This document shows positions 1 through 42,543 of a stretch of 42,543 bases of DNA, in pieces. The stretch lies in assembly GCA_029260165.1 (NCBI GenBank), contig JAJDDT010000025.1, positions 1-42,543 on the forward strand, written 5' to 3'. This DNA is from Phycisphaerae bacterium (GTDB lineage: Bacteria; Planctomycetota; Phycisphaerae; UBA1845). The first letter of the stretch is position 1. Each line of letters starts with the position of its first letter. The notes below the pieces were generated by a model. That model saw nothing but the letters and a program-made list of their open reading frames with translations, was not told the DNA's origin and did not search any database. The position numbers and the translations under genes are program-made.

Positions 1-72
1 CGGCGGTATTCGTCGTCGAATCAGATTCCACTGCGCGTCCGTCAAGTCGCTGGGATAAGCATTCCTCGCCAT
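1..72 (-). CDS. IS5-family transposase, N-terminal fragment (runs off window)
   Basis: Reading the minus strand from the ATG at 72 gives 24 residues up to the window edge, beginning MARNAYPSDLTDAQW. YPSDLTDAQW is the typical opening of the DUF4096 N-terminal domain found in IS5/IS427-group transposases. Only this start is visible, so it cannot be said whether the element is intact, whether the transposase is split into two frames, or whether it is active. The element's terminal inverted repeat should lie between this start and the next gene at 458, but it cannot be recognised without the other end. No clear Shine-Dalgarno precedes the ATG. The family call rests on one short but characteristic motif. 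Confidence 0.75.
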   Translation of the reverse strand, partial: MARNAYPSDLTDAQWNLIRRRIPP

Positions 73-457
73 GGATCAGGCACTCCTTGCCAATTTCCAT
101 CCTTATCGGCGATATCCCTGCTTCTCACACACCCTCTTAGACATTTTGGGCAGATTACAGCCTGACGATTTGAATCGCCAGGAACCTTCGCGGCGCCAAT
201 CACATCTACACCACAATCGGTCGCAGCCCCGTCCCTTGTCCGATGAGCAATGCTCCGGTGTGTTCCTTGTGTGTTTCTGTTAGTCTGCCGCCCGTAGTCC
301 GCAAGTGCGCTTCGCAGATTCCCAATGGTTGGCCGGTTGCCGTGTTGCTGTCTGCGCGATGACATTCTCTTGCAGGTGGACCGAATCGTGTTAGCCTTGC
401 GGGCTTGGGTGGATTGTGTGCGTGAGAAACCTGCCGGGTGGCGGAGGATGACCGGTC
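73..457. other. Non-coding stretch between transposase start and polyprenyl synthase
   Basis: These 385 bases hold open frames on both strands, but none shows a recognisable protein motif or convincing start. They are taken as the end of the insertion element plus the upstream region of the isoprenoid operon. An interrupted palindrome lies at 161-182 (CCTGaCGATT / AATCGcCAGG arms). It could be a small hairpin or protein site, but nothing links it to a function. A GGAGG at 443-447 is the likely ribosome binding site for the TTG start at 458. No convincing promoter hexamers were found. Confidence 0.5.
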
Positions 458-1360
458 TTGCAGCGAAATACCACAACGAGTGACGGGATTACTGAAACCC
501 TGGTCGCGTGGGCGGCGGGGTTTGAGTTGAAGCTGGCACAACTGCTGACGCCCTCCGATGAGACACCCGCGGAGCTGGTGGAAGCGATGCGCTACGCGTT
601 GCTCGGTGGTGGGAAGCGGTTGAGGCCGTTTCTGGTGACGCGGTGCTGCGAATTACTGGGCGGGTCAGCCGACGAGGCGTTGCCGGCGGCAGCCGCATTG
701 GAATGTGTGCATGTGTTTTCGCTGGTGCATGACGATTTGCCGGCAATGGACGACGACGATCTGCGACGCGGACGACCGACCTGCCACAAAAAGTTCAACG
801 AGTGGCAGGCGATCCTGGCTGGTGACGGACTGCTTGCGTATGCGTTTGAGTTGATCTCGACGCAGGTGGCTGACCCGGTTCGGGCGACGGCGATTGTTCG
901 CGAGTTGGCGGTGCGGACGGGCTGGTCGGGAATGATCGGTGGTCAGGTGGCGGACATTTCAGGTGAGAATCAACCGCCGACGCGCGAACGGGCGGAATAC
1001 GTTCATGTGCGAAAGACGGCGGCGTTGTTCGTGGGGGCGTGTCGGATGGGGGCGTTGTCGGCGGGAGCGTCGGTGGATCGTGTGGACCGCATAGGGGAAT
1101 TCGGGCTGCATTTGGGCTGTGCGTTCCAAATCGCCGATGATTTATTGGACGTGACCGCGACGGCTGACGAACTGGGCAAACAGACCGGCAAGGACGCGTC
1201 GGCGGGCAAACAGTCGTTCCCGGCGGCGATCGGTGTGGATGCAAGCCGTCAAGTGGCAACGGAAGAGATGGACCGGTCGCTGGCGTGTTTGGCGGATTTT
1301 GGTCCGGAAGCTGACGATCTGCGGCAATTGGCGGTTTTCGTGGTGAACCGTCGGCATTAA
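458..1360 (+). CDS. ispA: Short-chain polyprenyl (farnesyl/geranylgeranyl) diphosphate synthase
   Basis: Trans-isoprenyl diphosphate synthase of 300 residues that would condense isopentenyl diphosphate with allylic diphosphates in the cytoplasm. Seen in the sequence: the substrate-binding GGKRLRP at residues 51-57, the first aspartate-rich motif DDLPAMD followed by DDDLRRGRPT (about 92-108), KT at 186-187, and the second aspartate-rich motif FQIADDLLD at 223-231, then GKD at 244-246. All Mg-diphosphate ligands are present. The start is a TTG with GGAGG 10 bases upstream; the ATG at 448 is in another frame and stops quickly. The gene lies just upstream of dxs, which supplies its precursors, so the two probably form an operon. 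The DDxxxxD spacing fits the bacterial farnesyl/geranylgeranyl type, but chain length cannot be fixed from sequence alone. Confidence 0.9.
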   Translation: MQRNTTTSDGITETLVAWAAGFELKLAQLLTPSDETPAELVEAMRYALLGGGKRLRPFLVTRCCELLGGSADEALPAAAALECVHVFSLVHDDLPAMDDDDLRRGRPTCHKKFNEWQAILAGDGLLAYAFELISTQVADPVRATAIVRELAVRTGWSGMIGGQVADISGENQPPTRERAEYVHVRKTAALFVGACRMGALSAGASVDRVDRIGEFGLHLGCAFQIADDLLDVTATADELGKQTGKDASAGKQSFPAAIGVDASRQVATEEMDRSLACLADFGPEADDLRQLAVFVVNRRH

Positions 1361-1424
1361 GATAGGTAATATGTGTGGTGGCAGGGTGCTCCCGACGGGT
1401 GCGGGAGTGGTTCGGAGAGATGCG

Positions 1425-3377
1425 ATGACGTTGTTGGATGGAATTCGATCACCGGCTGACGTGCGGAGGCTTCCGGTTGGGCAGTTGCCTCAACTGGCGA
1501 TGGATGTGCGCAACCGGATTGTCGACGTCGTGGGTCGAAAGGGCGGGCACTTCGCGAGCAACCTCGGGGTCGTGGAGCTGACGATCGCGCTGCATTACAG
1601 CTTCGATTTTTTGCGGGACAGGTTGCTGTGGGACGTTGGGCATCAATGCTATCCGCACAAGCTGCTGACCGGGCGAAATGATCGATTCGACACGATTCGT
1701 CAGGCGGGGGGGTTGGCCGGTTTTCCGGAGACTTCCGAGAGTGAGTACGATCTGTTCAACGTGGGGCACGCGGGGACTGCGATTGCGACGGCGGTTGGGA
1801 TGGCGCGGGGCGATTCGCAAATGAAGCGCGACAATTCAGTCGTGGCGGTCGTTGGCGACGCGAGTATCGTCAATGGTGTGGCGTTTGAGGGTTTGAATCA
1901 GGCTGGAACGCTGGACCGGCAGTTTTTGTGCATTTTGAATGACAATGAGTGGGGAATCGCGCCTTCGCAGGGTGCGGTGGCGGAGCATCTTGCGAAATTC
2001 CGCACGAGTGGGGTTTACGAGGAATTAAAGTCGCACGCGAAATCGTTGCTTCCAAAGCTGCCGGTGATTGGCAAGACGATGTTTGAAGCGTTGGTTCATT
2101 TGAAGGAGGGGATCAAGGCTACGGTCAGTCCGCATCAGATGTTCGAGCAGATGGGTTTTGTGTATGTCGGTCCGATTGACGGTCACGACGTGGGTCATTT
2201 GATTGAGGTGTTGCAGGCGTTGAAGGACGTGCATCGGCCTGTGTTGTTGCACGTTCATACGAAAAAGGGCAACGGGTGCGATTGGGCGGTGGCGGATCCG
2301 GGGAAATTTCACGCAACGCGACCATTCGTGGTCGAGGATGGGAAAGCCACGATTCAAGGCGGATCGGGCAAGAACTGGACGCGGGCGTTTGTGGATTGTC
2401 TGATAAAGCTGGCGGAGACGGACGAGCGGATTTACGCGATGACGGCGGGGATGCCTGACGGGACGGGGTTGGACAAGTTTGCCGAGAAGTTTCCGGAGCG
2501 ATGTCGGGATATTGGTATCGCGGAGAGTTGCACGGTTGACATGGCGGGTGGGATGGCCAGGAGCGGGTTGAGACCTGTTTGTGCGATTTATTCGACGTTT
2601 TTGCAGCGCGCGTTTGATCAGGTGTTTCAGGAGGTTGTGTTGCAGGGGCATCCGGTGATGTTCTGCATGGACCGTGCGGGGTTGGTCGGTGGTGATGGGG
2701 CAGTCCATCACGGATTTCTTGATATAGCCTATCTTCGTGGATTTCCGAATATGGTTGTGATGGCGCCGATGGACGAGATTGAGTTGTTGGAGGCGATGCG
2801 GTTTGGTTTGACGTTGGACACTGCAACGGCGATCCGTTATCCGCGTGATACGGTTCCGGAACCGACTCCGGGGTGTGTGCCGTTTGAGATGGGTGTGTCG
2901 CGGCGACTGCGTGAAGGTAAGGACGCGACGATTCTTGCGTATGGTGTGATGTCGCATCAGGCGTTGGAGGCTGCGGAGGTTTTGTCCGGGGCGGGGTATG
3001 AGGTGGCTGTCGTGAACGCCCGGTTTGCCAAGCCGATCGATCGCGAGATGGTTCGGGAAGCGGTGGGGCGCGGTGGGCCTGTCGCGACGGTTGAGGACCA
3101 TTCGGTTTCGGGTGGATTCGGGTCGGCGGTTCTGGAGACGATGGTGGATATGGGGTTGCCGATCGGGAAATTCAGACGATTGGGGATGCCGGCGGATCGG
3201 TTCGTGCGTCACGGTTCGCGTGGTGGGCAGATGGCGGAGGTTGGTATTGATGCGTCGGGGATCGCGTCGGCGGTTCAGCAGATGCTTGAGGAGCCTGCGG
3301 GGGGAAACGGGGCGAACGGGTCGGGCGTGGGTCGGGCGACACGCCTGGGCAGAACGGGTGAAATGCTGTCGAACTGA
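1425..3377 (+). CDS. dxs: 1-deoxy-D-xylulose-5-phosphate synthase
   Basis: Thiamine-diphosphate enzyme that joins pyruvate and glyceraldehyde 3-phosphate in the first step of the methylerythritol phosphate isoprenoid pathway. The start at 1425 (MTLLDGI) is chosen because GGAGAGA sits at 1414-1420. A longer reading from 1371 adds 18 residues unlike the family. The 650-residue product has the N-terminal GGHFASNLGVVELTIALHY block, the thiamine/Mg motif as GDAS...N with NDNEWGI, the DRAGLVGGDGAVHHG block, and the catalytic-type glutamate in IGIAESCTVDMAGG. The family usually has GDGA where this protein has GDAS, and a methionine where it has the tryptophan of NDNEW; the metal-binding Asp and Asn are kept. 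It sits 64 bases after the polyprenyl synthase and 33 before nadK. The C-terminus has a short Gly/Asn-rich tail. Confidence 0.93.
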   Translation: MTLLDGIRSPADVRRLPVGQLPQLAMDVRNRIVDVVGRKGGHFASNLGVVELTIALHYSFDFLRDRLLWDVGHQCYPHKLLTGRNDRFDTIRQAGGLAGFPETSESEYDLFNVGHAGTAIATAVGMARGDSQMKRDNSVVAVVGDASIVNGVAFEGLNQAGTLDRQFLCILNDNEWGIAPSQGAVAEHLAKFRTSGVYEELKSHAKSLLPKLPVIGKTMFEALVHLKEGIKATVSPHQMFEQMGFVYVGPIDGHDVGHLIEVLQALKDVHRPVLLHVHTKKGNGCDWAVADPGKFHATRPFVVEDGKATIQGGSGKNWTRAFVDCLIKLAETDERIYAMTAGMPDGTGLDKFAEKFPERCRDIGIAESCTVDMAGGMARSGLRPVCAIYSTFLQRAFDQVFQEVVLQGHPVMFCMDRAGLVGGDGAVHHGFLDIAYLRGFPNMVVMAPMDEIELLEAMRFGLTLDTATAIRYPRDTVPEPTPGCVPFEMGVSRRLREGKDATILAYGVMSHQALEAAEVLSGAGYEVAVVNARFAKPIDREMVREAVGRGGPVATVEDHSVSGGFGSAVLETMVDMGLPIGKFRRLGMPADRFVRHGSRGGQMAEVGIDASGIASAVQQMLEEPAGGNGANGSGVGRATRLGRTGEMLSN

Positions 3378-3410
3378 TCGGGCGGCCTGTGGCTGCACCA
3401 TTCCGGGACG

Positions 3411-4259
3411 ATGCTGATGCGGCGTGTTTTTGTACTGGGAAATCCACACAAGGCTGGTATCGACGAGGCGATGGAGCGTGTGCGCGCGGTGGCGGGCAGG
3501 TGTTGCGAGGTTGTCGGGTCTGCCAAGGGGTTTGACGGTCGGGTGGCTGTTGATGCGGGGGCGGAGTTTATCACGGTGGTTGGTGGTGACGGGACGTTGT
3601 TGGCGGTTTGTCGTTCACTGGGGTTGAATCAATTGCCGTTGGTGGGGATCAATTTTGGGAAACTGGGGTTCTTGGCGGAGTTTTCGATCGACGAGTTTGA
3701 ACAGAATCTGCCGAGGATTGTTGATGACGGGAAATATGTCAGCGAGTTGTTGACGTTGCGACTTGGTGTGAAGTGTGGGGAGCAGACGCGGGCGGAGCAC
3801 ATCGCGGTCAATGACGTCGTGGTTCATGCGGGGGCACCGTTTCGGATTATTCGGTTGGCGGTCTGGATAGACGGAAAGCATTTCACGACGGTTGGCGGGG
3901 ATGGGTTGATCCTGTGTACGCCGACGGGGTCGACGGCGCACAACATGTCGGCGGGTGGGCCGCTGATGTTGGGTGGGACGCAGGGGATCGGGATCACGCC
4001 GATGGGTCCGCATTCGCTGTCGCACAGGCCTGTGGTGGTGGATTGCGATGCGAAGATTGAGATTGTGGTGGAGGAGGCGAACGAGGGGACGTCTGTGACG
4101 GTGGATGGGCAGTCGGGTGTTCTGCTTGCGGTGGGGGACAGGCTTTGCGTTGAGCGATACGAAGCCAGTTTTCGGTTGGTGCGGAACCCAGCGTATCCGA
4201 AATGGCATGGGTTGGTGACGAAACTGAATTGGGGGCAGTCGCCCCGGTATGGTATGTAG
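3411..4259 (+). CDS. nadK: NAD kinase
   Basis: ATP-dependent NAD kinase (NADP synthesis), 282 residues, cytoplasmic. The diagnostic GGDGT is at residues 58-62, followed by GINFGKLGFLAEF, the NDVVVHAGAPFR segment (an NE/D-type substrate-binding motif) and the glycine-rich GGDGLILCTPTGSTAHNMSAGGP block. C-terminal segments such as VDGQSG and the length match bacterial NadK. Two ATGs, at 3411 and 3417, are both possible; neither has a strong ribosome binding site. It follows dxs by 33 bases on the same strand. In many bacteria nadK neighbours the ispA/dxs region, so this is a familiar housekeeping arrangement. No unusual residues were seen. Confidence 0.93.
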   Translation: MLMRRVFVLGNPHKAGIDEAMERVRAVAGRCCEVVGSAKGFDGRVAVDAGAEFITVVGGDGTLLAVCRSLGLNQLPLVGINFGKLGFLAEFSIDEFEQNLPRIVDDGKYVSELLTLRLGVKCGEQTRAEHIAVNDVVVHAGAPFRIIRLAVWIDGKHFTTVGGDGLILCTPTGSTAHNMSAGGPLMLGGTQGIGITPMGPHSLSHRPVVVDCDAKIEIVVEEANEGTSVTVDGQSGVLLAVGDRLCVERYEASFRLVRNPAYPKWHGLVTKLNWGQSPRYGM

Positions 4260-4280
4260 AAGGATCCCGAGGGTGTTCTC

Positions 4281-5426
4281 ATGCAGTTGAATATTGTGGG
4301 CGCTATTGTCGGAACAGTGTTTCTGGCGAGGGCGGCAAGCTGCGGGGTTTCTGAAACGCCGGCGGGCATGCTGTATGTGCTCCAGCCGGACACGATGTCG
4401 GCGACGGAGCTTGCGCAGGCGGGTTTCGATTGGCTGGTGTTGGAGCCGTCGCGTGACGGGACGGCGAATGGTGAGTTCAGTCCGGCTGAGATCGAGGCGA
4501 TTCGCACGAGCGGTCCCTGTCCGACTATTGTGCTTGCGTATCTGAGCGTTGGGGAAGCGGAGTCGTACAGGGATTATTTTGATCCGGGTTGGATCGATCA
4601 GAACGGTGATCCGGTTGGCGGCGTCGCACCGGACTGGCTTGGGCCTACGAATCCTGACTGGGAAGGCAACTACAAGATTCGCTATTGGGATCCTGGTTGG
4701 CAGGCGATCATGTTCGGTACGGGTACGGGGCCTGACATCACGCCTCTCGAGCGTATCGTGAACATGGGATTCGACGGGGTCTACCTTGATATTGTTGACG
4801 CCTACGAATTCTGGAGCAGTCCTGCCGGTGGGTCGGAGCTGACGCGTATGCAGGCGCGGGGGTTGATGATTGATTTTGTTGAGGCGATCGGTACGCATGC
4901 ACGGCAAACGCTCGGCGCGCAGGGCTTTCTGGTCTTTCCGCAGAACGCGTCGGATATCATTCGCGATGATGATGACTTGTTTGACGCGGATACTGAGCGG
5001 TACTTTGCAGCCATCGATGGTATCGGGCAGGAGGATTTGTATTACGATGAATTGTCTGTTCAGCCGCCGGTGGACGTCACCTATGTGCTGGACCAGCTTC
5101 GCGAGTACGCAGCCCGTGGCAAGACGGTGGTCGTTACGGATTATGTGATTGACCAGGATGCGCCCGGACCCGTTGCCAATGGTGCCCGCGCGAGTGATTT
5201 TCACGCCCGAGTCCGCGTTGAGGGTTTTATCCCATACGCTGCGTACCGGGATCGGGCGCTGGACGAAATTGTGACCACTACCCAGCCCGCGTGGTCCGTT
5301 TCGCAGCCGACTGACGGTTGTGCGGCGAGCGTGGGGGTTCCTGCGGTGTCGGTGTGGGGTACGATGGTTCTCGCCCTGTTGTTCGTGACGTCTGCAACCG
5401 TCCTGCTGGGCAGAAAAAGGGTGTAA
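4281..5426 (+). CDS. Secreted GH114-like (polygalactosaminidase-related) protein with IPTL-CTERM-like tail
   Basis: 381 residues. The N-terminus (about 1-22) is a signal peptide ending near a Cys. The body has the TM1410/GH114 barrel pattern: MLYVLQ, AGFDWLVLEPS, TIVLAYLSVGEAE, the YWDPGWQ segment and GFDGVYLDIVDAYEFW, whose acidic residues lie where the family places its active site. GH114 members include endo-alpha-1,4-polygalactosaminidases, but many relatives have unknown substrates, so activity is inference. The last 30 residues read VPAVSVWG, a hydrophobic stretch, then GRKRV. This is the layout of the IPTL-CTERM sorting signal (IPTLSEWG, membrane helix, basic end), so the protein is probably exported and held at the envelope. 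It begins 21 bases after nadK with GAGGGTG upstream of the ATG. Confidence 0.8.
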   Translation: MQLNIVGAIVGTVFLARAASCGVSETPAGMLYVLQPDTMSATELAQAGFDWLVLEPSRDGTANGEFSPAEIEAIRTSGPCPTIVLAYLSVGEAESYRDYFDPGWIDQNGDPVGGVAPDWLGPTNPDWEGNYKIRYWDPGWQAIMFGTGTGPDITPLERIVNMGFDGVYLDIVDAYEFWSSPAGGSELTRMQARGLMIDFVEAIGTHARQTLGAQGFLVFPQNASDIIRDDDDLFDADTERYFAAIDGIGQEDLYYDELSVQPPVDVTYVLDQLREYAARGKTVVVTDYVIDQDAPGPVANGARASDFHARVRVEGFIPYAAYRDRALDEIVTTTQPAWSVSQPTDGCAASVGVPAVSVWGTMVLALLFVTSATVLLGRKRV

Positions 5427-5703
5427 TTCATCCTGGTTGGCGAGGGGGGGCGCCGGACGATCGAGCCGTTTTTGGGCATCCATTTTCCCGTACGTCCGGT
5501 CGGCGACGGTGGGGCGGTCCGGTCGAGTCCTGTAAGATATTGTTCTGACACGACATACAACTTCTAACCGGGGACGGGCATGTGGTGTCTGACTCTCTGA
5601 CGCGATACGTTGGTGCGGGATGTGTCGAATATTTGTCGTTGCCTGACGAATGGTCTGGTGGTGACGAATTGCGAACCCGAGGATTTCCTGCGTGGAGAAA
5701 AAC

Positions 5704-6540
5704 ATGATGCGACGTTTGGGATGGTTGGCGGTTGCGGGCGTGGTGTGGCCTATGGTGGGCACGGGTTGTACATCGAGCCATCTGGGCTCGCGGGTTCATG
5801 TCGATGATGTCGAGGATCGAGCACTTTCCGCGGTGACCATCCGGATGATCGACGCCAGGACGCACAACGGGCACATCGCGGTCACGGCGGGTGACACCGA
5901 CGAGATTGCGATTCGCATCACGAAGAAGACGTTTGGCTCGACGATGTCCAGTGCTCAGGAGGCGATGGGTGCGCTGGAGGTGGTGACCGAGCAGGATGGG
6001 GATGTGCAGAAGGTTTATTGGCGATGGACGGAAACGAAGCACGCTGACTGGGGGGCGGGTGTTTCGTACGACGTGACGGTGCCCGAGCGATTGGCTGCCA
6101 AACTGCGGACGCACAATGGTCCGGTCGAGCTTTCCGGTATTGGCGGGGACGCGGAAGTTGAGACGCACAATGGCAAGGTTGATGTCAACACCGCGAGCGC
6201 CAGCGTAACAGCCAGGACGCACAACGGTGGTATGAGCATCACCGCGCCGGTTCGGGAGATCATGGCGAAGACGCACAATGGCGGAATGCAGTTGAACCTG
6301 ACCGGGGATAACAACGTGACAGGCAGCGTGCGAACGCACAACGGCGGGATTACGCTGGCGGTGCAGGAGGGTGCGTCTGCGCAATTCGAATGCACGACGC
6401 GCAACGGCGGGATATCGGTGCTGTTGCCGACGGAGGTCATCAGTTCATCGCGGCGGCGGGTGACCGCCAAACTTGGCGATGCGTCCGGTGAACTGCGGGT
6501 TCAGACACACAATGGTGGTATTCGCGTGAAGAAGGGATGA
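5704..6540 (+). CDS. Lipoprotein with THNG-turn repeats (DUF4097-like beta-helix)
   Basis: 278 residues from the ATG at 5704, which has GGAG at 5694-5697; a GTG at 5692 overlaps that site and is less likely. The N-terminus MMRRLGWLAVAG ends in VGTGC, a probable lipobox, so it should be a lipid-anchored envelope protein. The rest is beta-rich and carries eight copies of a turn reading T-H-N-G or close variants (THNGHI, THNGPV, THNGKV, THNGGM twice, THNGGI, TRNGGI, THNGGI). This is the pattern of the DUF4097/DUF4098 family, thought to form stacked beta-strand rungs. Function is unknown for the family; members often occur in envelope-stress contexts, which nothing here confirms. An intrinsic terminator follows 28 bases after the stop. 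Confidence 0.75.
   Translation: MMRRLGWLAVAGVVWPMVGTGCTSSHLGSRVHVDDVEDRALSAVTIRMIDARTHNGHIAVTAGDTDEIAIRITKKTFGSTMSSAQEAMGALEVVTEQDGDVQKVYWRWTETKHADWGAGVSYDVTVPERLAAKLRTHNGPVELSGIGGDAEVETHNGKVDVNTASASVTARTHNGGMSITAPVREIMAKTHNGGMQLNLTGDNNVTGSVRTHNGGITLAVQEGASAQFECTTRNGGISVLLPTEVISSSRRRVTAKLGDASGELRVQTHNGGIRVKKG
5860..6513 (+). repeat. Coding repeats encoding THNG turns
   Basis: The nonamer ACGCACAAC/T and close variants recur at 5860, 6109, 6163, 6217, 6271, 6334, 6397 (ACGCGCAAC) and 6505 (ACACACAAT). Spacing from 6109 to 6271 is exactly 54 bases, then 63 and 63. That corresponds to rungs of 18 and 21 residues, consistent with a repeat protein built by internal duplication. Confidence 0.8.
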
Positions 6541-6568
6541 TCGGGGTTGGGTGACGTCCTGATTCGGG

Positions 6569-6595
6569 AGCCTCGCGGGTTGGCGGGGCTTTTTT
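6569..6595 (+). terminator. Intrinsic terminator after the THNG lipoprotein gene
   Basis: Arms AGCCTCGC (6569-6576) and GCGGGGCT (6583-6590) form an 8-bp GC-rich stem with one G-U pair and a 6-base loop. A run of six T (6590-6595) follows directly. It lies 28 bases after the lipoprotein stop and before the convergent FAD dehydrogenase gene. Confidence 0.8.
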
Positions 6596-6620
6596 ACGCG
6601 CACTGGTCGTCGGGCGGTTG

Positions 6621-8231
6621 TCAGGAATTCGGGGCGTAACGGCGGATGAGGGCGTCGGCGGTTTTGATGCCGTCGATGGCAGCGCTGACGATCCCGCCGG
6701 CGTATCCCGCGCCTTCCCCGGTGGGGTAGAGATTCCCGAGCGATGGGCTGGTGCGGGTTTTCGGGTCGCGGAGAATGCGAACGGGGGAGCTGGCGCGGGT
6801 TTCGGGGGCGGTGACGAGGGCGTCTTTTCCGGCAAAACCCGGCATTTTTCGGTCGATGAGCTGGATGGCATTGACGATGGCTGCGGCGACGTCTGGTGGC
6901 AGGAGTTGCGTCGTGTCGGTCCATTGTCCGCCGAGGGGATAGCTGGTGACAAGTTCGCCGTCGGATTGATTTCCGGCGATGAAGTCGGCTGCTCGTTGGG
7001 CGGGAACGCGATAAGTGGCGTCCGTTGATTGGAATGCTTTTGCTTCCCATTGGCGTTGAACGTCGATGCCGGCGAGTGGATCGTCTCCTGGTATGGGTGG
7101 ATGGGTGACGACGAGTCCGCTGTTGGCGAGTGGTTGGTTTCGGCCTGACTGGCTGGCACCGTTGGTGGCGATGAGTCCTTCGGATTCGTTGGTGGGAAGA
7201 ATGACACCGCCCGGGCACATGCAGAAGCTGTAGCAATCCTGATTCGATTCTGTGACTTTTTTGGCGACGACGTGGTACTCGGCCGGCGGGAGTTTGGGGT
7301 GTCCTGCGCATGGGCCATACTGCCAGGTATCGACGAGTGATTGGGGGTGCTCGATGCGCACACCGATCTGGAACGGGCGCGCTTCCATCGCCACCCCGTT
7401 GTCACGGAGCATGTGCATGGTGTCGCGGGCGGAATGACCGATGGCGAGGATGACCGGACCTGTGGGATGGGGTTGGCCATTGAGGTCGAGGCGGGTGATG
7501 CAATCGTTGTCGATGCTGATTTCCTGGAGACGCTGGTTGAATCGGACCTGGGCGCCCTGCTCTTCGAGGTGTCTTCGGATGCGGGTGCAGATGGTGGGCA
7601 GCCTGTCACTGCCGATATGGGGACGGGCATCCGTGAGGATGTCTTCGTCGGCTCCGAATTCCGTCAGCCATTCGAGGACGGTGGTGACGAGTGGATCGCT
7701 GATGCGGGTGTAGAGCTTTCCGTCGCTGTAGGTACCCGCACCACCCTCGCCGAACAGGAGATTGGATTCCGGATTGAAGATGCGTTGACGGTAGAATGTT
7801 TGCAGGACGTCTTTGTGTCGGCGGCGGACGTCGGAACCGCGTTCGACGATGATCGGCTTGAACCCGAACTGGACGAGTCGCAGGGCGGCGAACATACCGG
7901 CTGGTCCGAATCCGACGATCATGGGCGATTCGGAGAGCGGTTCGGAGCCTGGGGTGGGATCGTTGCGTCTCTTCTCGACGACGAGTGCGACGTGCTGGGA
8001 ATGGAGCTTTTTGACGAGTTTGGATTCGGCAGCAGTGCCTGCGTCGAGGGTGACCTCCACATGAAAGACGAACCGGATATCGTCGTGTTTGCGTGCGTCG
8101 AGGGATCGGCGGATGGGGGTCAGCGAGCTGATTGATTCGGGGGGAATCCTGAGTCGTTTGGCTGCGGCGACTTGCAGCATCTCTTCGGGTTCGTCGAGAT
8201 TCAGGCGGAGGTTGCGGACGATGATCGGCAT
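6621..8231 (-). CDS. NAD(FAD)-utilising dehydrogenase (COG2509-like)
   Basis: 536 residues from MPIIVRNLRL; a longer reading from 8384 adds 51 residues that look non-coding. An N-terminal region of about 95 residues precedes an FAD-binding Rossmann fold with VGFGPAGMFAALRL and, after it, VERG. Further family blocks are LLFGEGGAGTYSDGKLYTR, RPHIGSDRLP, VILAIGHSARDT and the C-terminal GEGAGYAGGIVSAAIDGI, where FAD is held. SFCMCPGGVI is also typical of the COG2509 group. The physiological substrate of this group is unknown; some relatives act on quinones or thiols, but nothing here decides. It is convergent with the lipoprotein gene and diverges from the amidohydrolase gene, with 123 bases between the two starts. 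Confidence 0.85.
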   Translation of the reverse strand: MPIIVRNLRLNLDEPEEMLQVAAAKRLRIPPESISSLTPIRRSLDARKHDDIRFVFHVEVTLDAGTAAESKLVKKLHSQHVALVVEKRRNDPTPGSEPLSESPMIVGFGPAGMFAALRLVQFGFKPIIVERGSDVRRRHKDVLQTFYRQRIFNPESNLLFGEGGAGTYSDGKLYTRISDPLVTTVLEWLTEFGADEDILTDARPHIGSDRLPTICTRIRRHLEEQGAQVRFNQRLQEISIDNDCITRLDLNGQPHPTGPVILAIGHSARDTMHMLRDNGVAMEARPFQIGVRIEHPQSLVDTWQYGPCAGHPKLPPAEYHVVAKKVTESNQDCYSFCMCPGGVILPTNESEGLIATNGASQSGRNQPLANSGLVVTHPPIPGDDPLAGIDVQRQWEAKAFQSTDATYRVPAQRAADFIAGNQSDGELVTSYPLGGQWTDTTQLLPPDVAAAIVNAIQLIDRKMPGFAGKDALVTAPETRASSPVRILRDPKTRTSPSLGNLYPTGEGAGYAGGIVSAAIDGIKTADALIRRYAPNS

Positions 8232-8354
8232 GATGGGCGGATTGTAGCGTTGACTGCCGGGTCGGGCTATTCGACTTTCGACGCAACGGGGTTTAGATTG
8301 TGCGGTCCTGCCACAAGTAGCAGAAAACATTCTCCGGGTATGGGAGCATTTTGG

Positions 8355-11300
8355 ATGATTTTGGAACGACGATTTTGGATCCACACTGTCTTGTCAGCCA
8401 TTGGATTGGTGGGTTTGTCGGGCACGTTGGGGTTGGCGACGGATTATCAGGTGCCCACGGTGATTCGAGACGCCACCATCCATCTGCGAGGTGGCGAAAC
8501 GATCGAGAATGGAACGATTCTGATGGACAAGGGGCGAATCGTGGCTGTCGGGGTTGACCCTCGCGTGCCGTCACACGCGGAGGTGATCGAGGCGAACGGG
8601 TTGCACGCGTATCCCGGTTTTGTCTCGGCGCACGCGCATTTGGGGATTTCCGACGAGATGCGATCGGAGGAGGAGCGCTGGCTGACCGAGGATGAACGTC
8701 CTGATCCGAAGCAGCGGGGAATTTTCGCGACGCGGTGGGCACATCGGCGGGGGGTCAGGCCTCAGTTTCGGACGGCGGATCATTACGCCCCGAGCGAGGA
8801 TGACCTGAAATCGCATCGAAAGCATGGATTTACGTCGGCGGTGGTGACGCCTCGGTATGGGGTTTTCGGCGGGCAGAGCTGTGTGGTGAATCTGTCGGAC
8901 GCGCCTCGTCGGCGGGTGATTCTTGATGATTCGGTCGGACAGTATGCGTCTTTCAAGGCGGGTGAGCCTGGGAGATATCCGGGGACGTTGTTGGGGGTGT
9001 TTGCGCTGTTTCGGCAGGTGGTGTCGGATGTGGATTGGTCCATCGAACAACGGGCGTATTGGCAGCGACATCCGAACAGTACGCAGAGACCCGCCGTTGA
9101 TCCGGCGCTGACGGCGTTGGAGGGGATCGTCACCGGGGACGACCCGGTGATTTTTGAAGCCAACAGTGCGCATGAGATTCGACGGGCGTTGAATTTGGCC
9201 ACGGAGCTTGACCTGAAGATCGCGATTTCGGGCGCGAAGGAAGCCTACAAAGTTGTTGATCGGATCAAGGCGATGGGTGTGCCCTTGATCGTGAGCCTGA
9301 AGTTTTCGGAGGAGCCTGAGTTTGGGAAAAAGGGCAAGGGCAGGAAAAAGCCTTCGGTGGTTGATGATGCGGAAGCGGACGCAGAACATTCCGAAAAGAG
9401 CAAGGCTGAGGCTGACGAGAAAGACGAGGATCGGATTTATGAGCCATTGAAGCTGCGACAGGAACGGCGGCGACTATGGGAGGAGCAGGTTCGCAACGTC
9501 ATCACATTGCACGAGGCGGAGGTGAAGTTCGCGTTTTTGACACACGAGTTCGATTCGCCCGGGAAGTTTTTTGACAATCTGAACAAGGTGATCGAGCGGG
9601 GTTTGCCGGCGGAGGTTGCGTTGGAATCCCTGACGAGTGTGCCGGCGGATTGGCTTGGATTGTCGGATCAGATCGGTGCGTTGTCGGCGGGGCAGATCGC
9701 CAACGTCGTCCTGAGGTCGGGTCCGTTGGGCGACGAGGATGGTCGCACGCGATACGTCTTTGTCGATGGAACGAAGTTTGAGTTCGATACGAAGAAGTCA
9801 GACAAGAAGAAAAAAGACGGTAAGGGCGAGGACAAAAGCAGGGACAACAATGAAGACGAGGTCGACGAAAAAGCCGACGCGTCCGACGTCGATGATGGTC
9901 CGACCTGGGTTTGCGAGATTGACGCGGACCGTGCCCGACCGATGGAGACGGGTGGGAGTATTGTCTTTCGTCATGCCACGATTCTGACGGTGTCGGGACC
10001 GGTGTTTGAAAATGCGGACCTGTTGATCAGGAAGGGGAAGATTGCGGGCGTTGGTCCGAACCTTGTCGCACCAAAGGGAATCACCGAGATCGATGCGACG
10101 GGTTTGTACATCATGCCGGGGATGGTGGATTGCCATTCTCATCTCGGGATCGACGGGGTGAACGAGTCCGCCCTTGCGGTCAGTGCGGAGGTCCGCATCG
10201 CAGACACGATTCACCCGGACAGCGTGTCGATTTTCCGGGCAGCAGCCGGTGGAACCACGACGCATCATGCGATGCACGGGTCCGCCAATCCGATTGGTGG
10301 GCAGAATGTTGTGTTCAAGCTCAAGTACGATCAGCCCATATCGGAGCTGATCGTGGACGATGCGAAGCCAACGATGAAGTGGGCGTTGGGCGAAAACGTG
10401 AAGCAATCGAACTGGGCGAACGCGCGCGGGAAGCGGTTTCCCAATGGGCGCATGGGGGTGGAAGCTGTCATTCGCGATGCGCTGGGTGAAGCGAAGCAAT
10501 ACGGCGAAACATGGGAATTCTATGATCGTCGAAAAGACCGCGGGGAGGACGTGTTGAAACCTCGACGCGATTTGCGGCTTGAGGCGTTGTGGCGGGTGTT
10601 GCAGGGTGACATCTGGGTGCACACGCATTGCTATCGCAGCGACGAGATTATTCGATTGATGCACGTTGCGGAGGATTTCGGTATTCGTATTGGGGTTTTG
10701 CAGCATGTGTTGGAGGGGTATCGGATCGCGCCGGAGATCGCGCGACACGGTGCGTCAGCGTCGACCTTTTCAAACTTCTGGGCGTACAAGGTGGAGGCGT
10801 TTGAGGCGATTCCGCACAACGCAGCCTCGATGACGAACCACGGAATCAGTGTGTCGATCAACTCCGATTCGCCAAACACCATTCGGTATCTGAATCTCGA
10901 GGCAGCCAAGGCGATCAAATGGGGCGGGCTGAGCGAGCGCGAAGCGTTGAAACTGGTCACGCTGAACCCGGCGACGCAACTCGGTATCGCCCATCGCGTT
11001 GGGAGCATCGAGCTGAAAAAGGACGGCGACCTGGCTGTTTTCAACGGGCATCCGCTCAACACCTACAGTCGCAATGTGATCACGGTGATTGACGGGGAGG
11101 TTTATTTCAAGGCGGCGGACATGAGTCCGAACCCGTCGGCGAGACCAATCGAATGGAACAAAAAGTCGCAGATTGCACCGGATGGTATGAAATCGGATTC
11201 ATACGCCATCATCGGTGGAACCGTTCACACCGTCTCGGACGGTGTGATTGAGAACGGTACCGTACTCGTCCGCGATGGGGTTATTGATGCTGTCGGACGT

Positions 11301-12464
11301 AATCTTGTTGTACCTGGAGGCGCGAAGTTAATCGACGCAACGGGGCAACATGTCTATCCCGGGTTGATCGACGCGGGTGGACGGTTGGGGCTTTCCGAGA
11401 TCGGGAGTGTTCGGGCGACGCGGGATGACTTCGATATCGCGACGTATGGTCCCGAGCTGCGGACGGTGAACGCAGTGCACCCACACAGCGCGCACATTCC
11501 GATTGCGCGGGCCGGCGGAATCACGATGCAACTCGCCCGCCCGACCGGCGGAACCATTTCCGGGCAGGCGGGTCTGATTCGTCTGGACGGCTGGACAGCG
11601 GACGACATGGTCGTCGAGAGTGAGGCGGGGTTGTTCATGACCGTGCCGTCACTGCCCGCGAAACTATCCGGGAAGGAAAAGGACAAAAAGAAACGGCGGG
11701 GCGCGCATAAAAAATCGTTGCGCGAGCTGGAAGCATTTTTGACAAAGGCGAAAAATTACGCGCGGGCGATGAAGGCTGCCACTGAAAACCAGATGATGAA
11801 AGCGCCACCGACCGACGCGCGACTGGCTGCGATGCGTCCCTACCTTCGCGGCGAAAAACCGGTGCTGTTCAATGCGAACGGTTACAAACACATTCTGGAC
11901 AGTATCGCGTTTGCCGAAAAGCACGGGTTGAAATCGATTATTTTCGGTGGGCGTGAGTCGTGGAAACTGGCGGATACCTTGTCGACCGGGAATATCCCCG
12001 TCATTTTGCGAAGCGTGCTCAGTCTGCCATCCGGGCGTTTTGAAGCCTACGACAGCGTGTATCGATGTGCAGCCAGGCTTGAGGAGGCGGGCGTTTTGTG
12101 GAGTCCGGCGACGGGCAGCGCAGCCAACGTGTACGACCTGCCGTTCAACGCGGGAATGGGGATTGCGTATGGCGTGCCGGAGGAACGGGCCATTCGCGCG
12201 ATGACGCTCTCCGCGGCTGAAATCCTCGGCGTCGGGGATCGATTCGGTTCCATTGAGAAAGGGAAGATGGCTGACCTGATCATCGCGACGCATCCGCCAA
12301 CGCAGGTGGTGTCGCAGATCACGGCTGTGATGATTGCCGGGAAACTGATCGACCTGTCCAACAAACACTCGGAGAATTACGAGCGGTTCCGCAATCGCCC
12401 CCGGCCCGATCTCCCCCCCTCGCGACGATTGAAGGGGCCACCATCGTTTTCACACCGGAATTAG
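8355..12464 (+). CDS. Exported protein with three tandem amidohydrolase-like units
   Basis: 1369 residues. The start at 8355 is preferred for the signal peptide MILERRFWIHTVLSAIGLVG...GLA and a GGGAG upstream; the frame is open from 8172, but that part overlaps the divergent gene's start. Each unit opens with a small beta-sandwich (VIRDATIHLRGG..., VFRHATILTVSG..., AIIGGTVHTVSD...) and is followed by a barrel. Unit 1 keeps HAH (residues 93-95), but where unit 2 has HTH it has SGA. Unit 2 has the full metal set: HSH (594-596), HTHCYRS, LQHVLEGY and NSDSPN. Unit 3 has GGR (1008-1010) in place of HxH. So only unit 2 looks catalytic, with units 1 and 3 degenerate partners. Lys/Glu/Asp-rich linkers lie within unit 1, between units 1 and 2 and within unit 3. 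The family includes imidazolonepropionase- and dipeptidase-like metal hydrolases; the substrate is unknown. Confidence 0.87.
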   Translation: MILERRFWIHTVLSAIGLVGLSGTLGLATDYQVPTVIRDATIHLRGGETIENGTILMDKGRIVAVGVDPRVPSHAEVIEANGLHAYPGFVSAHAHLGISDEMRSEEERWLTEDERPDPKQRGIFATRWAHRRGVRPQFRTADHYAPSEDDLKSHRKHGFTSAVVTPRYGVFGGQSCVVNLSDAPRRRVILDDSVGQYASFKAGEPGRYPGTLLGVFALFRQVVSDVDWSIEQRAYWQRHPNSTQRPAVDPALTALEGIVTGDDPVIFEANSAHEIRRALNLATELDLKIAISGAKEAYKVVDRIKAMGVPLIVSLKFSEEPEFGKKGKGRKKPSVVDDAEADAEHSEKSKAEADEKDEDRIYEPLKLRQERRRLWEEQVRNVITLHEAEVKFAFLTHEFDSPGKFFDNLNKVIERGLPAEVALESLTSVPADWLGLSDQIGALSAGQIANVVLRSGPLGDEDGRTRYVFVDGTKFEFDTKKSDKKKKDGKGEDKSRDNNEDEVDEKADASDVDDGPTWVCEIDADRARPMETGGSIVFRHATILTVSGPVFENADLLIRKGKIAGVGPNLVAPKGITEIDATGLYIMPGMVDCHSHLGIDGVNESALAVSAEVRIADTIHPDSVSIFRAAAGGTTTHHAMHGSANPIGGQNVVFKLKYDQPISELIVDDAKPTMKWALGENVKQSNWANARGKRFPNGRMGVEAVIRDALGEAKQYGETWEFYDRRKDRGEDVLKPRRDLRLEALWRVLQGDIWVHTHCYRSDEIIRLMHVAEDFGIRIGVLQHVLEGYRIAPEIARHGASASTFSNFWAYKVEAFEAIPHNAASMTNHGISVSINSDSPNTIRYLNLEAAKAIKWGGLSEREALKLVTLNPATQLGIAHRVGSIELKKDGDLAVFNGHPLNTYSRNVITVIDGEVYFKAADMSPNPSARPIEWNKKSQIAPDGMKSDSYAIIGGTVHTVSDGVIENGTVLVRDGVIDAVGRNLVVPGGAKLIDATGQHVYPGLIDAGGRLGLSEIGSVRATRDDFDIATYGPELRTVNAVHPHSAHIPIARAGGITMQLARPTGGTISGQAGLIRLDGWTADDMVVESEAGLFMTVPSLPAKLSGKEKDKKKRRGAHKKSLRELEAFLTKAKNYARAMKAATENQMMKAPPTDARLAAMRPYLRGEKPVLFNANGYKHILDSIAFAEKHGLKSIIFGGRESWKLADTLSTGNIPVILRSVLSLPSGRFEAYDSVYRCAARLEEAGVLWSPATGSAANVYDLPFNAGMGIAYGVPEERAIRAMTLSAAEILGVGDRFGSIEKGKMADLIIATHPPTQVVSQITAVMIAGKLIDLSNKHSENYERFRNRPRPDLPPSRRLKGPPSFSHRN

Positions 12465-12486
12465 CGGGAATAGTTTTGTCGAAAGG

Positions 12487-13791
12487 TTATTCAAACGTCC
12501 TGACAATCAACGTGTCATTCTGTCCGCCGAAACCGAAGCTGTTGGACAAGGCAGCGTTGACGTTGACCTTGCGCGCTTTCAACGGGACGTAGTCGAGGTC
12601 GCAGTTTGGGTCGGGCGTGTTCAGGTTGATCGTTGGGGGAACGATGTTATCACGAATCGCGAGCACGCAGGTGATGATTTCGACCGCACCCGCCGCCGCG
12701 ATCAGGTGGCCCATCATGCTCTTGATGCTGCTGATGGGTGTGGATGGAGCCTTCTCACCGAAGACCTTTTTGATCGAGAGGGTTTCGATCTTGTCATTTT
12801 CACTGGTACCGGTTCCGTGGGCGGAGATGTAGCCAATGTCTCCGGGGGTCATATCCGCCTCCTTAAACGCCATGGTCATCGAAGCCACAGGTCCCCTGCC
12901 CTCTTCGTGAATGTCGGTCACACGAAATGCGTCGGCGGTCGAACCATAACCGACGACTTCCGCAAGGATTTTGCCACCGCGTGCCTGAGCGTGCTCAAGC
13001 GATTCAAGAACGATCATGCCCGCACCTTCACCGAGAACAAAACCATCACGCGTACGATCGAACGGTCGCGATGCCGTTGTGAAATCGTCGTTGCGGTTGG
13101 AAAGAGCGGTGAGTCGATTGAATCCGGTGACGCCGAGTGGGTGGATCATGCTGTGTGTCCCGCCCGAGAGCATCACCTCCGCGTCACCGCGACGAATGAT
13201 CGCGGTGGCTTCGCCGATCGCCTGCGTGCTGGCAGCACAGGCGGTCAGGGTGTTGGCATTCGGACCCGCCGCCTTGAAACAGACCGCCAAGTGACTGGAA
13301 GCCATGTTGGGATCCTGCTCCATTTCGCAGGTCCCGTCGAGTTGCTTCATGGCAACCTCACCCCAGGCGGCACCATCGAGTGCGTCAAGACCCCTGGCTT
13401 GTCCCGATTGCCAACCCTTGACGGCTGCGGCGGCGAAATTGAGAAAATCAACCGGGCCTTCACCGCCGCCGAGGTAGACGCCGACGTCAGCGGGATTGAG
13501 CGTGGTCCAGTTGGCCAACCCGGATTGATCCCAGGCTTGTTTCGCAGCGGCGAGTGCGAATTTTGCGTTGCGACTTGCGTCCCTGTGCTTATCGGCTGAC
13601 GCGCCGAGAATCCTGGCAAGATCGAAATTGCGAACCTCCGCGGAGAACTGCGTCGGAAACGTGTCCGCCTCAAAAATCGTTGTCCGACCAATGCCGCACT
13701 CCCCCGCGAGCATACGCTTCCAGACGCCCTCGATGTCATCGCCCATTGGCGTGACCCAACCCATTCCGGTGATCACCACGCGTTGTCGCAC
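12487..13791 (-). CDS. fabF: Beta-ketoacyl-ACP synthase II, catalytically intact
   Basis: Condensing enzyme of type II fatty-acid/polyketide synthesis, 434 residues from the GTG at 13791, which lies 4 bases after the stop of the preceding gene and suggests translational coupling. An upstream extension of 16 residues is open but runs into that gene. The Cys-His-His triad is complete: C185 in LTACAAS, H325 in ISAHGTGT, H362 in KSMMGHL. The glycine-rich C-terminus NSFGFGGQN is standard. It is the last gene of a five-gene cassette with two dehydratases, an acyl carrier protein and a partner synthase. The cassette's product is not known. This enzyme could be the general FabF or a dedicated condensing subunit; the company of the degenerate partner favours the latter. 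Confidence 0.9.
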   Translation of the reverse strand: MRQRVVITGMGWVTPMGDDIEGVWKRMLAGECGIGRTTIFEADTFPTQFSAEVRNFDLARILGASADKHRDASRNAKFALAAAKQAWDQSGLANWTTLNPADVGVYLGGGEGPVDFLNFAAAAVKGWQSGQARGLDALDGAAWGEVAMKQLDGTCEMEQDPNMASSHLAVCFKAAGPNANTLTACAASTQAIGEATAIIRRGDAEVMLSGGTHSMIHPLGVTGFNRLTALSNRNDDFTTASRPFDRTRDGFVLGEGAGMIVLESLEHAQARGGKILAEVVGYGSTADAFRVTDIHEEGRGPVASMTMAFKEADMTPGDIGYISAHGTGTSENDKIETLSIKKVFGEKAPSTPISSIKSMMGHLIAAAGAVEIITCVLAIRDNIVPPTINLNTPDPNCDLDYVPLKARKVNVNAALSNSFGFGGQNDTLIVRTFE

Positions 13792-13795
13792 TGCT

Positions 13796-15127
13796 CTACT
13801 CCGTAAACTTTCTGATGGCCAATGCTGCGTTCTGCACACCGCTCAAACCGTAGGCTACGCTGACGAAACTGTTGATTGGAGCATCGATCGGATCACCCTG
13901 TACGAATCCGAGCGATTGCTCGCTGTTCCGCGCGTCGGTGTTTCGTGACGGGGGAACGGTGTTGTGTTTCATTGCGAGCAGGGAAGCCGCCAAGTCGATG
14001 GCACCACTGCCGGCACCACTGTTGCCCACCGATCCCTTGATCGCCAGCGCGGGAATCTCAGCCACCCGCGAACCCATGGCTTTGTTCCATGCGACCTGCT
14101 CAGCCGCGTCGTGTTCGACCATACCAGCCCCGAAAGTCGAAATGAGATCGACATCGGCTGCTGTCATCCTCGCGTCTTTCAACGCCTTTCGGATCGCCAG
14201 GGTTGTCCCCTCTCCCGCAGGATCGGGAATCGCCCAGTGATGCGTACTTCCCGCCGACCCAAACCCGACGATTTCCGCGTAGATGGTCGCACCGCGCGAT
14301 TGAGCATGATCGAGTGATTCGAGAATCAGCAGCCCGCCCCCCTCGGCAACGACGGTCCCCGTTCGATCGGCGGCGAACGGGCGACAGGCACCTTGCGGAT
14401 CAGAACTCTCTGCGAGGCGATTCATCAGACCGAACCGCGCGACCTTCATCGGATTAATTTTGCTTTCCGCTCCGCCGCAAATGCACACATCCATCACCCC
14501 GCGACCGATGCTGCGAAACGCTTCTCCAATCGCGAGATGACTCGACGCTTCGCAACAGGTGATGGCATTGGAGGCCGACTGAGCGTCGTGAATAATGGTC
14601 ACATGACTGGCGAGCATATTGGGCAGGAATTTGAGCAACCACAATGGTGTCAAATTGCTCATCCCCTCATTACCCCATGCTTTCAGGGAAAACTCCCCCG
14701 CATCGTCGGCGGCTGTCGTCAATGCCTCCGACAGTTCGTTCAACTCCGGACAAATCAAGCCAGCCCCGATGTTCGCACCAAACCGTGTCGGATCGATGGC
14801 GGGGCCTTCCAACTCGTTGCGCTCGATCAAACATCGCGTCGGCAGGGACGCGTCGGTGGCAGCCTGGTGAGCAGCCACAACGGCCAACTCGATATCGCGG
14901 GACATCAGCTTCGTGCTCTTGCGATACGTTTTCGGCACGAAATTCGACACGCGGAATTCCGGCGACTGTCCGCCGATTCCCGAAGGCAGCGTGGACATGT
15001 CCAGGGTGTCGATCGGCGTGATTCCACACTTTCCCTCGGTCAGGCTGTCCCAAAAATCGGACACGCCAATACCGACAGGCGACACCACGCCCACTCCGGT
15101 GACAACGACTCGGTGTTGATCAATCAT
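13796..15127 (-). CDS. Ketoacyl-synthase-like protein lacking both catalytic histidines
   Basis: 443 residues with the thiolase fold of FabF (VVVTGVGVVSPVG at the start, CICGGAESKINP and GGGLLILESLDHAQSRGA in the body). The active-site cysteine is kept (C192 in ITCCEASS). The first histidine, in the block that normally reads AHGTGT, is replaced by Phe (F332 in STFGAGM), and the second, in KSMMGH-type sequence, by Asn (N369 in KGSVGN). It therefore cannot perform the usual Cys-His-His condensation. By analogy with chain-length factors of type II polyketide synthases, which pair with an active synthase, it is probably the non-catalytic half of a heterodimer with the next gene. Chain-length factors usually change the Cys rather than the His pair, so this is a different pattern of loss. 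It starts 6 bases after the dehydratase stop. Confidence 0.82.
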   Translation of the reverse strand: MIDQHRVVVTGVGVVSPVGIGVSDFWDSLTEGKCGITPIDTLDMSTLPSGIGGQSPEFRVSNFVPKTYRKSTKLMSRDIELAVVAAHQAATDASLPTRCLIERNELEGPAIDPTRFGANIGAGLICPELNELSEALTTAADDAGEFSLKAWGNEGMSNLTPLWLLKFLPNMLASHVTIIHDAQSASNAITCCEASSHLAIGEAFRSIGRGVMDVCICGGAESKINPMKVARFGLMNRLAESSDPQGACRPFAADRTGTVVAEGGGLLILESLDHAQSRGATIYAEIVGFGSAGSTHHWAIPDPAGEGTTLAIRKALKDARMTAADVDLISTFGAGMVEHDAAEQVAWNKAMGSRVAEIPALAIKGSVGNSGAGSGAIDLAASLLAMKHNTVPPSRNTDARNSEQSLGFVQGDPIDAPINSFVSVAYGLSGVQNAALAIRKFTE

Positions 15128-15133
15128 GGTGCA

Positions 15134-15613
15134 TCAGCCTGCGGTGGCGGGGTCCTTGATACTGTGGAACAGTTGCATGAACTGCTCGGTAAAAACGAAA
15201 TTGTGGTCCGGCAAACCGGCGGCCTGCATGCTCTTGTTGACGTGGGAAAACATCAAATCGACCGTGCCGGCTGGCTCACCGTTGATGCTGATCGTCCCGG
15301 ATGTCGCAGCCGCTGCCTTGTCGATCGATTCAATTTTTGCGTCGTAACGAATCTGATCGCCCGGGACGGCATACCGGTCGATCCGGGCGGATCGGATTTT
15401 GGCAAGGATAACATTTTCCCCGAACCCCCGAGCTTCTCCGACGAGTATCCCGGCAGTCTGGGCCATCCCCTCGATCATCAGTGATGGCGGCATCACGGGG
15501 TAGCCTGGAAAGTGGTTTTCAAGCTGTTCCTCAGCCAGGGACACGTTCTTGACAGCCGACCCGTGTGACCCGCTTTCAAACGCAACAAATTTGTCGATCC
15601 ACACCCAGCGCAT
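15134..15613 (-). CDS. FabZ/FabA-like hotdog dehydratase
   Basis: 159 residues with a single hotdog fold. The signature is HFPGYPVMPPSLMIEGMAQTAG, giving a catalytic His at 34 and Glu at 48, as in FabZ. Proline replaces the usual glycine in the P-G-V turn. The expected reaction is dehydration of 3-hydroxyacyl-ACP, in the cytoplasm. The C-terminal 25 residues are longer than in standard FabZ. It sits between the acyl carrier protein gene (34 bases upstream) and the degenerate synthase gene (6 bases downstream). A second, related dehydratase is encoded two genes upstream, so the two may act on different chain lengths or form a heteromer. Confidence 0.82.
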   Translation of the reverse strand: MRWVWIDKFVAFESGSHGSAVKNVSLAEEQLENHFPGYPVMPPSLMIEGMAQTAGILVGEARGFGENVILAKIRSARIDRYAVPGDQIRYDAKIESIDKAAAATSGTISINGEPAGTVDLMFSHVNKSMQAAGLPDHNFVFTEQFMQLFHSIKDPATAG

Positions 15614-15647
15614 TGATGCATCTCATCCCGCGGCACGACGCCCACGC

Positions 15648-16043
15648 TCAGGCAGCGCTGAGTTTGGTCTCCACATAGTTAACAATCGTTTTGACGGTGA
15701 ACAACCCGGGAACCTTCGACACATCGGGATTACTCTCGAAGTCGCCAAAATCGGCGTGTGGCATCGATCGCTTCAGCTCGTTGACACCCTGTTCGGTCAG
15801 GTTGCCATCCACGACGAAGTCGGGATTGCTGAGAATATCGTCGGGGAAAAGTTCGCCCTTCGAAATCTTGATCTCAAACGATTTCTCAAGCCGAAAGACG
15901 ATGTCCAGAAAATCGATGCTTTCGGCCCCGAGATCGTCGGTGAGCGTGGCATTCTCGCTCACCTCATCATCATCGACGCCAAGCGCGTCGACCAAAACCT
16001 CCTGTACACGACCCAGGACCTCGCTGCGAGTGAGCGTCGTCAT
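15648..16043 (-). CDS. Acyl carrier protein with a long internal insertion
   Basis: 131 residues against about 78 for ordinary AcpP. The N-terminal half is a clear carrier domain: the phosphopantetheine attachment Ser is S42 in LGAESIDFLD, followed by the helix II pattern IVFRLEKSFEIKI. The last helix (VKTIVNYVETKL) is at the end. Between them are about 45 extra residues rich in Asp, Asn and Phe (from about 60 to 110), absent from standard carriers. GGAGG lies 10 bases before the ATG. It belongs to the cassette with two hotdog dehydratases and two ketoacyl synthases and is presumably their dedicated carrier; the housekeeping acpP is likely elsewhere. Confidence 0.85.
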   Translation of the reverse strand: MTTLTRSEVLGRVQEVLVDALGVDDDEVSENATLTDDLGAESIDFLDIVFRLEKSFEIKISKGELFPDDILSNPDFVVDGNLTEQGVNELKRSMPHADFGDFESNPDVSKVPGLFTVKTIVNYVETKLSAA

Positions 16044-16082
16044 TTAACGTAAACCTCCATACTCTGGTTCAATTACAAATCG

Positions 16083-16589
16083 TTACCGGCTCGCTGCCGC
16101 GGACGGAGCGGAGTCCCGACTGTCGGCGTACAACAATGCCCATCGTTGACGCGCGGACTCCAAAATGCGCTGATCCGCAGAAGCCAGACCGGGCGACCGC
16201 GTCGCTAGGCAGGCGTGCATCAGGGAAAAACGCCCCTTGACCACCTCTGTCTGACCACAAAAACCCACGCCGGCGAAATCGCTCGATGTCTCAGACAACT
16301 GACGACATGTGACCTCGACCCGGAGCAGGTGACCCGGTGTTACAAAGCTCTTGTATGTTATGCCCCTGACTTGATTTAGCAAGATCAGGCTGTGGGTGAA
16401 ATCCAGGGCTTCGTGAACAAGCCAGCGCGCCGACTCGACCATGCACTCGAGCATGAACACGCCCGGAAGCACCGGAAACGTCGGAAAATGCTCAGCCAGG
16501 TATTCCTCGCCCAGGCTGACGGCTTTGACCGCCTCGATCCGCTTCTCCGACTCAATCCCGATCACCCGGTCGACCAGGCCAAACTTCAT
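16083..16589 (-). CDS. Second FabZ-like hotdog protein
   Basis: 168 residues from MKFGLVDRV; an open extension up to 16658 is not family-like. The hotdog signature HFPTFPVLPGVFMLECMVESARW keeps the catalytic His (34) and Glu (48) of FabZ. It has VLPGV like standard FabZ, unlike its neighbour at 15134. The last 40 residues are outside the fold. It opens the cassette, 146 bases downstream of rpsA, and ends 39 bases before the carrier protein start. Expected role: 3-hydroxyacyl-ACP dehydratase, or a related acyl-carrier hotdog enzyme. No ketoreductase gene is present in the cluster, so the pathway must borrow one. Confidence 0.8.
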   Translation of the reverse strand: MKFGLVDRVIGIESEKRIEAVKAVSLGEEYLAEHFPTFPVLPGVFMLECMVESARWLVHEALDFTHSLILLNQVRGITYKSFVTPGHLLRVEVTCRQLSETSSDFAGVGFCGQTEVVKGRFSLMHACLATRSPGLASADQRILESARQRWALLYADSRDSAPSAAASR

Positions 16590-16735
16590 GGCAGTCGTCT
16601 CACGATTCCGCGCCCTCGATAACAGACAACCCGGGATGCAATCCTCCCGGAAACACAATTGCGGGGAGTGTAGTCATTCCACGTCGGGCAATCCAGCCCG
16701 AACCTTCGCAGATAGTCGGAATCGGGACGGCGGGT

Positions 16736-18112
16736 CTACCACTCGAAATGAGAGGCCAACCCACCACGCAGCGGTTTTTTGCGTTTTTTGGGTTTCCTGA
16801 CCTGCTCTACCGGTGCAGCCGGTGCTTCTTTGGTCGCTTTCAGGGAAAGTGACACTTTGTGTTTGCCGGGATCGACGCCGAGGATCTTGACCTCAATTTC
16901 CTGTCCCACCTGAACCACATCCCCCGGCGTGCCGACGCGTTCGTAGGCAAGCTCGGAAATGTGCACCATCCCCTCAATCCCGTCGGGCAGCGCGACCAAC
17001 GCACCGAAATCGAGCAATTTGCTGACCTTGCCGCTGATCAACGAGTTGGGTTCGTGTTTGGATGAGAACGCTTCCCACGGGTTTTCGGTCATCTGACGAA
17101 TGCTCAGACTGATCCGGCGGCGTTTCGCATCCGTCTTGAGGACAGCCACCTCGATTTCCTGACCCACCTCGAGGTGATCCTCGATTTTCGCGACCCGCTG
17201 CGTCCACGACAGCTCGCTCATCGGGATCAATCCGGTCACGCCCTCCGACAGTTCGGCGAACGCACCATATTCCGCCAATTTGGTAATTCTGACCTTCTGT
17301 TTGGACCCGGCAGGGTACTTCGGTTCAACATCGGTCCACGGATCGGGCATGGTCTGCTTGATTCCCAGTGAAATCCGACCGCGTTCCCTGTTGAGCTTGA
17401 GAACCTGAACCTCGATCTCGTCTCCGACGGACACCACGTCGCCGGGCTTGTCCACAGGCCCCCAACGCATGTCGCTCACATGGACCAACCCGTGAATCCC
17501 GCCAAGATCGACAAACGCACCATACTCGGTCAGGTTGGTGACCTTGCCCTTCACGCGTTTTCCGGGACTCAGCTCGGTGAAAACACGGTCTCGGGCCTGA
17601 ACCGCATCCCGCTCAACCACCTTTCGCCGACTGACGATGGGCTGACCCGTTTTCCGGTCATAATCGTAAACCTCGCACCGGATTTTTTCGCCAAGCAGGA
17701 CGGAAATATCCTTCAACCGATGCGAATCAACCTGGGAAGCGGGCATGAACCCCCGAATCTCACCGATACCGACCTCAAGCCCACCGGGAATCATTCCGAC
17801 CACGCTGCCGTCAACCACCTCACCAATCGCGAAGGGACCGGATATCTCAGTTTTCTTATCTGCCGGTTTTTCGTCCGAACTGACTTCGGGCGGAGGCGGT
17901 GCACTCGATGCGTCGGCATTGGCTGATTCCGGTGTTTCCACGCTGGGGGTCTCCGGTGCAACCGCCGTCACCGCCACCGGTTCTGCCGGCGCGGCGTCCG
18001 TGGCTGGTGCGGAATCTGTGGTTGTCGAAACGTCTTCCGCGCTTTCGACCGCGGCGGACATTTCCTCGGATGGCCCTTTTTCGGACGTCGGGTTGGGGTT
18101 CTCTTCAATCAT
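16736..18112 (-). CDS. rpsA: Ribosomal protein S1 (four S1 domains)
   Basis: 458 residues. The first 90 are acidic and Ala/Pro/Ser/Thr-rich (low complexity). Four S1 OB-fold domains follow, at roughly 95-165, 178-255, 265-340 and 350-430, each with the GFMPASQ / GLVHVSD / GLIPMSE / GMVHISE strand signature. A basic tail KPKKRKKP ends the protein. S1 helps the 30S subunit capture mRNA. E. coli S1 has six domains; four-domain forms are common in other phyla. The leader directly before the ATG (AAGTACCGGATTCCAACC) has no Shine-Dalgarno, which is also the case for rpsA elsewhere, where S1 controls its own translation; that is by analogy only. The downstream gene is the hotdog cassette, 146 bases away on the same strand. 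Confidence 0.9.
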   Translation of the reverse strand: MIEENPNPTSEKGPSEEMSAAVESAEDVSTTTDSAPATDAAPAEPVAVTAVAPETPSVETPESANADASSAPPPPEVSSDEKPADKKTEISGPFAIGEVVDGSVVGMIPGGLEVGIGEIRGFMPASQVDSHRLKDISVLLGEKIRCEVYDYDRKTGQPIVSRRKVVERDAVQARDRVFTELSPGKRVKGKVTNLTEYGAFVDLGGIHGLVHVSDMRWGPVDKPGDVVSVGDEIEVQVLKLNRERGRISLGIKQTMPDPWTDVEPKYPAGSKQKVRITKLAEYGAFAELSEGVTGLIPMSELSWTQRVAKIEDHLEVGQEIEVAVLKTDAKRRRISLSIRQMTENPWEAFSSKHEPNSLISGKVSKLLDFGALVALPDGIEGMVHISELAYERVGTPGDVVQVGQEIEVKILGVDPGKHKVSLSLKATKEAPAAPVEQVRKPKKRKKPLRGGLASHFEW

Positions 18113-18513
18113 GGTTGGAATCCGGTACTTGAAACGTACGAAGGTAAATCCATGCGGGGACAGTCACCCATAACCCGATCAAAACGGTTCAGCAACCAAC
18201 GATGATTCGGGTTCAAAAACACAGACAATGATAACCGTATCGGGCGGTGGATCGCCTGTTCGATGAAACCGGGCCAATGACACCTGGACACCGGTTCACC
18301 CCGGTCAGCGACGCCCGCCCTCCCCTTGACGATACAAATTCTTTTACCGGGATCAAAGCCAAAAGTCAAACGATGCGACGCCTGTCCCGCGTGGCTAAAG
18401 CACGAACGGAAGATGATGACCACCGGACGATAACCTTTTGGTCTCCGGCAGGTTACATCACGCTCCGGTGGGGGGGTTACGTCGTGTTGGTCGATGTGGC
18501 TGATATTGTCGCA
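18113..18513. other. Non-coding gap between rpsA start and the pseudopilin operon end
   Basis: These 401 bases are the upstream region of rpsA (minus strand) and the 3' end of the secretion operon. Open frames here on either strand show no protein-like composition. I looked for a T-run-ended hairpin after the last pseudopilin gene and for promoter hexamers before rpsA; none was convincing. A leader involved in S1 autoregulation could lie here, but nothing in the sequence shows it. Confidence 0.5.
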
Positions 18514-19065
18514 TCAACCGCCGGTCAGCACGACAACGTCCGAATTACCCCTCTTGAGTTCCGTTCTGACTGCACTCTTTCCCTTGTCCATCGTCAGCGT
18601 GCTTTGGGTCTCTCCACTTTTGATCACGATCGTGCCATTCGCATCAGCTCGGCCAAACTCGTCAAACGTCAGGACCGGTGTACCGCCAAAATCCGCGCTG
18701 TCGAGCTTCGCCTCATAACCACTCTTTCCCACGAGGTCCACACGATACGTCCCCTGGACTCCGTCGGGGGTGCGAACGTCGCTCATTCCGGTGATTTCGT
18801 AGAAATTTCCGGTCGGATCGAACGTGATGGTCACCGGCGTCTTCAGTCGGATGGCTTCACTGCGCGCCATGGACAGGTCGACCGTCAGACGACGATTCAG
18901 CGTTCGTACGCGATCCCGCTCGACATAGTTTCCCACGCGCGGACCCGCGACGGCCATCATGACCCCAACGATGCTCATCACGACCACGAGTTCCATGATC
19001 GTGTATCCTGATCGCTTTGCGCGTCGCGCTTTACAAATTGATGTTGCCATCATGATCCAATCCAT
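18514..19065 (-). CDS. GspH/FimT-like minor pseudopilin
   Basis: 183 residues from the first ATG; a TTG at 19080 overlapping the previous stop (TTGA) and ATGs at 19053/19050 are alternatives. The prepilin signal is RSGYTIMELVVVMSIVGVMMA: cleavage after the Gly, with Glu at position 5 of the mature protein (Y-T-I-M-E), then a hydrophobic helix. The mature domain (RLTVDLSMARSEAIRLKTPVTITFD) matches the GspH/FimT pattern. It would sit at the tip of the pseudopilus or pilus in the envelope and needs a prepilin peptidase, which is not encoded in this window. It is the last gene of the long minus-strand array. Confidence 0.82.
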   Translation of the reverse strand: MDWIMMATSICKARRAKRSGYTIMELVVVMSIVGVMMAVAGPRVGNYVERDRVRTLNRRLTVDLSMARSEAIRLKTPVTITFDPTGNFYEITGMSDVRTPDGVQGTYRVDLVGKSGYEAKLDSADFGGTPVLTFDEFGRADANGTIVIKSGETQSTLTMDKGKSAVRTELKRGNSDVVVLTGG

Positions 19066-19076
19066 CCCACCGTTTT

Positions 19077-20300
19077 TCAATTCCTCAGCATTCGCAACGA
19101 GCCAACCTCGATGTGCAGCTTGTCGTCCGTGAATTCGTGGATCAACCCCGCAGCCACCTCGGGAGAATAGGTGAATATGGGGAATACGGTCGCATTGAGC
19201 GTTTTTCCGATCATGCAGCCGTTAAAGGTGACATCCGAAGACTGGATGGCCAGGATTGTCGCGTCGGTCCAGAATATCCCGTCGAGTCCGGATACCAGTG
19301 TGTCCAGCGTGTCGCCGTCGGCGTTGTAGTCCATTGGCGTCTTGACATCGTTCTCGACCAACTGCGTTGAAAGGTCGATGTTCACGAGAGCACCACCACC
19401 GGCGATCATCAGCACCGGGTAACGCAGGCTTCCGGTCGTAAACAGGCCTCCCTGTTCGATCCAGACGGTGGCACCGGGGGAAGTTGCAATAACCAGGGTG
19501 CCCTCGACCAGCACGTTGCGAATTCGGACATTCTGGGTTCCCGCGTTGAGGTAATAGATACCGCTCGGGTTGGCTGCCCCCTGCGAGTTGGTGGTGCTCG
19601 TGAACACGCCGTATTCGAGGATCAACTCACCAGCCACGTCCGTTCCGAATAGTTCGGTGCCATCGCGGGCAAAGAACGCCGCATCGGGACTCGGTGCAGG
19701 CTCTCCTGTCGGTGGTTCAAATACCGTGTTCAAATGCAAAGACTTGTTGATTTTGACACAGTCCGCGGTCGTGATCCGATCTGTTGTGATATTGGCTGGA
19801 TTCGGCAGCGCATCGACACTCACGCCCGCGTGCAATAAACCCGTCACCATGACCGTGTTTCTCATGTCGATGGTACCGGACATGTAGACCGCGTAATCCA
19901 ACGCCTCATGGTGGTGGGGCGTCATCAGTCCTTTCATGGAGGCTGTGGCGCCACCCTGTTTGCCCGTCACTTTTAGCGTTGCGGGCTGCGTGTCGTCGTC
20001 GGCGAAGTCGTCATCGGAGTCAAACAGGGTGACCAGAATCGTCTGGCCAGCCACCGGTTTCACGGTGATGGGATCTCCCGAGCTGATCGAACTCCGCCAA
20101 TTGGGATTGTTTTGAAAGTTGTGCCGGACCCATTCCAGGCCTGTCTCACAGAGCAACTGACTCTGCAGCGAACCGGTCAGACTCTCGTGCAGCCGACGAT
20201 TGGACGCCTGCATGTTCAGCAGTGTCATGGCTGTTCCGGTGATGAGCATGGACAGCAGCAGGGTAAACGCCTGCAAACCCGCTCCGCGTCGTCTGGTCAT
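19077..20300 (-). CDS. PilX/GspK-like minor pilin-associated protein
   Basis: 407 residues. The N-terminus RRRGAGLQAFTLLLSMLITGTAMTLLNMQASNRR is a hydrophobic anchor followed by a helix with QSQLLCETGLEWVRHNF, resembling PilX/GspK, which prime pilus assembly. It lacks the classic Gly-Phe-x-x-x-Glu cleavage signal. The C-terminal 270 residues are beta-rich (repeated glycine and valine turns such as VRIRNVLVEGTLVIATSPGATVWIEQGG), which looks like a beta-helix; its role is unknown. It overlaps the GspI-like gene by 4 bases (ATGA) and is followed at once by the GspH-like gene, so the four minor genes are coupled. Confidence 0.68.
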   Translation of the reverse strand: MTRRRGAGLQAFTLLLSMLITGTAMTLLNMQASNRRLHESLTGSLQSQLLCETGLEWVRHNFQNNPNWRSSISSGDPITVKPVAGQTILVTLFDSDDDFADDDTQPATLKVTGKQGGATASMKGLMTPHHHEALDYAVYMSGTIDMRNTVMVTGLLHAGVSVDALPNPANITTDRITTADCVKINKSLHLNTVFEPPTGEPAPSPDAAFFARDGTELFGTDVAGELILEYGVFTSTTNSQGAANPSGIYYLNAGTQNVRIRNVLVEGTLVIATSPGATVWIEQGGLFTTGSLRYPVLMIAGGGALVNIDLSTQLVENDVKTPMDYNADGDTLDTLVSGLDGIFWTDATILAIQSSDVTFNGCMIGKTLNATVFPIFTYSPEVAAGLIHEFTDDKLHIEVGSLRMLRN

Positions 20301-20818
20301 GATCCACCGTCCGATCCGTCGTGAAGCAGGCGATATCCGAGGAGTTGAAAGCGTATCTTCTTATCACGATTGAGAACCATGACCCTGATTTTTTTAGCGG
20401 TCTTTTGCGTGAACGTCGGAGTGGTCGTGAGCGTGTCGGGTCGGACCCATTCGACGATCACCCGAACTCCGAGCTGGTGTTGAGAGGCGACCGGATGGGT
20501 GTTTCCGTTGATGTCAGCCATGATTGTCTCTTTCCACCCGTTGTAGTCATCCACATCATCGAAGTCCGCCCGCACCAGTTCCCCTGACTCGCGACCGATG
20601 GTGCCTGAGACGCCCGCGTCCTCGAACGGCTGGGTCATGATCTCGGACATCAACTCGGCGGCCAGTTCGCGCGCAATCTGCGTTTCGGCACCGATTTCGA
20701 CACCTCCGACGTACGAACCCATCATTTTCAGGGCAGCCAGGACCGCACCTGAGAGGATCGTGACAGAGATGGTGGCTTCGATGTAGCCGAAACTACGGTG
20801 TGATAACGGTCGGAACAT
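20297..20818 (-). CDS. GspI/PilV-like minor pseudopilin
   Basis: 173 residues. A prepilin-type N-terminus with RSFGYIEATISVTILSGAVLAALKMMG: Gly, then Y-I-E, so the acidic residue is nearer the cleavage point than the usual position 5, and a hydrophobic helix follows. The next stretch, ARELAAELMSEIMTQPFED, is typical of PilV/GspI proteins. The gene overlaps the end of the GspJ-like gene by 26 bases and the start of the GspK-like gene by 4. It would be a minor subunit of the pseudopilus tip. Confidence 0.72.
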   Translation of the reverse strand: MFRPLSHRSFGYIEATISVTILSGAVLAALKMMGSYVGGVEIGAETQIARELAAELMSEIMTQPFEDAGVSGTIGRESGELVRADFDDVDDYNGWKETIMADINGNTHPVASQHQLGVRVIVEWVRPDTLTTTPTFTQKTAKKIRVMVLNRDKKIRFQLLGYRLLHDGSDGGS

Positions 20819-21908
20819 TGGTCAGATCCACCCCTGAAAATTTCGCACAGTTCAGCGACCTTCCCGCGGTGCGGTAGGTTCGATCGGTGGCCTGCTGATT
20901 GACCGTGACCGCGAAGACTACATCTCTTACAAATCCCCGGGAAATGCTGCCACCCGCGACGGGCATCTCATAGTGCCCTTTGACCCGGACTTTCATGGAG
21001 GTCCCCGGGTCCTTCGACCATGTGAGACCCCAGTTGGCGGAAGTCGCCAGCATGGATGCTCCGTCGGTCGGAGCTGTGACGCAACGAACGTCCACGGTAT
21101 TCGCAGCCTTCTCCTCGTGAAGGCAGAACGCGACACTCTTCGACGGATCGAGGCCCGTGACTCTGGTGAAGCTCCTTGTTACCCAGGTGAATGCGTTCGT
21201 CGGAAGGTCGTCGTCGGTGATGGACGTACCAACCTCCAGTTGTTTCCATCCAGGTACACCGCTTGCGGTCGTTGGCTTGATGATTGGGCGCACACGTCCG
21301 ATTGAGGCACCGCTGCGTCTGATGCGACATGCCACTGAATCGATGGACCAGTTGATGGCTTCTGGTGGGAGGTCTGGAACGATAATCTGTGCGATCGGCG
21401 TTGCGACTCCAACAACGTTCGTCACTCTTGCTGTCCCCTTACCGACCTTGAGCAACGTCGATGACGGCGATTGGGGCGTGCCGCCCGCATCGGTCGTCTC
21501 CAGGACCTGCAGGTCATAGAACATCGAAAAGTCGGTGACGTCCGATACGGATTCATAGTCCAGGACACCGTTGATCAGCCGTTTGAGGGGGTCGCCGGTT
21601 GTTCCGGACCATTCATAGCGCAGGACGTCGTCGCTGCCGTCGCCGTCCACGTCCGGTGTTGTGAATTCAATCACCTTGTCCGACATCACCGACATATTGG
21701 TCGCAAACGCGATTTCGGACCGCAACTGGTGCAGTGCGATGGCGGACTCCGCGCGCGTCTTTTCCTCGAACTGCTTTTTGTTCCCCTGGAGCGTGATCAT
21801 CTGAATGGCTCCGGTGGTGGTTCCCATAACGATGGTCATGATCGTCATGGACAGAATCGTCTCGGCGAGCGTGATGGCCTTTCTGCGATTGGGGTTGGGT
21901 CGTCTCAT
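20793..21908 (-). CDS. GspJ/PilW-like minor pseudopilin
   Basis: 371 residues. After a basic start (MRRPNPNRRK) comes AITLAETILSMTIMTIVMGTTTG, a prepilin-like helix with Glu at position 5 after the Ala (A-I-T-L-A-E). This is followed by KTRAESAIALHQLRSEIAFATNM, as in GspJ/PilW. The remainder is beta-rich, about 300 residues, larger than standard GspJ (about 200). It is the first gene after the terminator that follows gspG, with 136 bases between the hairpin and its ATG, and it opens the minor pilin block. Confidence 0.72.
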   Translation of the reverse strand: MRRPNPNRRKAITLAETILSMTIMTIVMGTTTGAIQMITLQGNKKQFEEKTRAESAIALHQLRSEIAFATNMSVMSDKVIEFTTPDVDGDGSDDVLRYEWSGTTGDPLKRLINGVLDYESVSDVTDFSMFYDLQVLETTDAGGTPQSPSSTLLKVGKGTARVTNVVGVATPIAQIIVPDLPPEAINWSIDSVACRIRRSGASIGRVRPIIKPTTASGVPGWKQLEVGTSITDDDLPTNAFTWVTRSFTRVTGLDPSKSVAFCLHEEKAANTVDVRCVTAPTDGASMLATSANWGLTWSKDPGTSMKVRVKGHYEMPVAGGSISRGFVRDVVFAVTVNQQATDRTYRTAGRSLNCAKFSGVDLTNVPTVITP

Positions 21909-22044
21909 GTCGGTCGCGGTCTTGCTTAATCTGATCGGTCGAAATGATGCTCAGGCGGACCGATTGCTGGTAGGCAACCGCTGTCGCGCAGCCCGCCCAT
22001 ACAATGATGAATCTACGATATCGTTCCCGGCGAGGCGTGAAATC

Positions 22045-22082
22045 AAAAAAACGCCGGCGACCGATAACCCGGTGCCGGCGTT
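22045..22082 (-). terminator. Intrinsic terminator directly after the major pseudopilin gene
   Basis: Plus-strand arms AACGCCGGC (22050-22058) and GCCGGCGTT (22074-22082), extended by ACCG/CGGT (22060-22063 and 22070-22073) with one unpaired base, give a 13-bp stem with a 6-base loop. On the minus strand it is followed by seven T (22045-22051 as A on the plus strand). It lies 32 bases after the gspG stop and before the minor pilin genes. Confidence 0.85.
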
Positions 22083-22113
22083 GAGAATGTCGATAAAACG
22101 CGATGTGCGGTGG

Positions 22114-22605
22114 CTAATAGGTTGTGTAGGCAATACCGTCCGGGTCATTTGCGGTGTCCGCGTTTCCGCTGATGATACCGGTGGTCGCATCGTAGACCCA
22201 TCCGACACCGGAAAGCGAGGCAGCGCCCAGAGTGTCGCTGCTCTTGCCGTGCTTCGGTCCCTCGCCGACCTTGAGCTTGGGAACCGAGACCAGGTAGGGT
22301 CCGTATATAAACGCACCGACCTTGGTGGCGGACGTGCCCCCCGCGGCGTCCGTATACGTCGTCAATTCGGCGGCAAACCCCGCCAACGTCGGATACTTGC
22401 CGTTGTGTTCCGCTGCGTAAAGATCGATCGCGTTGCGGAGCACATAGAGATCCCCGCGCAGACCCGCCGACCCTGCACCCACAGCGCCTCGGCTGATGCG
22501 TGGGACGGCGATCGCGGCGATCACACCAATGATCACGATAACGATGACCAACTCGACCAGACTGAAGCCTCTGCGTGTGTTCTGTATTTTCATGTCCTTA
22601 CCCAT
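22114..22605 (-). CDS. gspG: Major pseudopilin GspG
   Basis: 163 residues. Start at 22605, or 22593 (second Met). The prepilin signal RRG|FSLVELVIVIVIIGVIAAIAVPRIS has the Gly cleavage point, the mature Phe and the Glu at position 5, the hallmark of the major pseudopilin. The body has LRNAIDLYAAEHNGKYPTL, typical of GspG, and ends in GWVYDATTGII, the C-terminal GspG-type strand. It would polymerise into the shaft of the pseudopilus. The terminator 32 bases downstream suggests that gspG is transcribed at higher level than the minor genes beyond it, as is usual for a shaft subunit. Confidence 0.92.
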   Translation of the reverse strand: MGKDMKIQNTRRGFSLVELVIVIVIIGVIAAIAVPRISRGAVGAGSAGLRGDLYVLRNAIDLYAAEHNGKYPTLAGFAAELTTYTDAAGGTSATKVGAFIYGPYLVSVPKLKVGEGPKHGKSSDTLGAASLSGVGWVYDATTGIISGNADTANDPDGIAYTTY

Positions 22606-22685
22606 TTTTGGTTCGATCCTGTATGCGTTCTCTTTACGCTCTTTTGGTATCGGTCAGCGGTGAATCGACATTAACTCTGAACCGG

Positions 22686-23225
22686 TCATTTTCTGACCTG
22701 ATGTTCCAGTCCGGGGACCGATAATATGGCGGGCCCTTCCGGACAGGAGAATTCCACAGCCATTGCTCGTACGATGACCAATTCGCAGTCATCCAGAAAA
22801 TCACCAATGTTGAGCAATACCCCGTCCACCACGGCTATGGGCGCGCCGTCCCCGGTCATGACTCCCCCGAGTTGATGGGCTTGAATGAACCCTTCAATAC
22901 CGGTCGCCTCGGTCGCACGCACCCTGGACCGCGAGCCGTTATTGGCCAAACCGGACATGGCGGATTCGATTTCCCCGGTCATGGCAAAAGGATCGCGGAC
23001 GGGTGTCTCAGGCCAATGGTCCAAACCTGAGCGCGGGAATGGTGCGGCGGTGACCGAGATCATGAGTGCCTGTGGTGTGTTACCGACGGACGTGGTCACG
23101 TCGATCGATTGGGGATTCGCCGTCGCCGATTCGGGAGCGGACTTCAACACAAGCTGATCCAGAATCAAACCGAGCGCAGCAAAACCAAGCACCGCGGCAT
23201 AGATTTTTTTCTTTTTCCCATTCAC
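22686..23225 (-). CDS. PilP/GspC-like inner-membrane linker protein
   Basis: 179 residues. MNGKKKKIYAAVLGFAALGLILDQLVL is a short basic N-terminus with one membrane helix. After a disordered linker, TPVRDPF (about 75-81) and the domain around HQLGGVMTGDGAPIAVVDGVLLNIGDFLDDCELVIV have the beta-strand pattern of PilP and the GspC HR domain, which bind the secretin. No secretin gene is in the window. The start overlaps the PilO gene by 4 bases (ATGA). The order PilM, PilN, PilO, PilP supports the assignment, though sequence identity to well-known PilP is weak. Confidence 0.68.
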   Translation of the reverse strand: MNGKKKKIYAAVLGFAALGLILDQLVLKSAPESATANPQSIDVTTSVGNTPQALMISVTAAPFPRSGLDHWPETPVRDPFAMTGEIESAMSGLANNGSRSRVRATEATGIEGFIQAHQLGGVMTGDGAPIAVVDGVLLNIGDFLDDCELVIVRAMAVEFSCPEGPAILSVPGLEHQVRK

Positions 23226-23794
23226 GACGATTCGTCCACCGGTGTTTCGGGAATGGCGGAAAAGAAGCTCAGGGTCAGCTCAGCCAGTCGCATCGACTCC
23301 GCTTCGTCTCCAGCACCACCGGGCAACAGGTTGAGAAACGTCACATCCGCCCAATAGTCCTCGGATTCAAACTCCTTCAGGAACCTCAGCAGGTTTTGAA
23401 ACCCGCCCTCTGCCGACAGGCGATACCGAATCTCCAGCACGCCCGAGTATTTTACCTTCGACCAGGGCGACACACCGATCATGCGAACACCGTGGCGATC
23501 CGCCAGTGCGGTGATGTCTGCCAGTGTCTGCTCGATCGGGATTTCGTCGGGCAGATTTTCCCGATCCGTCGCCTGCCCGAACAGCCCGCGATGGACCGAT
23601 TTCTGTTGATCCAGACCATGTTCAAGATCGCGAAGTCGCGAGGTTGACACCTCCACGGCGACTGCCAGCGCATTCACCTGACTCGTCGCGGTATCGGGCT
23701 TGAGAAACGAATACCACGCAACCCACGAGACCATGGATATCACGGCCGTCGCACCGATCACGTCAATCAGAATGGTTGATTTCTCAGTCCGCAT
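23222..23794 (-). CDS. pilO: PilO-like inner-membrane protein
   Basis: 190 residues from the ATG at 23794, preferred over the TTG at 23806 that overlaps the pilN stop. One N-terminal membrane helix (STILIDVIGATAVISMVSWVAWYSFL), a coiled-coil-like stretch (SRLRDLEHGLDQQKSVHRGLF), then a ferredoxin-like domain with LEIRYRLSAEGGFQNLLRFLKEFES, the typical PilO/GspM core. It should dimerise with PilN to couple the cytoplasmic PilM ring to the periplasmic part of the machine. It overlaps the PilP-like gene by 4 bases. Confidence 0.75.
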   Translation of the reverse strand: MRTEKSTILIDVIGATAVISMVSWVAWYSFLKPDTATSQVNALAVAVEVSTSRLRDLEHGLDQQKSVHRGLFGQATDRENLPDEIPIEQTLADITALADRHGVRMIGVSPWSKVKYSGVLEIRYRLSAEGGFQNLLRFLKEFESEDYWADVTFLNLLPGGAGDEAESMRLAELTLSFFSAIPETPVDESS

Positions 23795-23799
23795 ACCTG

Positions 23800-24429
23800 T
23801 TACCAACTACACCGCACATGAAAGCGAATCGCCTTGCCTGTGGGAAGGCTTTCCTCCGTAGCGTTCGTCATCCGGACGTTCGCAAACATCTTCCCGGACT
23901 CCAGTTCACGAACAAAATCGTAGATCGACTTTTGTCTCAAGGCATAACCCTGGATGTCCATCTCTCGCGGAGCATCCAGCGTTACAATCGACGCGGCGCT
24001 GTTCTGATCGTTTGAACCCCTGGTCTTGCCGATCGGGGATATCTCCCGATCACCCGCCGGTGCCATTGACGGAACGGTGGCAAGCGACGTCATCCAGATC
24101 GCATCGGGCATGGCTGACGTCACCGTTGCGATCAATCCGGACCATGTGCGTTTGGCCCGCAGGGCATTTGCCCGCGCCAGTTGCGCCCGAATCGTCGCCA
24201 CCTCGACATCCAGCACCCTGGTTTGCTGTTGTGCGGAGGCGATCAACTGCTCGTTCAGTTCTTTCTCGGTCGTCAACGCCCGCACCAGATGTCGCCGGGA
24301 ATATTCCAGCCATACCGGAACCGACCCCACCGCAATCGATGTCATCAACACGAAAAACCACTGCCGCAAGCGACGCCGTCTCCGACGTCCAGCCACGACC
24401 GACTTGTTGATCAGGTTGACAGCGATCAT
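23800..24429 (-). CDS. pilN: PilN-like inner-membrane protein
   Basis: 209 residues. The start MIAVNLINKS resembles the short conserved INL-type tail of PilN, which docks into PilM. A basic patch (RRRRRR) precedes one membrane helix (FFVLMTSIAVGSVPVWLEY), then a coiled coil (LTTEKELNEQLIASAQQQTRVLDVEVATIRAQLARA) and a ferredoxin-like domain ending near the C-terminus. This is the architecture of PilN/GspL-periplasmic. The gene overlaps pilM by 1 base (TGATG). Confidence 0.78.
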   Translation of the reverse strand: MIAVNLINKSVVAGRRRRRRLRQWFFVLMTSIAVGSVPVWLEYSRRHLVRALTTEKELNEQLIASAQQQTRVLDVEVATIRAQLARANALRAKRTWSGLIATVTSAMPDAIWMTSLATVPSMAPAGDREISPIGKTRGSNDQNSAASIVTLDAPREMDIQGYALRQKSIYDFVRELESGKMFANVRMTNATEESLPTGKAIRFHVRCSW

Positions 24430-25556
24430 CAGTCGTTCACTCCGATGGCCAGCCCGATGGCCGCTGCATAATCACCGATTGAATCGCCCGTCCCGGTGTC
24501 GGGCGAGAAGGATCCACCCGAACCGCGGACCAGATCACCGATCAGCTCCACGTCGATACCAAGCCTGGATTTCAGGAACTCCGCCAATCCGGACATGGGC
24601 GCACCGCCGCCAACCAGGAACATGTCACCGGCGGCTCTGTCGGGGTAACAGTGCATCGCATATCCGTACGAACGCTCCACCTCCGAAACGACCAGTTCCA
24701 GCTCGGCCCGGAGAATGTCGAAGATCATCGACGCAATTTCCTTCTCCGGACTCGCATCGTCCGAATCCGGTTGCGCGGTGTCGATACCGTATTGGCATTT
24801 GTGCACTTCAGCCGCTTCGGGCGAAATTCCCAAGGACTCGGCGATCGACTGGGACCAACTGTTGCATCCGGAACCCAGCGTTCGTACCAGCAGTGGCACA
24901 TCCCCAGCGCACAAAACGAGCCTCAACGATCGCCTCCCCACGTCAAGCATACCCCATATCCCGTCCGGATCATCTCCCCGGCACCTTCGAATCAGCGACC
25001 CCAGTCGTGACAACGCGCAAATCGTCGCGTCAATCTGCTCGCAGTCCATCCCCATACCGTGAACAATATCGGTGGCGGCCTGAACGTGTGTCGCGGGCGC
25101 AACCACGCCAATCGCGGTGATCCGCGACATTTTCGTGGGTGGCACCTTCCAATAATCCGTCACCGTGTTCGTCTCGGTTGAATTCATCACGCGTTCGAGT
25201 TCCCATCGAACCGCGTTGGCAAACTTGTCGCCCATCCCGCCCTGAGCATCCAGCTCCAGCGAATGCAGTTCAACCTCCGGTGTCGTCAAGCCAGCCACCA
25301 CGCGGTACCCCTGAAACCCATGCTCGCGCAACGTGTCCCTGAGACGAACCGAAAACCCTTCGCTTACCGTGATCCCTGTTTCCGAATCACGACGCTTGAT
25401 GGTCGTCAACCGCCTGACGACCCAGTCACGCTCTTCACGGCGCTCCAGTTGTGCAGCCCGAACAACCGTCGGACCGATGTCCAGCCCGATCGGTGAGACC
25501 AGCGTCCTGCGATCGACGATTTTTTGGAGCAGTGTTCCGACCAACGTCACACCCAC
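24429..25556 (-). CDS. pilM: PilM-like actin-fold ATPase
   Basis: 375 residues. An actin/HSP70-type ATPase seen in SPIGLDIGPTVVRAAQLERR (first phosphate loop), a second phosphate segment in WGMLDVGRRSLRLVLCAGDVPLLVRTLG, and VGGGAPMSGLAEFLKSRLG (adenosine motif) near the C-terminus. It forms the cytoplasmic ring that links the motor ATPase to PilN. It lies 3 bases after the gspF gene's stop and overlaps pilN by 1 base. Finding PilM in place of a GspL cytoplasmic domain marks the machine as type-IV-pilus-like in its inner-membrane complex. Confidence 0.85.
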   Translation of the reverse strand: MGVTLVGTLLQKIVDRRTLVSPIGLDIGPTVVRAAQLERREERDWVVRRLTTIKRRDSETGITVSEGFSVRLRDTLREHGFQGYRVVAGLTTPEVELHSLELDAQGGMGDKFANAVRWELERVMNSTETNTVTDYWKVPPTKMSRITAIGVVAPATHVQAATDIVHGMGMDCEQIDATICALSRLGSLIRRCRGDDPDGIWGMLDVGRRSLRLVLCAGDVPLLVRTLGSGCNSWSQSIAESLGISPEAAEVHKCQYGIDTAQPDSDDASPEKEIASMIFDILRAELELVVSEVERSYGYAMHCYPDRAAGDMFLVGGGAPMSGLAEFLKSRLGIDVELIGDLVRGSGGSFSPDTGTGDSIGDYAAAIGLAIGVND

Positions 25557-25559
25557 CTT

Positions 25560-26780
25560 CTACAACGCGCTCGTCATGTCGAACATCGGCATGAACAACG
25601 AAATCGCGACAAACCCCACAACCACACCCATGACGATCAGAATCAGCGGCTCCAGCAGCTTGGTCACCGTCCCGAGCAACTCCGTATTGTCTTCATCGAG
25701 AATGTCCGCCACATAGGTCATGGCTTCACCGAGCTGTCCGCTCTCCTCACCCGTACGAACAGCCTGACAAATGTACGGTGCGACCATCCCCGACGATTCC
25801 AGCGCTCTGCTGAGGTTTCCACCGGACGTGATTTCCAGCTCCATCGCCTCGTAGAGCTGCTGATAGGAATGATGAAACGTCACCCCGCGAACCAGCCCGA
25901 TGGCTTCCAGAATACCAACCCGCGCACCGACCAGCATACCGAGCACGCGGAACGTCTCACCCTGAATCAGCCCCGACATCAACCTGCCCACCACGGGCAG
26001 GCGCATGGCTGTCTTCAACAACAGCCTCTTGCCGCCTTCGGTGGTGACCAGGGCAACGATTCCACCAGTCACGATCGCTGCTGCCCCGAGCACGACGTAC
26101 CATTGCGTTGTCGCAAACTTTGCTGTTGCCAGAAGGGCCTCCGTTGTCACCGGCAAATCAACGCCCAGATTTTTGAACATCTCGTTAAACCGGGGCAACA
26201 CGAAAAACATGAGAACCATCACGATGCAACTCGAAAGCATCGTGAGCAGTGCGGGATAAGCCGTCGCACCAACGACCTTGTTGCGCATTGCCCGTCGTTT
26301 GCCCACGATTTTCGATAGCCGTTCAAACATCGGTGACAAGGTAGCCGTCGCCTCACCCGCCGAAACGACAGCGCAATAACCCGAGTCAAACGTCCTGGGA
26401 AAATGTCGCAACGAGTCCGCCAGGGTTGTGCCTTCCTCAAGGTCCATGATGATATGGCGAATCATCCGGACGTGGGATTCCTTCGTAAACTGGCGGGCAA
26501 TCGTCTGCAACGCCTGCACAATTCCGCTGCCCGCGGTCAGAAGCATCGCCATCTGTCGTGTGAGCATCACAAGTTGCTTGATCGACAGTGCGACATTTTT
26601 ATCAACCGCCGTATCCGAAGCGGACTGCGTCGGGTGATCGAGCGAGAGCTTCTCTTCGATGTGCGTGACCGTCAGATTTTTACTTCGAAGCGTGTCAATG
26701 GCTGACCGAACATCCGACGTTTCCATCGTTGCGCTTTGCGACTGGCCCTTTTCGTCGACCGCTTCGTATGTGACGATCAT
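25560..26780 (-). CDS. gspF: GspF/PilC-type inner-membrane platform protein
   Basis: 406 residues. Two copies of the T2SSF four-helix domain: one around FTKESHVRMIRHIIMDLEEGTTLADSLRHFPRTF and one around IQGETFRVLGMLVGARVGILEAIGLVRG...SGGNLSRALESS. Three membrane helices are seen, two in the centre and one at the C-terminus (LLEPLILIVMGVVVGFVAISLFMPMF, the family's standard ending). It is the membrane platform on which the motor ATPase rotates subunits. It overlaps gspE by 4 bases (ATGA), so the two are coupled. Confidence 0.93.
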   Translation of the reverse strand: MIVTYEAVDEKGQSQSATMETSDVRSAIDTLRSKNLTVTHIEEKLSLDHPTQSASDTAVDKNVALSIKQLVMLTRQMAMLLTAGSGIVQALQTIARQFTKESHVRMIRHIIMDLEEGTTLADSLRHFPRTFDSGYCAVVSAGEATATLSPMFERLSKIVGKRRAMRNKVVGATAYPALLTMLSSCIVMVLMFFVLPRFNEMFKNLGVDLPVTTEALLATAKFATTQWYVVLGAAAIVTGGIVALVTTEGGKRLLLKTAMRLPVVGRLMSGLIQGETFRVLGMLVGARVGILEAIGLVRGVTFHHSYQQLYEAMELEITSGGNLSRALESSGMVAPYICQAVRTGEESGQLGEAMTYVADILDEDNTELLGTVTKLLEPLILIVMGVVVGFVAISLFMPMFDMTSAL

Positions 26781-28534
26781 ACAACCACCTCCTCATCTGC
26801 CCCGACCGGCTGATCTTCGAGCGACGGTCCGCCGCGCTCTGAACGGGTCACGCGCAGGACCTCCTCGAGCGAAGACTCACCGCGATCGACCACATCCAAC
26901 GCCTTGTCACGCAGTGTCCGCCAACCGGATTTTTTCAGGTGTTGGCGCAAATCGCCTTCGGGGGCACGTTTCTGAATCAAATCCGCCAAAGGCTGATCCA
27001 TCGGCATGATTTCATAAATACCGATACGACCGCGGAAACCGGTCATGTGACATTTTGAACATCCTTCGCCCTTCTGGAAAAGCTCGTTTTTGCGATGTCC
27101 CCAGCCGACCGATTCCAACAGTTCAGGCGAAGGGTAGTAGGACGCCTGACAGGCGGGACACAGCTTGCGCGGAAGACGCTGAGCCATGAAACCGATGACC
27201 GCCGACGATATCAGATAAGGCTCGATTCCCATGTCCAACAGGCGAGCCACCCCACCCGGACAGTCGTTCGTGTGCAGTGTGGACAGTACAAGGTGACCCG
27301 TGAGCGCTGCCTGAATCGCGACCCGGGCGGTGTCCTCATCGCGCATCTCGCCGATCATGACGATGTCCGGATCCTGTCGCAGAATCGATCGCAACGAGCG
27401 TGAAAATGTCAGCCCGACGGCGTCATTCACCTGAATCTGCGAAATCATCGACAACTGATACTCAACGGGATCTTCAACCGTCACGATGTTCTTGGTCGAA
27501 TCGTTCAGCAATTCCAGCGCCGAATACAGGGTCGTCGTCTTGCCGCTGCCCGTGGGACCGGTCACACACAACAACCCATAAGGACTCTTGAGCATCCCCT
27601 GCACAATTTGCAGGTCGTCGCCGAGCAATCCAAGGTCTTCCAACTCGAAACTCAGATTGCTCTTGTCCAGAATTCGAATGACGATCTTCTCACCCAGCAC
27701 CGTAGGCATGCTGGAGATACGCAGATCGATATCGCGACCGTCGGCAATCAGGTGCACCCGACCCTCCTGCGGAAGTCGTTTCTCGGCGATGTCCATCTTC
27801 CCGATGACCTTGATGCGCGACACGATCGACGCGTGCATGCCCTTGGGTGGCTTGAAAAACACACGAAGCTGACCGTCGATGCGGTAACGAATGTGTGTTT
27901 CCTTGCGATCGGGCTCGATGTGAATGTCGCTCGCACCGTCACGCAACGCAGACAACACCACGAGATTCACGAGATTGATCACCGGACTGCCGTCAACCAT
28001 CTGGTCGAGGTCCGTGATCCCGGACTCCTCCTCAACCTCAAGATCGTCGATCCGGACGTCGCTCTCCTCGATCGACGCCATGAAGGAATCGACCGTCACC
28101 TCTTTCGCGAGGTATTTCTGCTGAAACTCGTCGATGTTCTGCTCAAGCGCCAGAACCGAACGAACACGGCAGCCGGTCAATGACTGAATGCGATCCAGGG
28201 TCGGCAATGACTGCGGGTCCGCCATCGCCACCGTCAGCTCGTTGTTCACCCTAAACATCGGCAGCACCTTCAAACGCTCTGCCTCATCCTTCGGGATACA
28301 CTTGGCTACCTTTGGATCAATCAACCCGTGGCGGAGCACGACACCCTTGACATTGAGACGCTTGCCAAGCGCATTCACCAGCGAAGCCGACGTGATCGCA
28401 CCGACGTTCAGCAAGGCCTCGCCGAGTCGATCTCCGGACTTCTTCTGGTTTGCGAGCGCTTCCTCAAGCTGATCCGACGTGATCAACTGATCAGCCATCA
28501 ACTGCTCGCCAAGTTTTAACCCACGCTTGATCAT
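26777..28534 (-). CDS. gspE: GspE/PilB-type motor ATPase with tandem MshEN cyclic-di-GMP motifs
   Basis: 585 residues. Walker A GPTGSGKT (326-333), the Asp box before it, Walker B-like IVMIGEMRDEDT, the His box LVLSTLHTND, and two CxxC pairs (CPAC, CSKC) for zinc are all present, so the hexameric secretion/pilus motor is intact. The N-terminus carries two 24-residue copies of the MshEN pattern RLGxx..G....L...L..Q. Copy 1 starts at K7 and ends at Q30, with Lys for Arg and Gln for Gly. Copy 2 runs from R36 (RLGEALLNVGAI) to position 59, with Arg for the final Gln. MshEN domains bind cyclic-di-GMP, so this ATPase may be directly controlled by it; that is inference. A cyclic-di-GMP phosphodiesterase is encoded three genes upstream. 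Confidence 0.93.
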   Translation of the reverse strand: MIKRGLKLGEQLMADQLITSDQLEEALANQKKSGDRLGEALLNVGAITSASLVNALGKRLNVKGVVLRHGLIDPKVAKCIPKDEAERLKVLPMFRVNNELTVAMADPQSLPTLDRIQSLTGCRVRSVLALEQNIDEFQQKYLAKEVTVDSFMASIEESDVRIDDLEVEEESGITDLDQMVDGSPVINLVNLVVLSALRDGASDIHIEPDRKETHIRYRIDGQLRVFFKPPKGMHASIVSRIKVIGKMDIAEKRLPQEGRVHLIADGRDIDLRISSMPTVLGEKIVIRILDKSNLSFELEDLGLLGDDLQIVQGMLKSPYGLLCVTGPTGSGKTTTLYSALELLNDSTKNIVTVEDPVEYQLSMISQIQVNDAVGLTFSRSLRSILRQDPDIVMIGEMRDEDTARVAIQAALTGHLVLSTLHTNDCPGGVARLLDMGIEPYLISSAVIGFMAQRLPRKLCPACQASYYPSPELLESVGWGHRKNELFQKGEGCSKCHMTGFRGRIGIYEIMPMDQPLADLIQKRAPEGDLRQHLKKSGWRTLRDKALDVVDRGESSLEEVLRVTRSERGGPSLEDQPVGADEEVVV

Positions 28535-28561
28535 CGTCCGGTCAACCTGTTTCCGATTCGC

Positions 28562-28897
28562 CTACAGGAAGCTGCGTACTGCCCCATCGACACTCTCAAA
28601 AAACTGAAACCGATCACCCAAACCGGTCAGTTCCAGAATCTCGCGACACGTCGGTGTCACACCGGACACCTTCAACTGCGCACTGCGAGAGCGAAGCTCG
28701 TCGGCGACCTGAACGAAACCCTCCAGCGCGATGCTGTCCAGATATCCGACGTCCTTCATATCCACGACGACACGCGGATTCCGCGAGCTGATCGCGGTAC
28801 GGACCGCCCCCAGAAACTGCTCAGCCGCGTCGTCCAGAAGCGCCTCACTCGGTGCCAACACATCAACCGTGCCCACCGTCTGTCGGGATATTTTCAC
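28562..28897 (-). CDS. STAS-domain anti-sigma-factor antagonist-like protein
   Basis: 111 residues forming a single STAS domain. VVVDMKDVGYLDSIALEGF places a phosphorylatable Ser at 55, where SpoIIAA-type antagonists are switched by a kinase. The GTG start has AGGAGG 7 bases upstream. It overlaps the GAF/GGDEF-like gene by 4 bases (GTGA) and precedes gspE by 27. No partner kinase (SpoIIAB-like) or PP2C phosphatase is encoded in the window. It could respond to the histidine kinase path or act as a scaffold; the partner is unknown. Confidence 0.87.
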   Translation of the reverse strand: MKISRQTVGTVDVLAPSEALLDDAAEQFLGAVRTAISSRNPRVVVDMKDVGYLDSIALEGFVQVADELRSRSAQLKVSGVTPTCREILELTGLGDRFQFFESVDGAVRSFL

Positions 28898-30207
28898 GTC
28901 CTCGCCTCCTGGGCAACCCCGGATAACTCAACGTCCGAAACCACCGACAAGTCCTTTTCCCTCGCCGCGTGACACAGGGCAACCGACTGCCCCAACAGGC
29001 TGTCCACGTTTGGCTCACCCGCACCACTTCCCGCAACCCCGCAACGAATGCGAAGAGCAACGCCCGTTCCGCGATCGCTCAGTAACCTGCTCACGGCGTC
29101 ATTGACCATCTCGGTCAACTGCCTCGCAATCAACGTCGCCAATGCGGAATCAACCCGACGCAACAACACCACAAACCGCGAATCGTCAAAACGCCCAAGC
29201 CGATCATCAGGCCTGACCCGCTCCAACATCGATTGCCCCACGAGCCTCACGACCTCGTTGGCCATGTCCCACAAATGCAAATCCAGCAACCGTCGGTGAC
29301 CCTCAATCACCAACACCGCCAACGCAACAGGCTCTCCCGATCGATAACACGACGCCGCCACCTGTCGCGATGCCGTCATAAACGAATCACGCGTCAACAC
29401 ACCCGACACATGATCGCAATCCGTCGCCATCCGACTTCGGCAGACCTCCGCCAACGTCCCCCAAAACTGACCGACCAACAAATCGATCGTACGCAGAAAC
29501 GTCCGTGAACAATCCTCGCCGGACAACCCACCCACCGACACCACACCAATACTTCTGCCTCCCCGACGAATCGCAAAACACCACTGCGGCGGCATCGACG
29601 ACTCATTCGCCAGCCGTCGAACCAGATCACCCTGCGACGCATCGTCGGCGTAATACGAATTCCCCGTCATAGCCACATGACCCATGATCCCCGCACGCGA
29701 CGAAATCGATTGACCTTCACCATCGCCCACCGCCATGCGCATCGGTACCAGAACATCACCCTCCGCCAGAATGCGGAAAGGCCTCACATGTGTCGCCCCA
29801 CACACATCATGCAACGTCCGCCGAACAAACTCATCAAAAGAGGCCCACGGATCCTCGTCATTCCGTTTCGATTCAAGCCAACCGTCGAACTGCGTGATCG
29901 TATGCGACACGCACGCTGTCTCGCTCAACCCGTGATCATCGCGATTTTCAAGCCCCTTCCGATGTCCAGCCCGCGCCCGCGACGACCAGTCCGCCAACCC
30001 GACAATCGCCGCCGCACCCGCCAGCAACGCCGAAAACAAACTCGCATCCGCCCAGAACGGGGTCCGCGTCGTTACCTGCACGATGACGACCCAATACAAC
30101 GCGCACATAATCCCAAGCCACGTCGCACGCGACTGCCCGATCAATCGACCACCAATCCCCGCACCAACCACCACCGGAAACCAGGGAAGCATGACGTCCA
30201 TAATCAT
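28894..30207 (-). CDS. Membrane GAF protein with degenerate GGDEF domain
   Basis: 437 residues. Two membrane helices lie within the first 75. A GAF-like region spans about 120-255 (FRILAEGDVLVPMR..., AGIMGHVAMTGNSYYADDAS, GGRSIGVVSVGGLSG). A GGDEF-fold region runs from about 265 to 420 (DHVSGVLTRDSFMTAS is the usual D..TG(L)..R start). Where a cyclase reads R-x-GGDEF this protein reads R-F-DDSRF (339-345), so the diguanylate cyclase site is lost. It is therefore probably a sensor or binding protein, not an enzyme. The start overlaps the HD-GYP stop by 1 base (TGATG). Confidence 0.78.
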   Translation of the reverse strand: MIMDVMLPWFPVVVGAGIGGRLIGQSRATWLGIMCALYWVVIVQVTTRTPFWADASLFSALLAGAAAIVGLADWSSRARAGHRKGLENRDDHGLSETACVSHTITQFDGWLESKRNDEDPWASFDEFVRRTLHDVCGATHVRPFRILAEGDVLVPMRMAVGDGEGQSISSRAGIMGHVAMTGNSYYADDASQGDLVRRLANESSMPPQWCFAIRRGGRSIGVVSVGGLSGEDCSRTFLRTIDLLVGQFWGTLAEVCRSRMATDCDHVSGVLTRDSFMTASRQVAASCYRSGEPVALAVLVIEGHRRLLDLHLWDMANEVVRLVGQSMLERVRPDDRLGRFDDSRFVVLLRRVDSALATLIARQLTEMVNDAVSRLLSDRGTGVALRIRCGVAGSGAGEPNVDSLLGQSVALCHAAREKDLSVVSDVELSGVAQEART

Positions 30208-31583
30208 CAGCCGGCGCTCCCCTGTCCGACAGGCTCTTCGACAACAACCGCCATACCCCGTTCAGTCTCCACCGACGTTCCGTTATCACCAGAAACCAGA
30301 CACAACGTTGCGGAGGTATTCCCGATGTCGTTAAACGCATCCGGATTGTCTTTGTAAAACCGCTCGATCATCGCCACAAAACGTCCGCACAACCGCGCAT
30401 CCACGACCGTGCCAGCCTCCTCCTTCAATATCTCGATCGCTTTTTCCCATGGAAATGCTGCCCGATACGATCGCGTCGTCGTCAACGCGTCAAAAATATC
30501 CGCGATCTGAATCACCCGTCCGTCCAGGGGAATATTCTCCCCGGTCAACCCGAACGGATAACCCTTTCCGTCATACCGCTCATGATGATGCAACACACCA
30601 TCCACACACGGACGCATGTACGAATTGTCACGAATAATCTCGTAACCACGCATCGGATGCTCTTTGATGTGCGCGAATTCCTCGTCCGTCAGCTTGCCCT
30701 CTTTTTTCAACACATCATCGCGAATCCCGATCTTCCCGACGTCATGCAACAACGCCGACCACTCCAGCAGCCGCAACGCCCCCGCGTCGTAACCGATCTC
30801 TTTCGCCAAAAGCCTCGCGTAATAACCGACGCGCGTGGAGTGTCCCGATGTGTAGGGATCCTTCTGATCGACGGCGGTGACGAGCGTTCGCACCGTCTCG
30901 GTGTTGGTGTTCTGCAATTCGCGCACAAGCCGAAAATTCTGAATCACGTCACCGCAAAACGACGACAGCGATTCAAGAACCTGCATGTCACCGCTTTCCC
31001 ACTCCCGATCATCACCAGGCTCCCGCTTCCGCGTCAGCACACTGGCCACAACAAATACATCACCGGCAAAAATCGGTGAGATCAACGCTTCCTGCGAACC
31101 ATCCGGCGACCCGACGACCTGCTCACAACGCTCATCCCGCGACTGCTTCAGTCCATCTTCAAGCCATGACTCCCACTCAAAACCCGCAGCAGGTTCGCCC
31201 GTCGCAAGGTGACACCTGAAACCATCACCCCAGGCGGTGAAAATATCATCCTCGAAATACGTCGCGCGCAGGCTCTCCATCAACCTCGCGACAACCTCAC
31301 TCTCGCTCTCCAGAGTCAGCATGTTACGCGTCACTTCAAACACGATCCCAAGCTGCTCATAGGACCGCATCAACGCGTTGGCCATCCCTTCCTGCTCGCG
31401 CGACATGCGGTCAACCTGCTCGCTCAACACCTCCAGCGCAGCCTCGACCACTGCACCGCCGGGAACCGATTTACCCGGGCAGGAACCGCCCAAAAGCGCA
31501 CCACGCAACTCGGAAACAACCTCACACGCAGAAAGGTCTTCCAGTCTTTGTCGATCGCCGGATGTCTCTACCCTGTCAGCCAA
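30207..31583 (-). CDS. GAF-HD-GYP cyclic-di-GMP phosphodiesterase
   Basis: 458 residues from a TTG with AGGAG 6 bases upstream (AGGAGTTCCGTTG). A coiled-coil lead (about 45-80) and GAF-like region (80-225) precede a complete HD-GYP domain: H248, HD at 280-281 followed by VGKIGI, H309, and HHERYDGKGYP (H333, H334, G339, GYP 341-343), then DIFDALTTTRSYR. All metal ligands known for the family are kept, so it should linearise cyclic-di-GMP. It is cytoplasmic. It lies between a stand-alone receiver gene and the degenerate GGDEF gene, in the same run as the MshEN motor. Confidence 0.92.
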   Translation of the reverse strand: MADRVETSGDRQRLEDLSACEVVSELRGALLGGSCPGKSVPGGAVVEAALEVLSEQVDRMSREQEGMANALMRSYEQLGIVFEVTRNMLTLESESEVVARLMESLRATYFEDDIFTAWGDGFRCHLATGEPAAGFEWESWLEDGLKQSRDERCEQVVGSPDGSQEALISPIFAGDVFVVASVLTRKREPGDDREWESGDMQVLESLSSFCGDVIQNFRLVRELQNTNTETVRTLVTAVDQKDPYTSGHSTRVGYYARLLAKEIGYDAGALRLLEWSALLHDVGKIGIRDDVLKKEGKLTDEEFAHIKEHPMRGYEIIRDNSYMRPCVDGVLHHHERYDGKGYPFGLTGENIPLDGRVIQIADIFDALTTTRSYRAAFPWEKAIEILKEEAGTVVDARLCGRFVAMIERFYKDNPDAFNDIGNTSATLCLVSGDNGTSVETERGMAVVVEEPVGQGSAG

Positions 31584-31613
31584 CGGAACTCCTGCCTCAA
31601 AAATCGCCCATCG

Positions 31614-31997
31614 CTAACCCGTGTTGCCAGCCGCCCCAGCCCCCAGTTGCCGCTCAATATCCCGAATCAGCCGTGACGGCGAAAAGGGTTTCGGATGGAG
31701 ATCGACCCCGAATTCCTCCAACTGAGACCGGACGCCCGCCTGGTCCGCACGCGAACTGAGCAGGATCATCGGCGTGTTACACGATCGCTCCTGCCGCAAC
31801 CACCGAACCAGCTCCAGACCCGTCACACGCGGCATGTTGACGTCCGAAACAATCAGATCGAAATCGCCTTCAGCGAGAAACTCCTGAGCAACCGCGCCGT
31901 TTTTCGCCTCGGTCACGTCATGGCCTGACTTCGTAAGCCACATGCACATGACCCGTATGATGTGGGCATCATCCTCAACAACCAAAATGCGCGCCAT
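31614..31997 (-). CDS. Stand-alone receiver (response regulator) protein
   Basis: 127 residues from the ATG at 31997, with AGGAG 9 bases upstream; the GTG at 32000 is an alternative. It is a receiver domain with no output domain. The acidic pair in VVEDD, the phosphoacceptor D52 in IVSDVNMP, Ser after ILL, and K103 in HPKPFS are the standard set. It follows the histidine kinase gene closely and is its likely partner. With no DNA-binding part, it probably acts by protein contact, perhaps on the HD-GYP or the motor complex. Confidence 0.9.
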   Translation of the reverse strand: MARILVVEDDAHIIRVMCMWLTKSGHDVTEAKNGAVAQEFLAEGDFDLIVSDVNMPRVTGLELVRWLRQERSCNTPMILLSSRADQAGVRSQLEEFGVDLHPKPFSPSRLIRDIERQLGAGAAGNTG

Positions 31998-32003
31998 CAC
32001 ACA

Positions 32004-33884
32004 TCACTCCTGCTTCGCGGAGACCGGCAACGAAGATGTAAGCTCCGCCAACGGCAACCGCACGATAAATGTCGATCCTTCGCCGCGCACGCTCATCAGT
32101 TCAATATCCCCGCCATGACGCCTGGCAATTTCCCGCGCCGTCGTCAACCCGATTCCCGTCCCCTCGATGTCCGACGTCTCCGGGGCAGACCCGCGCTGAA
32201 ATTTCTTGAAAATCGCTTCGTGGTCCGCGGGATCAACCCCAATCCCCGTGTCCTTCACCGAAACCATCAGCTCATCCGGATGCACCTGACACGACACAAA
32301 AACAAACCCCCCATCGGGCGTGTACTTCAAGGCATTGCCCAGAAGGTTGTTCATCACGACCGCAAGCTTGTCACGGTCACCTCGAAGCACCGGCAGCTTC
32401 GAGGGCAGCTTCATCTGCATATCGATCTTCTTGTCGTCCGCCAATCCGCGAATATCCTGAACAGCATCCTCCAGAAGCGCCCGAAGATCGACGTTGTGCA
32501 TTTCAAGCTGAATCGAGCCAACCTCAAGTTGCGACATGCTCAAAACATCATCAATCAAACGCGACAGACGGCGGGTTTCCTTCGTGATAACGTTGTAACA
32601 TTCCGTAATCATCTGCGGATCATCAAAAACACCGCTCGACAACGTCTCCGTGTACGCACGAATGTTGGTCAACGGCGTCCGAAGCTCATGCGTTACCTGC
32701 GCGACGAATTCAGACGACGAACGCTCCGCCCGTATCTGCTGACTAATGTCCGAAATCGTCACAACACACTCACCTCGTCCCACATGCTTCCCCGCAGGCA
32801 TCACGCGAACACGGTAGTGCGTCTCACCATCATCCTCCTCAATCACCGATGACGAAGCCCGCACAGCACCCGACTCATCAATCGCTTCGCGAATCAGACC
32901 CACGACCGACCCGGCTGTCTCAGTATCCGTCAATTCCTCCAGCGATCTCCGCTTCACAGGCTCGTCCGGCAAACCCAGCAACCGTCTCGCTGCACCATTC
33001 GCATACGACAGCGATTGACCGTTTTGCACATGGAGCACGCCGTCAGGAAGCACGTCGACCACCTCGTCCAGATCTCCCTTGCGCGACTTCGTCAGAACCG
33101 CCTTAAGCTCGTTCTCCGCCGTCGCTCGTTTCGCACCCACCTCGAGATCGTGCGCAAAGTCAATCAGCTTGTTCCACTGAATACCCAATGCGTCCGACGC
33201 ATCCGCCAAACGCAATACCTCCAGATCCTTCTCAACCTGCTCACCACGACTCAACAGCGATTCCGAAATGCGACCCATATGACGATAATGACGACCAACC
33301 CAGCGCGCAATCATCGCAACACAACCAACAAGAACCGCCGCCAAAACCAGCACCGACGCCGGAACCGACAAAACCCCGGACCCCACGTCCGTCAACGCAA
33401 CACCATCCAGGTACCATTTCCCCTTCCCCACCACGTCCGCCAACGATGCCTGAAAATGATACGCATTCCCCCCGGCGTCCTTATCCCCGTCAGCCCGACC
33501 ACGAACACCGTGGTCTGCCGCGGAGACGCTCAGGCCAACCTCGCACAGCTTCCCGATCTGCTCAACACGCGTCGACGCCACAATCAACCGACCGTCGTCA
33601 ATCAATCGCAGTTCCCGCCACTTCCCACCGCGTACAAATTCGCGCAACACCCGCTGATAAACCGACGCGTCTCCATCAGGCAATTCCCCAATCCGCGACG
33701 ACAGCATCCTCAAACCATGCTCGGTTGACCCACGCCACGACGATACCTGTCGATCCGCAGCCGCGCGTGTGCTCAGAATCGACGTCAACGGAACACTTGC
33801 AGCCACCAGCAGAAGCAGCGCAACCCCCGCCAGCCTCGGCCCCGCCCTGGACGAAAACAGCTTTTTCAATCGATCAGGCTTCAT
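32004..33884 (-). CDS. Membrane sensor histidine kinase with PAS domain
   Basis: 626 residues from MKPDRLKKLF; an upstream extension to 33941 is open but unlike the family. Two membrane helices flank a periplasmic sensor (about 15-35 and 185-205). A coiled stretch, then a PAS domain (VLPDGVLHVQNGQSLSYANGAARRLLG) lead to HisKA with H399 in VAQVTHELRTPLTN, and a HATPase_c domain with NNLLGNALKYTPDGG, KDTGIGVDP and GTGIGLTTAREIARRHGG. It is intact. The sensed signal is unknown. It is the first gene of the long minus-strand run. Confidence 0.92.
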   Translation of the reverse strand: MKPDRLKKLFSSRAGPRLAGVALLLLVAASVPLTSILSTRAAADRQVSSWRGSTEHGLRMLSSRIGELPDGDASVYQRVLREFVRGGKWRELRLIDDGRLIVASTRVEQIGKLCEVGLSVSAADHGVRGRADGDKDAGGNAYHFQASLADVVGKGKWYLDGVALTDVGSGVLSVPASVLVLAAVLVGCVAMIARWVGRHYRHMGRISESLLSRGEQVEKDLEVLRLADASDALGIQWNKLIDFAHDLEVGAKRATAENELKAVLTKSRKGDLDEVVDVLPDGVLHVQNGQSLSYANGAARRLLGLPDEPVKRRSLEELTDTETAGSVVGLIREAIDESGAVRASSSVIEEDDGETHYRVRVMPAGKHVGRGECVVTISDISQQIRAERSSSEFVAQVTHELRTPLTNIRAYTETLSSGVFDDPQMITECYNVITKETRRLSRLIDDVLSMSQLEVGSIQLEMHNVDLRALLEDAVQDIRGLADDKKIDMQMKLPSKLPVLRGDRDKLAVVMNNLLGNALKYTPDGGFVFVSCQVHPDELMVSVKDTGIGVDPADHEAIFKKFQRGSAPETSDIEGTGIGLTTAREIARRHGGDIELMSVRGEGSTFIVRLPLAELTSSLPVSAKQE

Positions 33885-34117
33885 CAGCGCGCGGTTTCCC
33901 TGTACATCCCCAAACCGACCTCCCAACAGACGAACACACATCCGTCCGTCCGTTTCATCGTGTCACAGAACACCCCCCTTGATTACCACCCCCCGCACAA
34001 ACCCCTATCGGACCCCCAAAACCCCGCAATAAGACGCCTGTCCGAGAATACGCACTACCGCCCATCTCATTCGCTCGTTGTCTTCTCAGCCCAACCTCAC
34101 TAAAACAGGCACCTGAT

Positions 34118-34669
34118 ATGGGACCAACCTCACCGACAAACCCGCCCGCCGACCGAACATGGACTCTCAAGCCATTCCACGACAACCATGCAGGCGTCGT
34201 TGCAGGATGGGTAAAATCCGAAACCGACCTGCTCTGGCTCGCACCCCGAACAAAAGCACCGCTCACCCCACAAAAGGTCATCGCATGGGCAGGACCGAGA
34301 AATATCAGCCTGCTCCTCTTCTCAAATCAACAAAACGACCCCGTCGGATATGGCGAGCTGAATCAAATGCGAAACGACCCGCACCACTACTGGCTAGGCC
34401 ACATCATCATCAACCCTGACATCAGACGTCAGGGCATCGGTTTGGCGTTCGTAAAAAAACTGCTGACGATCGCGTTCAACGATCACAACGCAGGACGTGT
34501 CTCACTCATCGTTTTCCCCGAAAACGAACCCGCCGTGAAATGCTACGAAAAAGCGGGGTTCCTTCCCACCCGGGTCGAAACCCACAATTTCAAATCCAAC
34601 GGCAAGACATGCCGAATGCTTCGAATGGACCTCGACAGACCGCCGCCTCAACCTCTGATCACCGATTAG
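34118..34669 (+). CDS. GNAT-family N-acetyltransferase
   Basis: 183 residues. The acetyl-CoA-binding motif A is RRQGIGLAFVKKLL, preceded by the strand WLGHIIINPDI and followed by LIVFPENEPAVKCYEKAGF, the standard motif B. Acetylates an amine on an unknown substrate; the RimJ/RimI type is likely by shape. The 35-residue N-terminal part is Pro-rich. It points away from the histidine kinase gene and its stop overlaps the stop of the convergent small gene by 2 bases. No strong ribosome binding site was seen. Confidence 0.85.
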   Translation: MGPTSPTNPPADRTWTLKPFHDNHAGVVAGWVKSETDLLWLAPRTKAPLTPQKVIAWAGPRNISLLLFSNQQNDPVGYGELNQMRNDPHHYWLGHIIINPDIRRQGIGLAFVKKLLTIAFNDHNAGRVSLIVFPENEPAVKCYEKAGFLPTRVETHNFKSNGKTCRMLRMDLDRPPPQPLITD

Positions 34670-34890
34670 TTCGTGCCCGTCGGCACAGGCTCGATGACCG
34701 CAAACACGCCCTCAACAAGGCCTGTCAGAATCGACAACACACCCTGCTCGACACTGCTGCCCGCAGCCGTACGAAACTGTGTCCCAAGCTCACCCGCACA
34801 ACTGTTACCGAAAACAGTCGCAGGACCACACACCCCAATAGCCAACACCAGAAACTTCCGACCCAGACGACCTGTCAATTGACGACCCAT
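34666..34890 (-). CDS. Small exported hypothetical protein (74 aa)
   Basis: Start at 34890 with CAGGAG seven bases upstream, a better site than most in the window. The product begins MGRQLTGRLGRKFLVLAIGVCG, a basic segment and hydrophobic run suggestive of a signal peptide, and continues to a hydrophobic C-terminal half (VLSILTGLVEGVFAVIEPV). Two cysteines (about 21 and 31) could pair. No family was recognised. The frame is open further upstream, but that longer reading runs antisense to the transporter gene. Its stop overlaps the stop of the GNAT gene. The function is unknown. Confidence 0.55.
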   Translation of the reverse strand: MGRQLTGRLGRKFLVLAIGVCGPATVFGNSCAGELGTQFRTAAGSSVEQGVLSILTGLVEGVFAVIEPVPTGTN

Positions 34891-35021
34891 CGATGAACTC
34901 CTGAACATGCATACCGCGAGCAACTCCGCCACAAACTCTTCCACCATTATCGGCCACACCATCCCGCCAGTTGCAGCCTTCCTGTCCACCAAACACGCTC
35001 GCGCAAAAACTGCGCCACCCA

Positions 35022-35831
35022 TCAACCCCACCACGCGATGTAATTCATTCGCAAACCAACGACCACCAACAACACCACAAACGCGCCCCGAACCACCCGC
35101 AAAGGCCAAACATGTGTCAAGCGACCCCCAATCCACGCCCCCATCGCCGCCGTCGGAATCAAAAACACCGCCAACCGCACCGGATCGCCCAGCCCAATCT
35201 CCGCATGGTGTCGCCAAATCCCGAAATGCTTCACACCCGCACCCACCACGCTCAACACCACAATCATCCCCGCCGAATTCGCGATCGCCGACCGCAACGG
35301 AACACCCAGCAACCGCCGCTGCAAAGGCACCGCAATTACCCCACCTCCAACACCCAACAACCCCGAAATCAACCCCGTCGGCAAACCCACCAACATCACC
35401 CCACGAAACCAGCCATCACGCCCAACCGCCACACGCTCGTCCTTCCCCGCCCCAAACATCAAACGCAAGTCCTTCACCCCCACCAACAACAAAAACACTC
35501 CGAACATCCCCGTCAGATAAATCGAACCAGACCCACGAAAAATCCCCAACTCGCTCAACCCCACCCCACAAACCGAACCCACCACCGCCCCGGGCAGCAA
35601 CACACGCAACACACCAACCCGAACCGCCCCCGCACGAACATGCTGCACCACCGCGGGCACCGCCACAAAAAAATTCACAATCAACGCAGCCGCCTGATAT
35701 AGATGCTGACGAGGACCGAGAATCAGCGTCATCCCGGGAATTATCACCACACTTCCACCAATCCCCAGCAACCCGCCACAGACCCCCGCCAACAAACCAA
35801 TTACCGCCAACCAAAGACCGTCCACGCGCAT
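35022..35831 (-). CDS. TSUP-family (TauE/SafE) membrane transporter
   Basis: 269 residues, almost wholly hydrophobic with about 8 membrane helices. The two halves each carry the family motif GLLGIGGSVVIIPGM (about 20-34) and GLLGVGGGVIAVPLQ (about 160-175), the mark of the TSUP permeases that move sulfite, sulfonate or other organic anions across the inner membrane. The substrate cannot be told from sequence. It sits 131 bases upstream of the small exported protein gene on the same strand. Confidence 0.9.
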   Translation of the reverse strand: MRVDGLWLAVIGLLAGVCGGLLGIGGSVVIIPGMTLILGPRQHLYQAAALIVNFFVAVPAVVQHVRAGAVRVGVLRVLLPGAVVGSVCGVGLSELGIFRGSGSIYLTGMFGVFLLLVGVKDLRLMFGAGKDERVAVGRDGWFRGVMLVGLPTGLISGLLGVGGGVIAVPLQRRLLGVPLRSAIANSAGMIVVLSVVGAGVKHFGIWRHHAEIGLGDPVRLAVFLIPTAAMGAWIGGRLTHVWPLRVVRGAFVVLLVVVGLRMNYIAWWG

Positions 35832-35940
35832 TCACGCTCCGCAAAACGTCCCAAAACAAGCGCAACAAAAAACTCCCGCAGACAACCTCCCACGAGAGCA
35901 GAACGAATGCAACCACCAATTATTTCAGGACCAAAAAATC

Positions 35941-36417
35941 TCAGAAGACGAACCGCGACACAACATTACCCAGGCAAACGCTGTCAACATCCTGCATGCT
36001 GGCTCCACCAGACGCCGCCACCGCGTAAAGCTCGTAACAAAGATGCCACTGAAACGCCACCAGCACATACACAAACATCACCCCACCCGCAGCCAGCTCC
36101 GCCAACCAACGGTCCCGATACCGGTACAACACCACCGTAGGAAAAAGGACCAACGCCAGCTTGAACGGAACAATCGCGTAGGGATTTCGTCCCAAAATCG
36201 CCCGCGCAATCGGATTCGACTCCTCCAGCATACCCTGAGAATGGGCAGCCAACGTCAACGTCACGTCAAAAGCGTTGATAATCAGCATCCCCAGCAAAAA
36301 GCACGCCACCCGATGAGACCGCGCGCCCACATACCAGTCAACCCAATCGCCGTACCAACCCGCCTTGGCAGCGCGGACCGGTACCATCATAATGTCGTTA
36401 CATGTGCTCGTATTCAT
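35941..36417 (-). CDS. DUF5658-like small membrane protein
   Basis: 158 residues with about four membrane helices. The segment NAFDVTLTLAAHSQGMLEESNPIARAIL matches the DUF5658 pattern (N..D..LT......G..E.NP). The function of the family is unknown. It diverges from moaC, with 122 bases between the starts. Confidence 0.68.
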   Translation of the reverse strand: MNTSTCNDIMMVPVRAAKAGWYGDWVDWYVGARSHRVACFLLGMLIINAFDVTLTLAAHSQGMLEESNPIARAILGRNPYAIVPFKLALVLFPTVVLYRYRDRWLAELAAGGVMFVYVLVAFQWHLCYELYAVAASGGASMQDVDSVCLGNVVSRFVF

Positions 36418-36539
36418 GATCTGCCTGCGTCGCCCCGGAGATGGAAAGCCTGACCCCTGTCCCCTCTAACACGCACTACATAAACTACAATACCTTCTGG
36501 AATTTACCCTATCGGAAATCACTCATCAGGACCTTGAAC

Positions 36540-37034
36540 ATGAACGACCAACCCAACCCACCCCTCTCACACCTCGATAAACACGGACACGCCCGAATGG
36601 TCGACGTCTCCGACAAGCTCGTCACAACCCGAAAAGCCGTCGCAACCGCCATCGTCACCATGCAACCCGACGTCCGATCAAAACTCCTCGCAGGACAACT
36701 CAAAAAAGGAGAAGCCCTCACCACCGCCAAAATCGCCGCCATCAACGCCGCCAAACAAACAAGCCAGCTCATCCCCATGTGCCACCCCCTCCCCCTCGAC
36801 CTCGTCGACGTCCGGTTTGAAACCGTAGGCGACAACCAGATCAGGATCACCACCACCACCATTGCCACCGCCAGGACAGGCGTCGAAATGGAAGCCCTCA
36901 CCGCCGCATCAATCGCCGCACTCACCCTCTACGACATGACAAAATCCGCCGACAAGTCCATCACCATAGGCCCCATCCAACTACAACAAAAATCCGGCGG
37001 AAAATCAGGCCACTACACCCGCAGCAAAACCTGA
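36540..37034 (+). CDS. moaC: Cyclic pyranopterin monophosphate synthase
   Basis: 164 residues. Start at 36540, with AGGA 8 bases upstream; a longer reading from 36441 adds 33 residues without family likeness. Molybdenum cofactor step after MoaA: it forms cyclic pyranopterin monophosphate. Motifs: ARMVDVSDK at 18-26, KKGEALTTAKIAAI with the likely catalytic Lys at 56, MCHPLPL at 80-86, GVEMEALTA at 114-122, YDMTKS at 131-136 (Asp 132, Lys 135). Length matches the family. No other molybdopterin gene is in the window. Confidence 0.93.
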   Translation: MNDQPNPPLSHLDKHGHARMVDVSDKLVTTRKAVATAIVTMQPDVRSKLLAGQLKKGEALTTAKIAAINAAKQTSQLIPMCHPLPLDLVDVRFETVGDNQIRITTTTIATARTGVEMEALTAASIAALTLYDMTKSADKSITIGPIQLQQKSGGKSGHYTRSKT

Positions 37035-37080
37035 AACCGCGTCGTAGCTCACCGAATTCACCGCCGGACAAAACGCCATG

Positions 37081-37224
37081 CTATTGAGCGTTCAGTGCCG
37101 ACGCGAACGCGGAAAGCTGCATCCCCAACGGCGAACCAGAATAAGCACCCGCAGCGTCCTCGATCGCTGCTGCGTACTCAGAAAGTTCCGCCACCGTCAC
37201 AGCACCCGCCACCCAGGCCGCCAA
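37081..37224 (-). other. Possible frameshifted C-terminal tail of the broken secreted gene
   Basis: In the frame beside the one used by the gene ending at 37197, 47 codons are open to a TAG at 37081. The reading is alanine-rich but protein-like (LAAWVAGAVTVAELSEYAAAIEDAAGAYSG, shown in parts: WVAGAVTVAELSEY, then SPLGMQLSAFASALNAQ). It could be the original end of the upstream gene after a one- or two-base indel near 37225. It could also be chance; it has no start codon with a binding site. Confidence 0.3.
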
Positions 37225-38168
37225 TCACGCAAGGGATCAGCCTCAGCAGGACCGTCCACCTGCGCCACACCCACGCCCAATCCTCCCGAAGCCATTTGAC
37301 TCCCACCACCGCCCGTTGCGTTTTCCTGTCCACACTCCGGCTGCTGCGACAGATTGATCATGAATCGACTCAGCTCAACCGTCGAGTTGATCACACCGTC
37401 ACAATCGAAATCAAAGAGCGCATCATAGGGATCAACACCGTTGATGCGTCGCCTGAGCAGGAACAATTCAAGGGGCGTGATTTGACAATCCCCGTCGAAG
37501 TCCCCGTAAAGCGTCTTCTCAACACTCGTCGGACATTCATTGTTCAAGAACGTGATACTTGGACAATTCACATCCAGTGTACCTGTGTAGTAGAGATTCA
37601 ATCCGTTCATATCCACGCGATTTAGAAAGCCGGTCATGATCAAATCACCGTCCACATACACCGCCTCGTCGGATCCCGCACAGCAAACTCCCGTATTGAC
37701 CTCAAAATCACTCAACGTAAATGGATCACACTGTACAGAGGCGAGTGCAAAGCACTCAACTTTCAAGCTTCCCCATGGCTTGATGCAGGGAGAATCATCA
37801 AACCAAATCCCGTCGAAATCGGGTGAATTTGCCTCGAAGTGGCGCGGGGCAGGGATCGTCGATGAGGGCGTTGTGTATGTAAAATCAACTCCACTAGCGT
37901 CCCAACCCGACGCCTCATCGTGAATTTTGGACTCGATCTTGACATCGCCAATTGAAGCGCTCAGGCTCAGTCGGGCCAGCCCACCCGAGCCTTCCAACGG
38001 CCCTATGACCGAGTCGGGACCCTTAAATTCGAGCCCGGAGTTGATCGTAAAAACATTCGGTCCAGACGATGGCGGTCCATATGCCAAAATATTGATTTTG
38101 ACCGGTGGAGTTCCAAAAAATGGGAAGGTTCCCGATATCACCAAAACCGATTTGGTAACCTTGACGAC
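37197..38168 (-). pseudogene. C-terminal part of an interrupted secreted dockerin-like protein
   Basis: This stretch is in the same frame as the gene ending at 38169, separated from it only by the TAA at 38169-38171. Past the stop the frame reads VVKVTKSVLVISG, then about 300 more residues of secreted-protein type. Near the end, GDFDGDCQITPLELFLLRRR and then DFDCDGVINSTVELSRFMINL are the two EF-hand-like loops of a dockerin-style end. It has several Cys (CCAGSDE, ECPTS). The only start inside is a TTG at 38144 with no ribosome binding site, so it is unlikely to be made alone. Either a nonsense mutation broke one gene of about 590 codons, or the stop is read through, or it is a sequence error. 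Confidence 0.72.
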
Positions 38169-38978
38169 TTAACCAGTGCTCTGTTCTCCGGTTTCAATCC
38201 ATCCATCCTGAAGAATGATGGCCGCCCCGTTTCCGGTCACAATGAGTTCTTCATCAATCGCGAGAATTCCCGCGTTTGACAGCACTCGACCATTGGGCTC
38301 TACAGTGAGTACCTCCAACTCGCAACGTTGTTCAAAATCCAGGACGGCCGGATTGAACGGTTGTCCCGCACCAATCGTCCATTTGCCGCCGCCAAGCACG
38401 CTGGTCTTGACCTCCAAAAATCCCGCGATGGTCCAATCTTTCGTCACTCCGGTCGCGCCCGTGAGATCAATTGAACTGGCCAATACCGCAGAGTTCGTCT
38501 CGCTCGTGACGCGGCTGTTGACGATCTGACCGAATATCAGATTCAACCTGGTCTCGTTGGGTGCGGTCCCCTCACGCAGAACAGCGTCAACATGCTCCAG
38601 ACGAGATCCGATCTCCAACTCGGCATCCTGCTTCAACTCCAGTGCATACAAGCCCGACGAACTCCCGGCGTCACGCTTGAACTCCGTCGCCACGTTCAAC
38701 GAAGTCCCACTCTCCAAAGCCAACCCCGCACCCGATACCGGCGCGAACGTGAACGAACGAATCGGCAAACCGGAATCGAAAACGATTGTGCCGCCAATCA
38801 GGTGAAACACATCGTCGGCTGAATTGGGAACCGAAACCGACGACCAATTATCGTCGTCGCTCCAATTGTCTCCAAAACCATTCCCTGTCCAAAACACATC
38901 CGCGGCTGGCAGCATCGGACACGCAACCAAACTCACCACGACTGAAATCAGCGCATACCTTCTCTGTACAGTAAACAT
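38169..38978 (-). CDS. N-terminal part of the interrupted secreted protein
   Basis: 269 residues from the ATG at 38978, with AGGAG 7 bases upstream; the open frame extends to 39065 but without family likeness. MFTVQRRYALISVVVSLVACPMLPA is a signal peptide. Next, DVFWTGNGFGDNWSDDDNWSS is the W-T-G-N-G...W-S-D..NW motif that opens many planctomycete and other secreted repeat proteins. The body is beta-rich (SSGLYALELKQDAELEIGS, GGGKWTIGAGQPF), likely a beta-helix. It ends at a TAA, after which the same frame continues (see 37197-38168). The truncated product could still be exported. Confidence 0.72.
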   Translation of the reverse strand: MFTVQRRYALISVVVSLVACPMLPAADVFWTGNGFGDNWSDDDNWSSVSVPNSADDVFHLIGGTIVFDSGLPIRSFTFAPVSGAGLALESGTSLNVATEFKRDAGSSSGLYALELKQDAELEIGSRLEHVDAVLREGTAPNETRLNLIFGQIVNSRVTSETNSAVLASSIDLTGATGVTKDWTIAGFLEVKTSVLGGGKWTIGAGQPFNPAVLDFEQRCELEVLTVEPNGRVLSNAGILAIDEELIVTGNGAAIILQDGWIETGEQSTG

Positions 38979-39075
38979 CTCTTGTCTCCTGTTAATCTGG
39001 AAAAACTGTTTCTTACCTAAATTACCGCTGCATGATACGATTTGCGCCAAACTCATCTCACCCAATCAAGGAACA

Positions 39076-40842
39076 TCACCTCCATTCGCAGTAAAATGGT
39101 CCCGTAGTTTGCCCAAGAAAACTCGAAAAATCCGTCAGACCAACGACACCATCGCCGTCGAGATCAAACGCTTGGCATTCAGCGGACAGATTCTCACTCA
39201 TCCCAGCACAACGTTGAAAGACAGCAAAGTCATGAAAATCACTATCACCATCGAAATCACCATCGCCCATCCATCGCGGACGAAGCATGTAGACCCCATG
39301 ACTGTCGTCGGTGAACTCGATGCGAAGAACATGCAGACCAAAGTCATTCAGGCTCTGCTTCTTCCCGTCACTTCCACCCGTCATATCGTGATACGCGCTG
39401 ATCAGATCGATATCGCTGTTCCACTGAATCCTCCGACTTCCGATCTCATCGCCTGCGCGCAGGAAGGGAAACCAGCCGTCACGCACAGGATCCTTCCCCA
39501 AAACAACCACACGCGTCGTTTCGTCAATACCAGGCCCCTCGATTTCCGTGCCAGCGACGATACCGCCGCAGTCGTTCATCGATGTGATCGCAGGAACAAA
39601 TCCAACACCCGACAACACGATGCCGTCATCAAACCCCGGTGCGGGATCACCGTCGCGCAACTGCAAACTCGGTGCGTCCAGCCCACCAAAATAAATGGCC
39701 CATTCGTTCTCCGTCGTGATGCTTGGCCCGGTCAATCGTGTTCTGAGAATGATTTCGTCTTGCGCATTGACATTCAAGCCTCCTACCGACGAGAAAGTGA
39801 CGCCATTTTCAACGTCCCAAGCAAAGTCGCCCTCTCGCGCAACGACAAGAAGATCGTCCGGACGACCTGTCAAAAGAACACGATCATTGATCTCTTCGAT
39901 TCCCGGTCCATTCAAGAAAGCTATGTCCGAAATTGTGCCTCTGTGTGTTTGGTTATCGTTACCCGCCCCTCCCCTTCGAATCGATACACCCTCACCTATC
40001 TCAGGGACCGGCATCTCAGGTGCCGTGAACGCCCGAATTTCCCCCTCGATCGCAACCCACCGGCCATTGTCGTCGGGGTCCATGATCAGCGGCCCCTCCA
40101 GTCCGCCGATAAAGCTCAACTCCCCAGCATCGTTAAAGGCCTCCAGACCCGCGAATGCAAAAACCGACCCCGGCGGTGCCCCCGGTGCAGCCATCCCACG
40201 TCGCCACACCATCCGCAGATCATCCGGCGGACCCACCCAGAAACCCGTCTCATTCGACTCATCCACATTAGGCCCCACAAGCCACAACCGCGTCTTCATC
40301 GTCCCGTTGTCACTGAGCGCAGGCTCCATCCCGAAATTCTGCGTCCCGATCAGCGTCCCATCGTCCAACCCCGGAGCAGGATCACCCGACTGCAACACCT
40401 TGCGAATCGATCCCAACCGACCCGCAAAAATCACGCAGTCGTTGACATTCTGAACGATTCCCTCCCCCTCCACCGTCACCGTCAGCCCGATCGTCCCGTT
40501 CTCCGCCAACCACGGGTCGTCCAGAAAACTGATCGTGATCCCCTCGGGCATGTCGAACGCCGGCATCCCATGTCGCAGCACAAGCTCCAACGCCCCCGGC
40601 GGACCATACCACACCGCGTCAAAAAGCTGAGGAAACGGCGGCAGCGAGTAGAACCCACGCACAAGCACATTCCCCGCCAGATCAATCTGCGGTGCAAACA
40701 GAAACTCCACGACCCCGCCCGCAATCCCAGGCGTCGCTTCCTCTTCATGCAAGATCGGCGTGACCTCAATCGTCGGCAACGGATCAACCGCATTCCCCGC
40801 GCCCAACAAACCAACCAACACCATGAACTTGACACACAACAT
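39076..40842 (-). CDS. Secreted repeat protein with dockerin-like C-terminus
   Basis: 588 residues from MLCVKFMVLVGLLGAGNA (signal peptide), start at 40842 with GGGAGG upstream; the open frame to 41007 is not family-like. The body holds five or more units built on a turn like GDPAPGxxDG: GMPAFDMPEG, GDPAPGLDDG, GMAAPGAPPG, GDFAWDVENG and GDPAPGFDDG. Each is followed some residues later by an N-x-x-G segment (NENGT, SDNGT, NDAGE, NAQDE, NDCGG). This resembles the DUF7453-type repeats of planctomycetes, probably propeller blades. The end, GDFDGDSDFHDFAVFQRCAG and FDLDGDGVVGLTDFSSFLG, is a pair of calcium-binding-like loops. The function is unknown. It lies 97 bases upstream of the interrupted secreted gene. 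Confidence 0.75.
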   Translation of the reverse strand: MLCVKFMVLVGLLGAGNAVDPLPTIEVTPILHEEEATPGIAGGVVEFLFAPQIDLAGNVLVRGFYSLPPFPQLFDAVWYGPPGALELVLRHGMPAFDMPEGITISFLDDPWLAENGTIGLTVTVEGEGIVQNVNDCVIFAGRLGSIRKVLQSGDPAPGLDDGTLIGTQNFGMEPALSDNGTMKTRLWLVGPNVDESNETGFWVGPPDDLRMVWRRGMAAPGAPPGSVFAFAGLEAFNDAGELSFIGGLEGPLIMDPDDNGRWVAIEGEIRAFTAPEMPVPEIGEGVSIRRGGAGNDNQTHRGTISDIAFLNGPGIEEINDRVLLTGRPDDLLVVAREGDFAWDVENGVTFSSVGGLNVNAQDEIILRTRLTGPSITTENEWAIYFGGLDAPSLQLRDGDPAPGFDDGIVLSGVGFVPAITSMNDCGGIVAGTEIEGPGIDETTRVVVLGKDPVRDGWFPFLRAGDEIGSRRIQWNSDIDLISAYHDMTGGSDGKKQSLNDFGLHVLRIEFTDDSHGVYMLRPRWMGDGDFDGDSDFHDFAVFQRCAGMSENLSAECQAFDLDGDGVVGLTDFSSFLGQTTGPFYCEWR

Positions 40843-41281
40843 GACCCAAACCTCCCTTCGGAGACGAATCGGACACTCGAATCGCGGGTCGTCGTCGGAG
40901 ATGCGGAAGCTCTGCCCAACGCGACCGAGTACTCGCGCCTGACACGCGGAATACCCGCCCGACATTCTACCGGATTTCAACGGACCGGCGAAACGCAATG
41001 CACTCAATTGAAACGCTCAAGAAATCCACCAAATGCGTTAGATTCCGCAGACCGGGTCACCACCTGCCATTGCCACCCCGCAGCAAATCAGGACGAGGAT
41101 CAGCCCTTCCCCAAGACAACATCCGATAAAAACACCTCCCCAGAGGCGCATGCATCTGATCGAACAAAAATTTTTCTTCGATCGCCTGCAACGTTCTTTA
41201 GGGTGGAGGGAAATGACCATGACCAGAGAACGCAAAACACGATCACGACACATCCGGACAACCCCAACCAACCCCAGGTGT

Positions 41282-41305
41282 GGGGCAGGTGCTCGCACCT
41301 GTCCC
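41282..41305 (+). repeat. Perfect-looking palindromic hairpin
   Basis: Arms GGGGCAGGTG (41282-41291) and CACCTGTCCC (41296-41305) around the 4-base loop CTCG form a 10-bp stem with one G-U pair. No T-run follows, so it is not a standard intrinsic terminator. It resembles interspersed palindromes found between genes in some planctomycetes; only one copy was noticed in this window. Confidence 0.6.
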
Positions 41306-41555
41306 TCGGGCTTAATCACTTTTACCGGGTGCAACAAGACGTGGACGATAGCGCCGAGACCGAAAAGCGCGAGACCGACAACGCCGGCAACCGACACGCT
41401 TCGTCGCACGGGCGAGACGTCAACACCAATAACTGTGCAAGGGGTACTTCCACCCGCCACACGGCTTATTCCCGAATTCTCACCTCATCAGAAAGAGAGA
41501 CCGACGCCACATGAAAACAAACCCGGATTCCTCGGTGACGCGATAGCGATGCTTG

Positions 41556-41583
41556 TTGCGTGCGGATGGATCAGGCGTATAGT
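41556..41583 (+). promoter_or_regulatory. Possible promoter for tRNA-Ser
   Basis: TTGCGT (41556-41561) and TATAGT (41578-41583) with a 16-base spacer resemble -35 and -10 elements. They lie about 98 bases before the tRNA. TTGTTG at 41553 gives a 19-base spacer as an alternative. The match is modest. Confidence 0.25.
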
Positions 41584-41680
41584 ACGGGCCGTCAGACATG
41601 CTGAAGTGGGGTCTGTGGAATTCACGACCACCCTTGTCGACCTTTGTGTGTGGGCCGTCAGGCCTTTGCAGGCTTGCAAT

Positions 41681-41767
41681 GGAGAGGTGTCCGAGCGGCT
41701 GAAGGAGCTGGTTTCGAAAACCAGTGTGCGGGTGACTGTACCGGGGGTTCGAATCCCCCCCTCTCCG
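41681..41767 (+). tRNA. tRNA-Ser (anticodon CGA)
   Basis: The acceptor arms GGAGAGG (41681-41687) and CCTCTCC (41760-41766) pair perfectly, with discriminator G at 41767. The anticodon stem CTGGT/ACCAG (41708-41712 and 41720-41724) encloses the loop TTCGAAA, placing CGA at 41715-41717, which reads TCG. A long variable arm follows, as expected for serine. The T arm is GGGGGTTCGAATCCCCC. The CCA end is not encoded. It is followed by an integrase gene that reads towards it, so its 3' end may be an attachment site. Confidence 0.95.
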
Positions 41768-41806
41768 ATTTTGAGGTGCTATTTCACAAGCACTTACGGC
41801 TACGAA

Positions 41807-41846
41807 AAAACGTGTACCAGTAAAGTACCAGCGAAACACACGTTTT
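41807..41846 (-). terminator. Possible terminator of the recombinase gene
   Basis: Inverted arms AAAACGTGT (41807-41815) and ACACGTTTT (41838-41846) with a 22-base loop lie just after the recombinase stop at 41853. On the minus strand the stem runs into extra T (41805-41806 as A on the plus strand). The stem is A/T-ended and the loop is long, so it may instead be a protein site. Confidence 0.4.
41814..41831 (+). repeat. Direct repeat GTACCAG spaced one helical turn apart
   Basis: GTACCAG occurs at 41814-41820 and again at 41825-41831, 11 bases apart, between the tRNA and the recombinase stop. Short direct repeats next to a tRNA attachment site are often recombinase arm-type or excisionase sites; here that is only a possibility. 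Confidence 0.4.
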
Positions 41847-41852
41847 CGAGGA

Positions 41853-42542
41853 TCAAATCTCACTCAGCAGTGCCACGTTGAGTCCGCTGTCAAACTTGGC
41901 GTACTCCTCGTGAAACACTGACGGCATCATCCCACGGTAATGGTCATGCACACGATCATCGGCGTGGCCCATGGCCTTCTTCGACACGTCACGGCGGATG
42001 TTGCATTTGCTCGCTTGCATCGCGTGATAGTGCCTCAGCCAGTGCCATCTGATGGCTGACCATCTTGTGTTCGTCACCGGATGCCGCTCAACCAGAACAC
42101 CGGCTGCCAGTGCATGGTTCTTCAGTCGCTGGAGTGTCTTGTCTCCGGCGATTTGATTTCCCACGCTGTTCACGAACACCCAGTCGGTTGGCTGCCGGAG
42201 GCCCATCATTCCAATCACGTCTGCCAATCGGCAAGTGATATGAACGGCTCGACATCCGGCACGTGTTTTGGGCTTCCAATACCCATCTGCCGACAGGCAC
42301 CTTCGCTGCAATCCGGGGAGAACGAGATTGGGATCCGGCTTTTTCACGTCGATCGCGATCTCGCGATCAGCGAGATTGATATCCCTGACTTGGAGGAATT
42401 GAAGTTCCTGAAAACGAAACCCGCCCTCGCATACGAACACCACGAGTTCGGCAATCTGCCGATCGCCGCATCTGAGCGATTCTGCAATGACGGCGTTGAC
42501 TTCGTCCGGGTAAATGACCGGAGGTCGGTGCTCGCCATGCGG
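41853..42542 (-). CDS. Tyrosine recombinase/integrase, C-terminal part (runs off window)
   Basis: 229 residues are visible; the frame is open to the window edge (RPPVIYPDEVNAVIAESL is the start of the catalytic domain), so the gene begins outside. The catalytic set is present: Arg in EGGFRFQELQFL, HWLRHYHA (H-x-x-R), MGHADDRVHDHY with His and the nucleophile Tyr. The C-terminus after the Tyr is about 25 residues. It reads towards tRNA-Ser, with 85 bases between the stop and the tRNA's 3' end, the common layout of integrated elements using that tRNA as attachment site. An alternative is a housekeeping XerC/D, but those are not placed like this. Confidence 0.88.
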   Translation of the reverse strand, partial: PHGEHRPPVIYPDEVNAVIAESLRCGDRQIAELVVFVCEGGFRFQELQFLQVRDINLADREIAIDVKKPDPNLVLPGLQRRCLSADGYWKPKTRAGCRAVHITCRLADVIGMMGLRQPTDWVFVNSVGNQIAGDKTLQRLKNHALAAGVLVERHPVTNTRWSAIRWHWLRHYHAMQASKCNIRRDVSKKAMGHADDRVHDHYRGMMPSVFHEEYAKFDSGLNVALLSEI

Positions 42543-42543
42543 A

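Follow-up and report, generated by a model that had tools for sequence, protein, structure and literature searches.

A signaling block of conserved order precedes the pilus/secretion motor gene

Five regulator genes lie immediately ahead of a gspE/pilB-type motor gene in a Phycisphaerae bacterium (UBA1845), and the order of this block is conserved far beyond the genus. They encode a histidine kinase, a stand-alone receiver, an HD-GYP protein, a pseudo-GGDEF protein, and a STAS protein. With a probability of roughly 55%, we read them as a motor-dedicated phospho/c-di-GMP signaling operon in which the STAS protein would be the constant partner of the motor, and the pseudo-GGDEF protein and the motor itself would read c-di-GMP. 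Retention of the block before the motor gene in distant relatives suggests that the cell controls the pilus/secretion motor itself through these genes. Local c-di-GMP control of a single machine is much discussed and hard to prove when many enzymes share one pool; here an eraser, a reader, a kinase, a receiver, and a motor occupy one old gene unit, which makes local control testable gene by gene.

The window, by which we mean the whole 42,543-nt stretch of DNA analyzed, is the forward strand of contig JAJDDT010000025.1 (assembly GCA_029260165.1). ORF calls place all five regulators on the minus strand with junctions of −4 to +30 bases, confirming the compact run into gspE that had been described from the letters of this DNA. 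The membrane histidine kinase (32004–33884, or starting at 33941) forms the 5′ end of the unit, with PAS, HisKA, and HATPase_c domains in Pfam and two hydrophobic segments by crude hydropathy. A 3-base gap separates it from the receiver (31614–32000), which is followed after 30 bases by the HD-GYP phosphodiesterase-type gene (30207–31583; HD_5/HD in Pfam, with no domain assigned to the N-terminal half of the protein). The latter overlaps by 1 base the gene for the pseudo-GGDEF putative membrane protein (28894–30207; GAF and GGDEF, a PelD-like architecture), which in turn overlaps by 4 bases the STAS-only gene (28562–28897). The STAS gene adjoins the motor gene (26777–28534; T2SSE and MshEN in Pfam) across 27 bases.

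Parts of a T4P/T2SS-type machine, namely motor, platform, PilM/N/O, and pseudopilins, follow on the same strand. A gspF/pilC-type inner-membrane protein (25560–26780) overlaps gspE by 4 bases and precedes PilM (24429–25556; above the Pfam and below the NCBIfam cutoff), PilN (23800–24429; Pfam), a PilO-like protein (23222–23806; below the Pfam cutoff), and a protein in the PilP position (22686–23225) that has no Pfam match and has a similar gene at the equal position in many relatives. The main pseudopilin (22114–22605; N_methyl) is succeeded by four further genes in pseudopilin position (18514–21908): 20793–21908 matches N_methyl below the cutoff, 18514–19080 matches both N_methyl and GspH above it, and 20297–20818 and 19077–20300 have no Pfam match. 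Secretin matches number zero on the contig and five elsewhere in the genome.

The divergent intergenic gap between the kinase gene and a GNAT gene (33885–34117) is the likely place of the operon promoter; a sigma70-type scan of 24000–35000 gave no minus-strand match. A strong promoter or terminator separating STAS from gspE, which would have weighed against the original prediction, was scanned for and rejected: the 27-base gap holds neither a terminator-like nor a promoter match, and one terminator-like match lies inside the STAS gene (28628–28608, minus strand, about 46 bases before the gene end), with terminator-like matches overall at shuffle level (14 vs. a mean of 12.4).

Gene order is conserved across planctomycete relatives

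We fetched 43 loci from relatives for comparison of gene order. Kinase and receiver are present in 40/40 of those that extend so far, HD-GYP in 41/42, and the motor in 42/42, although most loci in the wider set were picked via the pseudo-GGDEF or kinase gene, which inflates the tallies for both. The signaling block ahead of the motor is thereby confirmed, and the expectation that it would be found in related planctomycetes is borne out. The gene content 5′ of the kinase varies among relatives, and the unit therefore begins at the kinase. Conserved order, together with conserved catalytic residues in the related loci (below), supports a block dedicated to the machine, as originally proposed.

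The STAS gene is the most regular member. A STAS match stands upstream of the motor in 81/81 loci with upstream sequence, at 5–392 bases (median 60) from its end to the motor's profile match, with a STAS profile that was trained on part of the counted loci. Among 29 loci chosen by gspE alone, STAS is directly upstream of the motor in 26 and missing in 3. The adjacency is found in both motor clades and in other planctomycete classes. By comparison, 17/78 loci have no HD-GYP gene in the stretch from kinase to motor, although they keep kinase, STAS, and motor (HD-GYP lies divergently next door in three of the 17 and about 4 kb further upstream in one), and several lineages retain just kinase, STAS, and motor, which makes the c-di-GMP parts dispensable. 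Profiles used in relatives covered the unit's own families only. Of the 30 genomes without a clear pseudo-GGDEF match, 27 also have a same-strand kinase match no more than about 3 kb ahead of gspE.

A search with the kinase profile was too permissive (276/294 genomes), and only high-scoring places were followed, 20 at first and 7 more later. Among the first 20, a motor lies near the kinase in 15 and is absent in three (L198, L200, and L207), and two places are cut by contig ends (L190 and L197). Regulators beside unrelated genes, the outcome named in advance as contrary to a dedicated block, were not seen in the related loci; outside them, L207 carries a kinase–receiver–HD-GYP set without a motor. 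One further locus, fetched for a weak GGDEF match (L222), has neither kinase nor motor.

Phospho-acceptor and HD-GYP residues and the RxxD I-site are largely retained

The kinase phospho-acceptor His is present in 40/40 aligned sequences, and the receiver keeps phospho-Asp53 and Lys104 in 41/41. A histidine kinase gene also sits beside pilus motor genes in PilS–PilR, but unlike that system the receiver here (128 aa) has no DNA-binding output domain, Response_reg being its one Pfam match; lacking an output, it must presumably act by contact. The HD-GYP protein carries HDVGK and HHERYDGKGYP (PF13487, 118.8 bits), and the tested residues of HDxGK, the second His, and HHExxxGxGYP are invariant in 41/41 or 42/42 sequences. 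Its site is thus intact, as had been claimed, while the GAF domain formerly assigned to this protein was not detected by the Pfam scan. In our best reading, this protein would be a removable eraser or docking partner.

The pseudo-GGDEF protein matches GGDEF at 34.3 bits and GAF_2 at 27.6 bits, just below the cutoff of 28.6; among 41 aligned rows, GGDEF is found in 40 and GAF_2 in 14 at E 0.01. It has about three hydrophobic N-terminal stretches by crude hydropathy and is therefore probably membrane-bound. The canonical GG[DE]EF active site occurs in 0/41 rows and reads DDSRF in the window (residues 341–345; codons 29173–29187, minus strand). Conversely, the R and D of the I-site RxxD (RPDD in the window, residues 332–335; codons 29203–29214, minus strand) are kept in 39/41 rows, the exceptions being L078 and L079. 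The earlier description of a "dead GGDEF" therefore holds for the active site and fails for the I-site, whose retention makes a c-di-GMP receptor the better reading of the protein. Position 363, which a by-eye alignment places at the second I-site arginine (PleD R390), holds Gln in 22 of the 41 rows, Lys in 17, and Glu in 2. Three loci of f13 (L206, L223, and L224) have a degenerate pseudo-GGDEF without canonical RxxD. HD-GYP and I-site are lost together in G031 (L079), which as one event is a hint only.

This protein resembles PelD in its GAF domain, degenerate GGDEF, intact RxxD I-site, membrane segments, and a gene beside the putative target machine, as described for PelD (PMC7112168). It differs in being linked to a motor machine rather than to a polysaccharide synthase, and its second I-site Arg is not conserved. 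Descent from PelD was rejected: a sequence profile search of the PDB matched FimX and ordinary GGDEF domains, with no PelD-named chain among its 59 matches, and no PelD model matched in Pfam or NCBIfam. A structure model was set aside because it came from a two-sequence alignment with a mean pLDDT of 37.

The motor may be a second reader. MshEN domains are defined by two 24-residue (R/K/L)LGxx...LxxxLxxQ motifs with a 5-residue linker (PMC5013675 and PMC11731258). In the window motor (28358–28516, minus strand), motif I has 6/6 and motif II 5/6 key residues, the last Gln being Arg, with a linker of 5. Across 42 motors (41 from the 43 loci plus that of the window), motif I is complete in 39 and motif II in one. 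The window motor scores 55.3 bits with NF053729 (cutoff 38), and four of the five other motors of the genome pass as well, so we no longer take a match to this model to prove that c-di-GMP is bound. Given the imperfect motif II and the passing paralogues, we consider ligand binding by this motor likely and no firmer. Like MshE and PilF, it is an ATPase of the gspE/pilB type whose N terminus carries an MshEN domain; the residue that opens the motif is K or R, in line with the extended consensus (PMC11731258). Unlike them, it has Gln for the turn Gly of motif I and Arg as the last residue of motif II, its regulators share its operon, and its c-di-GMP binding is predicted.

The pseudo-GGDEF is the only GGDEF match on the contig, and the genome holds seven other GGDEF domains, six with intact GG[DE]EF. 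The statement that no active cyclase lies nearby is accurate for the contig; with six intact cyclases elsewhere, the module probably reads a wider c-di-GMP pool.

A candidate route from kinase to motor

In the mechanism that we favor, the compact unit observed ahead of the motor would operate as follows. A membrane or periplasmic cue would act on the kinase and lead to phosphorylation of the output-less receiver. Cyclic-di-GMP, made by cyclases encoded elsewhere, would be read at the pseudo-GGDEF I-site and the motor MshEN domain, as the retained sites suggest, and HD-GYP would clear it at both readers, with the receiver controlling HD-GYP activity or docking. The STAS protein would be the last link: it would bind the motor or the membrane platform in a manner set by its Asp-Ser site, and would thereby connect extension or secretion to the kinase branch.

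HD-GYP and the pseudo-GGDEF could instead be chiefly docking partners in an RpfG-like scaffold, where a complex of HD-GYP, GGDEF, and STAS, promoted by kinase and receiver, grips the motor and c-di-GMP turnover is secondary. The model is Xanthomonas, whose HD-GYP protein binds GGDEF proteins with no need for cyclase activity and, via a PilZ adaptor, PilT and PilU (PMC3749722). The window shares with this RpfC/RpfG system a kinase, an HD-GYP, a GGDEF with dispensable catalysis, a small adaptor-sized protein (here STAS, adjoining the motor), and a pilus motor, and GGDEF catalysis is lost in 41/41 rows that keep the protein. It differs from it in having receiver and HD-GYP as separate proteins, a putative STAS adaptor instead of PilZ, and a single gene unit that also includes the motor, which is of the extension type. 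We regard the scaffold as rather doubtful, since a pure scaffold would need neither the invariant HD-GYP metal and GYP residues nor the kept I-site, and HD-GYP persists in genomes without the pseudo-GGDEF (L181, L182, and L187).

The STAS protein (PF01740, 53.8 bits) has an Asp-Ser phospho-acceptor motif (D54 S55; codons 28733–28738, minus strand) that is present in 42/42 aligned STAS sequences and in 26/26 across clades. It also has a sub-cutoff resemblance to anti-sigma antagonists (46.9 bits with TIGR00377, whose cutoff is 53.45), and might switch partners on an anti-sigma factor encoded elsewhere, its adjacency to the motor reflecting co-expression only. STAS-only proteins with a phospho-serine site are tied to such machines in BtrV/BtrW/BtrU and HmpV/HmpW/HmpU, BtrV acting on a T3SS and HmpV in the hormogonium motility locus (PMC8256260). 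In contrast to these switches, the Pfam scan of genes in the window's operon gave no RsbW-type serine kinase, PP2C phosphatase, or sigma factor; the operon has a HisKA kinase and HD-GYP instead, and the tight linkage of STAS in two motor clades points to the motor; we thus judge action on transcription to be unlikely. The originally proposed local sink, in which HD-GYP would do no more than lower c-di-GMP at the machine, is very unlikely: the residues are intact and no other GGDEF domain is on the contig, but 17/78 loci have no HD-GYP gene in the stretch from kinase to motor whereas none is without STAS, and STAS, receiver, and kept I-site would go unexplained. Of the initial mechanism, the machine-dedicated block is supported, and the lowering of c-di-GMP as its purpose is not supported in the form given.

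Returning to the motor-dedicated operon, the best reading of STAS is as the motor's most faithful regulator neighbor and constant partner. We found no paper on STAS as a pilus-motor partner in the open-licence PMC literature, and our results point to it as a candidate. A tentative extension, possible though short of an even chance, is that planctomycetes widely use a STAS protein as a clutch, set by phosphorylation, on motors of the PilB/GspE type, with the STAS–motor pair older than the split of the two motor clades and several classes. Kinase, receiver, HD-GYP, and pseudo-GGDEF would then be interchangeable inputs, and the clutch a regulator class distinct from PilZ, FimX, and MshEN control.

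Variant loci offer natural test cases

Among relatives, some lack HD-GYP (G031) or the pseudo-GGDEF (G216) and some have kinase and STAS only, and these can serve as such cases. Two loci of another class (L191 and L193) have an intact GGEEF without RxxD in place of the pseudo-GGDEF. Decay of a cyclase in place in Phycisphaerae was considered and dropped: in a GGDEF-domain tree with very long branches both fall among ordinary cyclases, apart from the pseudo-GGDEFs, and their profile scores are low (33 and 39 bits vs. 46–82 for 36 ordinary GGDEF domains, 29 of which were found with a related profile that favors them; the window genome's own seven score 46–62). Independent recruitment of these two cyclases fits as well.

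A compact block of regulators runs into the motor gene

Conserved gene order and linkage to a motor gene support the reading of the unit as a motor-dedicated signaling operon, in line with the original prediction of a dedicated switch at the machine. On the minus strand, a histidine kinase (32004–33884, with an alternative start possible at 33941), a stand-alone receiver (31614–32000), an HD-GYP protein (30207–31583), a GAF/GGDEF protein (28894–30207) and a STAS-only protein (28562–28897) lead into a gspE-type ATPase (26777–28534), followed downstream on the same strand by gspF, pilM, pilN, a PilO-like gene, a gene in the PilP position and pseudopilins. Junctions from kinase to gspE are +3, +30, −1, −4 and +27 bases in transcription order, and this compactness, with the order kept in relatives, confirms the predicted block; the GAF domain attributed to the HD-GYP protein was not detected by Pfam. 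A GNAT gene faces the start of the unit across a 233-base divergent gap, and because gene content further upstream changes genome by genome, we take the kinase as the unit's 5′ end. A sigma70-type scan found no minus-strand promoter match at 24000–35000. Terminator-like matches occur at shuffle level, with one inside the STAS gene and none in the STAS–gspE gap, where a strong promoter or terminator had been named as evidence against the prediction.

Gene order and functional sites are conserved among relatives

Of 298 genomes of the class queried with the GGDEF protein, 190 gave any match at 0.001 and 43, including the window's own, matched at E ≤ 1e-20; 43 loci (L numbers) were fetched, from the 42 other strong-match genomes and one weaker (G224). 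The order HK-REC-HDGYP-GGDEF-STAS-gspE-gspF-pilM (HK, histidine kinase; REC, receiver) is repeated among them (tblastn), with kinase and receiver in 40/40 loci with enough reach (L044, L051 and L052 are truncated before that point), HD-GYP in 41/42 (absent from L079), the motor in 42/42 of this GGDEF-chosen set, and STAS named in 41 of 43 (L074 is cut; STAS in L082 was detected by profile). The GGDEF protein's own count is meaningless here, since it selected the loci. In a 392-genome phylum search with its profile, the best match beyond the order scored 91.8 bits among the matches listed, and the window's protein scores 548 bits. In aligned relatives the kinase His (40/40), receiver Asp and Lys (41/41), STAS Asp-Ser (42/42) and all HD-GYP residues tested (41/41 or 42/42) are conserved.

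STAS is constant and HD-GYP is removable

Among 30 class genomes chosen for absence of a clear GGDEF-protein match and searched for motor and kinase, 27 have a kinase match no more than ~3 kb upstream of a gspE match, with both on one contig and strand; kinase and motor lie on separate contigs in G012 and G248, where the kinase contig stops inside the unit, and no such arrangement was found in G066. When the best gspE match per genome was taken regardless of kinase, STAS lay directly upstream in 26/29 loci with enough sequence, by a profile trained in part on loci from some of these genomes; this search did not find it in G012, G066 or G130. The window's own genome has STAS directly upstream of 2/6 scored motors, the window motor and a pilB on contig C90. 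That second set (G000:C90, L085:7121–11479) reads STAS-pilB-pilT-pilC, without kinase, receiver or HD-GYP ahead. A quick motor tree separates clade A, which holds the window motor, from clade B (SH-aLRT 99), and the unit is present in both, arranged in clade B as HK-REC-HDGYP-STAS-pilB(-pilT)-pilC and preceded in L202 by a secretin and a TPR gene. Other planctomycete classes carry HK-REC-HDGYP-GGDEF-STAS-motor (L191, L193) or HK-REC-STAS-motor (L189, L192, L195). Counting against this linkage, among the 20 kinase places followed there the motor is absent behind the kinase in L198, L200 and L207, and L190 and L197 are cut. In L207 (G008:C51), the single case of this kind seen, HK-REC-HDGYP stands behind pseudopilin-like genes and leads to neither STAS nor motor.

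Across 82 loci with a motor, STAS is its most constant neighbor, preceding it in 81/81 having upstream sequence, with 5 to 392 bases (median 60) between the STAS end and the motor profile match. Since selection of these loci went through the GGDEF protein or kinase, bias is smallest in the STAS counts. Of 78 loci with a visible kinase, 61 have HD-GYP between it and the motor; among the remaining 17, a divergent HD-GYP is next door in three (L194, L206, L224) and one lies ~4 kb further upstream in L229. All eight loci seen of a clade-A-type sublineage (f8, f18 and f20; L169–L172, L205, L228–L230) have HK-STAS-motor only, and G216 (L182), congeneric with G204 and G220, is without the pseudo-GGDEF. 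Because HD-GYP is removable and STAS fixed, the idea that the unit is a simple c-di-GMP sink is not borne out.

The pseudo-GGDEF retains the RxxD of its I-site and the motor most of the MshEN motif

We aligned the GGDEF protein in 41 rows (the window and 40/43 loci, omitting the truncated L052 and L074 as well as L051, a near-duplicate of L049 and L050). A canonical active site occurs in 0/41 rows, and the I-site (RxxD) R and D are both retained in 39/41 (exceptions L078 and L079), ranking ~11th and ~6th in conservation of 437 columns. At position 363, matched by eye to the second I-site arginine of PleD, the arginine is not conserved and is replaced by Gln, Lys or Glu. Residue 344, the catalytic Glu position, is Arg in 38/41 rows; the inactive site is thus conserved in its own right and may have acquired another function. 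L079 (G031:C10), the sole relative in this set without HD-GYP in its unit, has also lost the I-site (QGVE), and its motor still has MshEN motif I. In another planctomycete class, a GAF-GGDEF gene between HD-GYP and STAS in L191 (9753–11552) and L193 (3650–5470) shows the opposite pattern to that in the window, with an intact GGEEF but lacking RxxD. PelD of P. aeruginosa and B. cereus binds c-di-GMP via the RxxD of a degenerate GGDEF (PMC7112168).

The gspE N-terminus matches MshEN (Pfam). By the motif as defined in PMC5013675 and PMC11731258, the window motor has 6/6 key residues of motif I and 5/6 of motif II (last Gln to Arg); among 42 motors (the window and 41/43 loci), motif I is 6/6 in 39 and motif II complete in one. 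The window motor scores 55.3 bits against the NCBI c-di-GMP motif model (cut-off 38), and 4/5 other motors of the genome, scored as a control, also exceed the cut-off (38.7 to 50.8 bits); since these paralogs pass too, c-di-GMP binding by the window motor is rated no higher than likely.

Proposed working and known systems

The kinase would pass phosphate to the receiver, which, having no output domain, would act by contact. The pseudo-GGDEF and motor would sense c-di-GMP, HD-GYP would clear it, and STAS would be the link to the motor. Another source would supply the ligand: of eight GGDEF matches in the genome, six have an intact GG[DE]EF, and none of these six is on the window's contig. In the way it would work, the unit most resembles the Xanthomonas RpfG complex, where an HD-GYP protein, GGDEF proteins whose catalysis is dispensable and a PilZ adaptor reach PilT/PilU (PMC3749722). 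For STAS, the nearest known counterparts are BtrV and HmpV (PMC8256260), but the serine kinase and phosphatase genes that accompany such systems were not found among the Pfam-scanned genes of the window's operon. In open-licence PMC papers we found no account of STAS proteins at PilB- or GspE-type motors.

Other genes on the contig

Immediately past the pseudopilin genes lies an S1 RNA-binding repeat protein (16736–18112), with a similar neighbor in L042 and L044. Downstream of it on the minus strand (12487–16658), genes for two ketoacyl synthases, a pair of FabA-like dehydratases and an acyl carrier protein resemble a small cluster of the type II fatty-acid or polyene kind. A very long ORF (8172–12464) encodes a single chain with three amidohydrolase-type stretches.
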